64,000 bases of DNA from Thiocapsa rosea (lineage in GTDB: Bacteria; Pseudomonadota; Gammaproteobacteria; Chromatiales; Chromatiaceae): NCBI RefSeq assembly GCF_003634315.1, contig NZ_RBXL01000001.1:604501-668500 (forward strand), in the 5' to 3' direction. Shown piece after piece: positions 1-64,000 of the stretch; the first letter of the stretch is position 1, and every line of letters starts with the position of its first letter. The notes beneath the pieces are model-generated. The model saw only the letters and a program-made list of their open reading frames with translations, was not told the DNA's origin and ran no database searches. Position numbers and translations under genes: made by a program.

Positions 1-65
1 GCAGGCACCTTGGCAGCAATCCGCCGAGCAAGAGGCCGCACCGCTGGCCGCCAGCGCCTGATCTC

Positions 66-152
66 GAGCCTCCGGCCACCAGCCGCCAGCCACCCGCCTT
101 TCGTCGCCGGCAACCGGCTGGAGGCCGGCGGCTGGAGGCTGGCGGCTCGAAA
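66..152. repeat. GC-rich imperfect inverted/heptad repeat upstream of nifK
   Basis: A run of GGAGGCT/GGCGGCT-like heptads (for example GGCTGGAGGCCGGCGGCTGG) is preceded by its imperfect complement (CCTCCGGCCACCAGCCGCC), so the stretch can fold into a long hairpin. Similar arrays occur near 9957, 19327 and 22300. Bases 1-218 hold no gene that I can support. nifD would be expected further upstream, but its end is not inside the window. Confidence 0.6.
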
Positions 153-218
153 AAGACACCGAACTCAGTCCCAAGCATGTCGTCGTCCGCGGATTAGCGG
201 CGCGGCAGGAGCACACCC

Positions 219-1790
219 ATGAGCCAACACATCGACCAGATCAAACCCAGCTATCCCTTGTTCAGGGATGCCGACTATGTCGACAACCTTGCGAAGAAGC
301 GCGACGGCGTGGAAGAGCGCCACTCCGACGAGAAGATCGAAGAGGTCTTTCAGTGGACCACGACCAAGGAGTATCAGGAACTCAACTTCAAGCGTGAGGC
401 CCTGACCGTCAACCCGGCCAAGGCCTGTCAGCCGCTCGGCGCCGTGCTCTGCGCGCTCGGGTTCGAGAAGACGCTCCCCTACGTGCATGGCTCGCAGGGC
501 TGCGTGGCCTATTTCCGCACCTACTTCAACCGTCATTTCAAGGAGCCGATCGCCTGCGTGTCCGATTCCATGACGGAAGACGCAGCGGTCTTCGGCGGCC
601 AGAAGAACATGATGGAAGGGCTGGAAAACGCCAAGGCCCTGTACAAGCCCGAGATGATCGCGGTCAGCACCACCTGCATGGCCGAAGTCATCGGCGACGA
701 CCTCAACGCCTTTATCGGCAACGCCAAGAAGGAAGGGTACGTCCCGTCCGAGTTCCCGACCCCGTTCGCGCACACCCCGAGCTTTGTCGGCAGCCATACG
801 ACCGGCTGGGACAACATGTTCGAGGGGATCATCCGCTACTTCACGATCAATGCCATGGAGGACAAGGTCGTCGGCTCCAACGGCAAGATCAACCTGGTCC
901 CCGGTTTCGAGACCTATCTCGGCAACTACCGCGTCATGCACCGCATGATGCAGGAGATGGGCGTCGACTATAGCCTGCTGTGCGACCCGACCGAGGTGCT
1001 CGACACCCCGGCCGACGGCGAGTACCGCATGTACGATGGCGGCACCAGCATCTCCGAGGTGAAGGACGCGCCGAACGCGATCGACACCCTGCTGCTGCAG
1101 CCCTGGCAGTTGCCGAAGACGCGCAAGTACGCCGAGATCACCTGGAAGCACCCGGTCAACGCCATCAAGATCCCGATGGGTCTGGAGTGGACCGACGAGT
1201 TCCTGATGAAGGTCTCCGAGTTGACCGGCAAGCCGATCCCCGAGTCCCTGGCGAAAGAGCGCGGCCGTCTGGTCGACATGATGACCGACAGCCACACCTG
1301 GCTGCACGGCAAGAAGTTCGCGCTCTACGGCGATGCCGACTTCGTCCTCGGAATGACCAAGTTCCTGCTCGAGCTGGGTGCCGAGCCGACGCATATCCTC
1401 TGCAACCACGCCAACAAGCGCTGGAAGAAAGAGGTTGAAGGTGTCCTTGCCTCGTCGCCCTACGGCAAGGAAGGCAAGGTCTACACCAGCTCCGACCTCT
1501 GGCACTTCCGTTCGCTGTGCTTCACCGACAAGCCGGACTTCATGATCGGCAACAGCTACGGCAAGTTCATCCAGCGCGACACCCTGCACAAGGGCAAGGA
1601 GCATGAGGTCCCCTTGATCCGGATCGGCTTCCCGATCTTCGATCGGCACCATCTGCACCGTATGACCACCATGGGCTACGAGGGTGGCATGTACATCCTC
1701 ACGACCCTGGTCAACGCGGTCCTCGAGCGTCTGGACGACGAGACGCGCGAGATGGGCGTGACGGACTACAACTACGACCTGGTGAGATAG
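219..1790 (+). CDS. nifK: Nitrogenase molybdenum-iron protein beta subunit
   Basis: Beta subunit of the MoFe protein, which with NifD forms the alpha2beta2 tetramer that reduces N2; it shares the P-cluster with NifD. At 523 residues it has the usual length. The P-cluster cysteines are visible at C70 (KACQPLGA), C95 (GSQGCVAY) and C153 (STTCMAEV), and Ser188 is also present; these match the Azotobacter vinelandii numbering. The start has an AGGAG ribosome-binding site at about 207-211. It is followed by nifT after 81 bp. The upstream 218 bases carry only a repeat, so nifH and nifD lie outside the window. Confidence 0.98.
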   Translation: MSQHIDQIKPSYPLFRDADYVDNLAKKRDGVEERHSDEKIEEVFQWTTTKEYQELNFKREALTVNPAKACQPLGAVLCALGFEKTLPYVHGSQGCVAYFRTYFNRHFKEPIACVSDSMTEDAAVFGGQKNMMEGLENAKALYKPEMIAVSTTCMAEVIGDDLNAFIGNAKKEGYVPSEFPTPFAHTPSFVGSHTTGWDNMFEGIIRYFTINAMEDKVVGSNGKINLVPGFETYLGNYRVMHRMMQEMGVDYSLLCDPTEVLDTPADGEYRMYDGGTSISEVKDAPNAIDTLLLQPWQLPKTRKYAEITWKHPVNAIKIPMGLEWTDEFLMKVSELTGKPIPESLAKERGRLVDMMTDSHTWLHGKKFALYGDADFVLGMTKFLLELGAEPTHILCNHANKRWKKEVEGVLASSPYGKEGKVYTSSDLWHFRSLCFTDKPDFMIGNSYGKFIQRDTLHKGKEHEVPLIRIGFPIFDRHHLHRMTTMGYEGGMYILTTLVNAVLERLDDETREMGVTDYNYDLVR

Positions 1791-1871
1791 TCCCGCTCGG
1801 GCGGCGCGGTGCGCCGCCCGAGAGCTGAACGTTCGGCAGACCCATTCAAGACGACGAGAGGCAACCCACTG

Positions 1872-2090
1872 ATGCCCAATGTGATGATTCGTAAAAGCGA
1901 CGCGGGAGACCTGCTCTTCTATGTCGCAAAAAAGGACATGGAGGAGACGATTGCCTCCGTGGAGCTGGATGACGCCGAACAATGGGGCGGCGAGGTGGAG
2001 CTGACGGACGGGTCGCGTTGGTATATCGACCCGATCAGCCCGCCCCCCGCATTTCCGACGACGCTGCGTTTTAAGCGCGGCGAAGAGTAA
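1872..2090 (+). CDS. nifT: NifT/FixU family protein
   Basis: Small (72 residues) conserved protein encoded directly after nifK in many nif operons. Its biochemical role is unknown and it is usually dispensable. The sequence MPNVMIRKSDAGDLLFYVAK and the later DGSRWYIDP segment are typical of the family. The open frame extends further upstream to 1809, but ATG 1872 matches the family start and follows a GAGAGG sequence. It is co-oriented with nifK and the following ferredoxin. Confidence 0.92.
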   Translation: MPNVMIRKSDAGDLLFYVAKKDMEETIASVELDDAEQWGGEVELTDGSRWYIDPISPPPAFPTTLRFKRGEE

Positions 2091-2104
2091 TCAGGAGAAC
2101 TGAC

Positions 2105-2305
2105 ATGGCCCTGAAAATCGTACGTGAGCTCTGCACCGCCTGCGGTGACTGTGAGCCTTTGTGCCCGACGCAATCCATCACGGCCTGGAAGGGTGTTTAC
2201 CGGATCGATGCCGGCACCTGCAGCGAGTGCGAGGGCGACGGCGAGCCCGGCGTGCCCCAGTGTCTCGATGCCTGCATGGAAGAGGACTGCATCGTCCCGG
2301 CGTGA
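2105..2305 (+). CDS. fdxN: nif-associated 2[4Fe-4S] ferredoxin (FdxN type)
   Basis: A 66-residue dicluster ferredoxin. The first cluster motif is CTACGDCEPLCP (residues 10-21). The second is the nif-type spaced set CSECEGDGEPGVPQC...ACMEEDC. The CIVPA end closely resembles FdxN proteins of diazotrophs. It probably carries electrons for nitrogenase or for FeMo-cofactor assembly. It begins 14 bp after nifT with GGAG ahead of the ATG. I infer FdxN from the short length and the spacing of the second motif; another nif ferredoxin name is possible. Confidence 0.8.
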   Translation: MALKIVRELCTACGDCEPLCPTQSITAWKGVYRIDAGTCSECEGDGEPGVPQCLDACMEEDCIVPA

Positions 2306-2323
2306 TGATTATCGAACAAGGAC

Positions 2324-2357
2324 GTAGGATGGGTAGAGCACGGCGAAACCCATCCTC
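2324..2357. repeat. Palindromic repeat, GTAGGATGGGTAGAGC type (copy 1)
   Basis: The palindrome GTAGGATGGGTAGAGCACGG runs into CGAAACCCATCCTCC, giving a stem of GGATGGGT/ACCCATCC. It lies 19 bp after the ferredoxin stop. The same family occurs in tandem at 2421-2574 and singly at 52776. Confidence 0.8.
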
Positions 2358-2420
2358 CAGACTCCGGCGTCATCAGGTCTGAACCTGGTCGGTTCGTTGC
2401 TGCAGGCGGTCTGTGGGTTT

Positions 2421-2574
2421 GGGTGGCGAGAGGATGGGTTTCGCTGCGCTCTACCCATCCTACGGGTAAGCGCTGGGTGGCGAGAGGATGGGTTTCGCTG
2501 CGCTCTACCCATCCTACGGGTTAGCGTTGGGTGGCGGGAGGATGGGTTTCGCTGCGCTCTACCCATCCTACGGT
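2421..2574. repeat. Tandem array of three ~54-bp palindromic units inside the nif operon
   Basis: Three head-to-tail units start at 2421, 2475 and 2529, an exact 54-bp period. Each contains AGGATGGGTTTCGCTGCGCT followed by CTACCCATCCTACGG. The units are near identical and each can form a GGATGGGT/ACCCATCC hairpin. The array fills much of the 343-bp gap between the ferredoxin and nafY. A continuous open frame crosses it, but this is a by-product of the 54-bp (18-codon) period. Confidence 0.9.
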
Positions 2575-2648
2575 TGAGCTTTGGCGCAATCGTATTGTGC
2601 TCGAGGCTTGCGACCGGCTTCATTACGAATCAGACTGGGTCTAATCCG

Positions 2649-3356
2649 ATGTCAAACGACTCTCTTACCGACGATATCGCTCTGCGCATCGGCCTGGCCG
2701 CACGCACGCTGCCCGAACCGGATCCGGCACGCTTGATTCGCGTCCTCGCCGATGCTGTGGGCCTGCCGCCCACCGCGACCACGCTGGACACCCTGCGGGT
2801 GAAGGATCTCAAGCAGGCTGCGGACGGCGAGCTGGCGGATCTGGATGCGGATCTGCTCAAGTCCATACTGGCTATCCTCAAGGGCGAGACCGGTCAAACG
2901 GTCGCCCCGGCTCCGCCGATCGAGCCCTATACCGAGGGCGACATGCCGGGCTCGGTCCGCGTCGCCTGTGCGTCGAACGGCGGGGATGAACTCGACGGAC
3001 ACTTCGGGGCCGCACGGCATTTCCTGGTCTACCAGGTCTCCGCAGACGAGGTCCGTTTGATCGATGTGCGCGAGGTCGACGAATCCGGCACGGTCGAGGA
3101 CAAGAACGGCCAGCGCGCCGCCTTGATCGCCGATTGCCAGGTGCTCTACGTGGCCTCGATCGGGGGGCCGGCGGCGGCCAAGGTCGTGAAGACCGATATC
3201 CACCCCATCAAAGACGCGGCCGGCGGCAGCGCGCGCGAGCGCATGGTCGCCCTGCAGCGCATTCTCGGCGAGAAGGCTCCGCCCTGGCTCGCCAAGGCAA
3301 TGGGCCAGACGCCCGAGCAGCGGGTCAGGTTTGCGCGCTCGGAGGATGCGGCATGA
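2649..3356 (+). CDS. nafY: NafY/NifY-type dinitrogenase iron-molybdenum cofactor-binding protein
   Basis: A 235-residue two-domain protein. An N-terminal helical domain (about residues 1-90, DPARLIRVLADAVGLPP) resembles the sterile-alpha-motif-like domain of NafY. A C-terminal NifX-type domain (about 100-205) starts with RVACASNGGDELDGHFG, the conserved segment of FeMo-co-carrying proteins. Such proteins bind FeMo-co or its precursors and escort apo-dinitrogenase. ATG 2649 is chosen because the open frame upstream is made by the tandem repeat. The stop overlaps the next start (ATGA). The name could equally be nifY. Confidence 0.85.
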   Translation: MSNDSLTDDIALRIGLAARTLPEPDPARLIRVLADAVGLPPTATTLDTLRVKDLKQAADGELADLDADLLKSILAILKGETGQTVAPAPPIEPYTEGDMPGSVRVACASNGGDELDGHFGAARHFLVYQVSADEVRLIDVREVDESGTVEDKNGQRAALIADCQVLYVASIGGPAAAKVVKTDIHPIKDAAGGSARERMVALQRILGEKAPPWLAKAMGQTPEQRVRFARSEDAA

Positions 3357-3622
3357 TCGCGGAGGAGCGCCTCGACCAGATCACGGAGGTGGTGCGCCGC
3401 GCAGGTCTCAACGCGGAGACCATCGGCGCCTTGCGCGAGGCCTTCGCGGATATCCACTTCACCCATTGCAGCGATGACGATATCGGCGTCAGCAAGCCGG
3501 TACGCGCCGCCGACGGCTTCAACCTCTACCTCGTCGATGGGCGGGAGCATTGCCTGGTCTTGACCGACGATCCGGCGAACGCCACCGGTGTCGTCCTTGC
3601 CGAGGTCGAAGAGGAAGATTGA
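3353..3622 (+). CDS. Small nif-operon-associated protein (DUF6129-like)
   Basis: An 89-residue acidic protein whose ATG overlaps the nafY stop (ATGA at 3353-3356), implying translational coupling. The sequence MIAEERLDQITEVVRRAGL and the motif FTHCSDDDIG recall a small uncharacterised family (I believe DUF6129) that sits next to nafY/nifX in gammaproteobacterial nif clusters. No metal motif or membrane segment is apparent. Function unknown; a role in cofactor assembly is only inferred from position. Confidence 0.75.
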   Translation: MIAEERLDQITEVVRRAGLNAETIGALREAFADIHFTHCSDDDIGVSKPVRAADGFNLYLVDGREHCLVLTDDPANATGVVLAEVEEED

Positions 3623-3686
3623 CCGGCGCGATGCCGGGCCGCATCCTCCTCCCATCAGGTTTTGATCAGACTCGGGGCGGCCGGCA

Positions 3687-3773
3687 ATGGGCAAGCGATC
3701 AAGCAAGTGCTGCAAGCGATACAAGACGGACAAAGCCTGCAAGAAATGTCCGCGAAAACGCTCGAGGTCCTAG
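3687..3773 (+). CDS. Very small Cys/Lys-rich peptide (28 residues)
   Basis: ATG 3687 to TAG 3771-3773 encodes 28 residues starting MGKRSSKCCKRYKTDKACKK, followed by CPRKRSRS. The pattern CC-x8-C-x2-C in a strongly basic background looks like a family of tiny conserved proteins in proteobacteria that begin MGK(R/K)SKxCCKRY. The four cysteines could bind a metal. It lies 64 bp after the preceding gene, with no strong ribosome-binding site. This is recognition from memory of similar peptides, so a chance open frame is not excluded. Confidence 0.6.
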   Translation: MGKRSSKCCKRYKTDKACKKCPRKRSRS

Positions 3774-3980
3774 CCGGGAGACGCCCGGACACCCGCCCGC
3801 TCCCTGCACGGCGCCGAACGCCTTCGCGCCGCGCCGCCTTGTCTCCTTCAGTGTTAAAATCCGCGCGCTCCGGGCCGGACCTCATCTTGCCGGCGACGAT
3901 GGTGTCCAAACCCGAATCGATCCTCACGACATGCTATTTATTTCGCCCGGCTTGGGCGATCAATCTGGTGGAGAAGCCCC

Positions 3981-4301
3981 ATGAAATGCGCAATGTTGGT
4001 GACCGGCAACGGTCCGATCGTGATCGTCACCTCGTATGACTCGCTCGAGAACCCCGACCTGCTCGAACGGCTGAAAGATAAAGGCATCCCGAAATTCCTC
4101 GCCTACGAGATCCCGATGGAGCTGGCCCAAGAGCGCTACAAGGGCCATTTCGAGAAGGTCATGAACGGGTTTACCGAGTCGGACAGCCTCCGGGTGCTCG
4201 ACCACAACGGACATCGCGCCTTCAATCTCTTCACCTGGGCGGAGCTCGGCACCCCTCTCGCCCACGAAAGCCCGCTGGACGATCTCTACCACCACCACTG
4301 A
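3981..4301 (+). CDS. Conserved hypothetical protein (106 residues)
   Basis: Soluble protein starting MKCAMLVTGNGPIVIVTSYD and ending in a histidine run (YHHH). No signal peptide or membrane helix is visible. It reads like one of the small cytosolic proteins found downstream of nif genes in purple sulfur bacteria, but I cannot assign a domain or a reaction. GGTGGAGAAG precedes the ATG by a suitable distance. A REP-like palindrome follows at 4361. Confidence 0.7.
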   Translation: MKCAMLVTGNGPIVIVTSYDSLENPDLLERLKDKGIPKFLAYEIPMELAQERYKGHFEKVMNGFTESDSLRVLDHNGHRAFNLFTWAELGTPLAHESPLDDLYHHH

Positions 4302-4360
4302 GGCGATGTCCGGGAATTCATATCCCGACGAAAGGCAGTGTTCATAACATAAGCTCGGCC

Positions 4361-4442
4361 GGTAGAGTGGACGAGCGAGAGCGAAGTCCACCGATCTCCG
4401 CACCGCCGCTGGTGGACTGCGCTACCGCTTGTTCACCCTACC
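4361..4442. repeat. REP-like palindrome, GTAGAGTGGACGAGCG variant
   Basis: GGTAGAGTGGACGAGCGAGA is followed by GCGAAGTCCACC and then by an inverted partner GGTGGACTGCGCTACC...CACCCTACC. It is related to the GTAGGATGGGTAGAGC family and to copies at 39762, 46197 and 61523. It lies between converging genes (3981-4301 and hppA). The rest of 4302-4551 shows nothing clear. Confidence 0.65.
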
Positions 4443-4551
4443 GCTGCGATTGGCAACGTGGCCGGGTTGATGGGCGAGGCCCGACGACACACGCCTGCGA
4501 GACGATCGCTCCTCCCCGGGAACTCGCCTGCTCAGATCTCCCGAGCCGGGC

Positions 4552-6750
4552 TCAGAGCAGGCTGTAGGTCACGGTCACCCCGGCCATCACGATGGCCATG
4601 ATGCTCATCAGCTTGACCAGGATGTTCAGGCTCGGTCCGGAGGTGTCCTTGAAGGGATCGCCGACCGTGTCGCCGATCACGGACGCCCGGTGTGCGCGCG
4701 AGTTCTTGCCGCCGTGATAGCCGGACTCGATGTATTTCTTGGCGTTGTCCCAAGCGCCGCCGGCATTCGAAAGAAAGACCGCCAGCACGAAGCCGCTCGC
4801 AAGCCCTCCCATCAGCAGGCCGATCACGCCCGCGACACCCAAGACCAGGCCCACCACGACCGGCGCGATGACCGCCAAGAGTGCCGGCAGCACCATCTCG
4901 CGCTGCGCTCCGACGGTGGAAATGGCGACACAGCGCTCGTAATCCGGCTGGGAGGTTCCCTGGAGGATGCCCGGATCTTCGCGAAACTGCCGGCGCACCT
5001 CTTCGACCATCATGATGGCTGCGCGCCCGACCGCCTGGACCGTCAATCCGCTGAAGACAAAGGCGACCATCGAGCCGATCAACAGGCCCACGAGGACGGT
5101 CGGATTGAGCAGGGTGACATTGAAGAAGGTCATGAAATCGGTCAGGGTCGCCTGAGCCGTCGCAACGGTCGCGCCGTTGCCGAGCGTCAGGACCGTCTGC
5201 CCGACATTCACCAGCTCGATACGGATCACCTCGATATAGGAGGCGATGAGTGCGAGCGCGGTCAAGGCCGCAGAGCCGATCGCGAACCCCTTGCCGGTCG
5301 CCGCCGTCGTGTTGCCGAGCGAATCCAGCGCGTCGGTGCGTGCCCGCACCTCGGCACCCAGACCGCTCATCTCGGCGTTGCCGCCGGCATTATCCGCGAT
5401 CGGCCCGTAGGCGTCGCTGGCGAGCGTGATACCCAGCGTGGAGAGCATCCCGACCGCCGCGATGGCCACGCCGTAGAGACCGAGGTTCATCTGGGTGAGA
5501 TCGAATCCGGAGGCGAAGAGGAAAGCCAGCATGGTCCCGGTGCCGACCGCCAGGACCGGAATCGCGGTGGACAGCATCCCGACGCCGACACCCGCGATGA
5601 TCAAGGTCGCCGGTCCCCCTTCGGCCTGAGCCGCGATGAGCCGGGTGGGTCCGTAGCTGGGCGACGTTGAATACTCGGTCGAGCGTCCGACGATGATACC
5701 CGTAACCAGGCCGGTCACCACCGCACCCCAGATGCCCCAGACGTTCGGGATTCCGAGCAGCAGCAGCAACCCCGCGGAGGCCACGACGATCATGAGCGCA
5801 CTGGCGTTGATGCCGCGCGAGAGGGATCCGAGCAGATCCTTTTGGGTCGCACCCTCCTTGGTCTTGACCAGATACACCCCGACGATCGAAAGCAGGATGC
5901 CGATGCCGGCAATGGCGATGGGCGCAACCACGGCCTTCATTTGGAGCGTGGGGTCCAGGACATAGGCGGCCGCCCCGAGCGCGGAGGCGGCAAGAATCGA
6001 GCCGCAATAGGACTCGAACAGGTCGGCTCCCATGCCGGCGACATCGCCCACGTTGTCCCCGACGTTGTCCGCGATGACGGCCGGATTGCGCGGGTCGTCC
6101 TCCGGGATGCCGGACTCGACCTTACCGACGAGATCGGCACCCACATCCGCAGCCTTGGTGAAGATACCGCCGCCGACACGCGCGAACATGGCCTGCATCG
6201 AAGCACCCACGCCGAACGTCAGGATGGTTGTGGTGACCAGCACCATGCGGACCCCTTCTCCGGCTGCGCTGTCCGGGACCAGCAGGTCGGCCAGGATGAA
6301 CCAAACCACGATGTTGCCGAGCCCGAGCCCGACCACCACCAACCCCATGACGGCACCGCTTCGGAACGCGATCTTCAGCGCCTCCGGGAGCGAGGTCCGG
6401 GCGGCCGCGGCCGTGCGCGTGGAGGCACGGGTCGCGGTCTGCATGCCGAAATAGCCGGCGAGCGCCGAGAAGAAGCCCCCGAAGACGAAGGTGAATGGCA
6501 GCCAGGGGTTCTGGACGTGGTAGTAGTAGGCGAGTACGCCGAAGACGATGGTCAGGACCAAAAACACCAGGAACATGATCTTGTACTGCTGGCGCAAATA
6601 CGCCATGGCGCCGTGGCGCACATGGTCTCCGATCTCCTGCATCAACGCGGTTCCCTGGTCCTGCCGGAGCATCTCCTTGAAAAACTTCCGGGCATAGATC
6701 ATCGCCAACAGCGCGGCGATCGGTGCGATCCAAAAGACAGGCTCGTTCAT
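4552..6750 (-). CDS. hppA: Membrane-bound proton/ion-translocating pyrophosphatase, K+-dependent type
   Basis: Integral membrane pump (732 residues, about 16 helices) that hydrolyses PPi and moves H+ (or Na+) across the cytoplasmic membrane; common in phototrophs. The catalytic signature [11 protein letters not shown] is at residues 202-212, followed by the conserved [14 protein letters not shown]. The segment [16 protein letters not shown] has Ala and Gly where K+-independent enzymes have Lys and Thr, so this is the K+-dependent class. The transported ion cannot be settled by eye. It is followed upstream (6849) by an unrelated gene on the same strand, about 100 bp away. Confidence 0.96.
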
Positions 6751-6848
6751 GGGTATTCCAATGGACGTGGGAGGCCAAAAGAACCCGCCGCCGGAGGTGC
6801 GTCGGGCAGGATCCGAGTCGGGGACTCAGGAGGGTCGCGGACGACGGG

Positions 6849-7628
6849 TCACTCAAGCCCGGTGACCTGGGCCGAGCGCCACCAGCCGCGATGACGATTC
6901 TCGAGCGCGTCGAGATCCGGGAAGCGGTAGAAGGCAAAGTCGGTCTGGTCGCCGACGTAGAAGCCGCCTTGGACCATGCGATAGAGCACGCCCTCCTTGA
7001 CCTGCTTGAGCACCAGCTTGCTCGGTTTGGTGTCGTTGTGTTTCAGCTCGTAGAGCACGTCGCGCAGATGGGCGAGGTTCGAATAGGGTAAATCGTCGGC
7101 CGCGCCGTTCTCCGGGTCGGTCGCAAGCTCGCCGATACGCAGCTCGGAGAAGACCAAGCGAGGCACGTGGACCGGATGCGACGGATCAGTGATCGCGTTG
7201 CAGAAGTCGTGCGGCTCCGAGCGGCTGGCGACCATCGGGGTAATGGGACAAAACTCTTGATAGAGATGGAGGCGACCGCCGGGTTCCGGGAGATACACCG
7301 AGCGCGGCAGCTCGAGCGTCTTGCCGTCGTTCGTCACCAGATAGAGGCTGCCGAGTGCGGAGACCGGGATACGCGACAAGACACGGTAAATCGAGAGATA
7401 GACCGAGCGTTTCGGCGCACCATCCGGCTGGGTGATGCAGCGTTCGTCCACCAGATGGAAGGGGAAATCATCGGAGCGGAACGCCGGATCGACCTCGAAG
7501 AAGATCGCCTCGCCTTTTACGTGGGCCTTGGATCCAACCGCGTAATAGCTGCCGAAAGCCTCCGGCTCAAGCATCGACGCGATCAGGGCCTGCGGGATCA
7601 GGGATAGATACAGATGCTTTTCAACCAT
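6849..7628 (-). CDS. Conserved hypothetical protein (259 residues)
   Basis: Soluble protein with start MVEKHLYLSLIPQALIASML at ATG 7628; an earlier in-frame ATG at 7682 would add 18 unlike residues. I recall similar sequences in other phototrophs and cyanobacteria, all uncharacterised. No catalytic motif, signal peptide or membrane segment is obvious. It is co-oriented with hppA but separated by about 100 bp, so joint transcription is possible but not shown. Confidence 0.7.
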   Translation of the reverse strand: MVEKHLYLSLIPQALIASMLEPEAFGSYYAVGSKAHVKGEAIFFEVDPAFRSDDFPFHLVDERCITQPDGAPKRSVYLSIYRVLSRIPVSALGSLYLVTNDGKTLELPRSVYLPEPGGRLHLYQEFCPITPMVASRSEPHDFCNAITDPSHPVHVPRLVFSELRIGELATDPENGAADDLPYSNLAHLRDVLYELKHNDTKPSKLVLKQVKEGVLYRMVQGGFYVGDQTDFAFYRFPDLDALENRHRGWWRSAQVTGLE

Positions 7629-7850
7629 GCCGAGCCTCGCCGTGATGTGCCCGGATGTCCGACCGGATCCGGTGTTTCTCAATTATCACCATAAATGCAG
7701 GCGATGTGGAGAGAAGATCAGGAATCGGTCGAGGTTAACGAGAGCAACGCAGGGAGAGGTCGAGCTGAAGGGGGGGTGGATACGTCCCTGTATCCGAGTC
7801 GACTCCGGCCTCGGCTTGCGCCGAGAGACCGTTAGACGACTGATTCGTCC

Positions 7851-8276
7851 TTATTGTGCGGGAGCGGCAGGAGGAGCCATCGGGGCCATCGGGGCAGGCA
7901 TGCCGCCGTAAGGAGCGCCGTAGCCCGGCCCGCCGTAGGGTGCACCATAGCCATAGCCAGGCGCGCCGTAGGGGGCACCATAGCCATAGCCGGGCGCGCC
8001 GTAGCCGTAGCCCTCGCCATAACCGCGGCCATAGCCACGACCCTGACCGCGTCCGTAGGAACGGCCGCTTCCGCTCATGTTCATGTTGAAATCACCGGTG
8101 CCGTCACCGAACATGTCGCCGAAGTTGTCCATCATACCGCTACCGTAGCCGGGGCCACCGCCGTAGCCGCCGGGACCGCCGTAACCCGGGCCGCCCCACC
8201 AGGCGCTGGCCGAGAAGGAAGCGCCGGCCAGAGCGACAACGGCTGCAAGACCTGCAAACTTGATCGTTTTATTCAT
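7851..8276 (-). CDS. Sulfur globule envelope protein (SgpA/SgpB, CV1/CV2 type)
   Basis: A secreted structural protein that forms the protein shell of periplasmic sulfur globules in purple sulfur bacteria. The 141-residue precursor has an N-terminal signal peptide ([20 protein letters not shown], cleavage near SASA/WW). It is followed by WWGGPGYGG repeats, then the diagnostic block [18 protein letters not shown] and Tyr/Gly-rich YGRGYG/GYGAPYG repeats. Allochromatium vinosum SgpA and SgpB share this layout. The C-terminal part has extra APYG repeats and ends in a Met/Pro/Ala-rich tail ([10 protein letters not shown]), which I do not remember from SgpA/B. The ATG at 8276 is chosen for its signal peptide. 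Confidence 0.88.
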
Positions 8277-8862
8277 GTTCGTCCTACCTCTAATCAGGAA
8301 ACGTTGAGCGCGGGCGTGCCCGCAATGGGGTCTCCGAAGCCGGGGATACTCTAGCCTCCGACTGCGGGCTTGATGTGGAGCCGGTGGCCGAACCTTCTCG
8401 GGGTTGGGCCGGGCTCCGAGGTCAGCCGTGAACAGGGCGCAAACAACCGACCGGCGCGATTTGCCGTGTTGCACAAATCCGGGCAGAAGGGGAGGTTGCG
8501 GGCTCGACGGCCCATCGGAGTAACTGCTGGCCCTGCGAAGAAGCCGGGCCGCTCATTACCGGTAGAAGCAGATCGAGTATAGGGGTCGATGGCGTGCCGA
8601 CGCAACGTATTAAACGGCACCGAGCAGGTCGACCGAGCCGTGATCCAGGTCCGTCGGACGAAACCGGCGCCCCCTTTCCTCAACGAACGCGAGACACCAC
8701 CGAGCACGGCATTCGAGCTAAAACAGCAGCTTCCACGACGACAAGGACGCATCTCACGACCGGGATCGCGACATAACCCCGAGTGACAAACCTTATTTAT
8801 TACGTTGGCTAAAGTGGCGTCTGTCCCGAACGAGTGCCTCATTCGTAGTGCGACCACAGTGA

Positions 8863-8918
8863 CACTTGGCGCAGAGCGCCACGGGGCATGCGTGACACCG
8901 CGGAGCGATGTCACGCGT
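8863..8918. repeat. Dispersed repeat, TGGCGCAGAGCGCCACGGGG type (copy 1)
   Basis: The core TTGGCGCAGAGCGCCACGGG is followed by GCATGCGTGACACCGCGGAG and CGATGTCACGCG. It holds two small hairpins: GGCGC/GCGCC, and CGTGACA...TGTCACG. An almost identical copy lies at 35566-35620. Confidence 0.75.
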
Positions 8919-8954
8919 CCTTCAAGGTGATTTCCGGACAAGGATCTACCGGGG

Positions 8955-8982
8955 TGTAGGGGCGAATTCATTCGCCCCTACA
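8955..8982. repeat. Perfect hairpin repeat GGGGCGAATTCATTCGCCCC (copy 1)
   Basis: Thirteen-base arms TGTAGGGGCGAAT and ATTCGCCCCTACA flank a TC loop. A second copy with one compensated base pair (TGTCGGGGCGAAT) lies at 60032-60059, so the hairpin structure is conserved between copies. Confidence 0.8.
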
Positions 8983-9084
8983 GGCCCAACAGGTCTTCCG
9001 GGCATGCACGGTCTTGCGGACATCCGCGCACCGACGTCGCCTCGAATCCGGAGAGTCCTCCGCACGGCCCGGCCTCGGTCGCGG

Positions 9085-9948
9085 TCAGACGGGGAGCGGA
9101 AGTGCGAGATCCTTCCAAAGCCGCAGCGTCGGACCCGACTGATTCATCGTATAGAAGTGCAGACCGGGCGCACCGCCGTCGATCAGGCGACGGCAGAGGT
9201 TGAGCACGACCTCGTGCCCGAAGGCCCGCAGACTCTCCACGTCGTCGCCGTAACCTTCGAGTCGGCGCCGCACCCAGCGCGGGATCTCGGCACCGCAGGC
9301 GTCGGAGAAGCGTGCGAGCTGCGTGAAATTGGTGATGGGCATGATGCCGGGGATGATCGGCAGGCTGACGCCGACGCGCTCGCAGCTCTCGATGAAGGCG
9401 AAGTAGGCATCCGGGTTGTAGAAGTACTGGGTGATGGCGGCATCCGCACCGGCCTGGACCTTGCGCTTGAAGTTGGCGAGATCGCGCTCGGGACTCCCGG
9501 ATTGCGGGTGATACTCGGGATAGGCCGCGACCTCGATCTTGAAGGCGTCCCCGAACTCTTCCCGGATGAAGGACACCAGCTCGTTGGCATAACGGAAATC
9601 ACCGCCGGTGCCCCCGCCCATGCCGGAGGGAAGATCCCCTCGCAAGGCGACCAGACGTCGGATCCCCTGCTCTCGGTAACGACCGACGATCTCGCGGATC
9701 TCGGCCCGTGCCGAGCCGACACAGGCGATGTGTGGCGCGGTCTCGATGTTGTGTCCGCGCAGCCAGTCGACAGTCTCGAAGGTGCGGTCGCGCGTCGATC
9801 CTCCGGCACCGTAGGTCACCGAGAAGTAGCCCGGCGAGACGCTGTCGAGCTGTGCGATCTCGAGCTTGAGCTTCTCCATCCCTTCCGGGGTCTTGGGTGG
9901 GAAGAGTTCGACGCTGTAGGTCGGGGTTTGCTGTGATTGGAGCGGCAT
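9085..9948 (-). CDS. metF: Methylenetetrahydrofolate reductase [NAD(P)H]
   Basis: FAD-dependent reduction of 5,10-methylene-THF to 5-methyl-THF, the methyl donor for methionine synthesis. The 287-residue protein has family landmarks YSVELFPPKTPEG near the N-terminus, VTYGAGGSTRDRT, ALRGDLP, and a DAAITQYFYN segment. ATG 9948 (MPLQSQQTPTYSVELFPPKT) gives the usual length; the longer open frame upstream runs through repeats. It is last in the metK-ahcY-metF order, so the activated-methyl cycle genes are clustered. A 380-bp gap holding two repeats separates it from ahcY, so it may have its own promoter. Confidence 0.96.
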   Translation of the reverse strand: MPLQSQQTPTYSVELFPPKTPEGMEKLKLEIAQLDSVSPGYFSVTYGAGGSTRDRTFETVDWLRGHNIETAPHIACVGSARAEIREIVGRYREQGIRRLVALRGDLPSGMGGGTGGDFRYANELVSFIREEFGDAFKIEVAAYPEYHPQSGSPERDLANFKRKVQAGADAAITQYFYNPDAYFAFIESCERVGVSLPIIPGIMPITNFTQLARFSDACGAEIPRWVRRRLEGYGDDVESLRAFGHEVVLNLCRRLIDGGAPGLHFYTMNQSGPTLRLWKDLALPLPV

Positions 9949-9956
9949 GGCGTTAG

Positions 9957-9992
9957 AGCCTCCGGCCTCCGGCCTCCAGCCTCCAGCGCGGC
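9957..9992. repeat. Heptad repeat, CCTCCGG/CCTCCAG type
   Basis: GCCTCCGGCCTCCGGCCTCC followed by AGCCTCCAGC consists of five 7-base units directly upstream of the metF start. It belongs to the same variable heptad family as 66-152, 19327-19412 and 22300-22364. Confidence 0.65.
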
Positions 9993-10245
9993 TCACGACA
10001 CGCGATCGGTGGCTTCGAGCCGGCGGCGAATGGGTTGGGATGTGCAGCGCCGCGCACGGCGTCGTCGCCGACCGGGCGCTCCGCGCCGGTAGCGCAAAGT
10101 GCTCGACATAGGCGTGACCCCGGCGAGCGATGTCATGAGCAGATCCAGACGGAGACGACGACAGGCACCGTCGCCGTCTTCGATTCACGGGGCAGGAGCC
10201 CGAAGCGGCTGAAGACGGCGCAATCCAAGGCTCTTCTTCAAAGAC

Positions 10246-10328
10246 TTAAACCGCGCCGACTCCAACGCCTAGAAGGACCCACGAGTTCGCGAAACCCGCA
10301 AACATCGCCGGGGCGCAGCGGGCGCGGT

Positions 10329-10332
<4 letters not shown>
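10246..10332. repeat. TTAAACCGCG palindromic element, copy 1
   Basis: 87-bp element with left end TTAAACCGCGCC and right end GGGCGCGGTTTAA. The right end supplies the TAA stop of ahcY (10329-10331, read on the minus strand). Confidence 0.85.
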
Positions 10333-11735
<1,403 letters not shown>

Positions 11736-11763
11736 GGTTATCAGCTCCTGATGAATCGTGAGT

Positions 11764-11839
11764 GAGCGCCGTTGTCGTGTCGACCCCGCCGCCGAGCCTG
11801 GCCCGGGCTCCGATGGCCCGGGTCGCAACGCTCCTCGGT
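11764..11839 (-). promoter_or_regulatory. S-adenosylhomocysteine (SAH) riboswitch in the ahcY leader
   Basis: Read on the minus strand, the leader contains CCGAGGAGCGTTGCGACC, a CCCGGGC/GCCCGGG hairpin, then CCAGGCTCGG, and finally CAACGGCGCTC. This matches the SAH riboswitch plan: P1 is CCGAG/CTCGG, P2 is the internal hairpin, and the pseudoknot pairs GAGCGTTG with CAACGGCGCTC. These riboswitches switch on ahcY expression when SAH accumulates. The aptamer ends about 28 bases before the ahcY ATG, so control of ribosome access is likely. Confidence 0.9.
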
Positions 11840-11882
11840 AGCGAGGTGAAAAAGGAAGATCAATCCAAATCGGTCATGGGTG

Positions 11883-13073
11883 TTAAATCCCGGCCGCTTC
11901 GCGCAGCATCTCGGCCTTGTCCGTGCGCTCCCAGGTGAAGCCCGGCTCCGAACGCCCGAAGTGACCGTAGGCGGCCGTGTCGCGGTACTTGATCAGGTCG
12001 CGGTTGGTGAGATCCAACATGCGGGTAATTCCGTAGGGACGCAGATCGAAGTGCTCACGGATCAGCTCGATGATGCGATGCTCGCTGATGTTGGCTGTCC
12101 CGAAGGTGTCGATGGACAGAGACGTCGGCTCGGCAACACCGATGGCGTAAGACACTTGAACCTCGCACTTCTCCGCAAGACCCGCGGCGACGATGTTCTT
12201 TGCGACATAACGACCGGCGTAGGCGGCCGAGCGGTCGACCTTCGAGGGATCCTTGCCGGAGAAGGCACCGCCGCCGTGGCGCGCCATGCCGCCGTAGGTG
12301 TCGACGATGATCTTGCGTCCGGTCAGGCCGCAGTCGCCGACCGGACCGCCGATGATGAACTGCCCCGTCGGGTTGATGTGATACTTGGTCTCGCCGTTCA
12401 TCCAGCCAGTGCCGCCGAGCACGGGCTTGATGATCTCCTCCATCACCGCCTCGTGCAGCACACTTTGGCTGACCTCGGGGCTATGCTGGGTCGAGAGCAC
12501 CACGGCCTCCACCGCAGCCGGCTTCCCGTCGACGTAGCGGAAGGTGACCTGGGATTTGGCATCCGGACGCAGCCACGGCAGGGTGCCGTTCTTGCGGACC
12601 TCGGCCTGGCGCTTGACCAGGCGATGCGCGTAATCGATCGCCGCCGGCATGAGCTGATCGGTCTCGTTCGTGGCATAGCCGAACATCATGCCTTGGTCGC
12701 CGGCCCCCTGGGACTCTTCGCTCTCGCGGTCGACGCCTTGGTTGATATCCTTGGATTGCTCGCCGAGCGCGACCAGAACCCCGCAGGTTTGCCCGTCGAA
12801 ACCGACCTCGGAGCCGTTGTAGCCGATATCGGTGACGACCTTGCGCACGATGCTCTCGTAGTCGATCTTGAGGTTCCCGTCCGTGAGCGTGATCTCGCCG
12901 GCCAGCACCACGAATCCGGTCTTGACCAGCGTCTCGCAGGCGACGCGCGCCTTGGCGTGGTTCGGATCGCGGCGAAAGATCTCGTCGAGCACGGCGTCGG
13001 AGATCTGGTCCGCCATCTTGTCCGGGTGGCCCTCGGAGACGGATTCGGAGGTGAAGATATAGTCCTTACTCAT
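11883..13073 (-). CDS. metK: S-adenosylmethionine synthase
   Basis: Makes S-adenosylmethionine from methionine and ATP. The 396-residue protein starts [20 protein letters not shown]. Conserved ATP/methionine-binding segments are [12 protein letters not shown] and [22 protein letters not shown] 13073 is selected over an upstream in-frame ATG (13121) because it matches the family start. It precedes ahcY by 147 bp, a gap that contains the SAH riboswitch. It diverges from the thioredoxin-like gene at 13281. Confidence 0.98.
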
Positions 13074-13280
13074 ATGTCGATGGCCTGCCTTTTGCCCCAA
13101 GAGGTGCGTGTCTGGTTGCAATATGATAGCGATTCGACGGAAAACCGCAAAATCGACCCGCGGGATGGATACGCGCGCCGCCCGGGCTGCGCATCGCCGC
13201 CAAGGATTTTGAAACCGCGAACCTTACGGTAACATGCGGACATGTCCGGTCCGACCTAGGCGTTTACTCGGAGATCTCTG

Positions 13281-13838
13281 ATGGCATCCCTTGAAACCCC
13301 CGTTTGCGACTTCGGGCGCCCTGCCCCGGATTTCGCGCTCCCCGGCACCGACGGCAGGATCTGGACGCGCGACGCCTGCGCCGGCGAGCGCGGACTGCTC
13401 GTGATGTTCATCTGCAACCACTGCCCGTACGTGAAGGCGGTGCGCGAGCGCATCGTTCGGGATGCGCGCGATCTGATGGCCATCGGCATCGGCTGCGTCG
13501 CCGTCATGTCGAACGACACCCGCGACTATCCGGAAGACTCCTTCGAAAATATGCAACGGATCGCCGAGACGCTGAGCTTCCCCTTTCCTTATTTGCTCGA
13601 CGACACCCAAGCAGTCGCCAAGGCGTACGGTGCGGTCTGCACGCCCGACTTTTTCGGCTACAACGCCGCGCTCGAGCTGCAGTACCGCGGACGCCTCGAT
13701 GCCAGTCGCAAGGAGACGGCCCCGGAAGACACCGCACGCGACCTTCACGCGGCCATGTCGCAGGTCGCTCACACCGGTAAAGGTCCGGCGGAGCAGATCC
13801 CGAGCGTCGGTTGCTCCATCAAGTGGAAGACGGCGTGA
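13281..13838 (+). CDS. Thioredoxin-fold (AhpC/TSA-like) redox protein
   Basis: 185-residue soluble protein of the peroxiredoxin/thioredoxin-like group. The N-terminal RPAPDFALPGTDG leads to MFICNHCPYVKAV, with the redox pair C45-x-x-C48 (CNHC). This CNHCPY motif typifies a family of small cytosolic thioredoxin-like proteins often annotated redoxin domain or ResA-like. No signal peptide is seen. A start at ATG 13281 has GGAGATCTCTG upstream. Specific partner unknown. Confidence 0.85.
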   Translation: MASLETPVCDFGRPAPDFALPGTDGRIWTRDACAGERGLLVMFICNHCPYVKAVRERIVRDARDLMAIGIGCVAVMSNDTRDYPEDSFENMQRIAETLSFPFPYLLDDTQAVAKAYGAVCTPDFFGYNAALELQYRGRLDASRKETAPEDTARDLHAAMSQVAHTGKGPAEQIPSVGCSIKWKTA

Positions 13839-13909
13839 GCGCAGGCCGAACGCCTCATCGCGAAAAAAGGCGGTCGAAAATCCTGGTCATTTCCTCGCGC
13901 AATTCTTAA

Positions 13910-13924
13910 TATTAGGAACTAATA
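13910..13924. promoter_or_regulatory. AT-rich perfect palindrome upstream of tkt (candidate regulator site)
   Basis: TATTAG-GAA-CTAATA, with perfect 6-bp arms, lies in an unusually AT-rich island (about 13898-13955) in an otherwise GC-rich region, 277 bp before the tkt start. LysR-type regulators such as CbbR bind AT-rich dyads near CBB genes, so this is a plausible operator; that link is inference. Nothing else is evident in 13839-14200. Confidence 0.35.
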
Positions 13925-14200
13925 ACTTCCTTTTTGACGGTATAAGTTTGTTTTGATTTGCGGGTCGGCGCTCTTCGTCCACAATGACGCACCTTCGAAA
14001 GGGTTTCGACCCGGCCATCTCGTTCGCGCACGCGAGACACTGCCGAACGACGTCGTGATCGCTTCGGCCGCTTGCCTTGCACACTGCATTCCGACGCCGT
14101 GCCACCTTCCGTCATGCGCCCACCGCCGATCGAATCGGCGGTTGTGACTCGCGGCACGCTTGACCGATTGACCATTGATTCCGAACCTTAGGAGGGACTG

Positions 14201-16207
14201 ATGTCCTCACGTAAAGATCTTGCCAATGCCATACGAGCGCTCGCGATGGACGCGGTCCAGAAGGCCAATTCGGGTCACCCGGGCGCGCCGATGGGCATGG
14301 CCGACATCGCCGAGGTGCTCTGGAACGACTTCATGACGCACAATCCGGGCAACCCGGACTGGCCGGACCGCGACCGCTTTGTCCTCTCGAACGGCCACGG
14401 CTCCATGCTGATCTACGCCCTCCTGCATCTGACCGGATATGAGCTCGGGATCGAGGACCTCAAGCAGTTTCGCCAGCTTCACTCCAGGACGCCCGGACAT
14501 CCCGAGTACGGCTATGCCCCGGGCGTGGAAACCACCACCGGCCCGCTCGGTCAGGGCATCACCAATGCCGTCGGCATGGCACTGGCCGAGAAGGCGCTGG
14601 CCGCTCAGTTCAATAAGCCCGGCCACGATATCGTCGACCACTACACCTATGTGTTCCTGGGCGACGGCTGCCTGATGGAAGGCATCTCGCACGAGGCATG
14701 CTCGCTGGCCGGCGCCTTGGGACTGGGCAAGCTGATCGCGGTCTACGACGACAACAACATCTCGATCGACGGCGAGGTTCGCGGCCACGGCGACACCCCG
14801 GCCTGGTTCCTCGACAATACGCCCAAGCGATTCGAGGCGTACGGATGGCATGTCATCCCCAAGGTCGACGGCCATGACCCGGAGGCCGTGAAGGCCGCCA
14901 TCGAAACCGCCCGAGAGATCACCGACCGTCCGAGCCTGATCTGCTGTCAGACCATCATCGGTTACGGCTCGCCGAACAAGCAGGGTAAGGAAGAGTGTCA
15001 CGGCGCGGCGCTCGGCGAGGAGGAGATTGCCCTCACCCGCGAGGCGCTGGGCTGGAACCATCCGCCCTTCGTCATCCCGGACGCGGTCTATCAGGGTTGG
15101 GACGCCAGGGAGCGCGGCGCCTCGGCCGAGTCTGCGTGGAACGACCGCTTTGCCGCGTACGCCGCGAAATTCCCGACAGAGGCCGCCGAGTTCAAGCGCC
15201 GCATGGCGGGCGATCTTCCGAGCGATTGGGCGGCGCAGTCGGATGCCTTCATCGCCGCCGTGGTGGAGAAGGGCGAGACCATCGCCTCGCGCAAGGCCTC
15301 GCAGAACGCGCTCAACGGCTTCGGCCCGCTCCTGCCCGAGCTGCTCGGCGGCTCCGCGGACCTCGCCGGCTCCAACCTGACCCTCTGGAAGGGCTGCAAG
15401 GGCATCGGCAAGGGCGACGCGCCCGGCAACTATGTCTATTACGGCGTGCGTGAATTCGGCATGTCGGCCATGCTGAACGGCATCGCGCTCCACGGAGGTT
15501 TCGTGCCGTACGGCGCGACCTTCCTGATGTTCTCCGAGTACGCCCGCAATGCCCTGCGCATGGCCGCACTCATGAAGATCCCGTCGATCTTCGTCTACAC
15601 CCATGACTCCATTGGTCTGGGCGAGGACGGCCCGACTCATCAGCCGGTCGAGCAGATCCCCACGCTGCGCATGATCCCGAACATGAGCGTCTGGCGTCCG
15701 TGCGATGCGGTCGAGTCGGCAGTGTCCTGGAAGCTCGCCATCGAGCGGCGCACCGGCCCGAGCTGCCTGATCTTCTCGCGCCAGAACCTCGCGCACATGA
15801 GCCGGACCCCGGAGCAGCTCGCCGCCATCGCGCGCGGCGGTTATGTGCTGCGCGACTGCGCCGGCACCCCGGATGCGATCATCATCGCCACCGGCTCGGA
15901 GGTCGAGCTGGCCGTGAAGGCCGCGGAAGCCATGTCCGAGAAGGCCATCCGCGTGGTGTCCATGCCGTCCACCAACACCTTCGACGCGCAGGATGCCGCC
16001 TATCGCGAATCGGTTCTGCCCAAGGCCGTCACCGCCCGCGTCGCGGTCGAAGCAGCGGTCACGGACGGCTGGTGGAAATATGTCGGTCACCAGGGCGCAA
16101 TCCTGGGTGTCGACCGCTTCGGCGAGTCGGCGCCTGCCGGCCCGCTCTTCAAGGAGTTCGGGTTCACCGTCGAGAATCTGGTCGCCAAGGTCCGGAGCGT
16201 GCTCTGA
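14201..16207 (+). CDS. tkt: Transketolase
   Basis: Thiamine-diphosphate enzyme of the Calvin and pentose-phosphate cycles; it moves two-carbon units between sugar phosphates. The 668-residue protein has family landmarks [36 protein letters not shown], the ThDP motif [13 protein letters not shown]...[10 protein letters not shown], and [24 protein letters not shown] precedes the ATG. It opens a run tkt-gap-pgk-pyk-fba on the plus strand, so a Calvin-cycle designation (cbbT) would also fit. Confidence 0.98.
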
Positions 16208-16229
16208 TCTAGCCGGCTGTCTCGCGCAT

Positions 16230-17416
<1,187 letters not shown>

Positions 17417-17434
17417 GCGTCGTCGACACAATTG

Positions 17435-17465
17435 GTTCGTTCCCACGCATTGCGTGGGAACGAAC
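17435..17465. repeat. Perfect palindrome GTTCGTTCCCACGCA/TGCGTGGGAACGAAC
   Basis: Fifteen-base arms separated by a single T, 18 bp after the gap stop. No T-run follows on either strand, so it is better described as a REP-like palindrome, though it may still insulate gap from the toxin-antitoxin pair behind it. Confidence 0.75.
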
Positions 17466-17509
17466 GTATTGGAGCGGACCGAGACGGCCGAGTCGCAACC
17501 GGAGAATCC

Positions 17510-17716
17510 ATGCACTTCCATATCGAATCGGAGCAAGAAGAGGACGGCCGCTGGATCGCCGAGATTCCCGAAATCCCGGGCGCGCTTGCTTACGGCAAAG
17601 ACGCCGAAGAAGCCATGGCGAAAGCGGAGGTACTCGCGCTTCGCGTGCTCGCGGAGCAGATCGAAGTCGGCGAAACCCGCCCCATGGCCATCCGCATCGA
17701 TCTAGCTGCGGCATGA
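17510..17716 (+). CDS. hicB: HicB family antitoxin
   Basis: 68-residue antitoxin of a type II module. The degenerate RNase H-like fold is recognisable from FHIESEQEEDGRWIAEIPEI and PGALAYGKDAEEAMAKAEVL. It neutralises HicA and usually autoregulates. ATG 17510 follows GGAG; the earlier in-frame start lies in the upstream palindrome and is unlikely. The stop overlaps hicA (ATGA). The order is antitoxin first. Confidence 0.88.
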   Translation: MHFHIESEQEEDGRWIAEIPEIPGALAYGKDAEEAMAKAEVLALRVLAEQIEVGETRPMAIRIDLAAA

Positions 17717-17925
17717 GTCAATGGCCTTCGGTCAAAGGCAGAAGACTCCTCTCCGCCTTGATGGGCATCGGTTGGAGTATCAAGCGTCAATCGGGCTCCC
17801 ATCGAACCTTGTCGCGGGCTGGTTGGCCGGACTATGTCTTCGCGTTTCATGATGGCGAGACCATCGGTCCCCGAATGCTCGCTCGGGTTGCGAAGCACAC
17901 GGGGTTGACCCCGGAGGATATTTGA
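17713..17925 (+). CDS. hicA: HicA family mRNA interferase toxin
   Basis: 70-residue toxin with a double-stranded-RNA-binding-like fold that cleaves mRNA. The active histidine is in the conserved GSHRTL segment (residues 28-33), preceded by LLSALMGIGWSIKRQ. It overlaps hicB by 4 bp (ATGA). The module is inserted between gap and pgk. Confidence 0.88.
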   Translation: MSQWPSVKGRRLLSALMGIGWSIKRQSGSHRTLSRAGWPDYVFAFHDGETIGPRMLARVAKHTGLTPEDI

Positions 17926-18138
17926 GTGGTGTCGTCTCGATTTGTCTACCCTCGCAATAAGATCGGCCCTGGCGTTTCCGCGGTCTCTCCGCGGGCAACG
18001 GTTGCGCGAGCAAGTTATTGACTCAGACTGATCGTTGTTTCGAAGCAAGCCTGGACCGCCATTGATATTAATGTAATCGACTGCCTTATCCCGGATTTCA
18101 CATTCACGAAATATCTCACTCTACCGAGGAATCGCACC

Positions 18139-19320
18139 ATGTCCTTCATCAAGCTCACCGATCTGGATCTCGCCGGGAAGCGGGTCCTGATCCGCTCGGA
18201 CCTCAATGTCCCGGTCAAGGGCGGCAAGGTCACCTCCGATGCGCGTATCACCGCCTCCATGCCGACCTTCGAGCACTGCATGAAGGCCGGTGCCAAGGTG
18301 ATGGTGATGTCGCATCTGGGTCGCCCCGAGGAAGGTGTCTTCTCCGAGGCCGACTCGCTCAAGCCCGTCGCGGATGCCATGAGTGCGAAGCTCGGCCGCG
18401 AGGTGCGGGTGGTGCGCGACTATCTCGAGCAGGCCCCCGAGGTCGCCGACGGCGAGCTGGTGTTGCTGGAAAACGTCCGCTTCAACAAGGGTGAAGGCAA
18501 GGACAACGCCGACCTGGCCAAGCAGTATGCCGCACTGTGCGACGTCTTTGTCATGGACGCCTTCGGCACCGCCCATCGCGCCCAGGCATCCACGCACGGC
18601 GTCGGCCAACAGGCACCGATCGCCTGCGCGGGCCTGCTGCTCGCCGAAGAGCTCGATGCGCTCCAGAAGGCACTCGCCGCTCCGGCACGCCCGATGGTCG
18701 CCATCGTCGGCGGATCCAAGGTCTCGACCAAGCTGACCGTGCTCGAGGCCCTGTCCGAGAAGGTCGATCAGCTCGTAGTCGGCGGCGGTATCGCCAACAC
18801 CTTCCTCGCCGCTGCCGGTTTCCCGGTCGGCAAGTCGCTGTGCGAGCATGACCTGATCCCCGTCGCCAAGGCCCTGATGGAGAAGATGACGGCGCGCGGC
18901 GCGACCATCCCGATTGCGGTCGACGTGGTCTGCGGCAAGAAGTTCGACGAGAACGAGCCGGCGGTCACCAAGGACGCCGCCGATGTCGCCGAGGACGACA
19001 TGATCTTCGACATCGGACCTAAATCCGCCCAAGAGCTTGCCGAGGTCATCGCCAAGGCCGGAACCATCGTCTGGAACGGCCCGGTCGGGGTGTTCGAGTT
19101 CGATCAGTTCGGCGGCGGCACCAAGACAGTCTCCATGGCCATCGCCGAGGCAGCGGGCTTCAGCCTGGCCGGCGGCGGCGATACCATCGCGGCCATTCAG
19201 AAGTACGACATCTACGACAAGGTCTCCTACATCTCCACCGCCGGAGGCGCCTTCCTGGAATACCTGGAAGGCAAGACGCTGCCTGCAGTGGCCATGCTCG
19301 AGGCCCGGGCGAAGGACTGA
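18139..19320 (+). CDS. pgk: Phosphoglycerate kinase
   Basis: Transfers phosphate between ATP and 3-phosphoglycerate. The 393-residue protein has the family landmarks [52 protein letters not shown] and the nucleotide-binding GGGDTIAAI near the end. The ATG has GAGG upstream (CTACCGAGGAATCGCACC). The 213-bp gap from hicA contains an AT-rich segment (18055-18110) that could hold its own promoter. Confidence 0.98.
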
Positions 19321-19326
19321 TCAGCG

Positions 19327-19412
19327 CAACCTGCCTCCTGCCGCCTGCCTCCAGCCTCCAGCGATGTGCTCGGAAGCCGGGGCTGGAGGCCGGGGGCAGG
19401 CGGCCGGAGGCT
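19327..19412. repeat. Heptad inverted repeat between pgk and pyk
   Basis: CCTGCCTCCTGCCGCCTGCC followed by TCCAGCCTCCAGC is faced by GGCTGGAGGCCGGGGGCAGG and CGGCCGGAGGCT. The arms are imperfect complements and can form a large hairpin ending 4 bp before the pyk ATG, so it may affect pyk translation. Confidence 0.65.
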
Positions 19413-19416
19413 ACAC

Positions 19417-20859
19417 ATGCCAAGACGCACGAAGATCGTCGCCACGCTCGGCCCCGCGACCGACCCGGAATCGGTGATGGACGAGATCATCGCCGCCGGG
19501 GTGGACGTGGTTCGCCTGAATCTGTCGCACGACAGCCACGATCGGCATCGCGAGCGTGCGGAGCGGATCCGCGAGCGCGCGGCCGCCGCCGGGCGCGAGA
19601 TCGCGCTCCTTATGGATCTGCAGGGACCCAAGATCCGCATCGGCAAATTCGCCGACGGCCCGATCCTGCTCGCACGGGGCGAGGGCTTCGCCATCGACGC
19701 CGACTGCCCTCTGGATGCCGGCGACCGCCATCGGGTCGGAACAACCTACCCCGAGCTGGTCGACGATGTTCGGCACGGCGACACGCTCCTGCTCGATGAC
19801 GGCGCGATCGAGCTGTGGGTCGAAGCCGTCGACGGCGGGCGAATCGACTGCAAGGTGGTCGTCGGTGGCATCTTGTCCAACAACAAGGGCATCAACAAGA
19901 AGGGCGGCGGTCTATCCGCCCCGGCGCTCACCGAGAAGGATCAGGACGACATCCGCTTCGCGGCCGAGATCGATGCGGACTACCTGGCCGTATCTTTCGT
20001 GCGCAACGGCGATGATGTCCGGCTCGCTCGCGAGCTCTTCTACGAGGCCGGCGGTCACGGCGGCATCGTCGCCAAGATCGAGCGCGCCGAGTCGCTCCGG
20101 GCGATCGACGACATCATCAACGCGGCCGATGTCATCATGGTCGCGCGCGGCGACTTGGGCGTGGAGATCGGCGACGCGGAACTGCCGGCCGCGCAGAAGA
20201 TGCTGATCAACCGCGCCCGCGAGCTCAACAGCGTCGTCATCACCGCGACCCAGATGATGCAGTCCATGATCGAAAACCCCATCCCGACCCGGGCCGAGGT
20301 CTTCGACGTGGCCAATGCGGTGCTCGACGGCACGGACGCGGTCATGTTGTCCGCCGAAAGTTCGATCGGGAAGAACCCGGCCAAGGTGGTCGAGGCGCTC
20401 GACCGCATCTGTCTGGAAGCCGAAAAGCACGTCACGCGCTCGGGACACCGCATCGATTCGGTCTTCGGCCGCGTCGACGAGGCCATCGCCATGGCCGCCA
20501 TGTACACCGCCAACCACTTGGGGGTGAAGGCGATCGCCGCCTTGACCGAGACCGGCTCGACGGTGAAATGGATGTCGCGCATCCGCTCGGGGATCCCGAT
20601 CTACGCCATCACCCGCTCGGCCCCAACCCGACGCAAAGTCAGGGTTCTTCGCGGTGTCTATCCGGTAAGCTTCGATGTGGCCAGCACGGACATCCACGAG
20701 GTGAATCGCGAGGTCATCGAGGAGCTGATGCGGCGCGGCACGGTGCGCGACGGCGACCTGGTGATCATCACCAAGGGCGATCGCTCGGGGGTTGAAGGCC
20801 AAACGAATATCTTGAAAATCATGCGGGTCGGCGAGCACAAGCTCCTGACGAAAGACTGA
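19417..20859 (+). CDS. pyk: Pyruvate kinase
   Basis: Makes pyruvate and ATP from phosphoenolpyruvate and ADP. The 480-residue protein starts [20 protein letters not shown]. The active-site segments are [34 protein letters not shown] and [23 protein letters not shown] 19417 is chosen because the 17 upstream residues come from the repeat. A clear Shine-Dalgarno is missing, as the repeat reaches almost to the ATG. Confidence 0.97.
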
Positions 20860-20923
20860 GCCAGCGATCCTTGCTGCTTACCTGCCCGTTTTTAGCTGTC
20901 AGTCCGATACGAGGAGAATCTAC

Positions 20924-21988
20924 ATGGCCCTGATTTCGCTGCGTCAATTGCTCGACCATGCCGCCGAGCACCAGTACGGCGTGCCCGCCTACAACGTCAA
21001 CAACCTGGAGCAGATGCGCGCCATCATGGAGGCCGCCGACGAGACGGATTCTCCCGTGATCGTGCAGGCATCGGCCGGTGCACGCAAATATGCCGGCGCC
21101 CCCTTCCTGCGGCACCTGATCCTGGCCGCCATCGAGGAATGGCCGCACATCCCGGTGTGCATGCACCAGGATCACGGCACCTCGGCCGCCGTCTGCCAGC
21201 GCTCCATCCAGCTCGGCTTCTCATCCGTCATGATGGACGGCTCGCTCGGCGAGGACGGCAAGACCCCGACCTCCTATGAGTACAACGTCGACGTGACCCG
21301 TCGCGTCGTGGAGATGGCGCATGCCTGCGGCGTCTCGGTCGAAGGCGAGCTGGGTTGCTTGGGCTCGCTCGAGACCGGACAGGCCGGCGAAGAAGACGGC
21401 ATCGGTGCGGAAGGCATCCTGGATCACAGCCAGCTCCTGACCGATCCGGAAGAGGCCGCCGACTTCGTGAAGAAAACCGGTGTGGATGCGCTCGCCATCG
21501 CCATCGGCACATCGCACGGTGCCTACAAGTTCACCCGTCCGCCCACCGGCGACATCCTCGCCATCGAGCGCGTGCGCGAAATCCACAAGCGCATCCCCAA
21601 CACCCATCTGGTGATGCACGGCTCCTCCTCCGTCCCGCAGGATTGGTTGGCCATCATCAACCAGTACGGCGGCGACATGGGCGAGACCTACGGCGTGCCG
21701 GTCGAGGAGATCGTCGAGGGCATCAAGAACGGCGTGCGCAAGGTCAACATCGACACCGACCTGCGCATGTCCTCCACCGGCGCCATCCGCAAGTTCCTGG
21801 CCGAAAACCCCAAGGAGTTCGATCCGCGCAAATACTTCATCGCCGCCACCAAGGCCATGAAGGGCATCTGTAAGGACCGCTACGAGTCCTTCGGCACCGC
21901 CGGCAACGCCAGCAAGATCACGCCCATGTCGCTCGAGGCCATGACCAACCGCTATGCGAAAGGCGAACTCGAGCCCAAGGTCAACTAA
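20924..21988 (+). CDS. fba: Class II fructose-1,6-bisphosphate aldolase
   Basis: Zinc-dependent aldol condensation of dihydroxyacetone phosphate with glyceraldehyde-3-phosphate or erythrose-4-phosphate in the Calvin cycle and gluconeogenesis. The 354-residue protein shows class II metal segments [21 protein letters not shown] and [12 protein letters not shown], and the C-terminal phosphate-binding region [13 protein letters not shown] lies ahead of the ATG. The TAA stop (21986-21988) is supplied by a dispersed repeat. Confidence 0.97.
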
Positions 21989-22072
21989 ACCGCGTCTTCG
22001 TGTGACATGCGCTGTTTTCGCTTGGGGCTTGGTCTCGGGGCACCTGTAAGCGTCGGAGCGGACGCGGTTTAG
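21985..22072. repeat. TTAAACCGCG palindromic element, copy 2
   Basis: 88-bp element CTAAACCGCGTC...GGACGCGGTTTAG. The left end provides the fba TAA stop. Confidence 0.85.
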
Positions 22073-22089
22073 GATTGCTTCGGGATGAT

Positions 22090-22245
22090 GACGGATCTGC
22101 GGCTCAGACCGGGTCGATGCGAAGCCAAAGTCATCGGTAGACAATCGCCGGCTGATTGAAAACGGCGCATGTCGCTTCGGACAGGGCTCAGGCGCTGACC
22201 CAAGGTTATGGAAGAAAACGAAGGGGCGCTCGCGCCCCTTTTTTT
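22090..22245 (+). ncRNA. Possible small RNA ending at an orphan terminator
   Basis: Between the repeat after fba and the terminator at 22222 lies about 150 bp without an open frame. It contains segments that can pair (for example CGCCGGCTGATTGAAAACGGCG near 22149, which has CGCCG/CGGCG ends). It could be the end of the fba mRNA or an independent small RNA. No known RNA family is recognised. Confidence 0.25.
22222..22245 (+). terminator. Rho-independent terminator
   Basis: AGGGGCGCTCGCGCCCCT (7-bp stem, tetraloop) is directly followed by a T-run, the strongest intrinsic terminator in the window. It lies 234 bp after the fba stop and probably ends the tkt-fba transcripts. Confidence 0.88.
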
Positions 22246-22299
22246 CGTTGGGCGTCACGCCGTCGCGAGGCCAGTATTCCGGTGGCTTGCGGCTGAAAT

Positions 22300-22364
22300 C
22301 TGATGGCTGATAGCTGATAGCTGATAGCTGATAGCTGATGGCTGATGGCTGGAGGCTGGAGGCT
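22300..22364. repeat. Heptad tandem array GCTGATA/GCTGATG/GCTGGAG
   Basis: About nine 7-base units change stepwise from GCTGATG to GCTGATA (four units), back to GCTGATG, then GCTGGAG. The graded series links the GATAGCT and GGAGGCT versions of this family. It lies 30 bp before the accessory cassette starting at 22394. Confidence 0.85.
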
Positions 22365-22393
22365 GACGCCAACCCACCCATACGGAGACCGCA

Positions 22394-22789
22394 TTGACCC
22401 ACGACACCAAATTCCCCTGCCCCTGCTGCGGCTACCGCGTCCACGATCGTGAGCCCGGCTTTAATCAAGTCTGCCCGATCTGCGGATGGGAGGACGATCT
22501 GACCCAATTGCGCTTCGCCCGGATGCCGGGCAGCAGCAACACCGTGAGCCTGGAAGAGGCCCAACTGAATTTTCGCGACTACGGTGCGTCCGAGCGCCGG
22601 AGCATCGGCAACACCCGCACCCCGGTCGAGGGCGAGATACGCGACGACGGCTGGCGGCCCATCGACCCCTCGCGTGACAATATCGAGCAACCCGTCCGCG
22701 GCATCGCCTACGGCGACTCTTATCCCTGGCCCGACACCACGGTGCTCTATTACTGGCGCATGAGTTATTGGCGACGGGTGGTGGGGTAG
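22394..22789 (+). CDS. Cysteine-rich CPCC-family protein
   Basis: 131-residue protein with two CxxC zinc-knuckle-like pairs near the N-terminus, CPCCGYRV and CPICGWEDD, typical of the CPCC family (small proteins often found in accessory or polymorphic-toxin-immunity settings). The rest is rich in aromatic residues (YPWPDTTVLYYWRMSYW). The start appears to be TTG at 22394 (TTGACCCACGACACC) because no ATG gives a full-length protein. It ends 8 bp before the HerA-like gene. Function unknown. Confidence 0.75.
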   Translation: MTHDTKFPCPCCGYRVHDREPGFNQVCPICGWEDDLTQLRFARMPGSSNTVSLEEAQLNFRDYGASERRSIGNTRTPVEGEIRDDGWRPIDPSRDNIEQPVRGIAYGDSYPWPDTTVLYYWRMSYWRRVVG

Positions 22790-22797
22790 TCCCGGTT

Positions 22798-24309
22798 ATG
22801 AAAACAGCCTGCCAGCGGGGCTTCGGCCACGAGGGCTTTATCTTTAACGGCAGCGCCTTCCACGGCGTCGACGTCAAGATGATCCACGAGAATCGCATAC
22901 AGACCTATGGTCGAGCCGGAATCGCTGAGTTGCTGGGTATCAGCGACGATGAGGAGCCTAACGGCGAAGACGCCGACGGACAGACCAGCGATGCCCCACA
23001 GGATGTAGCTAAGCCCCTTGAGGATGTCGACGTAAGCGGATCCGCCAAAACCGAGCAAGATAGCCCAGCCGCCGAGACTCAGGAGGAGCTAAGCCGCGAG
23101 AAACTCGCACAATCGACCGCGGAATCCGCAAAAGCAGCGGAAGAGAAGCAACGGGAACCGAGCCGCAAGAGCGAATCGGAGACTTCCGGTGGGCAGATTC
23201 ACGTGTTGCTCGGTCGTGATCTGGTGACTGGGGTCGACGTGCGTTGGGATCCGACCGCGACGACACCGAGCCGCCTGTTGAACCAACACTTGCTGATTGT
23301 CGGCAAGAGCGGTTCCGGGAAGAGCGAGACTACGAAGAGCCTGCTGTATGAGCTGGACCGACAGGGCGTCCCTTCAATCATTTTCGACTTTCAGGGGGAA
23401 TACGCGACCGGGGAGTTCTTCGACGTCGTCCGGCCCCAGGTCTTCGACGTCATGGAGGGATTGCCGATCAATCCCTTCGAGATCCCGATCGACCCCCGAA
23501 CCGGGCAGAAACGGCGACCGGTCGAAATGGTCTTTCGGCTGGCCGACACACTGAATGCCGTGTTTTCAGGATCAGGCGACATCCAGCTCGGCAAACTGCG
23601 CGAGGCGATTCAAGAGTGCTACGTCCAGACTGGATTCGACATCATGCAGCCGGCACCTGCGGACAAGGAACCGCCGACGTTGGAGATGTTGGAGGCGGTG
23701 CTGGAGCAGTGGTCCGGCCACGGCGGACAGATCAGGAACCTGCAGGTGCGTTTGCAACCGCTGTTCATGAGCGGGGTCTTCAATCAATCCAAGGCAAGCT
23801 TTAGCTTCGATGACCTTTTCCAGCGGACCACCGTAATCTTGCTGACGGCCGGCATCAAAGATCTGATGCTGGCTGCGTCTCGCTTCCTCCTGGAAAAGGT
23901 CTACGCCGCCATGATGATCAACGGCATGTCCAAATCCTTGCGCTTGATGGTGTGCGTGGATGAGGCGCACAAGCTCTGCAACGACCCGAAGATCACCGAC
24001 CTTGCCAAGGAAGCGCGGAAATATGGATTGGGTCTGATTTTGTCGTCCCAGGAGACTCGCGACTTCCATCCGTCGATCTTCGCCAACGCAGGCACCCAGA
24101 TTGTTCTGGCGCTCGAGGATGCCGATGCGTCGATCATGGCGAGGGTGTACGCGGCGGACAAGAAAGAACAGGGGATGGTCAAGAATTTAATCGTTGGGCA
24201 GGAGAGCGGTGTTGCACTGATCCGATCAACCCACTTCCAACCCTATGGGCAGGTGAGGCTCCAGTCTTTCGAAGACAAAGTCGCGAGCTTGTCTCAGCGG
24301 GTTCGATAG
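22798..24309 (+). CDS. HerA/FtsK-like ATPase (DUF87 type) with charged N-terminal linker
   Basis: 503-residue P-loop ATPase of the HerA-VirB4 group, which assemble as hexameric motors on DNA. The Walker A is GKSGSGKS (residues 169-176) in LIVGKSGSGKSETTKSLL. Further landmarks are the following IIFDFQGEYA, the Walker B LMVCVDEAHKL, and the sensor/arginine region GLILSSQETRDF and NAGTQIVLALED. Residues 1-45 form a small domain, then residues 46-130 are a low-complexity acidic/charged linker. ATG 22798 is preferred to 22768, which would overlap the CPCC gene. It is followed by the STAS-GHKL gene after 26 bp, so an operon is likely. DNA translocation or nuclease partnering is inferred from the family. 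Confidence 0.85.
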   Translation: MKTACQRGFGHEGFIFNGSAFHGVDVKMIHENRIQTYGRAGIAELLGISDDEEPNGEDADGQTSDAPQDVAKPLEDVDVSGSAKTEQDSPAAETQEELSREKLAQSTAESAKAAEEKQREPSRKSESETSGGQIHVLLGRDLVTGVDVRWDPTATTPSRLLNQHLLIVGKSGSGKSETTKSLLYELDRQGVPSIIFDFQGEYATGEFFDVVRPQVFDVMEGLPINPFEIPIDPRTGQKRRPVEMVFRLADTLNAVFSGSGDIQLGKLREAIQECYVQTGFDIMQPAPADKEPPTLEMLEAVLEQWSGHGGQIRNLQVRLQPLFMSGVFNQSKASFSFDDLFQRTTVILLTAGIKDLMLAASRFLLEKVYAAMMINGMSKSLRLMVCVDEAHKLCNDPKITDLAKEARKYGLGLILSSQETRDFHPSIFANAGTQIVLALEDADASIMARVYAADKKEQGMVKNLIVGQESGVALIRSTHFQPYGQVRLQSFEDKVASLSQRVR

Positions 24310-24335
24310 GCTGATTCCATAGAGGTTGAGGCGAC

Positions 24336-25346
24336 ATGGGCGACGGCAGCACAACCGGAGGTTCCGTTTCGGTGATCCAATTGCCCAGGTTTCTGACTGC
24401 CCGGTCTTGCGGAGAGACCATTGCGGTTTGTCAGGCGATCCAAGACGAAGAAAGCGATGTGGTCATTGATGCTGCACGATTGCGCTTTGTCGACCCTTTT
24501 GGCCTCACCCTACTGGGCGCAACTTTTCAAGAGCTTCAGGGCTGGGGGCAAAGAGTTGTCGTTCACCGCGTGAGCGCCGATGTGGGTAGCTACCTTCAAC
24601 GAATGGACCTGTTCAGAGGCGTTGATTTACAAGGCTTCACGCCCGCCGGTCAGCGCTGGGACCGGCGAGATTCACTCGTCGAGCTGACGTGTATAGACGA
24701 TCACACCGCAGCGAGTGACGCCGCGGGGCGGTTGGCGAACGCTTTGATCGGAGCGGTTCCTGGGATAGATCTCAACGAAGAACCGGACGACATGAGCGGT
24801 CAGACCGAAGCTACTCGCCTGGGCTCGCCGATCAAGTATGTCTTGAGCGAGTTGCTTGAAAACGCCCTGACACATGCACGACGCGCGGGGTACAAAGGGG
24901 CGCGGGTGTGGATCGCTGGTCAGTATTACCAGCGCAACGATCTGTTCAGGCTTGCCGTCACCGACAACGGATGCGGGTTTCTGGGGACCTTGCGTGACCA
25001 CCCCGATCTGCGACGAAAGACCCACCGCGAGGCGATCCTGACCGCGATGAAGCCAAGGGTGAGCTGCAACCGGGATTTGGGAATCCGGACGGATACCGTC
25101 AACGAGGGCGTCGGTTTGACGACCGTTTTGCGCATCGCTCGTGCCGCCGATGGACGGGCGCTGATTGCCAGCGGCGACGCTTACCACAACCCAGCAACGG
25201 CCGGTGGCTCTCTGCCGGTCGGCACATTCTGGCAAGGGGTCTCGGTCGCTCTGGAACTGCGGCGTATTAAGCTTGAGACGATAAGGATCGGAAGACTGCT
25301 GCCGACACTAGAGGACATGCCTCGTGTACCGATTCGTTTCGAGTAG
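24336..25346 (+). CDS. STAS domain fused to GHKL (histidine-kinase-type) ATPase
   Basis: 336-residue fusion. Residues about 12-110 look like a STAS domain (DVVIDAARLRFVDPFGLTLL). Residues about 120-310 are a GHKL ATPase with N-box SELLENALTH (171-180), G1 box VTDNGCGF (208-215) and G2 box NEGVGLTT (256-263). No phospho-accepting histidine domain is seen, so it resembles an anti-sigma-type serine kinase or an ATP-driven switch, not a sensor kinase. It lies between the HerA-like and DUF4325 genes. Partner switching between its ATPase and the separate STAS-like protein is inferred from domain type. Confidence 0.82.
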   Translation: MGDGSTTGGSVSVIQLPRFLTARSCGETIAVCQAIQDEESDVVIDAARLRFVDPFGLTLLGATFQELQGWGQRVVVHRVSADVGSYLQRMDLFRGVDLQGFTPAGQRWDRRDSLVELTCIDDHTAASDAAGRLANALIGAVPGIDLNEEPDDMSGQTEATRLGSPIKYVLSELLENALTHARRAGYKGARVWIAGQYYQRNDLFRLAVTDNGCGFLGTLRDHPDLRRKTHREAILTAMKPRVSCNRDLGIRTDTVNEGVGLTTVLRIARAADGRALIASGDAYHNPATAGGSLPVGTFWQGVSVALELRRIKLETIRIGRLLPTLEDMPRVPIRFE

Positions 25347-25388
25347 ACAGGCTTTACTTTTCACCGGCTTCGACCCCATTATCGAAAC

Positions 25389-25712
25389 ATGAGCATCGAA
25401 ACACAGCGCACCCGCCTATCACTGCGGGACGGCATCAAGGTTAACTTCGCGGGTTTGCGAGCCGCCGCTGTGCCTGTGCGCGAACAGGCCGCGGAAGCAT
25501 TGGCACAGGGTCGCGAGGTCGTCTTCGATTTCGCCGGGATCGAAGTGACACAATCCTTTGTCGACGAACTGATCGGCACCCTCATCCTAAGGCATGGCCC
25601 CTCAATCCTGGAACGTCTTGTCTTCAAAAGCTGCTCGGATGATGCCCGAGCCATCATCGAGTTCGTCGCGACGGACCGCTGCGACCAGTTCGTCAGTTCC
25701 CGCTCTCACTGA
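25389..25712 (+). CDS. STAS-like DUF4325 protein
   Basis: 107-residue protein of the STAS-like DUF4325 group. The diagnostic segment is EVVFDFAGIEVTQSFVDELI (residues about 40-59), followed by RLVFKSCSDDARAIIEFV. Anti-sigma-antagonist-like folds usually bind a GHKL kinase partner, which here is encoded 42 bp upstream. DUF4325 genes next to GHKL ATPases recur in accessory islands. No strong ribosome-binding site is seen. Together with the upstream genes it forms a compact HerA/GHKL/STAS cassette. Confidence 0.8.
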   Translation: MSIETQRTRLSLRDGIKVNFAGLRAAAVPVREQAAEALAQGREVVFDFAGIEVTQSFVDELIGTLILRHGPSILERLVFKSCSDDARAIIEFVATDRCDQFVSSRSH

Positions 25713-25796
25713 CCTGCAAGACCGTCTTTGGAGGATGGTTGCGACATCCACGCTCTCGATCTCGGCAATCCCGATGAAAGGGATCGGCACCTTCAC

Positions 25797-26426
25797 ATGA
25801 ACGGGTCGAGTTTTCTCGAGATGACCCATCGCGTTCTTATCCTGTTGTTGACGACGTTTATGCTCGTCGGATGCAGCCGTGCGCCCGAGCTTCCGCGGTT
25901 GCCGAGCGACGCGGTGATCCTGGCGTTCGGCGACAGCCTCACGCGCGGTACCGGGGCAGGCAGCGGCGAGGGTTTCGCGGAGGTTTTGGCGGTGCTGGGC
26001 GGTCGCGAGGTCGTGAACGCGGGCGTGCCGGGGGAGGAAAGCGACGCCGGTCTCGCTCGCCTGCCTAGAATACTCGACGTCGTGCAGCCGGACCTGGTGA
26101 TCCTCGGTCACGGCGGCAACGACATGCTGCGCCGACGCGACCTGGAGCAGACCAAGGCCAATCTCCGGCAGATGGTCATGTTTGCGCGTGACCGGGGCGC
26201 GTCGGTCGTGCTGCTCGGCATCCCGAAGCCGGGGTTGTTCCTCGGCACCCATCCACTCTATCGGGAGCTGGCGGACGATCTCGAAATCCCGCTCGAGGAC
26301 AAGGTGCTGGCCGATGTCCTCGCCGACCGTGACTTGAAAGCGGATCAGATCCATCCTAACGCGGCCGGCTATCGGCAGGTCGCCGAGGCGGTTCACCGGC
26401 TCTTGAAGGACGCCGGGGCGCTCTGA
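25797..26426 (+). CDS. SGNH-hydrolase lipoprotein (arylesterase/thioesterase, TesA-like)
   Basis: Serine esterase of the SGNH/GDSL superfamily. Block I is VILAFGDSLTRG, block III is GHGGNDML, and block V is DQIHPNAAGY with the Asp-His pair. The N-terminus has a lipoprotein signal (LILLLTTFMLVGC), so it is probably anchored in the envelope. ATG 25797 is used; ATG 25821 (MTHRVLILLL) would give a cleaner signal peptide. Substrate unknown; family members act on aryl or acyl esters and thioesters. Confidence 0.9.
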   Translation: MNGSSFLEMTHRVLILLLTTFMLVGCSRAPELPRLPSDAVILAFGDSLTRGTGAGSGEGFAEVLAVLGGREVVNAGVPGEESDAGLARLPRILDVVQPDLVILGHGGNDMLRRRDLEQTKANLRQMVMFARDRGASVVLLGIPKPGLFLGTHPLYRELADDLEIPLEDKVLADVLADRDLKADQIHPNAAGYRQVAEAVHRLLKDAGAL

Positions 26427-26456
26427 GACGACACGACGTGTCCTTCGCATCAAAGG

Positions 26457-26541
26457 CTAAACCGCGTCCAGAGCGACATGCGTCATCTTCATGTTGTGTT
26501 TGGCTTCGGAGATGTCCTTGATCTCGGCGAGACGCGGCTAA
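26457..26541. repeat. TTAAACCGCG palindromic element, copy 3
   Basis: CTAAACCGCGTCCAGAGCGA to GAGACGCGGCTAA, 30 bp after the esterase stop. The right end is slightly degenerate (GGCTAA). It closely resembles copy 12 (48436). Confidence 0.8.
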
Positions 26542-26573
26542 AAATTTAAGATTTTTTAATAGCTTAAACGGCG

Positions 26574-26651
26574 CACCCTCCGACAGTTACCGGAGCCGGC
26601 GCGGCCAATCCAATCCAACAAACTACACATATCGCACCGGGCGCGGTTTAA
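26574..26651. repeat. TTAAACCGCG palindromic element, copy 4
   Basis: TTAAACGGCGCACC to CCGGGCGCGGTTTAA. The right end provides the pdxH stop codon (26648-26650, minus strand). Between copies 3 and 4 lies a 32-bp AT-rich spacer. Confidence 0.8.
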
Positions 26652-27286
26652 GGTGCGAGCCGCTCGATCCTCCAGGACCCGTCGCCTTCGCGGCTGTAGA
26701 GAAAACGGTCGTGCAGCCGACTCTCGCGCCCTTGCCAGAACTCGATCCGGCTCGGGACGATGCGATAGCCGCCCCAAAAATCCGGGAGCGGGATCTCCCC
26801 GTGCGCAAACCTCTGCTTCATCTCCGCGACCTTGGCCTCGAGCAACGACCGCGAGGTAATCACCTGACTCTGCGGCGAGGACCAGGCGCCGATCTGGCTG
26901 CCGCGCGGTCGGGTGGCGAAGTAACGCAGCGATTCCGTGGTCGGGATACGCTCCGCGCGTCCCGTGATCTGGACCTGCCGCGCCAACGCCACCCAGGGGA
27001 AGAGTGCCGCGACTTGCGGGTTGCGGTCGATCTGCCGGGCCTTGCGGCTTTCGAAGTTGGTGAAAAAAACGAACCCCTCGCGGTCGAAGAGCTTGAGCAG
27101 CACGGTGCGGACGTAGGGCTGACCGCCCTCGTCCACCGTGCAGAGGCTCATGGCGTTGGGTTCCGGCAGCGCCGTCTCGATCGCGGCGGTGTACCACTGC
27201 TCGAACAAGCGGATCGGATCCGGATCGAGACTGCCCCGCGAGAGGCCCTTCTCCATCGCTTCTGTCCTGAATGCGTCGGCGTTCAT
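26648..27286 (-). CDS. pdxH: Pyridoxamine 5'-phosphate oxidase
   Basis: FMN-dependent oxidation of pyridoxine/pyridoxamine phosphate to pyridoxal phosphate. The 212-residue protein has the usual length. Landmarks are EPNAMSLCTVDEGGQPYVRT, KLFDREGFVFFTNFESRKA (FMN/substrate), ATRPRGSQIGAWSSPQS and the C-terminal RFLYSREGDGSWRIERLAP. It is a single gene flanked by the esterase and aceA. Its stop lies in a dispersed repeat. Confidence 0.97.
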   Translation of the reverse strand: MNADAFRTEAMEKGLSRGSLDPDPIRLFEQWYTAAIETALPEPNAMSLCTVDEGGQPYVRTVLLKLFDREGFVFFTNFESRKARQIDRNPQVAALFPWVALARQVQITGRAERIPTTESLRYFATRPRGSQIGAWSSPQSQVITSRSLLEAKVAEMKQRFAHGEIPLPDFWGGYRIVPSRIEFWQGRESRLHDRFLYSREGDGSWRIERLAP

Positions 27287-27485
27287 TGGGAGTTATCAAA
27301 AACAATAAAGAAAATTAGGATAATTGCCTCGCCAAATGGTCGAAGCCCCGGTAGTTTCTCGGTTTAAGACCGAGTAGGACGGTCAAACATCTGCAAACCT
27401 GAAGGGCACACCACTGATACCCGACAGGGCGACCCGGCAATTCGGGTCGAGCGGATCGGCTAAAAGACTCAATGGGAGCACCACC

Positions 27486-28790
27486 ATGACCCGCCAAGAA
27501 CAGATCCAAGCCCTGAAGCAAGACTGGGCCGAAAACCCCCGCTGGACCGACGTAACCCGTGGCTACTCCGCCGAAGATGTCGTGCGTCTGCGCGGCTCGG
27601 TTCAACCTGAGCAAACCTATGCCAAGCGCGGCGCCGAGAAGCTGTGGAAGCTGGTTCACGGCGAGGCGAAGAAGGGCTACGTCAACTGCATGGGCGCCCT
27701 CACCGGTGGTCAGGCGATGCAGCAAGCCAAGGCCGGAATCGAGGCGATCTATTTGTCGGGTTGGCAGGTCGCCGCGGACGGCAACACCTCCGAGACCATG
27801 TATCCGGACCAGTCACTCTACGCCTACGACTCTGTCCCCACTATGGTGCGGCGCATCAACAACGCCTTCAAGCGTGCCGACGAGATCCAATGGTCCAAGG
27901 GCATCGAACAGGGTGATGCGGGCTACATCGACTACTTCCTGCCGATCGTGGCAGATGCCGAAGCCGGCTTCGGCGGCGTACTCAACGCTTTCGAGCTGAT
28001 GAAGAACATGATCGCCGCGGGCGCCTCCGGGGTGCACTTCGAGGACCAGCTCGCCGCGGTCAAGAAGTGCGGCCATATGGGCGGCAAGGTACTGGTGCCG
28101 ACCCGCGATGCGGTGCAGAAGCTGGTCGCCGCGCGGCTCGCAGCCGACGTCATGGGTGTCTCGACCCTGCTCTTGGCCCGCACCGATGCCGAGGCCGCGA
28201 ACCTCCTGACCTCCGATGTCGACGACAACGACCGTCCGTTCGTGACCGGCGCACGCACCGACGACGGCTTTTACATGGTCCGCAATGGTCTGGAGCAGGC
28301 CATCAGCCGCGGTCTGGCCTATGCGCCTTACGCCGACCTGGTCTGGTGCGAGACCGGCACCCCGGATCTGGGCTTCGCCCGCGAGTTCGCACAAGCCGTC
28401 CTCGCTCAGAACCCCAACAAGCTGCTGGCCTACAACTGCTCGCCGTCCTTCAACTGGAAGAAGAACCTCGACGATGCCACCATCGCCAAGTTCCAGGACG
28501 AGCTCGCCGCCATGGGCTACAAGTACCAGTTCATCACCCTGGCCGGCATCCACAGCATGTGGTTCAACATGTACGATCTCGCCTACGACTACGCCCGCGG
28601 CGAAGGCATGCGCCACTATGTCGAGAAGGTGCAGGCTCCCGAGTTCGCTGCGCGCGAGAAGGGCTATACCTTCGTCTCGCACCAGCAGGAGGTCGGCGCC
28701 GGCTACTTCGACGACGTCACCACGACCATTCAAGGCGGTGCATCCTCGGTGACGGCCCTGACCGGCTCGACCGAAGAGGCACAGTTCTGA
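27486..28790 (+). CDS. aceA: Isocitrate lyase
   Basis: Splits isocitrate into succinate and glyoxylate, the first step of the glyoxylate shunt used for acetate assimilation. The 434-residue protein has the class I length, with the signature KKCGHMGGK and catalytic C195. The substrate segments [10 protein letters not shown] and YNCSPSFNW are present. GGGAGCACC lies before the ATG. aceK (36382) is the regulatory counterpart. No malate synthase is in the window. Confidence 0.98.
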
Positions 28791-28887
28791 GCAGACCTCA
28801 CCTGAGCAGACCTCAGTCCCGCCCCGAGTCCGAGCCCGGACTCGGGGCTGCAAGCGCCATCGGTCGGTGATCCGGCCGATCCAAATC

Positions 28888-28921
28888 GACCGGCGGAGCG
28901 ACAAACTCCGCCGGTCTTTTT
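28888..28921 (+). terminator. Rho-independent terminator of aceA
   Basis: GACCGGCGGAG pairs with CTCCGCCGGTC around a 7-base loop, followed by TTTTT. It lies about 100 bp after the aceA stop. Confidence 0.88.
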
Positions 28922-29057
28922 GTTGTGCCTCCGCAATCGCTCCATTCAGATCGCTGTCGTCTGTCATAGCGCCCGTGATAGAGTGAGCGGAAGAAAACCA
29001 TCTCGCCTTTCGTGTGTACCGCTGCGAAGCTAGGGTCCATACCGCAACCTCCCCCGA

Positions 29058-32000
29058 ATGATTCGCACACAGGCGCAAAGATCGCCGATCGGACTGGTCG
29101 CGCTCGTTCTAGGTCTGGCGCTGGCCCTGCATCTCGCCTATCAGCTTTCGCACGGCATTCCGGCACGCGTTCTGATTGCGCAGGAGGCATCAGCGCAGGC
29201 GCTGTTGCTGCGACTTGCCTCCCGGCTTGCGACGGAGTCGTCCGAGGGCAGCCCAAATGCCGCAGAGCAGATCCTCGCCCCGGAGAGAACGCAGCCTTAC
29301 GTCCTCGCGCTCGGCCACCTTGACCTTGATCCACAGCACACCGACCGACCGGACGGCGGCGCATCAGCATCCGAAGCGGACTCACCAGCAACACTCGCAG
29401 GCGCGTCCCTCGCGATCCCGCCAGAGCTCATCGGCGCGGCCGTCGCATCGCCGATGGACACGCAGTTCGAAATCCGGACAGCGCCCAAGCGCCTGCTCGG
29501 CGTCATCAGCGCCGGCCGCACGGAACACACAAGCAGTCCCGACAAGGATCCCGCGACACCGCCCGAAGCCCCTCTGGTCTATCTCGTCTTGGATCTCGCC
29601 GCAGCCGAGCACGCAGAGCGGCTCCGTCTGCTGTCATGGGCCGGTGTCTTGCCTTGGGCCCTGTCGATACTCTTCGCCTTGGGGCTGGCCGTACTCCTGA
29701 ACCGCGATCCGGGCGCGTCGTCCCGAACCGCGTCCGAGCCGAATGCGTGCGACGCAGATCCGAGCGCGGACGGCGGGTCAGACCCCGTTGACGAACGCAT
29801 CGACAGCCTCGATCCCATCCTCGACATCGCTGCCGTCCTCTTGGTCGGAATGGATTCGCAAGGGCGCGTCCAGCTCGTCAACCGCAAGTGCTGCGAGGTC
29901 TTGGGCCTCGACCGCGAGCAGATTGTCGGACGTGACTGGGCCGACTCGTTCGTGCCCGAACGCGAGCGCGAGCAGACACGCAAGATCCTGGCGCGTATCA
30001 CGAACGACCACGCCGATGCCTTAGTCGCGGTCGAGGGCACGCTCCTCTGCGCCGACGGCTCGGAGCGTCTGATCGAGTGGAACAACAGCCGCATCCGAGA
30101 CCCTGCCGGACGGGTCATCGGCGGGCTGGGCTCGGGCACCGATATCACCGAGCGCAAACAGGCGGAGCGAGCACTCTCGTACCTGGTCACTCTGGAAACC
30201 GTTCTGGTCGAGACATCGCGCTCCTTGGTGGCCGCCCCCGCCGATGCCGTCGGCCCGCTGGTCGAGAATGCCCTGGGGACCATCGCACGACGCATGGGTG
30301 CCGAGCGGGCTTATGTCTTCGTCCTGAGCCGCGACGGCACGACCATGCGCAATACCCAGGAATGGACGGCGAGCGGTCTGGGGCTTGCAGACGCCGGGGC
30401 ACCGCCGGTCCCGACATCGCTCATTCCACGCTGGATGGAGACCCTGCAGCACGGCGACGACATCCGGATCGACGACGTGACCAAGCTCCCGGAGACCTGG
30501 CGTGTCGACCGCGAGCAGCTCGAGCAGCTCGAGGTCCGATCCGTGGCCGCGGTCGCCATTCGCGTGGCCGGTCGGATCGGCGGATTCGTCGCCATGGAGA
30601 TGCTCAGCGACACGCGCAGCTGGCGCGACTCGGAGATGCGCGCACTGGGCTTTCTCGGCGACCTGATCGGCGGTGCCTTCGAGCGGCGTCGCAACGAGCA
30701 GAAGCTGCTCGACAGCCGACGGCGACTCGAAGAAATTGCCCTCTACGACCCCTTGACACGGCTGCCGAACCGGCGGCTCTTGGCCGAACGCATGGACGAG
30801 GCGGTGGTGCGTGCCCGCGAGCAAGGTCTCTTGCTCGGGGTCTGTTATCTGGACCTCGACGGCTTCAAACCCATCAACGACACCCACGGGCACAAGATGG
30901 GCGACCGGGTGCTGGTGACGGTCGCCAGCCGACTACGCGGATGCGTGCGCGAGGACGACACGGTGGCCCGGCTCGGCGGGGACGAGTTCGTGCTTCTGAT
31001 GAACCACATGGAGTCTCTGTCGGACTGCGCCGCGCTTCTGGAACGCGTGCTCGCCGCGCTCGCCCAACCCATTCTGATCGACGGCCATTCGCTCGCCGTC
31101 ACCGGGAGTGCCGGCGTGACACTCTTCCCGCAGGACGCAGGCGATGCAGACACCCTCCTGCGTCACGCCGATCACGCGATGTATCAGGCCAAGCAGCAGG
31201 GACGCAATCGCTACCAGTTCTTCAAGGCGGTCAAGGACCAACCCGATCAAGTCCACAGGCTCGAGCTGGTCCGAATCCGAGAGGCGATCGAAGGCAACGA
31301 GCTGAGACTGCACGTCCAACCGCGCGTCGACATGCGCTCCGGGCAGGTCGTCGGCGTGGAGGCATTGGTCCGGTGGCAGCATCCCGAGCGCGGACTCTTG
31401 CCGCCGGGGGAGTTCCTGCCTCTGATGGAGGGCGACGAGCTTCTCCATGACCTCGACGGGTGGGTGATGGATCGCGCGCTCGCACTCTTGGCACAGTGGC
31501 AGGAGGCCGGGCTGGATCTGACGATGAGCCTCAATCTCTCGGCTTGCTCGCTGCAGGACACCGGATTCGTGGCGGCCCTGCAGGAGGTGTTGGCGCGCTA
31601 TCCGTCCATCGACCCGGCGCGCCTGTTGTTCGAGATCATCGAGTCCGAGGCACTGCGCGATATCGAAACCACCGCATCGGTCATCCGAGCATGCGCCGTG
31701 CTCGGCGTTCACTTCGCCCTGGACGGATTCGGCAACGGCTATGCGTCCTTGACCGATTTTCGCTGTCTTCCGGCCCAGGTCGTCAAGATCGATCAGACCG
31801 TGGTCCGCGACATCCTACGTTCACGCGACGGACGCAGTCTGGTCAAGGGCGTGATCGGGATCGCCAACGCCTTCCAGCGCGAGGTGATTGCAGAGGGTGT
31901 GGAATCCGCTGCGCATGGCTTGTTGCTGATGGATCTGGGCTGCACCCTGGCGCAAGGCTACGGGATTGCAGACCCCATGCCCCCGGAGCGGCTCGCATCC

Positions 32001-32444
32001 TGGATCGAGGGCTTCCGTCCTCCGCAACTCTGGAGTCACCGCCCCGAGGTGGATTGGTCGACCGAAGATCTCGCGCTCCTGAGCCTCGAGGCGATCCATC
32101 GCGACTGGGTCAATCGCCTGGTCCGCCACATCTCGACCGACACCGCAACCCGAGCGCCGGAGCTCCACCCCGACCTGTGCGACTTCGGGCGTTGGTACCT
32201 GGGGAACGGCCAAGCGCGTTACGGCGAGATGCCGAGCTTCCGCGCGCTCGACGCCCTGCACCGACAGGTCCATCGACAGGCCGAGCAGCTGCTCGCGCTC
32301 GATCGCCTCGATCGCGAGGCGCTGGGCGATCCGATCGCGAAACTGCTGCAGAAGCGCAACGACGTGGTCGCCGGGATCCGATTGTTCCAGGCCGAAGTCC
32401 TCGGGCACACCAGAGAACGGGATCCTCTAAAGCCGAAGGCCTAG
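29058..32444 (+). CDS. Membrane PAS-GAF-GGDEF-EAL protein with C-terminal zinc-binding CZB domain
   Basis: Cyclic-di-GMP turnover protein of 1128 residues. Transmembrane segments at about 11-30 and 194-214 enclose a periplasmic sensor. Then come PAS (about 250-365), GAF (about 385-545), GGDEF with intact GGDEF at 640-644, and EAL with EAL at 768-770. The usual DDFGTG loop of EAL enzymes reads DGFGNG at 889-894, losing one metal-binding Asp, so phosphodiesterase activity may be weak. The tail (about 1005-1085) carries a CZB pattern H1014, C1041DFGRW, H1068, H1072, with spacings like those of the zinc sensor DgcZ. The start at ATG 29058 lacks a clear Shine-Dalgarno. Confidence 0.9.
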   Translation: MIRTQAQRSPIGLVALVLGLALALHLAYQLSHGIPARVLIAQEASAQALLLRLASRLATESSEGSPNAAEQILAPERTQPYVLALGHLDLDPQHTDRPDGGASASEADSPATLAGASLAIPPELIGAAVASPMDTQFEIRTAPKRLLGVISAGRTEHTSSPDKDPATPPEAPLVYLVLDLAAAEHAERLRLLSWAGVLPWALSILFALGLAVLLNRDPGASSRTASEPNACDADPSADGGSDPVDERIDSLDPILDIAAVLLVGMDSQGRVQLVNRKCCEVLGLDREQIVGRDWADSFVPEREREQTRKILARITNDHADALVAVEGTLLCADGSERLIEWNNSRIRDPAGRVIGGLGSGTDITERKQAERALSYLVTLETVLVETSRSLVAAPADAVGPLVENALGTIARRMGAERAYVFVLSRDGTTMRNTQEWTASGLGLADAGAPPVPTSLIPRWMETLQHGDDIRIDDVTKLPETWRVDREQLEQLEVRSVAAVAIRVAGRIGGFVAMEMLSDTRSWRDSEMRALGFLGDLIGGAFERRRNEQKLLDSRRRLEEIALYDPLTRLPNRRLLAERMDEAVVRAREQGLLLGVCYLDLDGFKPINDTHGHKMGDRVLVTVASRLRGCVREDDTVARLGGDEFVLLMNHMESLSDCAALLERVLAALAQPILIDGHSLAVTGSAGVTLFPQDAGDADTLLRHADHAMYQAKQQGRNRYQFFKAVKDQPDQVHRLELVRIREAIEGNELRLHVQPRVDMRSGQVVGVEALVRWQHPERGLLPPGEFLPLMEGDELLHDLDGWVMDRALALLAQWQEAGLDLTMSLNLSACSLQDTGFVAALQEVLARYPSIDPARLLFEIIESEALRDIETTASVIRACAVLGVHFALDGFGNGYASLTDFRCLPAQVVKIDQTVVRDILRSRDGRSLVKGVIGIANAFQREVIAEGVESAAHGLLLMDLGCTLAQGYGIADPMPPERLASWIEGFRPPQLWSHRPEVDWSTEDLALLSLEAIHRDWVNRLVRHISTDTATRAPELHPDLCDFGRWYLGNGQARYGEMPSFRALDALHRQVHRQAEQLLALDRLDREALGDPIAKLLQKRNDVVAGIRLFQAEVLGHTRERDPLKPKA

Positions 32445-32965
32445 CCCTGCTGCATGAGGATCCGCAGATCCATGAGCGCAGCGTTCGCCTTCGCAATGTA
32501 GGAGGCCAAGTCGCTGTCCGAAACACTGGCGCTTAAACGCACGCCGAAATGGCCGAGGCGTTTCTCGACCGATTGACTCTGGGAACGGGTGAAATCATTC
32601 CGCAGCGCGCGCACGAAGTCACGAAGCGCCATCAGGTTGCCGCATTCCCAGCTCTGGGTGTTGTCGAGAAAGACGCCCGGCGGCGAGCGATCGTTGTAGA
32701 GAAACCCACCCGGCTTCGTCAGGAGCGCATCGCCGATCCCGACCGCCATCGTCACCGTATGGACGCCCGAGATTGCATCGCCGGCCGGCTCGCAGAGTTC
32801 GGCTAGCGCGGCCGCGGCACCATCCAACCCGGTTGGATGAATGGACCAGTAGACGCCCAAGGACACCAGGACGAGGCCGACAAGGCCGAGTAACCCCGAG
32901 GCCGTACGCCATCCGGCTCGGTGCAGGCCGGGTGTCGGTGCTCGGCAACAGCGTGCCGGTCTCAT
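32441..32965 (-). CDS. DUF2333-like membrane-anchored protein, internally shortened
   Basis: 174-residue protein with one N-terminal membrane helix (LLGLVGLVLVSLGVYWSI). It contains segments I associate with the DUF2333 family: KPGGFLYNDRSPPGVFLDNT, ALRNDFTRSQSQS, and the family C-terminus ASYIAKANAALMDLRILMQ. Family members are usually about 340-360 residues, so the central half appears to be missing while both ends remain. Its TAG stop overlaps the TAG of the converging GGDEF gene (32441-32444). Function unknown. Confidence 0.65.
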   Translation of the reverse strand: MRPARCCRAPTPGLHRAGWRTASGLLGLVGLVLVSLGVYWSIHPTGLDGAAAALAELCEPAGDAISGVHTVTMAVGIGDALLTKPGGFLYNDRSPPGVFLDNTQSWECGNLMALRDFVRALRNDFTRSQSQSVEKRLGHFGVRLSASVSDSDLASYIAKANAALMDLRILMQQG

Positions 32966-33209
32966 GGGGCGGGGTCGATCGTGGATTGCGCATGTGCGTT
33001 TCCCGAATCAATTCGATATATCATAACATTATCATTTTCTAATATTGTTGACATTAAGGAATCGCAGATCCTCGCGTAAAGACAACCTGTTCGAGGGATT
33101 CAGCCTACAGGCGGCGGCCCCGTTCCTGCTGCATGCGAAGGTTTGATCGACTTGACGATGACGGTCGTCCGCAGGCTCGCCGGCCGGGTGATGCCCGCGA
33201 CGGCCGGAT
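32966..33209. other. Non-coding region with a MITE-related fragment
   Basis: An AT-rich patch at about 33005-33060 (ATATCATAACATTATCATTT) could carry the promoter for the minus-strand DUF2333-like gene. Bases about 33118-33209 resemble part of the MITE-like element at 48206-48438: both contain a CTGCTGCA..GC..AAGG start, GCCGGGTGATG, and a CGGATCTA end. No gene is supported here. Confidence 0.5.
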
Positions 33210-33299
33210 CTAAACCGCGTCGGCTCCGACAGTTGTCGGAGCCGACGCGGCCAAGCCAATCCAACACACGACGCATATGGCACCGGGCGCGGTTTCGGT
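33210..33299. repeat. TTAAACCGCG palindromic element, copy 5
   Basis: CTAAACCGCGTCGGCTCCGA to CCGGGCGCGGTTTCGG, with a strong internal hairpin TCGGCTCCGACAGTTGTCGG plus AGCCGA. The degenerate right end abuts the OmpA-like gene stop. Confidence 0.8.
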
Positions 33300-34118
33300 T
33301 CAACGCTCGATCAGGTACACCTCGACACGCCGATTGCGCTGCCGCGCCTCGGCATTCCGGCCCTCGTCGATGGGTCGAGTCTCCCCTATCCCGACGATCT
33401 CGATGCGTTCGGCGCCGATACCCCTCGCAGCCAAGACATCCTTGACCGCGCGGGCGCGTTCCTGCGAAAGCGTCAGGTTCCGGGTTGCGCTGCCGGAACG
33501 ATCCGTATGACCTTCGACACGGGCCACTAGGCGATCATGTCGCTTGAGGACCTCGGCGATCGCCTCGAGTCCCTCGGAACGCCCCGACGCAAGCGCACTT
33601 TCGCCGACCGGGAAACGCAACTCCGATTCGGTCAATGTCACTAAATGGCCGCGCTCGGTTAAACGCGCGCCGAGACGCGCAAGGTCATCCTTCAACCGGT
33701 TCGCGAAGGCTGCGTCATTCACGTCAGCCCGGGCGCTGTCGGCCGCAGGCGTTGCACGGGGCTCGGCGAGCATCTCGGCCAGATGGTCTTTTTGCTCCGA
33801 AACGACGAGTGCGAACGCCGCTTGCTGCTCCGCTACCGCAACCAGGTCCTGTTCCAGACGTTGGATCCTGGCCTCGGCATCGCCCAGACGCCCATCCAGT
33901 GAACCCGGCTCGACTTCGGCATCCGTCCCGACGGACGTCGAGACAGTCCCGTCGGACCCGGCGAAGTCGAGCGTTGCAAGGATCTCGCTCGGCGGCTCGG
34001 CCGGCAGTGTCTGAGGCCCGCGCAGATAGGCCAACAGAAGCCCTGCCGCGAACGAGAGAATCAGAAAAACAAAGGCATAGATCGGATTCGATTTCACCGC
34101 GGGGGCGACGTCGGACAT
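33300..34118 (-). CDS. OmpA-family peptidoglycan-binding membrane protein
   Basis: 272-residue protein with one N-terminal membrane helix (IYAFVFLILSFAAGLLLAYL), a coiled-coil-prone region (about 75-150), and a C-terminal OmpA domain (about 165-270). The domain signature is VARVEGHTDRSGSATRNLTL and RARAVKDVLAARGI, ending RRNRRVEVYL. OmpA-like domains bind diaminopimelate in peptidoglycan, so the protein probably links the inner membrane to the wall. ATG 34118 follows GAGGAACCACC on the minus strand. The 125 bp upstream to 34243 shows no feature. Confidence 0.88.
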   Translation of the reverse strand: MSDVAPAVKSNPIYAFVFLILSFAAGLLLAYLRGPQTLPAEPPSEILATLDFAGSDGTVSTSVGTDAEVEPGSLDGRLGDAEARIQRLEQDLVAVAEQQAAFALVVSEQKDHLAEMLAEPRATPAADSARADVNDAAFANRLKDDLARLGARLTERGHLVTLTESELRFPVGESALASGRSEGLEAIAEVLKRHDRLVARVEGHTDRSGSATRNLTLSQERARAVKDVLAARGIGAERIEIVGIGETRPIDEGRNAEARQRNRRVEVYLIER

Positions 34119-34243
34119 GGTGGTTCCTCGAGTACGAAATCGGTTCGGAGACTCGGCGACCGAGAAGGATCGGTCGACTCGGAGGCATCGGGACATCGAA
34201 ACGACGGATTCGCAAATCCGTCGCCCCGCGCCCGCCGCTGACC

Positions 34244-35218
34244 TCAATGACCGGGCACGCAGATCCCGTTGCGTCGTACCGCAATGGCGGTGCGTGCCAA
34301 CAACAAGGCGACGATTCCGGTCAGCAGGGTCACAAGGCCGAGCCCGAGATAGCGGTAGATGTCCTGTCCCGTGCGCTCGAACATCAAGAGACTTGCAATA
34401 CCGATTGCCGCCAGGGGAAAGGAGTAGGCCCACCAGGAGAGGAAAAACCCGAGTTTCAGAAATCGGTTTGCCTGCGTGAACAACAGCAAGGTCAGAAACA
34501 GACCGATGAAATAGAGCACCCGCGCAAAGGCATCGAGCTCACCGACAAGCCGTGAATAGGCAATGAACCCGACGGCGGGCGGCGCGATCAGGATAAAAAG
34601 CGTCGGCATCAAGCGCTCTTCGATCGGATGATGAAACAGCACCCGGTAAAAGATGATCGTCATCAGGATCAGCCAGAAGAGCATTCCGGTACTGAAGAAG
34701 AACCATGAAATATCTTGATACCCCAAAGGCACTCCCGCCACAGGCACCAAGACGTTCCCGACCGCCGGAATGAACCAGGCCGGATTCATATGATGCACCT
34801 GAAAGTGCTCGTGATGGATCCAGACGTTCACGACATAGAGTGTAAAGACCAAATGAAGCGCCGTCCCCGCCATCCAGAGTGCCCGACTCACGTCGTTCAT
34901 GACGGGTAAAAAGGCGATGGACAGCAGGAGCAGACTGATCGAGATGGTCGGAAAAAAATTGAGCTTCACCGGATGGCGTAGCTCTTGGATCACGGCATGC
35001 CGATACAGGGCGAGCTTCGCCGTATACAGCAGCATCAAGACAATGAAGAGCGTGCTCGTCACGCCGATCAACCAGGGGGTGATACCCAAGTCGAGTGCGA
35101 GGACCATCTGAGCCTTCTCCCAGCCAATGGTGAGGCCCGACAGGCCCATCACCATCGCGAAGAAGGAGATCGGAAAGTGCTGCAACCGACCGGGTTGCCG
35201 ATGTGGAGTCTCCATCAT
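34244..35218 (-). CDS. SLAC1/TehA-type anion transporter family protein
   Basis: About ten transmembrane helices over 324 residues. The first helix FPISFFAMVMGLSGLTIGW resembles the start of the tellurite-resistance/dicarboxylate (TDT) family that includes TehA and SLAC1 anion channels. Later segments such as WIHHEHFQVHHMNPAWFIPAV and SWWAYSFPLAAIGIASLLMF support this. The transported ion is unknown (small anions in relatives). Start chosen at the Met-Met pair (35218/35215). A small membrane-protein gene ends 17 bp upstream and is probably co-transcribed. Confidence 0.85.
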   Translation of the reverse strand: MMETPHRQPGRLQHFPISFFAMVMGLSGLTIGWEKAQMVLALDLGITPWLIGVTSTLFIVLMLLYTAKLALYRHAVIQELRHPVKLNFFPTISISLLLLSIAFLPVMNDVSRALWMAGTALHLVFTLYVVNVWIHHEHFQVHHMNPAWFIPAVGNVLVPVAGVPLGYQDISWFFFSTGMLFWLILMTIIFYRVLFHHPIEERLMPTLFILIAPPAVGFIAYSRLVGELDAFARVLYFIGLFLTLLLFTQANRFLKLGFFLSWWAYSFPLAAIGIASLLMFERTGQDIYRYLGLGLVTLLTGIVALLLARTAIAVRRNGICVPGH

Positions 35219-35235
35219 CCTCCCGACATCCTCGC

Positions 35236-35376
35236 TCAAAGCGCCCACGGCATCGGCATGAACAAGAGAACGGCGAGCATGGTCGTCGTCGCGAGCACCG
35301 GGGCCCACAACCAATAAGGCGTGGTTGCTGTTGTGGTGCCTGTCGAGCGTGTCGCGGTCCGGGTCTGCTGGGTCAT
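35236..35376 (-). CDS. Small single-helix membrane protein upstream of the SLAC1-like gene
   Basis: 46 residues: a Thr-rich N-terminus (MTQQTRTATRSTGTTTATTP) and one hydrophobic helix YWLWAPVLATTTMLAVLLFM. GGAG lies 7 bases before the ATG, and the stop is 17 bp from the transporter start. Size, helix and spacing suggest an accessory subunit of the transporter. The family is not recognised. Confidence 0.6.
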   Translation of the reverse strand: MTQQTRTATRSTGTTTATTPYWLWAPVLATTTMLAVLLFMPMPWAL

Positions 35377-35565
35377 GGTCTGGCTCCGATGGTGCTTCGA
35401 GCAGCATCGCCGAGCGCATCGGTCTTCGCGACCGAGGCACCCGAGGTCTGCTCGGGGAATGAGGTTGATGCGCAGTCTAGGCATCGCTCTGATGCGATGC
35501 ATTGATAAATCTCAGACTAGACAGCTCGGGTTTATACCCTTGCTCGTGACTCCGGCAATCGTGGC

Positions 35566-35620
35566 ACGTGGCGCAGAGCGCCACGGGGCATGCGTGACAC
35601 CGCGGAGCAGTGTCACGAGC
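35566..35620. repeat. Dispersed repeat, TGGCGCAGAGCGCCACGGGG type (copy 2)
   Basis: Nearly identical to 8863-8918: GTGGCGCAGAGCGCCACGGG, then GCATGCGTGACACCGCGGAG, then CAGTGTCACGAG. A short direct repeat GTCACGAGCCCCTA follows twice (about 35612-35641). The rest of 35377-35732 holds a possible -10 box TATACT at 35692-35697 for rraA, without a convincing -35. Confidence 0.7.
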
Positions 35621-35732
35621 CCCTAGGCGTCACGAGCCCCTAAAGGTTGAGGTGGCCGCTCGATTGCGCCGAAAATACGCGTGCGCTCGGTTATACTCGG
35701 CGCTCCGCCGACAAACCCGCCCATACCCCCTC

Positions 35733-36245
35733 ATGCCCATAGAGTCACCATCCGCGTCGCACGAATTCAAGACCGCTGACCTCTCCGATCGATACGACGC
35801 GCATGCTCGCATCTGCGATCCGATCTTCCGTGATTTCGGCGGCCGGACCCGCTTTTGCGGGCCGGTCGTGACGGTCAAGTGCTTCGAAGACAACTCTCCG
35901 GTGAAGTCGACCCTGGCCGAGCCAGGCCACGGCCGCATCCTTGTGGTCGATGCCGGCGGCTCCATGCGCTGTGCGATGCTCGGCGACCTGATCGCCGCCG
36001 GTGCCGTGGAGCAAGGCTGGGCCGGGGTCATCCTCTACGGATGCATCCGCGACAGTCGCGACATCGGCGCCATGCCGTTGGGGGTCAAGGCATTGGGGAC
36101 ACATCCACGCAAGAGTCTCAGGCGCGGCGAAGGGCAACGGGACATCCCGGTCACGTTCGCCGGCGTGCGCTTCGCCCCGGGTGATCAGGTCTACTGCGAC
36201 GAAGACGGTATCCTGGTCGCCGACGGGCCGCTGGATCTCGATTAA
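35733..36245 (+). CDS. rraA: RraA-family protein (RNase E regulator / HMG aldolase-like)
   Basis: 170-residue trimeric-fold protein. Sequence similarity to RraA is clear in FGGRTRFCGPVVTVKCFEDN, GRILVVDAGGSMRCAMLGD and the C-terminal DEDGILVADGPLDLD. RraA of E. coli inhibits RNase E. This protein keeps an Arg-Asp pair (CIRDS) that E. coli RraA lacks and that is part of the metal/substrate site of 4-hydroxy-4-methyl-2-oxoglutarate aldolases, so it may be enzymatically active. The TAA stop comes from the repeat that follows. Confidence 0.92.
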   Translation: MPIESPSASHEFKTADLSDRYDAHARICDPIFRDFGGRTRFCGPVVTVKCFEDNSPVKSTLAEPGHGRILVVDAGGSMRCAMLGDLIAAGAVEQGWAGVILYGCIRDSRDIGAMPLGVKALGTHPRKSLRRGEGQRDIPVTFAGVRFAPGDQVYCDEDGILVADGPLDLD

Positions 36246-36328
36246 ACCGCGCCGGCTCCAGCCGTCGTCAAGTCTGCCGGGGCCCATCCCATCCAAAAAC
36301 ATCACATACCGCGCTGGGCGCGGTTTAA
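36242..36328. repeat. TTAAACCGCG palindromic element, copy 6
   Basis: TTAAACCGCGCCGGCTCCAG to CTGGGCGCGGTTTAA, 87 bp. Its left end provides the rraA stop (36243-36245). Confidence 0.88.
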
Positions 36329-36381
36329 CCGGGACACCACCCGGCGACGCTCAATCCGGATAGGTACAGCGAGGGAAGACC

Positions 36382-38148
36382 ATGGCGTGGACCGAGGCGA
36401 AACAGATTGCCGAGGCGATGCTCGACGGATTCGGGCGTCATTATCGGCTGTTCCGCGAGATCACCGGCGGGGCGCGGGAGCGTTTTGAAACGGCGGATTG
36501 GCCGGCGGTGCAGGCTGCAGCGCGCGAGCGGATCAGCTACTACGACGCGCGAGTCGGCGAGACGGTCGCCCTGCTGCGCCGCGAGTTTCATCTGCGCGAC
36601 CCGACCGACATCCTGTGGCGCCGCGTGAAGATCGAGTACATGCGCCTCCTGCCGCTGCATCACCAACCCGAGCTGGCCGAGACCTATTACAACTCGGTGT
36701 TCTGCCGGCTCTTCGATCGGCGCTACTACAACAACAGCTACATCTTCGTGTGGCCGATGATCTCGACCGAGCACCTCGAGGCCGAGATCCCGATCTTTCG
36801 CCCCTACTACCCGGCGCGCGACGGCTTCGCCCGGGTGATCGCCCGCATCCTCGGCGACATGGGTTTTCAGCGCCCCTTCCGAAATCGCCGGCATGACATC
36901 CGCTGTCTGATGCGCGCCGTGCGCGACCGCTTCCCGCGCAGGCGCGCGCTGCACCAGAACTTCCAGCTTGCCGTCCTCTCCGAGCCCTTCTACCGCAACA
37001 AGGCCGCCTACATCATCGGCAAGGCCATCAACGGGGCGGCCCAGATCCCGTTCGCGATCCCGATCCTCAACGACGAGGGACACGAGGGAGCACCCGGAGG
37101 ACTCTATGTCGACACCCTGCTCTCGGGCGGGGACGAGATCTCGGATGTCTTCAGCTTCTCGCGCGCCTATTTCATGGTCGACACCGAGGTGCCGGCCGCC
37201 GTCGTCGATTTCCTGCGACCCTTGATGCCGCACAAGGGGAAGGCGGAACTCTATACCGCCATCGGCCTGCAGAAGTTCGGCAAGGCGGAGTTCTATCGCG
37301 ACTTCCTCAAGCATTTGAGGTATTCGGCCGACGACTTCGTCATTGCCCCCGGCATCCGCGGGATGGTGATGTGCGTCTTCACCCTTCCCTCGTTTCCTTT
37401 CGTCTTCAAGGTCATCAAGGATCGGTTCCCTCCGCCGAAGGAGATGACTCGCGAGACCGTCAAAGAAAAATACCAGTTGGTCAAGTTGCACGACCGCGTC
37501 GGGCGGATGGCCGACTCCTGGGAGTATTCGCACGTCGCCTTTCCGCGTCACCGCTTTTCGGCCGCCCTCATCGAGATGCTGGAGACCGACTGCGCAACGA
37601 GTCTGGAGTCCGACGGCGATCAGCTCATCATCAAGCACCTTTACATCGAGCGACGCATGTCGCCGCTGAATCTCTATCTGCACACGGCCGACGACGAGGA
37701 CATCCGCCACGCGATCGGCGAATACGGCGACGCCATCAAGCAGCTCGCTGCGGCCAACATCTTCCCGGGTGATTTCCTCTTCAAGAACTTCGGCGTGACG
37801 CGTCAGGGTCGCGTCGTCTTCTACGACTACGACGAACTCTGTTACCTGACCGAGTGCCACTTTCGGGAGATTCCGCCCGCGCCCTACCCCGAGATGGAGA
37901 TGGCCGAAGAGGTCTGGTACAGCGCGGGGCCGAACGACGTCTTCCCCGAGGAGTTCGAGACCTTCCTGCTGACCGACCCGCGCATCCGCAAGGTCTTCCG
38001 GGAGCTGCACAGCGAGCTGTTCGACCCGGCCTGGTGGCGGGCGCGTCAGGAGCACATCAGGGCAGGCCACCTGGAAGACGTCTTTCCCTATGCCGAAGAG
38101 CGGCGTTTCGATTGCCCCGACAGAGTCACACCCGATCGAAACAGTTAA
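36382..38148 (+). CDS. aceK: Isocitrate dehydrogenase kinase/phosphatase
   Basis: Bifunctional enzyme that phosphorylates isocitrate dehydrogenase to divert isocitrate to the glyoxylate shunt, and dephosphorylates it again. The 588-residue protein has the family length. It starts MAWTEAKQIAEAMLDGFGRH and has AceK landmarks FPFVFKVIKDRFPPPKEMTR (ATP/kinase region), HLYIERRMSPLNLYL and FFYDYDELCYLTECHFREIP-like segments. GAGGGAAGACC precedes the ATG. Its substrate gene icd is not in the window; aceA is 8 kb upstream. The stop is provided by a repeat. Confidence 0.97.
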   Translation: MAWTEAKQIAEAMLDGFGRHYRLFREITGGARERFETADWPAVQAAARERISYYDARVGETVALLRREFHLRDPTDILWRRVKIEYMRLLPLHHQPELAETYYNSVFCRLFDRRYYNNSYIFVWPMISTEHLEAEIPIFRPYYPARDGFARVIARILGDMGFQRPFRNRRHDIRCLMRAVRDRFPRRRALHQNFQLAVLSEPFYRNKAAYIIGKAINGAAQIPFAIPILNDEGHEGAPGGLYVDTLLSGGDEISDVFSFSRAYFMVDTEVPAAVVDFLRPLMPHKGKAELYTAIGLQKFGKAEFYRDFLKHLRYSADDFVIAPGIRGMVMCVFTLPSFPFVFKVIKDRFPPPKEMTRETVKEKYQLVKLHDRVGRMADSWEYSHVAFPRHRFSAALIEMLETDCATSLESDGDQLIIKHLYIERRMSPLNLYLHTADDEDIRHAIGEYGDAIKQLAAANIFPGDFLFKNFGVTRQGRVVFYDYDELCYLTECHFREIPPAPYPEMEMAEEVWYSAGPNDVFPEEFETFLLTDPRIRKVFRELHSELFDPAWWRARQEHIRAGHLEDVFPYAEERRFDCPDRVTPDRNS

Positions 38149-38232
38149 ACCGCGCCCGGTGCGACATGCGTAATGTGTTGGAATGGCTTGGCCGCGCCAG
38201 CCCCGACGACTGTCGGAGCTGGCGCGGTTTAA
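38145..38232. repeat. TTAAACCGCG palindromic element, copy 7
   Basis: TTAAACCGCGCCCGGTGCGA to GAGCTGGCGCGGTTTAA, with an internal hairpin GCGCCAGCCCCGACGACTGT/CGGAGCTGGCGC. Its left end provides the aceK stop (38146-38148). Confidence 0.88.
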
Positions 38233-38253
38233 AGTCTTAGAAAATATTGAATT

Positions 38254-38339
38254 CTAAACCGCGTCCCCGCTAAGAGCAGTGGATGCAGCAAACGTCGAAC
38301 TCACTGGAAAATAAGCATCTCGCTCTGGACGCGGTGTAG
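38254..38339. repeat. TTAAACCGCG palindromic element, copy 8
   Basis: CTAAACCGCGTCCCCGCTAA to CTGGACGCGGTGTAG. It follows copy 7 after a 21-bp AT-rich spacer, the same paired arrangement as copies 10 and 11, whose sequences are close homologues. Confidence 0.85.
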
Positions 38340-38391
38340 GAGCAGTTCAAAAGCAAGTCAAACAACTCGACGAGAGAACACCTTTGCCAGG

Positions 38392-38456
38392 GTTGTCGTT
38401 ATCGTTGTCGTTGTCGTTGTCGTTGTCGTAATCGAGAACGACAACGACAACGATTG
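38392..38456. repeat. Hexamer tandem array GTTGTC with inverted partner
   Basis: GTTGTCGTTATCGTTGTCGT followed by more TGTCGT units (about six in all), then TAATCGAG and the inverted AACGACAACGACAACGA. The two parts are complementary and can form a long hairpin. It lies 166 bp before the double-thioredoxin gene. The rest of 38340-38621 shows nothing clear. Confidence 0.85.
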
Positions 38457-38621
38457 GATTCGGTGCTCGACTTATTTCCGACACCGGACTCAGGAACCTC
38501 CGCAATCGCCGAACATCTCAAGCAAAGGCGCCGTGTCGCCCGAGCCGCACCAAAATAAGGGGAACCGGAAAGCGCACCCGCCGCTCGGTAGCCCCGTTGG
38601 ACCACAGAGGAGACTGGAACG

Positions 38622-39680
38622 ATGAAGACGCCTTCGATCGGGATCCACCGCTTGGCCTGGAGCCTGCTTCTGTTCGGCACGCTCGCCGCAGCCGCAAGCG
38701 ACGGACCCGCCGAGCTGGGCCCCGGGATGCAGAACCCCGGGTATCACGAGCAGCCGGAGTGGTTCAAGGTGTCCTTTCTGGATCTCCGCGAGGACGTCGC
38801 CGAGGCCACCGTGCAGGACAAACGCCTGATCCTCTACTTCTATCAGGACGGCTGCCCCTACTGCGCCAAGCTGTTGCAGGAGAACCTCGCCGATCAGTCG
38901 ATTGCCCGTCTGATGCAGGCGAGCTTCGATGTCGTCGCCATCAATCTCTGGGGTGACCGCGAGGTGACCGGCCTGTCAGGCGAGTCCACCACGGAGAAAC
39001 AACTCGGAGCCGATCTGAGGGTTCAGTTCACACCCACGATGCTGTTGCTCGACGAGGCCGGGCAGGTCGTTCTGCGGATCAACGGCTACTTCCCGCCCCA
39101 TCGCTTCAAGGCCGCGCTCGCCTATGTCGCCGAGCGGCGCGAGCAGGTCGGCGAGTCATTCGCAGACTATGCCGCCGGACTCGATTCCGCCGAGGCCAAG
39201 GGCACACTGCACACCCGGGGGGGCTTCCTGACCGCCCCATTCCGGCTTGCCGACAACCGCGATGCCTCCATGCGTCCTCTAGTGGTGATGTTCGAGCAGC
39301 CCACCTGCCGAGACTGCGACGAGCTGCACGAGGACATCCTCGAGCGCGAGCCGGTCGTCTACTCGCTGAGCGCCTTCGACGGGGTGATCCTGGATACCTA
39401 TTCACGCGACCCCGTCCAGACAGTCGACGGACGCGAGATCCCGATCCGCGACTGGGCCGCGGAGCTCGGCATCAAGTACACACCCAGCCTGGTGTTCTTC
39501 GATGCCGCCGGGCGCGAGGTCTTCCGCACCGAGGGTTACTTCAAGGCATTCCACATCCACGGCGCCTTGGACTATGTCGCCACAGGTGCCTATCTGTGGG
39601 AGCCGAGCTTCCAGCGCTATCTTGCCGCGCGCCGCGAAGCGTTGAGCGCGCTCGGGGTCGAGGCCGATCTGATGGATTAA
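38622..39680 (+). CDS. Periplasmic protein with two thioredoxin-like domains (SoxW-like)
   Basis: 352-residue exported protein: signal peptide residues 1-26, then a first thioredoxin-like domain with CPYC (C78-x-x-C81, YQDGCPYC), and a second with CRDC (C229-x-x-C232, FEQPTCRDC). Both have a cis-proline-like TPT/TPS segment (FTPTMLLLDEAG and YTPSLVFFDAAG), which indicates internal duplication. It resembles SoxW-type thioredoxins of sulfur oxidisers, which reduce periplasmic sulfur-handling proteins; this role is inferred. GGAG precedes the ATG. The stop is supplied by a repeat. Confidence 0.85.
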   Translation: MKTPSIGIHRLAWSLLLFGTLAAAASDGPAELGPGMQNPGYHEQPEWFKVSFLDLREDVAEATVQDKRLILYFYQDGCPYCAKLLQENLADQSIARLMQASFDVVAINLWGDREVTGLSGESTTEKQLGADLRVQFTPTMLLLDEAGQVVLRINGYFPPHRFKAALAYVAERREQVGESFADYAAGLDSAEAKGTLHTRGGFLTAPFRLADNRDASMRPLVVMFEQPTCRDCDELHEDILEREPVVYSLSAFDGVILDTYSRDPVQTVDGREIPIRDWAAELGIKYTPSLVFFDAAGREVFRTEGYFKAFHIHGALDYVATGAYLWEPSFQRYLAARREALSALGVEADLMD

Positions 39681-39762
39681 ACCGCGCCCAGCGCGGTATG
39701 CGATGCTGTTGGATGGGATCGGCCCCGGCAGATTTGACGACCGCCGGAGTCGGCGCGGGGTT
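39677..39762. repeat. TTAAACCGCG palindromic element, copy 9
   Basis: TTAAACCGCGCCCAGCGCGG to GTCGGCGCGGGGTTC; the right end is degenerate. The left end provides the stop of the double-thioredoxin gene. It is nearly identical to copy 10 (44282). Confidence 0.85.
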
Positions 39763-39817
39763 CGGTGGACTTCGCTCTCGCTCGTCCACCCTACCCGCCT
39801 CGCTCGCCCATCCTACA
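39763..39817. repeat. REP-like palindrome, GGTGGACTTCGCTCTCGCTC variant
   Basis: GGTGGACTTCGCTCTCGCTC is followed by GTCCACCCTACCCGCCTCGC and TCGCCCATCCTACA. It fuses the guanosine-rich GTAGGGTGGAC and GTAGGATGGG versions of the palindrome family, directly after copy 9 of the TTAAACCGCG family. Confidence 0.65.
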
Positions 39818-39826
39818 GCGCTTGTC

Positions 39827-41641
39827 CTACCGCCCGCGTCCTCCGCCGCCCCCGCCGCCGCCTCCGGAGGAGCCGCCGCCACCGCCCGAGCTGCTGCCGG
39901 GCGGTGTCGCGGAGGAGGCAATTTGGCGACTGAGGGTCTGGCCGAGCGACCGACTCATGCGGGAAAGATCCCCCGCGGTGCTGCGGCCTCGGTACCAGTG
40001 TATGGCCCCCGCGGCGGCCGCCGCGGCCGCGGCGCCGACGGCAAGGGTGAATTTGCGGGTCCATGCCTCTTCGACATCCAGGGCCAGCGCATACGGCAAG
40101 AGCGCCTCGTAGCGTTCGGCATCCAGCAGGGGCGGCGCATCGCTGCCCGGTCCGGGGAGCGCCTTCAACTCGTCGCGCTCGGCGACACTCAGGTAAAGCT
40201 TCAAACCCTCGATCCGGTCGAGCAACCGTCGCCCCTCGGTGGTCGGGGCCTTCAGCAGCCAAGCAAAGAGGACATGGGCACCGAAGGCAAGCCCGAACAG
40301 AACGAGCATGGCCGGTACCCCGTCTCCGCCCGCGACCATCCAGGCCAAAACGCCGTAGAGCACGGAGAAGGCGATCCCTATGCCGAGCTTGCCGCCGTTG
40401 ACGAGAAAAAAGCGCGGGCTATAGAGCTGCGCGAGGCTCTGCGTGTGTCCGCTCTGCGCCGGGCCGACCCGATCCGCCTGCGTGTTGGTCAGCACCAGCT
40501 GATCGCCCTTGGCGAAGAGCAGCCTCAGCAGGGTCGCTTGACTCGGCGTGAGCGTTGCCGGATCGGCGCCGCGCAAACGCTCGAGCCGCCACGTGTCGCG
40601 CCAGCCGGCCTTTTCCTGATGGATCACCACATGGCCCTTCACGGCCGTCTCGACTAAATCGGCGGCAAAACAGCGGTGGTCGTAGCCCATCCGGCTCAGA
40701 TAGCGCAGACCCGCGGGTGAATGTCCGTCGGGTGGTCGGTAGTGCGGAAAGATCGGGCCGGCCTGCGGGTCGCGCCCGACGCGCCACCAGGTCGTGCCGT
40801 AATAGACGAGCAGGAGGACGAGCCCGACCAGGGCGACCAACACCCCGCGATTGTCGTACAGCAGCCAGCCGAGGCGCCGGGCATCCGTCGGCTCCGCGAT
40901 CAGACCTTTCGGGAAGCCTGCAACGATCGTCAGACCCTCGCCGACACCGAGGGGTCTTGTCGTCGCAAAGCGGATCTCGTCGGGCGAGACGACCTCGGCG
41001 ACCAGGTCTCGACCGACAGCGCCCTGAAGCCCCGTATAGCCCTCGGCCGAGAGGTCCGCGACCGGGGCATCGGCCGGAAGACGCACCGTGGCGCTCGCCG
41101 CGAGGATCGGAAAGATCCAACCGGTGCCGGTGACGTTCCAGTAGAGCTCGTCGTGCCCGTCGAAGAACCCGAGCTGGCGGGTCGTGCGATAGCGAATGCG
41201 GTAGGTATAGGTCGCCGGGACGGCGAGGAGATCGTCGTTGCCGGTGTTTATCTCCACGCCGTTGGAGACGCGCTCGATGAAATGAGGCTCCGGTTTGCCG
41301 TCGCGTTCCACGCCGAACAGCTCGAAACCGACCCGGACCTGGTTACCGAGGCGGTCGCGATAGCGGGTCGGAAACTCGCGCACGATGCCGCGGCGAATCT
41401 CGCGGCCCTCGGCGCGAATGGCGATGGTCTCGGTCACGTCGAGGCTGCCGTCGGGCTGAATCCAGAGATCGCTGTGGAAGGAGAGGATCTCCTCCGCAGC
41501 ACCGGCCTGAGTGCCGATCGCGAGCAGAAGCAGGGGGAGGAGCAGGAAACCGAGGAGCGATCGCCCCCTCGGCGTCGCCCATGCCTGCATCCGGGACAAG
41601 GCGGTGCGCCCGGCAACCTGAACGGGAAGGCCGTCGATCAT
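39827..41641 (-). CDS. DUF2207-family membrane protein
   Basis: 604-residue inner-membrane protein with a signal/anchor (about 28-47) and an extracytoplasmic beta-rich DUF2207 domain (SFHSDLWIQPDGSLDVTETI and REIRRGIVREFPTRYRDRLG). Helices lie near 268-287 and 430-470, and a Gly/Ser-rich C-terminal tail ends the protein. This architecture matches YciQ-like proteins. The start overlaps the lemA stop (4 bp), as is common for LemA/DUF2207 pairs, so they probably act together in the envelope. Exact role unknown. Confidence 0.9.
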   Translation of the reverse strand: MIDGLPVQVAGRTALSRMQAWATPRGRSLLGFLLLPLLLLAIGTQAGAAEEILSFHSDLWIQPDGSLDVTETIAIRAEGREIRRGIVREFPTRYRDRLGNQVRVGFELFGVERDGKPEPHFIERVSNGVEINTGNDDLLAVPATYTYRIRYRTTRQLGFFDGHDELYWNVTGTGWIFPILAASATVRLPADAPVADLSAEGYTGLQGAVGRDLVAEVVSPDEIRFATTRPLGVGEGLTIVAGFPKGLIAEPTDARRLGWLLYDNRGVLVALVGLVLLLVYYGTTWWRVGRDPQAGPIFPHYRPPDGHSPAGLRYLSRMGYDHRCFAADLVETAVKGHVVIHQEKAGWRDTWRLERLRGADPATLTPSQATLLRLLFAKGDQLVLTNTQADRVGPAQSGHTQSLAQLYSPRFFLVNGGKLGIGIAFSVLYGVLAWMVAGGDGVPAMLVLFGLAFGAHVLFAWLLKAPTTEGRRLLDRIEGLKLYLSVAERDELKALPGPGSDAPPLLDAERYEALLPYALALDVEEAWTRKFTLAVGAAAAAAAAGAIHWYRGRSTAGDLSRMSRSLGQTLSRQIASSATPPGSSSGGGGGSSGGGGGGGGGRGR

Positions 41642-42189
41642 GTCTCGTCCTCGAGTCGCGGTGCTGCGCGCTCGGACGCGCGGGCCAGATAGAATTCGGC
41701 CGACGCAAATCCGAACAGCCGGGCGATCAGCAGATCCGGCACCTTTTGAATGCCGTCGTTCAACTCGCGCACCGCGCCGTTGTAAAAACGGCGGGCGTAT
41801 TGGAGATGCTCCTCGACATCGACGAGATCGCGCTGAAGGCGCAGGAAATTCTCGCTCGCCTTGAGATCCGGATAGGCCTCCTCGAGCAGGATCAACCGAC
41901 CGAGCGACTGCTCCAGCGCCGCCTCCAGGGTCGCCAGCTCGGCGGGACTTTCCGTCTCCACCGCACGGGTGCGCAGCGCCGCGACGGCCGTGAAGAGTGT
42001 CTGCTCATGCGCCGCATAACCGCGCACCGCCTCGACCAACATCGGGATCAGGTCGTGACGCCGAACGAGCTGAACATCGATATCGCTCCAGGCCGCACGG
42101 ACGCGATTGCGCAGGCGCACCAAGCGATTGAAGATCCAGAGACCCCAGACGAGCGGGATCAGCAGAAGTGCCGTGAACCCGTAAACCAT
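41638..42189 (-). CDS. lemA: LemA family membrane protein
   Basis: 183-residue protein with an N-terminal membrane helix (YGFTALLLIPLVWGLWIF) followed by a long helical bundle. Landmarks are WSDIDVQLVRRHDLIPMLVE and ENFLRLQRDLVDVEEHLQYA, then ARRFYNGAVRELND. The C-terminal domain is probably exposed outside the membrane. Function is unknown; it is coupled to the DUF2207 gene by an ATGA overlap. Confidence 0.92.
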   Translation of the reverse strand: MVYGFTALLLIPLVWGLWIFNRLVRLRNRVRAAWSDIDVQLVRRHDLIPMLVEAVRGYAAHEQTLFTAVAALRTRAVETESPAELATLEAALEQSLGRLILLEEAYPDLKASENFLRLQRDLVDVEEHLQYARRFYNGAVRELNDGIQKVPDLLIARLFGFASAEFYLARASERAAPRLEDET

Positions 42190-42241
42190 GTGCCGAGACT
42201 CCTCTCGAGCGATGCCGACGATGCGCCATCCGTAACCGGAC

Positions 42242-43090
42242 TCAGGGCCGACCGGACGCGCCCAGCTCGAACATCGGCTTGCTCTCTGGCCCCACTTCGT
42301 GAAGGGCCGGGTTGAGGCGCCGCAGGTCGAGCGTCGGCTTGACCTTGAGCGACAACAGCGACGGATCCAGATATTTTTTCATCAGGCGTCGCGCCTGGCC
42401 CAAGTCACGCGTCCCGCGCAGGGTCCGGACCTGATTCAAGGCCACCTGCGTCGGCGCAGTCCCGCCGTTGCGGCGGTAATAGGTAATCACCGCCTCGGTG
42501 TAGTTGAGCGTCTCAAGATAGGTCACCTGGCTGTTGGTGCGATCGACCACGCCTTCGCCGGCGTTGTAGGCCATGATGACCCGACCGTAGTCGTTGTTGT
42601 ATTTGCGCAGGAGACGCTTGAGGTGACGTGTGCCGGTGTCGAGGTTGATCTTGGGGTCGAAGAGATCGGCGAGAGAGGTCACTCCGTAGTCCGCCGCCGT
42701 CGGCGGCATCAACTGCATCAGCCCGACCGCGCCGGCGCGCGAGACCGCGTGGGCATTGTAGTTCGACTCCGCCGCGACCACCGCGCGGACCAATTCCTCC
42801 TCGACCCCATGTCGACGGGCGACCGCAGGGATCATGGCGATGACCTCCGCTCGGCTCGGACGCGGTCCGCTCGGCGCCACCGGCAATGCCGGCCTGGCGG
42901 GAGCGGCCTTGGCTGGCTTTAGGGTGTCGGCCTCGCTCTTGGCTGATTCCGTTCCGGCCTGCGGCGTCTCGGCACCCTCCCTCGAGGTGGATTGACCGGC
43001 CACGCTGCCCCAAGAGACAAGCGGCATAAAGGCCAGCGCCAGAAACGCCAGGCGTCGGACCCGCTTTGGATCGGCACCGAAGGATGTCAT
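42242..43090 (-). CDS. Lytic transglycosylase (SLT domain)
   Basis: 282-residue exported muramidase-like enzyme that cleaves peptidoglycan glycan strands. A signal peptide (about 10-32) and a Pro/Ala linker (about 35-80) precede the SLT domain (about 82-215). Catalytic Glu108 is in VAAESNYNAHAVSRAGAVGL, followed by MQLMPPTA. Later come AYNAGEG and TYLETLNYTEAVITYYRR. The start overlaps the stop of the glycosyltransferase-like gene (ATGA at 43087-43090). A much longer open frame upstream is antisense-like and rejected. Confidence 0.9.
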   Translation of the reverse strand: MTSFGADPKRVRRLAFLALAFMPLVSWGSVAGQSTSREGAETPQAGTESAKSEADTLKPAKAAPARPALPVAPSGPRPSRAEVIAMIPAVARRHGVEEELVRAVVAAESNYNAHAVSRAGAVGLMQLMPPTAADYGVTSLADLFDPKINLDTGTRHLKRLLRKYNNDYGRVIMAYNAGEGVVDRTNSQVTYLETLNYTEAVITYYRRNGGTAPTQVALNQVRTLRGTRDLGQARRLMKKYLDPSLLSLKVKPTLDLRRLNPALHEVGPESKPMFELGASGRP

Positions 43091-44250
43091 GACCCCTCCA
43101 CCACTGAGGTTGGCAAGGCGGCGCCCGTCGAACCGGAGTGAGCGACCCGGGACGCATGACCCGCAGGACGGAGCCGCTTGACGAGCAGTGGCTCCAGAAG
43201 ATCCGCCACCTCCTCGATGCCGGTCGGCTCTACGGCAGGCGGTCGATCGGCGGTGCGCAACGCATGGATGGCCTCGGCGAGGTGTCCCGCCAGAAGATCC
43301 TCCCGCGTGATCTCGCGTGTCGGCATCCGCTCTGCCAGCCAGGGTATCAGGGCGGCTTCCTCCGGCCAATCGCCGCGTCTGACATAGAGCACGGGGATCC
43401 GGTTGACGGCGGCCTCGGAATAGCTGCCGTAGCCGGGCTTGCACAACATGAAATCGCAGGAGGACATGACGTCGGGCACGCGCAGTCCCAGGGAGGAGAT
43501 CGCGGTCGCATCGCGCCTCGGCCCCGCGGGTAGATCCTGAGCCAACCAATGGACCTGATCCTGCTCGGGCCACACCGCGAGCGGATCGAACCCCTCGAAG
43601 CCACCGAACTGCATCAGGGCGAAGGGGCGATCGGCGGACACGCCGCAGCGTGCCCGCAATTCTTCCCGACGATCCGGATAACGGCTCGCGATGGGGCCGA
43701 CATCGATCGCATTGGGCAGCCACGACATAGCCATCGAGGGGGCCGGTCGGATGAAGCGCTCGGCCGCGGCATAGACCGCCCGCATCCGCGCCATCACAGG
43801 TGCGGGGACCTGATCGGCAACCGGGCTCTCGCGCAGGATGTCGTACCAGTTGAGCGAGCACAGCGCCACCGCCGGGATGCCCGCCCGCCGCGCCGCATCG
43901 AGCGGCAGCCAGGGCACATCGGCCAAGACCAGGTCAGGCGCCTCGCGGCGCAGCAGTGAAGTCTCGCGCTCGAGCCGCCGTTCGTAGTCGGCCTCGAAAT
44001 CCGCATATCGGATCAGGCTTTCCGACCAGCGGGTGCCGAGCGGACCGTCCATGAGCAGGCCGATATCCGTCGCCTCCTGGATCTGCGTAAACCCGGGCGG
44101 CAGTCGGCTGCGCGCAAAGCCCGGATCGATGTCGCTCTGCAGGGTGATCCGCAGACCGCGCAAACGCCGCGCCAGCTCATGAACCACCGGCGCCGCCTGC
44201 GCCAGGTGCCCGTAACCGTGGGCGGTCACGGCAAGGAAGAGATGGGACAT
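43087..44250 (-). CDS. GT-B fold glycosyltransferase-like protein
   Basis: 387-residue protein with a GT-B-like layout. The N-terminal domain starts HLFLAVTAHGYGHLAQAAPV. The C-terminal nucleotide-sugar-type segments include FALMQFGGFEGFDP and DFMLCKPGYGSYSEAAVNRI, followed by PVLYVRRGDWPEEAALIPW. This resembles the family that includes the N-terminal part of plant L-arabinokinase, for which glycosyl transfer is inferred. It is translationally coupled to the lytic transglycosylase, suggesting an envelope-related role, but the substrate is unknown. Confidence 0.75.
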   Translation of the reverse strand: MSHLFLAVTAHGYGHLAQAAPVVHELARRLRGLRITLQSDIDPGFARSRLPPGFTQIQEATDIGLLMDGPLGTRWSESLIRYADFEADYERRLERETSLLRREAPDLVLADVPWLPLDAARRAGIPAVALCSLNWYDILRESPVADQVPAPVMARMRAVYAAAERFIRPAPSMAMSWLPNAIDVGPIASRYPDRREELRARCGVSADRPFALMQFGGFEGFDPLAVWPEQDQVHWLAQDLPAGPRRDATAISSLGLRVPDVMSSCDFMLCKPGYGSYSEAAVNRIPVLYVRRGDWPEEAALIPWLAERMPTREITREDLLAGHLAEAIHALRTADRPPAVEPTGIEEVADLLEPLLVKRLRPAGHASRVAHSGSTGAALPTSVVEGS

Positions 44251-44281
44251 GCAAGCGCCTCCGGTTCGCTTCGGGCTCGCG

Positions 44282-44368
44282 TTAAACCGCGCCCAGCGCG
44301 ATATGCGATGGTTTTGGATGGGATCGGCCCCGGCAGACTTGACGACCGTTGGCGTCGGCGCGGTTTAA
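44282..44368. repeat. TTAAACCGCG palindromic element, copy 10
   Basis: TTAAACCGCGCCCAGCGCGA to GTCGGCGCGGTTTAA, 87 bp, nearly identical to copy 9. It lies 31 bp upstream of the glycosyltransferase start, one of the few copies next to a 5' end. Confidence 0.88.
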
Positions 44369-44389
44369 GAGATTAAAAAATATACCATT

Positions 44390-44475
44390 CTAAACCGCGT
44401 CCCCGATAAGGGTTGTGAAGGCACCAAACGTCGCACTCACTCGAAAATCAGCATCTGGCTCTGGACGCGGTTTAG
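44390..44475. repeat. TTAAACCGCG palindromic element, copy 11
   Basis: CTAAACCGCGTCCCCGATAA to CTGGACGCGGTTTAG. The right end supplies the psd stop (44472-44474, minus strand). It is paired with copy 10 across a 21-bp AT-rich spacer. Confidence 0.88.
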
Positions 44476-45371
44476 GTCTCGACCTGCTCGGACGCCGCCG
44501 CAGGTCGGCCGAGCCGCTGCCCGAGTCGAACCTTGCGTCCCGGCACAAGCGTCTCGTCCAACCGCACCCGACCGGGCTCGAAGAGCAGAATCACGGTCGA
44601 GCCCAGATTGAAGCGACCCATCTCGGCGCCGCGCTCGAGCCGGACCGAGTCGACTCCGGTGCCCGCATGCGAGCCCCGACCCCCGTCTCGTGCAGGCGTC
44701 ACCTCGCCGGCCCAGACGGTCTCGATCCCGCCGACAAAGATGGCCCCGACGAGGACCATCGCCATCGCACCGACGTCGGTCTCGAATCGGCAGGCCACCC
44801 GCTCGTTGCGGGCGAACAGACGCGGCACCAGATCCGCCGTGACGTTGTTCACGCTGAACAGCCGTCCCGGGATGTGGTGCATCCAGGCGAGATCGCCGCC
44901 GAGCGGCATGTGGATGCGGTGGTAATCGCTCGGCGCCAGATAGATGGTCACGAAGGTGCCGCCGTCGAAGACACGTGCCCGCTCGGAGTCTCCCCCGAGG
45001 AGCTCTTCGACACTGTAATCCCGACCTTTCGCCTGGATCACACGGCCCGCGGTGATCCGACCGCTTTGACTGATCGTACCGTCAACGGGGCTTACGACCG
45101 CCAGCGGGTCCGGATCAAGCGGCCGCACGTCGGGTCTCAGCGCACGCGTGAAGAAGGCGTTGAAGTGCACATAGGCCCTCGCGTTCGACTCTGCCGCCTC
45201 GGCCATATCGATCCTGTAGAGACGCAGGACAATCGCGATCAACAGATCCTTGAGCGGACGCCACCGAACGCGCGCCAGCCGATACATCAGGGCCGACAAC
45301 GGGTGCTGAGGAATAATATGCTGCAGGGCGACGAAAAGCCGCGCCCCCACGCCCCGTAAGGGTTCCGTCAT
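44472..45371 (-). CDS. psd: Phosphatidylserine decarboxylase proenzyme
   Basis: Makes phosphatidylethanolamine at the inner membrane. The 299-residue proenzyme self-cleaves at the LGST motif (256-259) to form the pyruvoyl group at Ser258. The catalytic partners are Asp97 (VSPVDGTIS) and His154 (DYHRIHMP), spaced as in the E. coli enzyme. It overlaps the upstream SCO-like gene by 4 bp, and its stop lies in a repeat. Confidence 0.97.
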   Translation of the reverse strand: MTEPLRGVGARLFVALQHIIPQHPLSALMYRLARVRWRPLKDLLIAIVLRLYRIDMAEAAESNARAYVHFNAFFTRALRPDVRPLDPDPLAVVSPVDGTISQSGRITAGRVIQAKGRDYSVEELLGGDSERARVFDGGTFVTIYLAPSDYHRIHMPLGGDLAWMHHIPGRLFSVNNVTADLVPRLFARNERVACRFETDVGAMAMVLVGAIFVGGIETVWAGEVTPARDGGRGSHAGTGVDSVRLERGAEMGRFNLGSTVILLFEPGRVRLDETLVPGRKVRLGQRLGRPAAASEQVET

Positions 45372-45985
45372 GGTGTCTCCGGCAATAAGAGTTCCGAGCC
45401 GGCGTGGATGGCCTTTAGATCGTCGGCCATTTGTGCAGCGCCTTCCGTCTCGGGAAGGAAGGCAAGCACATATCCACCCGGTGCAACGACGAAGATCGCC
45501 GGTGTCTCCGCGCTGCCGAGGCCGATGTCGGCCCGAAGACGCTCGATCTGCTCGGCGTCGCCGCCGAGTAATTTCAGCGCAGGCAAGAGACCGGCGAAAT
45601 CCCGGGAAAGGTTCGGATCATCACCCGTGGTGACGAGAACCAAGCGCAGTTGTTTGCGCAAGGCGCGCTCGTCGGCCACCCGGTTGTAGACATCGATCAG
45701 ACGCTGGACGGCGAGTTGTCCCGAGGCGCGCGACAGATCGCCGAAGGCGAGCAGGGTCCAACCTTGCGACAGATCCTCTTGGCTGTAGGTACGGCCTAGG
45801 GCCTCGCGCAGCTCGAAATCCGGCAGGCTCGCGGGCGGGCGGATCAGCAACCCGCCGATCACCGGAGATGCGGCGCTGCGGCGCTGGTACTGATTCCCCC
45901 ACTGGTAGGCCAAGACGAACAGCGAAATGGCAGCGAGGATCAAGACCAGGCGGATCCAGAGAGGGTGTCGGTTCCGCAGGAACAT
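45368..45985 (-). CDS. Membrane-anchored SCO1/SenC-like thioredoxin-fold protein lacking the CxxxC motif
   Basis: 205-residue protein with one N-terminal helix (IRLVLILAAISLFVLAYQWG), then a thioredoxin/SCO-like domain (PDFELREALGRTYSQEDLSQ and GWTLLAFGDLSRASGQLAVQ). A later TPAIFVVAPGGYVLAFLPE carries the usual cis-Pro segment. The CxxxC copper-binding motif of SCO proteins is replaced (GDLSRASG), so copper or thiol chemistry is unlikely. ATG 45985 is used; ATG 46009 is possible. Coupled to psd by an ATGA overlap. Confidence 0.75.
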   Translation of the reverse strand: MFLRNRHPLWIRLVLILAAISLFVLAYQWGNQYQRRSAASPVIGGLLIRPPASLPDFELREALGRTYSQEDLSQGWTLLAFGDLSRASGQLAVQRLIDVYNRVADERALRKQLRLVLVTTGDDPNLSRDFAGLLPALKLLGGDAEQIERLRADIGLGSAETPAIFVVAPGGYVLAFLPETEGAAQMADDLKAIHAGSELLLPETP

Positions 45986-46196
45986 CTCAGGCAATCGCCT
46001 CGTGTGCATACGCCGGATCTGCGTCGGTCGACACGGGTTTCGCGTCGATCGGGGAACGGCCCGGGACCCAGTGTACGGACCGGCGCGGCAGCGAGTGGAC
46101 ATCGCGGCGATGCGACCCCACCCTTGCATCTAGCGAAGAACGCGCAAACCCGACCATCCCACCGAAAAGAGTGCTGCCGGCAGCGTGGACAAGCGA

Positions 46197-46270
46197 CGTA
46201 GGGTGGACAAGCGCAGCGCAGTCCAGCAGGGCCGGACTCCCTGGACTCCGCCCTCGCTCGTCCATACCAC
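46197..46270. repeat. REP-like palindrome, GTAGGGTGGACAAGCGCAGC variant
   Basis: GTAGGGTGGACAAGCGCAGC is followed by GCAGTCCAGCAGGGCCGGAC and then CTGGACTCCGCCCTCGCTCG, TCCATACC. It belongs to the GTAGGGTGGAC branch of the palindrome family. Otherwise 45986-46489 contains only the msrB leader; no gene is supported there. Confidence 0.6.
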
Positions 46271-46489
46271 CCGCTCGTGCGAGCAAGGCATTCGGGCGGG
46301 GCGTCACGGATAACATCATGATCGGGATGGAAGCGGAACCGAGTCGCGGTCGGGGTCGCGAATCATCATGATTCGGACCCGAGGATGGGGCCAGTATACG
46401 GGTCGCCTCGCCCGAGGCTCAAGCCAATGCCGCTCATGACCAATCCGATTGTCGAGCGGATCGTCGAAACCGAATCACACGAGGTTACT

Positions 46490-46888
46490 ATGGGTCATAA
46501 GATCGAGAAGACAGATCTCGAATGGCGTGAAACCTTGACGCCCGAACAATATCGCGTCTGTCGGGAGAAAGGCACCGAGCCGGCCTACACAGGGCAGTAT
46601 CACGCATCCAAGGATCCCGGCATCTACCGCTGCACCTGCTGCGGCGAGCCGCTGTTCAACGCGAGCGAGAAATTCGATTCCGGCTCGGGTTGGCCGAGCT
46701 TTTGGCAGCCGACCTCACCGGATGCCGTCGCGACCGAGGACGACGTCAGCTACGGCATGCGCCGCACCGAGGTCATCTGCAACAGCTGCGGCGCCCATCT
46801 CGGACATGTCTTTCCGGACGGGCCGAGACCGACAGGACTCAGATACTGCATCAATTCGGTCTCCTTGGCGTTCGAGCCCGAAGCCTGA
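46490..46888 (+). CDS. msrB: Peptide-methionine (R)-S-oxide reductase
   Basis: Repairs methionine-R-sulfoxide in proteins. The 132-residue enzyme has structural zinc cysteine pairs C48-x-x-C51 (CTCC) and C97-x-x-C100 (CNSC), and catalytic C120 in LRYCINS. The signature [10 protein letters not shown] is present. ATG 46490 with GAGG at 46481 is chosen over an upstream in-frame ATG. Confidence 0.97.
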
Positions 46889-46904
46889 TCGCGGCGGCGG
46901 CAGA

Positions 46905-47435
46905 TCAACGCGGGCTGATCGAATCGACGGCGGTACCCCAGACGCCGAGCTGCTTCGTCCGAGCGATACGCTCCATCGCGTGATATTCGAACGGCGCACC
47001 CGGGAGTGCGAGCGCCCAGCCGCGCTGGATGAGATAGGCGGCCAAGTCCTCGCCCGGGCTCAGCCCGGTGCGATCGACGTGGCAGATCGCTTGAATGCGT
47101 CCGGCCTCGGATCGGCCGCGCGGCTCGCAGCTCACGAACCCCCTGACGCGGAAATCGAGCGCGAGTGTGCTGCGCGGCGCACAGCGGACGGGGCGCTCCC
47201 ACCGACGGCACTGGCGCTCGGTCTGCGGAAGATAGATCCCGAAAAGCTCGATCGACTGCCCCTTGATCGAGAATGAGCCGTCGTCCTCGACGATCGGGAT
47301 TCCAACGATCTCGCGGGGTCCGGCCGCGAAGGCCGGAACACCTGAAAGCAACGCCATAAGCAGCGCACCGGTGAAGGCCGCGCCCGACAAACGGCCTATT
47401 CCCCGTCGCCGACTCGGCGAGTCTCGGCGGGCCAC
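46905..47435 (-). CDS. Exported SNase-like fold protein, probably without nuclease activity
   Basis: 176-residue protein with a signal peptide (about 1-37, ending VPAFAAG) and a thermonuclease-like OB-fold region. Recognisable segments are IELFGIYLPQTERQ (family: IRLxGIDAPE), LAAYLIQRGWAL and KQLGVWG. The catalytic Arg of the first motif is Glu and the usual Glu is displaced, so hydrolysis of nucleic acid looks unlikely. It starts 4 bp from the stop of the next gene, 47440-48150, on the same strand. Confidence 0.75.
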   Translation of the reverse strand: MARRDSPSRRRGIGRLSGAAFTGALLMALLSGVPAFAAGPREIVGIPIVEDDGSFSIKGQSIELFGIYLPQTERQCRRWERPVRCAPRSTLALDFRVRGFVSCEPRGRSEAGRIQAICHVDRTGLSPGEDLAAYLIQRGWALALPGAPFEYHAMERIARTKQLGVWGTAVDSISPR

Positions 47436-47439
47436 CCGG

Positions 47440-48150
47440 TCAGCGCTCGCCCGTCGTGGCGCCCTGCGCAGACCCGCTCGCCGGCGACGTCCCGGAGGCT
47501 GCTCCCTCGGCGGATGCCTCGGGAACGACGCTGCTGCCCGGATCGACCGGATTCAACATCTCCGGAATGATTTCCCCTCCGTTTGAGCCGGGGCCGGTGC
47601 CGAGCATGCCGGATTTCGCACTCTTGCCGGGAAACTCGAACCGCATCTCCGGCCAGATGGCGAGCCCCTTCGCCGCCGACACTGTACCGCCGGTCGCCTC
47701 GTTCATGGCGGTGCCGCTCAGCGCGGTGCGCACGATCATATCGCTCTGACCGGTGATCCCGGCGAGCCGGCCGGTTCCGCCCGTAAGCGTGAAGGTGCCC
47801 TTACAGGAGCCGGGCTCGCCGTTGCAGGTGAACTCGGCGTAGACCGAGTCACCGGTCGGACTCTCGATGGTGCAGAAGCCGTGACTCTCGAGCTGGTTGC
47901 TCAGGACATGGATGATCTGGGTCGAGGGACAGGTGAAGAGCGCCGCATCCAAGAGTCCTTCGCCGTGCTCGATGTACATGATGCCCTCGAAGGTGCCGAT
48001 GAATTGGAGCTTGTCCACGGCAATCTGAAAAAGCTGACCGTTCGCCTCCCAGGGTGCAAGAATCTTGGCGGTTCCCTGCTCCGCAACGGCGTTCTGAGCC
48101 AGCGGCAGGGCCAAGGCAACGAGCAGGGTCATCTGGATCGGTCTAAACAT
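47440..48150 (-). CDS. Hypothetical exported protein
   Basis: 236-residue protein with a signal peptide (MTLLVALALPLAQNAVAEQG region). Residues 25-170 contain four cysteines and a TFTLTGGTGRLAGITGQSDM segment, which recalls beta-rich allene-oxide-cyclase-like or dirigent-like barrels; that reading is weak. The C-terminus is low-complexity Ser/Gly/Ala-rich. It lies 4 bp upstream of the SNase-like gene in the same orientation, so the two are probably an operon. Function unknown. Confidence 0.65.
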   Translation of the reverse strand: MFRPIQMTLLVALALPLAQNAVAEQGTAKILAPWEANGQLFQIAVDKLQFIGTFEGIMYIEHGEGLLDAALFTCPSTQIIHVLSNQLESHGFCTIESPTGDSVYAEFTCNGEPGSCKGTFTLTGGTGRLAGITGQSDMIVRTALSGTAMNEATGGTVSAAKGLAIWPEMRFEFPGKSAKSGMLGTGPGSNGGEIIPEMLNPVDPGSSVVPEASAEGAASGTSPASGSAQGATTGER

Positions 48151-48205
48151 AATGTCTCCGGAATACGTTGATCGAGCTCGCCCGAACGGTCCCGCCAGTT
48201 TAACC

Positions 48206-48438
48206 TAGATCCGGCAGTTGAACGGCCCCTGGAGTGCGTCGCGCGTGGTGTCCGGCAAGGCGCGACGAGGCGCCGTAGTGGTTCTACGACAACGCGTTGC
48301 AGCGCAGTCGGACGCCGCGTGGGGCGTGCTCCAGGGGCCGTAGCGGCCATCACCCGGCAGGTGAGCCGTCAAACGACCAAGATCACCAACGACGTCAGAG
48401 CCTTGCTTGCAGCACGAAGCGCTCAACTGCCGGATCTA
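48206..48438. mobile_element. MITE-like element with perfect 16-bp terminal inverted repeats
   Basis: The left end TAGATCCGGCAGTTGA and right end TCAACTGCCGGATCTA are perfect inverse complements, 233 bp apart. An inner pair (GGCCCCTGGAG and CTCCAGGGGCC) adds symmetry. No transposase frame fits. The end CGGATCTA directly joins copy 12 of the TTAAACCGCG family, and a related fragment lies at 33118-33209, also joined to a copy of that family. Confidence 0.75.
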
Positions 48439-48533
48439 AACCGCGTCCAGAGCGACATGCGTCATTTTCATGTTGCGTTTGGCTTGGGAGATCTCATCGA
48501 AAAACATCGCAGACCGCGCCGGGCGCGGTTTAA
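48436..48533. repeat. TTAAACCGCG palindromic element, copy 12
   Basis: CTAAACCGCGTCCAGAGCGA to CCGGGCGCGGTTTAA, 98 bp. It is attached to the right end of the MITE-like element. Confidence 0.85.
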
Positions 48534-48617
48534 CATCGGGCCTTGGCAGTCGATGTCGAGCGGGAGACGAAGCGGCGTGCGGATGGTGTATTTGACCGCG
48601 TTGAGCGAGGTTTGGCG

Positions 48618-49088
48618 ATGACCCACGGCACAACCTCCGAGACCTTGCTGCTGGGCTGGCGTGAATGGATCGCCCTCCCGGAGCTGGGGTTGAGCCTCGT
48701 CAAGGCCAAGGTGGACACGGGGGCGCGCACCTCGACCCTCCATGCCTTCTATGTCGACGGCTTCCATCGAGGCCGCGAGCGTTACGTCCGCTTCGGCGTG
48801 CATCCGCTGCAGAAGCGCACCGATGTCGTGCTCCACGGCGAGGCGCTGGTCATCGACCAACGGCGGGTCACGGACTCCGGCGGCCACCGCGAAGATCGCT
48901 ACATTATCCGCAGCCGGCTCATGCTGGCCGGACAAGACTGGCCGATCGAGATCACCCTGACCAACCGCGAGACCATGCTGTTTCGGATGTTGCTCGGTCG
49001 TACTGCGCTTGCCGGCCGCGCCCGAGTCGATCCGGCGTGCTCCTTTCTAACCGGGCGGGTGGCCCGGCCGCGGGAGCACTACGATTGA
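48618..49088 (+). CDS. RimK-associated retropepsin-like protease ("ATP-dependent zinc protease" family)
   Basis: 156-residue protein with the aspartic-protease-like signature VKAKVDTGARTSTLHAFYVD (D-T-G-A near residue 34). Later come VLHGEALVIDQRRVTDSGG and MLLGRTAL. This family is annotated as a zinc protease, but the fold is retropepsin-like. It is usually linked to RimK-type ATP-grasp ligases. Here it lies close to the Anbu/ATP-grasp cluster. ATG 48618 is used. Confidence 0.85.
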   Translation: MTHGTTSETLLLGWREWIALPELGLSLVKAKVDTGARTSTLHAFYVDGFHRGRERYVRFGVHPLQKRTDVVLHGEALVIDQRRVTDSGGHREDRYIIRSRLMLAGQDWPIEITLTNRETMLFRMLLGRTALAGRARVDPACSFLTGRVARPREHYD

Positions 49089-49093
49089 CGCGT

Positions 49094-49204
49094 TTAAACC
49101 GCGCCCGGTGCGGTATGCGTAATGTGTTGAAATGGCTTGGCGGCGCCAGCTCCGACGCTAAGCACAAAGCGAAAACGACGTATTTCGCTCCGGACGCGGT
49201 TTAG
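49094..49204. repeat. TTAAACCGCG palindromic element, copy 13
   Basis: TTAAACCGCGCCCGGTGCGG to CCGGACGCGGTTTAG, 111 bp, a composite that joins the left part of copy 7 to the right part of the CGTCC type. The right end provides the Anbu-like gene stop (49201-49203, minus strand). Confidence 0.85.
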
Positions 49205-50004
49205 GTCGGTAGCCGGTCGGTCGGCGTCTCTCCCATCGCTTCCCAATCGAAACGCGGCAGGTGATCGAAGACACTGCGGATGCCCTCGTTCCAGCTGCGC
49301 GAGAGCGTGCGCAACGCCGGTGAATCGGCGGTCAGCTTGAGCCGATGCGTCAGCGTCAGGCTGTCCTTGGCATAGATGGCGACCTCGAACGGCGGACCGA
49401 CCGTCATGTTCGAGCGCGAGGTCGCATCCAAAGAGACCACGCACAGACGCGCTCCGTTCTCCAACGACAGCCCGGGCTCGGCGATGCGATCCAGTGCCGG
49501 CTTGCCGTATTTGGTCTCGCCGATCTGCAGGTAGGGCGTCTGGGGCGAGGCCGCAAAATAGTTGCCCTGCGGGTAGATCATATAAAGACCGTGTGGCTGA
49601 CCGGCAATCTGGCCCCCCAGAATGAGCGTGGTCTCGGCGCTGACGCCGCTCTGACGCAGTGCCGGGGAATGATCGCGCTGCACGCCGACGCTGACCCGCC
49701 CGACATAATCCGCCGCCTCGAAGAGATAACGCGCGCTCAAGAGGTCGATTCGAGATCGCTCGTGGTCTCGATCCTCGAGGATCCGTGCGTCGCGCGGCTG
49801 GTCCAGATCACGTCGGATGCGGTTGAGCACCTCCTGCGTGGTCGCCAGGTTGCCCGCGGACATGAGGATGAAGATTCGGTCCTGCGCAGGTTGGAAGACG
49901 TGCAGCTTGCTGAAGGTGGTGACATAGTCGACGCCGGCGTTGGTGCGGGAGTCGGCGGCCATCACAAGGCCCTCGTCGAGGGCGAGTCCGAGGCAGTAGG
50001 TCAT
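49201..50004 (-). CDS. Anbu/BPH-type proteasome-like peptidase
   Basis: 267-residue self-compartmentalising Ntn hydrolase of the Anbu (ancestral beta subunit) family. Translation from ATG 50004 gives MTYCLGLALDEGLVMAADSR, so Thr2 is the predicted nucleophile after Met removal, as in known Anbu proteins. Internal segments FILMSAGNLATTQEVLNRIR and LILGGQIAGQPHGLYMIYPQ are proteasome-like. It is divergent from the ATP-grasp/alpha-E genes, the standard neighbours of Anbu in proposed peptide tagging and turnover systems. Confidence 0.92.
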   Translation of the reverse strand: MTYCLGLALDEGLVMAADSRTNAGVDYVTTFSKLHVFQPAQDRIFILMSAGNLATTQEVLNRIRRDLDQPRDARILEDRDHERSRIDLLSARYLFEAADYVGRVSVGVQRDHSPALRQSGVSAETTLILGGQIAGQPHGLYMIYPQGNYFAASPQTPYLQIGETKYGKPALDRIAEPGLSLENGARLCVVSLDATSRSNMTVGPPFEVAIYAKDSLTLTHRLKLTADSPALRTLSRSWNEGIRSVFDHLPRFDWEAMGETPTDRLPT

Positions 50005-50022
50005 GATGTATCGTGTCTGTAT

Positions 50023-50064
50023 GGTCGATGTCGGGTGGTCGATGTCGGGCGGTCGATGCCGGGT
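50023..50064. repeat. Three tandem 14-bp units between Anbu and ATP-grasp genes
   Basis: GGTCGATGTCGGGT, GGTCGATGTCGGGC and GGTCGATGCCGGGT follow each other without gaps. They begin 19 bp from the Anbu start, where its leader and any operator would lie. The rest of 50065-50277 shows nothing recognisable. Confidence 0.85.
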
Positions 50065-50277
50065 GGTCGCGCGGCCGCGATCGGTTGCGTGGGTTGCGGC
50101 GCGCGTCCGAAGGCCGGCTTGCGAGACAGCCGCCTCGGCACCGCGCGAGCGGATAGACGTCGCAGCCCTTGTCCAGCATACTCCGAGCATGAGGTTTCGA
50201 GGTCGGTCCCCTATTGATCGGCGTCGCAAATCGTTCCGACCGAGCCATCCCCGACACCTGGTCTGCGAGTGAGTAGC

Positions 50278-51735
50278 ATGAGTATCGATTGGAATGCCTA
50301 CCCCTCAGAGGGTTTTTACGACGAACTGGTCGCGGGCAACGGGCACCGTGCGATCGCCGGCCTGCTTGCCGATCTCGAGGCACTCGGCCCCGAGGAGCTG
50401 GTGGCCCGCCAGGAGGCCGCCGATGTCTCGATCAAGGAGATGGGGATCACCTTCACCGTCTATTCGGAGGAAGGCGGCGCCATCGACCGGACCTGGCCCT
50501 TCGACATCATCCCGCGGATCATTGCACAGTCGGAGTGGGAGCGTGTGGATGCCGGACTGCGCCAGCGTGTGCAGGCCCTGAACCTCTTCATCGACGACCT
50601 CTACCACGATCAAAAAGTCATCAAAGACGGCGTCTTCCCGGCCGAGGTCCTCGCCAAATCGGTGAACTTCCGCCCCCAGTGCGTCGGTGTCGACCCGCCC
50701 TTGGGAATCTGGGCGCATATCTGCGGATCGGATCTGGTGCGCGACGCGGACGGGACCCTCTACGTCCTCGAAGATAACCTGCGTGTCCCCTCGGGCGTCT
50801 CCTACATGCTGGAGAATCGCCTGGTTACCAAACGCGTGCTGCCCGAGCTGTTCGAGCACTATGCACCGCTGCCGGTCGATGATTATCCATCGGAGCTCTT
50901 CGACACCCTCGCGGCCCTCTCGCCGCGTCCCGCGGACTATCCCGCGGTGGTCGTGCTGACCCCGGGCATCTACAACTCGGCCTATTTCGAGCACTCCTAT
51001 TTGGCGCAACAGATGGGTTGCGAGCTGGTCGAAGGGCGCGATCTCTTCGTCGACAAGGACGACTGCGTCTACATGCGCACCGTCGACGGGCTCGCCCGCG
51101 TCGATGTGGTTTATCGCCGCATCGACGACCTCTTCCTTGATCCCGAGGCTTTCCTGCCGGACTCCGCGCTCGGCGTGCCCGGACTCATGCGTGCCTGGAA
51201 GGCCGGCAACGTCGCCTTGGCCAATGCGCCCGGTGCCGGGGTTGCAGACGACAAGGTCGTCTATGCCTTCGTGCCCGAGCTGATCCGCTATTATCTCGAC
51301 GCCGACCCCATCATCCCGAACGTCCCGACCTACCGCTGCATGGAGCCGGACGCCCTGGCCTATACGCTGGAAAACATGGAACGGCTGGTGGTGAAGCCCG
51401 CGAACGAGTCCGGCGGTTACGGCATGCTGGTGGGACCCGCGTCGACCAAGGCCGAGCGCGAGCACTTCGCGGAGCTGATCAAGAAAGACCCGCGCAACTA
51501 TATTTCCCAGCCTGCACTGAAGCTCTCGACCGTGCCGACCATCATCGGCAAGAAGCTCGAGCCGCGTCATGTGGATCTGCGCCCCTTTATCCTCTCGGCG
51601 GACCGCCAGCAGGTCACGATGGGCGGGTTGACACGGGTGGCGATGCGCAAAGGGTCTTTGGTGGTGAACTCGTCCCAGGGCGGCGGCAGCAAGGACACCT
51701 GGATCGTGCCAGAGCCGCCGCAGGCCGAGGAATGA
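50278..51735 (+). CDS. Circularly permuted ATP-grasp ligase (DUF404/DUF407 type)
   Basis: 485-residue predicted amide-bond ligase. Conserved segments are RTWPFDIIPRIIAQSEW, QALNLFIDDLYHDQKVIKDG, LYVLEDNLRVPSGVSYMLEN, LVVKPANESGGYGMLVGP and RHVDLRPFIL. These are the nucleotide- and metal-binding elements of the circularly permuted ATP-grasp family. Relatives are proposed to build peptides or tags without the ribosome. ATG 50278 is chosen over the GTG at 50269. The alpha-E gene follows after 59 bp. Confidence 0.92.
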   Translation: MSIDWNAYPSEGFYDELVAGNGHRAIAGLLADLEALGPEELVARQEAADVSIKEMGITFTVYSEEGGAIDRTWPFDIIPRIIAQSEWERVDAGLRQRVQALNLFIDDLYHDQKVIKDGVFPAEVLAKSVNFRPQCVGVDPPLGIWAHICGSDLVRDADGTLYVLEDNLRVPSGVSYMLENRLVTKRVLPELFEHYAPLPVDDYPSELFDTLAALSPRPADYPAVVVLTPGIYNSAYFEHSYLAQQMGCELVEGRDLFVDKDDCVYMRTVDGLARVDVVYRRIDDLFLDPEAFLPDSALGVPGLMRAWKAGNVALANAPGAGVADDKVVYAFVPELIRYYLDADPIIPNVPTYRCMEPDALAYTLENMERLVVKPANESGGYGMLVGPASTKAEREHFAELIKKDPRNYISQPALKLSTVPTIIGKKLEPRHVDLRPFILSADRQQVTMGGLTRVAMRKGSLVVNSSQGGGSKDTWIVPEPPQAEE

Positions 51736-51794
51736 GCGGCCGAGCCGTCGGCATGGACCGACGCGAATCCAATCGAGCATAGGGGTCGGAACGC

Positions 51795-52757
51795 ATGCTC
51801 TCGCGTGTTGCAGAAAACATCTACTGGATGGCCCGCTATGTCGAGCGGGCCGAGAATACCGCCCGTATCGTGACGGTCAACGCCAACCTCCTGCTCGACC
51901 TGCCGAAAGGCATCGCGCCGGGTTGGAGGCCGTTGGTCGACATCACGGGGGCGAATGCGCTTTTCGAGGAGCATTACAAGGACTATAGCGAGCGCAACGT
52001 GGTGCGCTTTTTTATTGCCGACGAGCGCAATACCGGATCCATCGCCTCCGCCTTGATCGCGGCACGCGAGAATTGCCGCACCATTCGCGACTTCGTACCG
52101 CGCGAGGTCTGGGAGCTGCTCAACGAGATCTATCTGTTCGCCCGCGAGGACCTCCCCAAGGGAATGACGAAGGGCGGCCGGCACGCGTATCTCAAGCGGG
52201 TGATCCAGGGTGCGCAGAACATCAACGGCCTGCTCTCCGGGACCATGCTGCACGACCAGGGCTATGATTTCCTGCACCTCGGGCGCTTTTTGGAACGTGC
52301 GGACATGACGACGCGCATCATCGACGTGCGCTCCGCCAATCTGCTGCCCGAGGAGACGACCGAGCTACGGCCCTTCGAGACCATACAATGGGTCAGCGTG
52401 CTCAAATCCATGACGGCCTATCAGGCCTACCGGCGCAGCGAGCAGATTCGCGTGCTGCGTGGTCCGGTCCTGCGTTTTCTCTTTCAGAACGGGAGCTTCC
52501 CTCGCTCGGTCGTGCACTGCATCGAAGCGCTACGGGCCAGTCTTTCGAAGCTACCACGCAACGAATCCGCCTTGCGCGTCGCAGGACGCCTCAAGCGTAA
52601 TCTCGAAGGGACCGAGCCGCGTCGACTCAATCAACAGCAGCTGCATGCCTTCATCGACGACCTTCAGGTCGGGATCGGCGAACTGCACGAGGAGCTTGCA
52701 CGGACCTGGTTCCCGCCGCCTCCGGAGACACAGACCCAATCGCAAACCCAGGACTAA
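51795..52757 (+). CDS. Alpha-E domain protein (DUF403)
   Basis: 320-residue all-helical protein that nearly always accompanies the permuted ATP-grasp ligase. The start MLSRVAENIYWMARYVERAE is the family signature, followed by FLERADMTTRIIDVRSANLL, with many acidic/Arg pairs. It probably works with the ligase in the same complex. A transglutaminase-like cysteine peptidase, often the next gene in such operons, is absent here. Confidence 0.93.
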   Translation: MLSRVAENIYWMARYVERAENTARIVTVNANLLLDLPKGIAPGWRPLVDITGANALFEEHYKDYSERNVVRFFIADERNTGSIASALIAARENCRTIRDFVPREVWELLNEIYLFAREDLPKGMTKGGRHAYLKRVIQGAQNINGLLSGTMLHDQGYDFLHLGRFLERADMTTRIIDVRSANLLPEETTELRPFETIQWVSVLKSMTAYQAYRRSEQIRVLRGPVLRFLFQNGSFPRSVVHCIEALRASLSKLPRNESALRVAGRLKRNLEGTEPRRLNQQQLHAFIDDLQVGIGELHEELARTWFPPPPETQTQSQTQD

Positions 52758-52775
52758 AACCGAATCGAAGTGAAC

Positions 52776-52809
52776 GTAGGATGGGTAGAGCGAAGCGAAA
52801 CCCATCCTT
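52776..52809. repeat. Palindromic repeat, GTAGGATGGGTAGAGC type (single copy)
   Basis: GTAGGATGGGTAGAGCGAAG followed by CGAAACCCATCCTT, then CAAACTCCGGCG, matching copy 1 at 2324, including the downstream ACTCCGGCG. It lies 18 bp after the alpha-E stop. Confidence 0.85.
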
Positions 52810-52878
52810 CAAACTCCGGCGCCCCCGACCACACCTACGCAGCGAACCCCGTCCTTCTCGCCGAACCGGGAGCCAACG

Positions 52879-53259
52879 GTGACCCCAGACCCTCTGTCGA
52901 TCGTGGATGCCTATCTCGTCGCCCAATTAGCACGGGACTACGAGACGATGCGCGGCCTTCTCGCCGACACGGGGTTTTGCTATCGCAGTCCGATTGCGAG
53001 GTTCGACCGAGCGGACGACTTCATCCAGTACGCCACCCTGTCGAGCGGCATCATCCTCGACAGAGAGATCCGCAAGGTCTTTGTCGACGGCGAGGACGTT
53101 TGCCATTTCATGACCTATCGGATCCAGATCTCCGAGAAGCACGCCGTCGAAGCGGCGCAATGGGCGCGCGTGCACGAGGGTCGGATCCAAAGGATCGAAG
53201 CGGTCTTCGACGCCTCGCTCTATCGCGAGCTCTTTCCGAGCGACGAGCCCGCTCCCTGA
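52879..53259 (+). CDS. NTF2/SnoaL-like protein
   Basis: 126-residue protein starting at GTG 52879 (no suitable ATG). The layout VDAYLVAQLARDYETMRGLL, then a beta-rich half ending in WARVHEGRIQRIEAVFD, fits the NTF2-like/SnoaL fold used by small-molecule-binding and isomerase proteins. No catalytic residues can be assigned. It converges with the histidine kinase gene (7 bp between stops). Function unknown. Confidence 0.7.
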   Translation: MTPDPLSIVDAYLVAQLARDYETMRGLLADTGFCYRSPIARFDRADDFIQYATLSSGIILDREIRKVFVDGEDVCHFMTYRIQISEKHAVEAAQWARVHEGRIQRIEAVFDASLYRELFPSDEPAP

Positions 53260-53266
53260 GCCGCCC

Positions 53267-55141
<1,875 letters not shown>

Positions 55142-55147
55142 GATCGA

Positions 55148-56515
55148 TCAACCCTGCCCGGACTCGACGAACGGACCCGCAGACGCGGAGGTGTCGAGTG
55201 CGTGCGCGAGGTCACGCCACGTCATGCCGGCGAGCGCCGCATCGATCGCCCGATCGAGTTCCGTCTCGATCCGTGCGATCTCCCCGTCCGGAAGGGTTCC
55301 TCGGCAGCCGCTCTCGCGCTCTTCGAAACAGCGCACCGCATCGAGTATCGCTTTGACCGAGATACTGTCGGTTGCGCGCGCCGGGACGAAGGTGGGCGAA
55401 TCGCCGGCGGTACGAATCAGAAACCCCGACTCCTCGAGCACGCCCAACATCCGCTCGGCATTGGTCTTGGGAACCTCGAGGGTCCGCGCAAGCTCGTCGC
55501 TGCTCCAGGGCCGCCCGCCCGACTCATAGCGCAGGGCCACTTGCCCGGCAAGGATCAAGGCAAGACGTTCGCGCTGTCGATTGCTCAACTGCAGATCGCG
55601 CGAGCGGATCCTCAGATACTCGGGGTGTTGGTGATAGAAGGCGATGCTTGCGCCGATCAGCAGGATCAACCAGGCGATGTAGATCCAGATCATGAAGAGG
55701 ATCAGGATCGCCAGACTCGAATAGACCGCCATCAGGCGCGTCGAGCTGGCCATGACATAGGAAAACATCCCGCCGATGAACTCCCAAAGCAGCCCGGCGA
55801 TGAGCGCCCCGACAACAGCCGAAATGATGTGAACCCGCGTGTTGGGAACGAAGACGTAGAAGAAGGCAAAGGTGAGCGAAATCATCATGTAGGGTCCGAG
55901 CTGCCCCAACGTATGCCAGACATGCCCGAACGGCTTTGCCTCGATGATCGCTTGAACGAAGGCGTTCCCGCCGAGCGAGGCCGAGAGCCCGACTGCAGAG
56001 AAGAAGAGCACGGGGCCGACGAGGATGACGCTCAAATATTTGCTGAAACGCTGCGCAAAAGAGCGTTGCGTGGAAACGCGCCAGGTGAAGTTGAAGACCT
56101 GCTCGATCTTCTGGACCAGCGAGATGACGGTGTAGATCAGCAATGCGAGCCCGACCGAGCCCAAGACGCCCACCCGCATGTTGTCGACGAAGCCGATGAT
56201 CTGGATCGTGATCTCCACACCGCCCTCCCCGAGCGGGGCGAGCACATTCAGGAGCAGAGGCTCCAATTGATTATGGACGCCGAACCCCTTCAAGACCGAG
56301 AAGGTCACCGCCAGCAGGGGCACCAAGGCCAAGATGGTCGTGTAGACCAGACTCATGGCCTGAAGGGAAAGATAGCCTTGTGTCAGATCGCGGGTCAGCG
56401 CGTAAATCAAACGTCCGAACCAGATCGGAAGGGCCTTCCAGGGCGGCATCTCATCGAGCCGACGACTCCAGAGCAGCGCGTCGAGGCGCTCGGACACGGG
56501 CATGGCGTGGTTCAT
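55148..56515 (-). CDS. YihY/UPF0761-family membrane protein with C-terminal winged-helix-like region
   Basis: 455-residue protein of the YihY (formerly tRNA-processing RNase BN-like) family, with six predicted helices at about 30-290. Recognisable segments are LSLQAMSLVYTTILALVPLL, FNFTWRVSTQRSFAQRFSKY and MASSTRLMAVYSSLAILILF. A C-terminal cytoplasmic region (about 310-400) resembles a winged-helix module (SSDELARTLEVPKTNAERML). ATG 56515 is used. RNase activity is not expected. Only 6 bp separate it from the histidine kinase, so they form an operon. Confidence 0.88.
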   Translation of the reverse strand: MNHAMPVSERLDALLWSRRLDEMPPWKALPIWFGRLIYALTRDLTQGYLSLQAMSLVYTTILALVPLLAVTFSVLKGFGVHNQLEPLLLNVLAPLGEGGVEITIQIIGFVDNMRVGVLGSVGLALLIYTVISLVQKIEQVFNFTWRVSTQRSFAQRFSKYLSVILVGPVLFFSAVGLSASLGGNAFVQAIIEAKPFGHVWHTLGQLGPYMMISLTFAFFYVFVPNTRVHIISAVVGALIAGLLWEFIGGMFSYVMASSTRLMAVYSSLAILILFMIWIYIAWLILLIGASIAFYHQHPEYLRIRSRDLQLSNRQRERLALILAGQVALRYESGGRPWSSDELARTLEVPKTNAERMLGVLEESGFLIRTAGDSPTFVPARATDSISVKAILDAVRCFEERESGCRGTLPDGEIARIETELDRAIDAALAGMTWRDLAHALDTSASAGPFVESGQG

Positions 56516-56752
56516 GTGCGCTCTCTCGGAGAGGAGTCGGACGGCACTTCCGGCCGCTTGCCGTCGCTTCATTATATCGGGTCGCCGCACCTTGTCGCTG
56601 CGACATGGCCACGGATTTACGACGACTTGAAGCCTGTTCACGTCCGCTCCATATCCCCGAAGGCGCAACAATACCCCGCTCTGAACACCCCTCATGATCG
56701 ATCTGTTTCGCCGGTCAGCGACTGTCTTCCATCCATCGACGAGCAACCCCTC

Positions 56753-57274
56753 ATGCGTCCCCCCTGTACCCTTCTCGCGGCTTTAGCCGTCCTTTCCTCG
56801 TCCGTTGCCTTTGCGACGGACGAGCCGCAAACCCTGACGCCGATGTCCAAGGACATCCAGGCGCCAGAGTTCGACCTCCAAGGTCCGGCCGGCGAGCCAC
56901 AACGGCTCCTCGATCATCGCGGCAAGCCGATCATCCTCAACTTCTGGGCGACCTGGTGCCCACCTTGTCGCGCCGAGATGCCCTCGATGCAACGCGCCCA
57001 CGAAACACTCGCCGAGGAGGGCATCTCGGTGATCGCCGTCAACGTCGGCGAAGACGCCGAGACCATCGCGCGATTCCTGAGCGAGACCGATGTCGATTTC
57101 CCGATCCCGATGGATATCGACTCGGAGGTCGTACAGAGCTACCCCGTCAAGGGCCTGCCCACCACCTTCGTCATCGACCCTGAAGGCCGCTTCACCTTCA
57201 GCGCCACGGGCGAGCGTGAATGGGACGATCCCGCGCTGCTCGATCAGGTGAGGGCGCTCAAGGGACATCCTTGA
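56753..57274 (+). CDS. TlpA-family periplasmic thiol-disulfide reductase
   Basis: 173-residue exported thioredoxin-like protein. The signal peptide (about 1-21) is followed by KDIQAPEFDLQGPAGEPQRL, the redox motif WCPPC (C69 and C72), and the cis-Pro loop GLPTTFVIDPEGR. TlpA/ResA-type proteins keep periplasmic heme or thiol groups reduced. It reads away from the YihY-like gene. A much longer open frame that covers this gene and 3.5 kb upstream is antisense to the kinase and YihY genes and is not real. Confidence 0.9.
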   Translation: MRPPCTLLAALAVLSSSVAFATDEPQTLTPMSKDIQAPEFDLQGPAGEPQRLLDHRGKPIILNFWATWCPPCRAEMPSMQRAHETLAEEGISVIAVNVGEDAETIARFLSETDVDFPIPMDIDSEVVQSYPVKGLPTTFVIDPEGRFTFSATGEREWDDPALLDQVRALKGHP

Positions 57275-57293
57275 GCCTAAAAAGAGCAGTTAA

Positions 57294-57420
57294 AACGCAA
57301 AGGCGCAAAGGCGCAAAGGTGTTCAGTGCCTTGGTTCAATGACGCCCTTCACCCAAAGGGTGAACGTCGTTCGCATTGCAGTTTCTTGTTTTCCTTTGGG
57401 TCTTTGCGCCTTTGCGTTTT
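57294..57420. repeat. 127-bp element with 19-bp inverted ends AAAACGCAAAGGCGCAAAG
   Basis: The left end AAAACGCAAAGGCGCAAAG at 57294-57312 is the exact inverse complement of the right end CTTTGCGCCTTTGCGTTTT (57402-57420). It lies 19 bp after the TlpA stop and looks like a small non-autonomous element or a terminal-repeat-type insertion. Confidence 0.8.
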
Positions 57421-57504
57421 CAAATGCCGGATTTAGGTTGAGCCGCAAGCGCCTAGCGCATGGCCGCCGGATTCATCGTCGCGTCGGTCGCGATCGCCGT
57501 ACTC

Positions 57505-59362
57505 CTAGCGAACCTCGACCCAGGCAACCAATTCCGACGCGTATCCCTTCTCGGGGCTCGCGATGCCGCGATAGCTCAGCTCACGCTGCAAGGTCGGCTC
57601 GATGTGACCGTGCATCAATTCGGCACGCTCCGACGGCTTCAAGACCGGATGTGCCGCAGACGTTCGAAAGACATCGCGATAGCGCTTTTCGATCGCCGGA
57701 ACGCGTCTGCCCTCCAGGTCGACGGCGATGGGGATGATGTAGGCACCCGAGCCCGAGCCACCGCCGAAGGACTGCACCCACCACATACTCAGGACGGCCG
57801 GTTGTTCCAGGTCGCCCTTCGTGACCGCGCCGATCCCGGCTGGCGACGCGGCTCGCCACTGCTCCGACAGCCGGCTCAGGACCGGATGATCGAGCCCCAT
57901 CAGCACCAGCTCATCGTCGGTTTGCGCGAGATCCCGGTCCAGCGTGCAGAGGATCGGCGCCGATCGAGCGTCGAGCGTCAGCTCAAAACGGCACGCGTCG
58001 ATCTTGCGGTAGCGACCGCCCTGATCTTCGACGGCCGCACGCAGGAAGGCGACCAGCCGCGCCTTGCCTTCGTCGATATCGGCGAGAGGCTGGTAGTCGT
58101 CCAGGCTGAACCGATCCAGATCCTGAAACAGCTCGAACACCACCCGACGCGCCTCACGGGCGTTGCTCATGGCCGCCTCCAGCTCTTCGCGGGTGCGTTT
58201 GAGCTCCGGGTCGGAGAGTGCCTCGCGATAGAGCTGGTCGTAGCTCAGCCGGTCGTTCAACTGACCGATTCGGGAAGCGCCAGCGCGACCGCCGTCGCAG
58301 CCAACTCCTCGCCCTCGGCGGTGAATGTCTCCGCCGATTCCGACGACGCGACCACGGCCAATTGCTCTTCGTCCAGCCTGCGCATCAGGCGGAGCTTGAG
58401 GTATGCACCCATCTGCGCGTAAAGAGCGGCGCCCCGTCCGGCGTGCAGGCATCCGCCTTGGTCCGGCGGTAGACCACCGCGTTGAGCCGATGGCGTTCCT
58501 CGACCATCTCCTCGGGGCTTTTGAACAAGGTCGGATCGAGCAACTGGATCAGCATCCAAAAGCGAAAGTGATCGCCTTGGTGGGGGGTGGCGGACAACAG
58601 CAGCAGATCGCGCGCGTGGTCGCGCAATGCCTCGGCGAGTTTGTAGTTCTCGGTCTTGCGGACCTTGCGGACATTGCGATAGGCGGACAGATGATGCGCC
58701 TCGTCGAACACCACCAGATCCCAGGTCGGCGCATCCTTCAGCCGTTTGATGCGCGCCGGTCGCTTCAGGGTGTCGACGCTGGCGATGAGGCGGTCGTGCT
58801 TGGCGAAGGCGTTGCTCTTGCGATCGGTGACGTCTCCCTCGGTCCCGAACACCTCGAAATCCAGGTTGAACACCTCGTTCAGCTCGCGGTGCCAGTTGTT
58901 GACCAGGCCGGCGGGAACGACCATCAGGGCACGGGTCAGCTCGCCGCGGCTGGCCAGCTCACGCAGGATCAGCGCCGTCTCGATCGTCTTGCCGAGCCCG
59001 ACTTCGTCCGCCACCAGAAAGCGGCGCGGCGCGGCGGTCGCGACCTGATGGGTCAGCACCACCTGATGCGGCAGCAGATCGATCGGCGCCGAGGTCAGTG
59101 CAGCCGCGTTGTCCATCAAGGGCAGCGCGTAGGCCTCCAGATGCAGCCAGGCATGGCGCAAGCGCTCCGCCCCGCCCTGAACATTGGCGATGATCTGCTC
59201 GGCACGCGTGAGTGCCGGCACAAGCGAAGTCGGGAAGACCTGGCGCTCGCCGCTGACGAAAAAGGCGCGCACGGTCCCGTCTGCCGCAACGGCCACTACG
59301 ACCCCTTCGCCGAACTCGGGATGGCGGACGCGCTGCCCGGTTTGGAGCTTGGTCTGCATCAT
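57505..59362 (-). pseudogene. SNF2/DEAD-box helicase pseudogene (BREX/DISARM-type), internally deleted
   Basis: The N-terminal part (59362 to about 58385) encodes the helicase core: DEVGLGKTIETALIL (motif I), FDEAHHLSAYR (motif II), LLLLSATPHQ (motif III). It then leaves frame after RRTKADACTPDGAPLF, passes through a second frame (DEEQLAVVASSESAETFTAE), and ends with an intact family-like C-terminus (58256-57505, SYDQLYREALSDPELKRTRE). Motifs V and VI of the second RecA domain are missing, so two or more deletions and a frameshift have killed it. In type III BREX and DISARM such SNF2-type helicases are core components. Confidence 0.85.
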
Positions 59363-59384
59363 CGCAAGGCTCGATCCAACGGGA

Positions 59385-59675
59385 TCAATCCTGAAGGCGC
59401 TTCTTGGCGGCTGAATAGACCTGGCTCCGATCCCTCCGCCCGAGCGCAATGACAGTCACGTAGACCACCTCGTCATCGACCCGATAGACGAGCCGATAGC
59501 CCACGCCACGCAATTTGATCTTGTAACAATCAGCCATCCCCGAGAGTGCGGCGGAAGGCACGCGCGGATTCGTCATCCGCTGCGCCAGTTTTTTCTTCAA
59601 CGGTTCGCGAACACTCGGGTCCAACTTGCGCCATTCGGCCAGGGCGAGCTCATGGAAGCGCAACCTATAGTTCAT
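59385..59675 (-). CDS. RelE/ParE-superfamily toxin
   Basis: 96-residue toxin: YRLRFHELALAEWRKLDPSV, LKKKLAQRMTNPRVPSAAL, and the core YKIKLRGVGYRLVYRVDDEV, typical RelE mRNA interferase. It overlaps the antitoxin gene by 11 bp. It lies 22 bp from the SNF2 pseudogene start, between parts of the old defence operon. Confidence 0.9.
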   Translation of the reverse strand: MNYRLRFHELALAEWRKLDPSVREPLKKKLAQRMTNPRVPSAALSGMADCYKIKLRGVGYRLVYRVDDEVVYVTVIALGRRDRSQVYSAAKKRLQD

Positions 59676-59910
59676 CGAGCGTGACATCGACAAAGGGACC
59701 ATCGGCGCGCTCACGAACAAGCGCGGCATCTTCGAGGTCCTCTAGCTGAGCCATTAGCCGTTCGTAGAAATCCGCCGACAAGAGATAAGCCTCCGGTTGA
59801 TTGCGGTTGAACACAGCGACCGGGTGGTCTTCGGCTTCCCGGATGACGTTGGCATAGTTACGTTTGAGTTCGCTGACGCTCACTGCGACCTCGGCGAGGA
59901 TCGTCTTCAT
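59665..59910 (-). CDS. Phd/YefM-family antitoxin
   Basis: 81-residue antitoxin: VAVSVSELKRNYANVIREAE, then HPVAVFNRNQPEAYLLSADF, the standard DNA-binding/antitoxin layout. Partner of the RelE-type toxin at 59385-59675, with its stop inside that gene's start region. Confidence 0.9.
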   Translation of the reverse strand: MKTILAEVAVSVSELKRNYANVIREAEDHPVAVFNRNQPEAYLLSADFYERLMAQLEDLEDAALVRERADGPFVDVTLDEL

Positions 59911-60031
59911 TGTGCCTTACCCCTGATGGCTACCAAGCGCCGCGCCCCAAAGATCCAAATAGAGAGACACGAATGAACAGAGCAGGCGATTTCCGTGAAT
60001 AGGCATGCCGACTGCGCAAGTTGGAAAGACC

Positions 60032-60059
60032 TGTCGGGGCGAATTCATTCGCCCCGACA
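60032..60059. repeat. Hairpin repeat GGGGCGAATTCATTCGCCCC (copy 2)
   Basis: TGTCGGGGCGAAT-TC-ATTCGCCCCGACA. It differs from copy 1 (8955) by a compensated base pair, so the structure is conserved. The rest of 59911-60122 shows nothing else. Confidence 0.8.
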
Positions 60060-60122
60060 CACCAGTCGATCTTATCCCGGAAATCACCCAAGCAGAAAGC
60101 GACACGCATCGGCCTGTGCCCG

Positions 60123-60644
60123 TCAACTGATCCGTGGATGATGCAGCCCGGCCCAATGCTTGCCGTCGTAGTCGGCGCCGGAATCGTCGGTACTCAGCAG
60201 GCGCTCGACCTCGTTCTCGGCACCGGAGAAGAGCAGACGACCGATCGGCAGGCCGTCGGGGCCGGCGTCGCGATGCTTCCAGTGGTAGGTCTCGCTCGCG
60301 CCATTCATGCTGATCCGGTTGCGGCCGCTCGGCACCCAAAGGATCAGACCGGCCTGGCCCTCGTAGAAGTCCTGAAAGGAAAAGACGGCCTCGCGCAGAT
60401 CGGTCTCGAGCCACTGGGCGGCGTCTTCGCCGGAGAGGACGTCGAGACACCCTTCGAGCCCGGCCACGATCAGTGCGTCGCCCTCGGCGGCGGGCAGCTC
60501 GTCAGGCCAGTCATCCACCAGGTCGAAGAATCGGCGCAGCGACAGCACCGCGCGTGGGGGCGCGAGCCGGGCAAGGACGTCGGCGTCCCAGAGCAGCGCA
60601 AAGCCGCGTCGGGACCAGCCCTGGTTGTAGCGCACACGTACCAT
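60123..60644 (-). CDS. Uncharacterised protein within the former defence operon
   Basis: 173-residue protein with an excellent ribosome-binding site (AGGAGGTGATTGA before ATG 60644). The sequence starts MVRVRYNQGWSRRGFALLWD, and has acidic WPDELPAAEGDALIVAGLEG and GLILWVPSGRNRISMNGASE segments. No motif is recognised. It lies between the PglZ and SNF2 pseudogenes on the same strand, so it may be a surviving component of that operon. Confidence 0.7.
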   Translation of the reverse strand: MVRVRYNQGWSRRGFALLWDADVLARLAPPRAVLSLRRFFDLVDDWPDELPAAEGDALIVAGLEGCLDVLSGEDAAQWLETDLREAVFSFQDFYEGQAGLILWVPSGRNRISMNGASETYHWKHRDAGPDGLPIGRLLFSGAENEVERLLSTDDSGADYDGKHWAGLHHPRIS

Positions 60645-60746
60645 TCAATCACCTCCTGCCTCTTCTCCGTTGGGTTCGCTGGGATGTGTCCAACCCACGG
60701 CCTGGTGAGGACAATCCAGCCAGCGCTGGATTCAATGTCAAGGTGT

Positions 60747-61222
60747 TCACGACTCACCAGCGATACGTCGTAGTTTCCGCAACAAGTCCGGTTGATAAAA
60801 AATGCCATTACGCTGCATTTGCGTGACTGCTTCGTGAAATGAGGGGATCCACCCCTGTTCCTTGGCCTTGAGCAAGACCCCAAGCGTTCCGGTCACCTGC
60901 AAGCCAAGCAGCTCGGCCATATATTGCGACCGATACGCTCGTCGATGATCACCCGTTTTGCTCCCAATTTTCGAGCCATGGCCAGGGTGTCGCGTTCGCC
61001 CCGATCCAGATTAAGCAACAGACCGGGAAGGTCCAACTCTTCGGAGGGGATCAGCCGAATCCATGGCAATGAAGATAAATCCGGAACCGCGACCGGTCCG
61101 CCAGCAGCACATTCTTCCGCAACCGCCTCTACGACATGGATGACGCCGAAGAGACGCGACAGCAAATCGAGTTGCCCAATCCCCGAGAGCGCGATCAATG
61201 GCGTGGTGTTGCAGAAGATCAC
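60747..61222 (-). pseudogene. DUF3368 (PIN-like) toxin gene, frameshifted
   Basis: Start at 61222 gives a normal DUF3368 N-terminus (MIFCNTTPLIALSGIGQLDL) up to KRVIIDERIGR. A one-base shift near 60930 then moves the rest to another frame (MAELLGLQVTGTLGVLLKAK...RIAGES), with the family-like end at the stop 60747. The full-length product is therefore lost; a truncated 109-residue protein could be made. Confidence 0.8.
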
Positions 61223-61485
61223 ACCGATTCACCCAGCAACGACGTCTCCCGCGCCAGATCATCCGAGCTGTCTTCCAACAGCACTGCACCGGCGTCCATC
61301 GCCCGCAACAAAAAGGTGACGCGCGGAATGCCGAGCCATGCCGCGGCGGTGCCGGACGACAAACGCCCCTCACGAAATAGCGCGAAAGCCGCCTGCTCCT
61401 TCATGAACCCGGCGAGCCCCTCGGCATTCATGTGCAGACTGACCAGGATCTCCGCTGGGCATTCAATGGCGACGGTCTGATTCAT
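61219..61485 (-). CDS. UPF0175-family antitoxin
   Basis: 88-residue partner of DUF3368 toxins: MNQTVAIECPAEILVSLHMN, then FALFREGRLSSGTAAAWLGI, a helix-turn-helix-like segment. ATG 61485 has GGAGAATTCA upstream. It overlaps the frameshifted toxin by 4 bp (ATGA) and may now be an orphan antitoxin. Confidence 0.85.
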   Translation of the reverse strand: MNQTVAIECPAEILVSLHMNAEGLAGFMKEQAAFALFREGRLSSGTAAAWLGIPRVTFLLRAMDAGAVLLEDSSDDLARETSLLGESV

Positions 61486-61522
61486 TGAATTCTCCAAAAA
61501 GAAGCCGCGCCGGTATCTCAAG

Positions 61523-61556
61523 GAGCCGTTGGGCACGCTGCGCTTCGCCCAACCTA
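61523..61556. repeat. REP-like palindrome, GTAGGTTGGGCGAAGCGCAG variant
   Basis: Read on the minus strand: GTAGGTTGGGCGAAGCGCAG followed by CGTGCCCAACGG. It overlaps the last codons of the adjacent vapC-like gene, so this palindrome also reaches a stop codon region. Confidence 0.6.
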
Positions 61557-61931
61557 CTGACGCACGAGCCGCGTCTCCGGCAGGTAGTCGCGGAACAGCC
61601 GATCATAGGTGAGGATTTGCATCCCCTCGCATTGGGCCTGCGCGATCAGCAGACGATCGAAGGGGTCTTTGTGATGCGCGGGGAGGTCAAGTACGGCCTG
61701 GGCATGGCTCGGCGTGATATTGAGCCAGCCGAATCCCTGAGCCCCGACATCCTCCACGGTCTTGCGCGAGGGGAGCGTCATCTTGCCCAAGGCGTGCTTG
61801 ATCGACATCTCCCAGACCGCAACGGCGCTGACGAAGGCCCCCGTCTGCTGGATCAGCGCGACCGTCTCGGGATCGGCCAGTGCATCCATCATCCAGTCGT
61901 ACAGGATGCAGGTATCAAGCAGCAGGCGCAT
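61554..61931 (-). CDS. PIN-domain toxin (VapC-type)
   Basis: 125-residue PIN-domain ribonuclease. Conserved acidic residues are in LLLDTCILYDWMM (first Asp), SAVAVWEMSIKHALGK (Glu) and HHKDPFDRLLIAQAQ (third/fourth acidic). ATG 61931 is chosen as it places the first Asp near the N-terminus. The gene overlaps the antitoxin gene by 17 bp. Confidence 0.9.
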   Translation of the reverse strand: MRLLLDTCILYDWMMDALADPETVALIQQTGAFVSAVAVWEMSIKHALGKMTLPSRKTVEDVGAQGFGWLNITPSHAQAVLDLPAHHKDPFDRLLIAQAQCEGMQILTYDRLFRDYLPETRLVRQ

Positions 61932-62166
61932 CGTCGTCGTCGGCAAAGAGTCGCTGGACCGCTTGGTCGGTCTCGGCTGAACGCCACTCGGTCGAATAGG
62001 GCACTTGTCCTTTCCATGCGCCGGGAGGCTTCACGCGGGAGCGCGAATAGGGAACGATCCGGGCAACCGGTACGCCGTTACGGGCGATCAGCACCTCCTC
62101 ACCGCGTTCCGCCGCGACAATCAGGCTGGAGAGTTGGCTCTTGGCTTCCAACATGTTGACCTGCAT
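61915..62166 (-). CDS. Phd/YefM (VapB-like) antitoxin
   Basis: 83-residue antitoxin: MQVNMLEAKSQLSSLIVAAE, then RGEEVLIARNGVPVARIVPY. It is the cognate partner of the PIN-domain toxin downstream. The start at 62166 is close to the end of the PglZ pseudogene (62277). Confidence 0.9.
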   Translation of the reverse strand: MQVNMLEAKSQLSSLIVAAERGEEVLIARNGVPVARIVPYSRSRVKPPGAWKGQVPYSTEWRSAETDQAVQRLFADDDDAPAA

Positions 62167-62276
62167 TGGCGATCTCCGAAATCATGTTTGGCTAATCTTA
62201 GCCAAGTCGATTCAGAGGCGCAAATGGTGTTGGCTTCTGGATCTTGCCAACTGATGCGGAGCCCTTTCATCCCTGC

Positions 62277-63426
62277 TTATCGCATCAGCTCGATGAAGGG
62301 CACGGCCACCTCCAGGATACTCAAGCCGCCGTCCGTGAGCGTCGGATAACCACCCTGGCTTTTCCATTTGCGCCGGCCGTTGACATAGAGGTGACGGCCG
62401 TGGGCGCTGTCGATGGCCAGATCGAGCGGCGGCGAGCAGGTGCCGGGCGCTTCGGCGGATTCGACCCCGCGCCCGCTCTTGTAACGCCCCTTGAGAGCGT
62501 CGGCCTCGTCCTTGCCGCTGTCGGGGAACTGGCCGCTGGCGCATAGCCGTGATCGGCGGTCAGGATCAGCCGGCGGCCGGTGGCAAGCCGTTCGACCAGG
62601 GACCAGAAGGCATCGCCGGTGAGCTGGGCTTCAACCTCCTGCGTGAGCGTCGCGAGGCCCTGGCCGGGGTCGTCGTGGTCGTGGAATCGGTGATCGGGCC
62701 ATTGGTGCCAGAAGACCCAGTCAGGCTCTGCGCCGATCAGCTTGGCGCAGTCGGCTCAGGCGATGTCGACGGATTTGGTGCGCGCGCCGGGGAGCTTGTG
62801 CGCATTGCCCGCGCCGTTGTTGCCGAGCGCGGACCGTTGGGCAAAGCCGAGTGCCTTGGCGAAGGGGGTGGTGTTCGGCGGCAGCTCGGCACCGGTCGGG
62901 CGTGCCTGCTGGATGCTGCAACCCCGCAACTCGGCCTGGTGGAGGATCCAGGGCGCCTCGCGCAGCGACAGTGCATCGAGGATGAGCACCGCCCGTCCGG
63001 GCGATCGGCTGACCCACCAGTCGCCGAGCGCCTGCGCCGTCCGCGGGACCGAGGCTTCGTAACCCGACCACAAGTCCCAACCGGCGGTCGCCAGCCAGTG
63101 GTCGATCTCGCCGAGCGCTCGATCGCGCGCGTGGACCTCGGATGCGGCTTTGGCAGGATTGATCGGCGCCGAGCAGAGGGTCCAGGCGTGTTCGAGGTAT
63201 GGCAGGTCGAGCCCGCCCCCGCCTTCCAGGACATAGCGGATTTCCTTGGAGAGATGCGTGCTGTCCTCGCCCTGTTGAAAGAGCTTGTCGTTGCGGGCAC
63301 TGGCGATCAGCTTGGCGCGGGGATTCTCATCCTCGCGGAAGATGAAGCGGTTGCCGTCCTCTTGGATATGGCGGTGCCTTTCAGGCGGCGGCCCTTGAAC
63401 TCATCGCGTAAGGTCAGGCCAAGCAT
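62277..63426 (-). pseudogene. PglZ-domain (alkaline-phosphatase-like) gene, multiply disrupted
   Basis: Read on the minus strand, the sequence begins MLGLTLRDEFKGRR at 63426, shifts frame near 63370 (continuing EDGNRFIFREDENPRAKLI), and passes GRAVLILDALSLREAPWIL. It meets an in-frame TGA at 62756-62758, reads on in the same frame to LILTADHGYA, shifts again near 62545, and ends VPFIELMR before TAA 62277-62279. LILDALSL and TADHGY match PglZ metal-binding segments. Three lesions make it a pseudogene. PglZ is a core component of BREX/Pgl phage-resistance systems. Confidence 0.8.
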
Positions 63427-63528
63427 GCGTCCTCCAACAATTATCCGTTCGTCCCCTTCACCGACCTACGGCCTTCGGCCTTACTGATGCCTGGTTCCCG
63501 CTTTCTGTGCCGCCGTCGCCGAGTTTGA

Positions 63529-63707
63529 TCGCGCTCCCGCGCCCGGCCAAATGGCCGGGCGACACGGGCGATTTCGCCTGTTTTACACGGCCTGAAATGT
63601 TTCAATCCGCGCCAGGCCTATTGGCCCGGCGATGCTTTACAAATGCCAGGTCAACCAGATGCAGTACGAGGTTTCAATCCGCGCCGGGCCCATTGGCCGG
63701 GCGATGC
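63529..63707 (-). CRISPR. CRISPR remnant with two intact 37-bp repeats and one degenerate repeat
   Basis: Repeats at 63599-63635 and 63671-63707 begin GTTTCAATCCGCGCC and end GGCGATGC, 37 bp with an internal palindrome; their reverse complement ends in the classic GGATTGAAAC. The spacer between them is 35 bp (63636-63670). A degenerate repeat (63529-63565, keeping only CGCGCCCGGCC...GGCCGGGCGA) follows a 33-bp spacer. The orientation (reverse-complement repeat ending ATTGAAAC) and the decayed copy suggest transcription on the minus strand with the leader near 63708. No cas gene is in the window. Confidence 0.85.
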
Positions 63708-64000
63708 TCCGCGCATCCAATCAGTTGATGCTGCGTAAGGAGCACAACGAGCTTGCGCGATCTTGGCCGGCGGGGCAAGTAGGAAGAGGACGACTGCAAG
63801 TCGTCTCTCCCGGGGGAGTCGACGCTTCGCGACGACCGTCGGCCTCACTTTCGAGCGACCGACGCGACCTGCATACACGAGGACATCCGAACCGACGATT
63901 GATCGATGGACACTGTCCGTTTCCTCTGCCTGGCCTCCCGTAAAAAGTCCGCAAAATCAGAGCTGCTGTAAGCGCGGCGTTGCGGTCGCTCCCGAACGGG
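63708..64000. other. Region after the CRISPR remnant, no gene supported
   Basis: If the array is read on the minus strand, its leader would be in the first part of this interval. I see no cas gene, no further repeat copy, and no convincing open frame; small palindromes such as GACTTGCAGTCGTC-like and TCCCGGGGGA pairs occur near 63795-63820. Confidence 0.4.

Follow-up and report, generated by a model that had tools for sequence, protein, structure and literature searches.

A truncated restriction-system motor gene and an intact STAS-GHKL/DUF4325 pair inserted between two core genes of Thiocapsa rosea

Three adjacent genes in a 64,000-nucleotide stretch of the Thiocapsa rosea genome (contig NZ_RBXL01000001.1, positions 604,501 to 668,500; hereafter the window) lie as an insert between two ordinary genes and are the remaining tail of a DNA-restriction system. 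The first is the 5'-truncated remnant of a HerA-like motor gene, while the other two, encoding a STAS-GHKL protein and a DUF4325 STAS-like protein, form an intact, conserved unit; its relatives are often found downstream of restriction-modification (R-M) systems that differ widely in kind. The pair probably represents an R-M-linked variant of the CapK/VapK-like switches, left stranded by the decay of its R-M operon.

Four same-strand open reading frames separated by gaps of 8, 26 and 42 bp could be confirmed, as described in an earlier note on this DNA (Table 1). The same note had counted the CPCC protein as a member of the cassette, which was not borne out. The site was compared by blastn against nine same-genus stretches, of which six were empty sites. 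The CPCC gene was found together with fba in 8 of the 9, and was followed directly by the GDSL-lipase gene in all six stretches holding both flanking genes; the empty sites and this adjacency rule out the CPCC protein as part of the system. The insert starts just past the CPCC stop codon, and the listed start of the GDSL gene falls within the insert, upstream of its conserved part. The G+C content of the insert was 0.55–0.62, compared to 0.63–0.68 across fba, CPCC and GDSL. A repeat scan of the insert borders revealed no terminal repeats, transposon ends or target duplications, and the heptad repeats at 22291-22366 lie 5' of CPCC, outside the insert. A promoter scan found nothing, against a chance expectation of 1.2.

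Table 1. Features at the insertion site (positions in the window)
Feature	Position	Strand	Basis or remark
CPCC protein	22394..22789	+	PF14206 2.5e-28 (Pfam); core gene of the genus, flank
Insert, 3.03 kb	22789..25816	.	Replaced by about 50 other bases in the six syntenic stretches of the same genus
HerA/FtsK-motor fragment of a MAD8/DndH-like R-M protein	22798..24309	+	Alignment to the L048 protein; PADLOC
Walker A GKSGSGKS	23302..23325	+	Read from sequence
STAS-GHKL protein (predicted CapK/VapK-like kinase)	24336..25346	+	Pfam, alignment, AlphaFold2
DUF4325 STAS-like protein (VapS-like, 107 aa)	25389..25712	+	PF14213 1.9e-13
Predicted phospho-acceptor Ser56 of DUF4325	25554-25556	+	Alignment
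GDSL-lipase gene	25728..26426	+	Core flank (Pfam, blastn); conserved part from about 25821

The HerA-like ORF starts at an ATG, with an alternative TTG at 22768 that overlaps CPCC. Its Walker A and Walker B (VCVDEAH) motifs could be read from the sequence as previously noted. Pfam analysis revealed TrwB_AAD_bind (1e-13) and DUF87 (2.4e-12), and PADLOC revealed the DndH C-terminus (6e-44) and mad8 (2e-26). The DndH models matched through their C-terminal part alone, which falls short of DndFGH, a system defined by DndH with specific N-terminal domains together with DndF and DndG. The score against NCBIfam NF042943, the HerA anti-phage helicase, was 44 bits with a cut-off of 800, and MADS8 was not among the 25 families listed for the ORF. 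The ORF aligned with residues 1264–1749 of a 1755-aa MAD8/DndH-like protein of Halochromatium (locus L048, 2993-8260); identity was 71% across 486 aa and 83% within the ATPase domain. The homology begins abruptly at residue 1264, and just upstream of this break both full-length proteins have a D...EVK nuclease-like motif; the nuclease-like region and everything upstream are missing from the fragment. Thus, of the HerA-like ATPase gene first noted, the motor domain stands and the complete gene does not, as about 490 C-terminal residues of an approximately 1750-aa protein are left. The pair does, as the note had it, adjoin part of a DNA-defence motor. The N-terminus of the long protein matched NCBIfam MADS8 below the cut-off of 175 bits (69 in Halochromatium, 112 in a viral relative), and MAD7 matches were likewise under the curated cut-offs. 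In the viral contig (L035), the MAD8 relative sits behind SspF/DndF-like, MAD7-like, HsdM/mad2 and HsdS/mad5 genes. The window gave no credible match to the L048 methyltransferase or to the L035 HsdM and HsdS (best E 0.03).

The earlier note had proposed a dedicated system joining motor and switch. Such a genuine three-gene system, with the short HerA protein as a functional motor under the STAS-GHKL/DUF4325 switch, seems very unlikely. It is consistent with all three frames being open and with the intact Walker and GHKL motifs. The ATPase domain of the fragment was also not faster-evolving than that of Halochromatium (6 vs 9 unique changes; pN 0.11 vs pS 0.65); however, these relative-rate and dN/dS tests span the whole pairwise divergence, much of it possibly older than the truncation, which they cannot date. 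Further against it, the intact homologue is the 1755-aa protein broken here just after its nuclease-like domain, and a complete short HerA gene occurred in no other kinase locus examined, locus L032 holding a 167-aa stub frame only. Among these kinase loci, a MAD8-type motor preceded the pair in three: L048 of Halochromatium (intact), the window (fragment) and G161 (fragment). The kinase is 48% identical to its Halochromatium counterpart, compared to 83% for the MAD8 domain. Where other members of the order had MAD8-like genes (29–32% identity), the kinase match was absent or on another contig. Among the genomes and plasmids searched, none had a short HerA gene as an ancestral standalone gene.

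The STAS-GHKL protein was matched by HATPase_c in Pfam (2.8e-6, over the cut-off) and by STAS_2 slightly below the cut-off (2.1e-6; 28.2 bits vs 29.2). The N, G1 and G2 boxes first noted are not due to chance, because all 21 aligned homologues have E172, N176, D210, G212, G258 and G260, and 20 of them have G214. The AlphaFold2 model (mean pLDDT 86.9) had SpoIIAB (1tid_C, E 1.2e-3) as its top fold match, and sequence comparison against the PDB gave weak STAS matches only (best E 0.0038). The first STAS strand is at residue 13, with no N-terminal HTH, and the fused STAS domain has Pro at the usual phospho-Ser position. Position 51 is aromatic in 19 of 21 homologues and aligns with Trp53 of a Deinococcus protein; an aromatic residue in the kinase STAS domain serves for ssDNA stacking in CapK (W68) and VapK (F54) (PMC13373217). 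A close kinase match was present in none of ten other same-genus genomes, and a class-wide search at E 1e-20 found 5 of 369 genomes, the own genome included, and brought up the new loci L085-L088; a further family search (G572) gave no further loci. The kinase resembled DrmA in PADLOC (2.8e-4; phage relative 6e-10), which was taken as shared GHKL similarity. The Coprococcus phage relative was not accepted as a pair, as its kinase-like protein is adjoined by a 106-aa protein without a Pfam match.

The window copy is the only DUF4325 match in the whole genome. Its S56 was present in 25 of 25 aligned sequences; in the Deinococcus DUF4325, position 56 is Ala and the residue before it Ser, the register to Ser58 of SpoIIAA is uncertain by one, and the VapS serine for comparison is S48 (PMC13373217). 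The model (pLDDT 88.6) ends in a helix to residue 105, and its best fold matches were STAS domains, although weak (E 0.04 or worse); by sequence, the PDB gave no credible match (best E 0.076). The GHKL/STAS pair, with its conserved active-site residues, looks like a kinase/substrate partner switch, as initially suggested.

Comparison of loci revealed DUF4325 directly 3' of STAS-GHKL in 31 of 32, the exception running off its contig. Of the conserved neighbourhood sought after the earlier note, this order is fixed and the place of HerA is not; the kinase-locus comparison contradicts a fixed HerA-STAS-GHKL-DUF4325 neighbourhood. The gene just before the pair elsewhere encodes HsdS, HsdR, type III Res or a McrC-like protein, or is no detectable R-M gene. 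R-M genes, whether type I, type III, McrBC-like or MADS-like, lay directly upstream on the same strand in 7 of 27 non-redundant loci, with gaps of -4 to +232 bp; three of the seven overlap the pair, and these overlaps are with hsdS (L040, L042, L043). Any R-M gene was present in 12 of 28 loci compared to 2 of 20 control 20-kb segments (p=0.02), and at least two contiguous R-M genes in 9 of 28 compared to none of 20 (p=0.006), using a panel drawn from the same loci to which it was applied; when self-matches were removed, the counts were 7 of 28 and 2 of 20 (p=0.27). The control segments were taken at set, not random, positions in four same-family genomes, three of which are of the window's genus or its own genome. 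The panel found no R-M gene in 16 of 28 loci, some of which are stretches that end early; among these, L018 has an annotated adenine methylase on the opposite strand and L055 a 46-residue methylase remnant. The sister copies L039 and L047 adjoin different R-M kinds (branch support 100/99), and the pair and the R-M genes have separate histories.

The pair may also act on an unlinked effector or time another defence, like CapKS, with R-M adjacency arising because R-M cutting makes the sensed ssDNA, or from mere defence-island clustering; this is possible, though on the whole unlikely. CapKS, a regulator of the operon downstream of it, directly follows R-M genes in 88 of 443 cases (PMC13373217), and the R-M partners seen here are too different to offer one obvious common binding surface. 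In L043, the pair is followed by genes of AAA_21 and RloB-like type (31.1 bits for the latter vs a cut-off of 31.5), and L047 has look-alike ORFs. However, the DUF4325 protein leaves no room for a DNA-binding domain because of its 107 aa. The next ORF is on the opposite strand in 12 of 27 non-redundant loci (crude gene calls), same-strand followers were immune-type only in L043 among the four scanned (L036, L041, L043, L045), and no conserved downstream partner gene was seen in the loci examined. The hsdS overlaps suggest co-translation with R-M subunits.

A VapKSC-type toxin-antitoxin that has lost its PIN toxin is also highly doubtful. The gene order of Deinococcus gobiensis, kinase-DUF4325-PIN, would fit it. 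Five same-family genomes, which were kept out of the R-M panel, have only pieces of the kinase left, and four of them retain a stop-free DUF4325 frame, an antitoxin-like retention; an R-M piece lies near three of the five (a MAD8 fragment in L032, HsdR-like in L033 and L034). The kinase was broken and DUF4325 open in eight loci (L030, L032, L033, L034, L037, L047, L059, L060), and the reverse was not seen among the loci counted. However, this could be chance, given lengths of 336 and 107 aa and possible assembly errors, and no PIN homologue turned up in any of 32 loci by tblastn, a weak test in that one PIN query was used, the window being likewise negative.

Under the favoured reading of a stranded R-M-linked switch, the insert would be the 3' end of an acquired MADS/DndH-like R-M operon whose methylase, specificity and nuclease parts were lost, leaving the C-terminal motor domain and the intact accessory pair of a CapK/VapK-like kinase and a VapS-like DUF4325 protein. 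By homology to CapK, CapS, VapK and VapS, whose biochemistry is described in PMC13373217, we infer that ssDNA from damage or restriction may bind between the STAS and GHKL domains and activate the kinase. The kinase would phosphorylate Ser56, where the second DUF4325 helix begins, and DUF4325 would then release a bound protein. In intact loci, this protein would most likely be a component of the R-M system, the alternative being an effector from elsewhere in the genome.

How a cell protects its own chromosome from its restriction enzymes once DNA has been damaged is understood only in part: ClpXP targets the type IA and IB systems, and EcoR124I (type IC) is alleviated without ClpXP (PMC3874165). 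Found at the 3' end of R-M operons of several unrelated kinds, and carrying neither a DNA-binding domain nor its own toxin in the loci seen, the pair is a concrete candidate for such control, and direct control of restriction enzymes by the pair is plausible. As a tentative and rather improbable extension, the pair could be a portable restriction governor, in which a kinase that senses damage and an inhibitor (or activator) protein, which binds R-M subunits directly and is released by phosphorylation, are traded among type I, type III, McrBC-like and MADS-like systems. If true, cells with damaged DNA would have a dedicated, enzyme-level means of controlling restriction that differs from both ClpXP and CapS-type repression.

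Among named systems, MADS is the nearest home of the motor. The parent protein of the window fragment has a nuclease-like motif followed by a HerA/FtsK domain, as in MADS and DndFGH, and the viral contig carries five MADS/Ssp-like genes in a row; however, the window has the C-terminal motor only, and methylase and specificity genes were not found alongside. HerA/FtsK domains have been repeatedly captured by nuclease-bearing defence proteins (PMC10853773, whose main text uses neither STAS nor GHKL as a term). The closest folds are those of SpoIIAB/SpoIIAA and RsbW/RsbV, which share the GHKL Glu/Asn box and a STAS substrate Ser near a helix start, whereas the window kinase has a fused STAS domain with Pro at the phospho-site and the insert holds no sigma factor gene. 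The statement in the earlier note that no named system matches is out of date, since CapKS and VapKSC, as described in 2026 (EMBO J; PMC13373217), are close relatives of the pair. In CapKS, which is tied to immune operons, a STAS-GHKL kinase gene is likewise followed by a STAS partner gene; however, CapK has an N-terminal HTH and CapS (STAS 1-111) a C-terminal wHTH repressor domain (112-184), neither of which is on the window proteins, and an immune operon lies downstream where the window has the core GDSL gene. VapKSC likewise combines a STAS-GHKL protein without HTH and a short STAS protein with a phospho-acceptor Ser/Thr, the putative counterpart of the conserved S56, and in the Deinococcus set, which we assigned to this type, the PIN-linked partner is a DUF4325 protein; it differs in its VapC/PIN gene, in place of which R-M genes lie upstream in part of the present loci. 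These comparisons suggest a CapK/VapK switch of broader range and greater modularity than its first description indicated.

The insert at 22789-25816 is best read as the tail of a decayed restriction-modification (R-M) operon together with an intact CapK/VapK-like pair, the STAS-GHKL kinase and the DUF4325 protein, of an R-M-linked variant. The variant deserves experimental study, though the window copy itself is probably a relic. In the 6.1-Mb genome, the gene order of the window was fba, CPCC, HerA-like ATPase, STAS-GHKL kinase, DUF4325, GDSL lipase, pdxH and isocitrate lyase; the names fba, pdxH and isocitrate lyase are our own provisional assignments. The earlier note had described CPCC to DUF4325 as one four-gene cassette. 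Its ORFs, gaps and motifs were borne out by ORF, sequence and Pfam checks, but the cassette was not, as the insert splits a CPCC-GDSL join found in same-genus stretches. These stretches came from nine of the ten other same-genus genomes, the contig of the tenth (G114) stopping within fba. Both genes were present in six stretches (L090-L095), always with GDSL approximately 50 bp after CPCC; L096 carried CPCC and GDSL was not found there, pdxH came after CPCC in L097, and fba was the sole match in L098. The left edge of the insert lay right after the CPCC stop codon, its G+C content was lower than that of the flanking genes, and a repeat scan found no terminal repeats. None of the ten other same-genus genomes contained a close kinase match, the sole match (G112) having 25% identity. 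Since the pair of Lamprocystis (L037) also stands about 4 kb downstream of fba, with CPCC absent, an older insertion site common to both is possible. A tandem repeat of period 7 (also 14 and 21; 7-bp unit, about 9.6 copies) was located 5' of CPCC, outside the insert.

The HerA-like ORF retained the ATPase motifs claimed earlier, but it proved to be a fragment and not a whole gene. From its residue 9, it aligned with residues 1264-1749 of a 1755-aa protein of Halochromatium glycolicum DSM 11080, which the pair directly follows. The C-terminus of this MAD8/DndH-like protein grouped with DndH and mad8 (PADLOC), and its N-terminus with MADS8 at a score under the cut-off (NCBIfam). Just upstream of the break point, both full-length proteins (Halochromatium and viral contig L035) contained a D...EVK motif, which in our reading resembles the PD-(D/E)XK motif and may mark a putative nuclease-like region; no Pfam nuclease model matched the Halochromatium protein. 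No other pieces of the protein were found in the window's own genome except a 30% distant match inside a DndH-like ORF. A DndH-like ORF of 1945 aa with a C-terminal HerA-type domain occurs in this genome, and large further ORFs come after it. In genome G161, a shorter MAD8 fragment adjoined a kinase fragment and a DUF4325 frame. The decayed copy L032 had the C-terminal end of MAD8 twice, in one orientation, on either side of a stretch with an HTH-like gene; the arrangement resembles that left by an insertion at the 3' end of MAD8 in which this end was recreated. On L035, the genes upstream of the MAD8-like protein resembled SspF/DndF, MAD7 (395 bits; cut-off 410), mad2/HsdM and mad5/HsdS, with a putative integrase-like ORF on the opposite side of the MADS-like genes; this is perhaps a mobile MADS-like element.

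Scanning genome contigs with the kinase alignment revealed 32 kinase loci, 27 of them non-redundant (six Pseudomonas copies were near-identical); the nearest named kinases were from Chromatiaceae. DUF4325 came next in 31 of 32 loci, the exception (L054) being at a contig end. Kinase residues E172, N176, H180, D210, G212, G258 and G260 were invariant in 21/21 aligned kinases. The fused STAS domain had Pro in 20/21 at what we take to be the phospho-Ser position of SpoIIAA-type substrates, and Ser56 of DUF4325 was kept in 25/25. The AlphaFold2 models were good (mean pLDDT 86.9 for the kinase, 88.6 for DUF4325). Foldseek returned SpoIIAB, SpoIIAA and other STAS domains as top PDB matches of the kinase (best E 1.2e-3), interspersed with low-probability unrelated folds, and weak STAS matches for DUF4325 (best E 0.044). 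The window's genome has a second GHKL gene of this type, distant in sequence (24% identity); an HsdS fragment lies about 3 kb upstream of it, with putative transposase-like ORFs intervening, and tblastn found no adjoining DUF4325. Another distant kinase relative, close to the end of the genome of Coprococcus phage NatCom_10489, adjoined a competence/metallo-beta-lactamase-type gene.

Features of the window and of the compared loci
Feature	Locus	Position	Placement
CPCC	window	22394-22789	+
HerA-like ORF	window	22798-24309	+
STAS-GHKL kinase	window	24336-25346	+
DUF4325	window	25389-25712	+
GDSL lipase	window	25728-26426	+
Tandem repeat	window	22291-22366	
Type III-like MTase, ResIII helicase	L036 (scanned as L022)		directly upstream, same strand
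C5-MTase, AAA_5, DUF2357-PDDEXK_7	L039		directly upstream, same strand
Hsd genes	L040, L041, L042, L043		directly upstream, same strand
N6-MTase, MAD8-like protein	L048 (Halochromatium; scanned as L025)		directly upstream, same strand
HsdR	L047		upstream, one ORF intervening; kinase 5'-broken
HsdR	L046		downstream
D12 methylase with AlwI-type enzyme	L056		further upstream, opposite-strand ORF intervening
R-M genes	L064, L065		other strand
Methylase remnant (46 residues)	L055		
AAA_21 and RloB-like genes	L043	11627-13320	after the pair
ORFs resembling those of L043	L047	11290-12981	
MADS-like operon (SspF/DndF-like, MAD7-like, HsdM, HsdS, MAD8-like)	L035 (IMGVR_UViG_3300050333_000099, viral collection)	1170-13160	
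MAD8 C-terminal end, two copies	L032	10218-10610; 12855-13190	same orientation
DndH-like ORF	L029 (G000:C1:4534874-4535935)	5383-11220	
Second GHKL gene	L027 (G000:C1:3030751-3031551)	10730-11782	
Distant kinase relative	L019 (Coprococcus phage)	4998-6002	

R-M neighbours were counted in 28 loci (27 non-redundant genome loci and plasmid locus L018) using a panel of 25 neighbour proteins taken from the same loci, with 20 control segments of 20 kb from four genomes of the same family. With self-hits included, an R-M gene was present in 12/28 loci versus 2/20 controls (p = 0.02), and at least two contiguous R-M genes occurred in 9/28 versus 0/20 (p = 0.006). Because of the panel's origin, the strict figure is that without self-hits, 7/28 versus 2/20, which was not significant (p = 0.27). 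Direct abutment is stronger evidence for the link than this enrichment: R-M genes abutted the pair in seven loci with gaps of -4 to +232 bp (binomial p 1e-6 for 7/28 at an assumed 2% background). The panel detected no R-M gene in 16/28 loci, among them L018, with an annotated adenine methylase on the other strand, and L055, with its remnant; L038 and L046 offered less than 1 kb upstream. Outside the loci that supplied the panel, an R-M piece lay near three of five decayed family copies. In L043, where the RloB-like gene scored just under the cut-off, the pair is sandwiched between R-M genes and what may be another defence unit.

The kinase tree placed L039 (C5/McrBC-like) as sister to L047 (type I) with support 100/99. 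The window clustered with L036, a type III locus, and with L037, where no R-M gene was seen; L048 (MAD8) fell outside this group. Identity between the window and Halochromatium was 83% for the MAD8 ATPase domain, 48% for the kinase and 52% for DUF4325. The pair therefore seems to have had a history of its own, separate from that of the R-M genes.

By homology, ssDNA would act on the kinase, which would phosphorylate DUF4325 on Ser, and phosphorylated DUF4325 would release its partner. As DUF4325 has no DNA-binding domain and R-M subunits were the sole recurrent neighbours seen, the simplest guess is that R-M is this partner, under direct control; an unlinked effector encoded elsewhere is nearly as likely. 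Four decayed Chromatiaceae copies (L030, L032, L033, L034) kept only C-terminal kinase pieces with a stop-free DUF4325 frame, and no DUF4325 was seen in the fifth (L031). A broken kinase beside an open DUF4325 would fit an inhibitor that is last to go. The same pattern could arise by chance, the kinase being three times as long as DUF4325, and the decay events are perhaps only two since these loci belong to two genera.

A 2026 report (PMC13373217) describes CapK as an ssDNA-activated HTH-STAS-GHKL protein and CapS as a STAS-wHTH repressor; of 443 such pairs, 88 directly followed an R-M system. In VapKSC, the short STAS protein VapS inhibits a PIN toxin, and a VapS phosphomimic loses binding to it (PMC13373217). 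A Deinococcus gobiensis plasmid showed the VapKSC-type gene order with DUF4325 in the middle; its kinase matched the STAS model only, yet had GHKL residues in common with the window kinase. In the open-access literature, DUF4325 is named in two papers, neither of which deals with such a switch, and no account was found of an R-M-linked variant that lacks a wHTH and a toxin, although the datasets of PMC13373217 may include some of the loci compared here. In contrast to CapK/CapS, the window kinase has no HTH, DUF4325 has no wHTH and no immune operon lies downstream; in contrast to VapKSC, the window has no PIN gene. The window's pair therefore belongs to neither system and is of the same broad kind as both.
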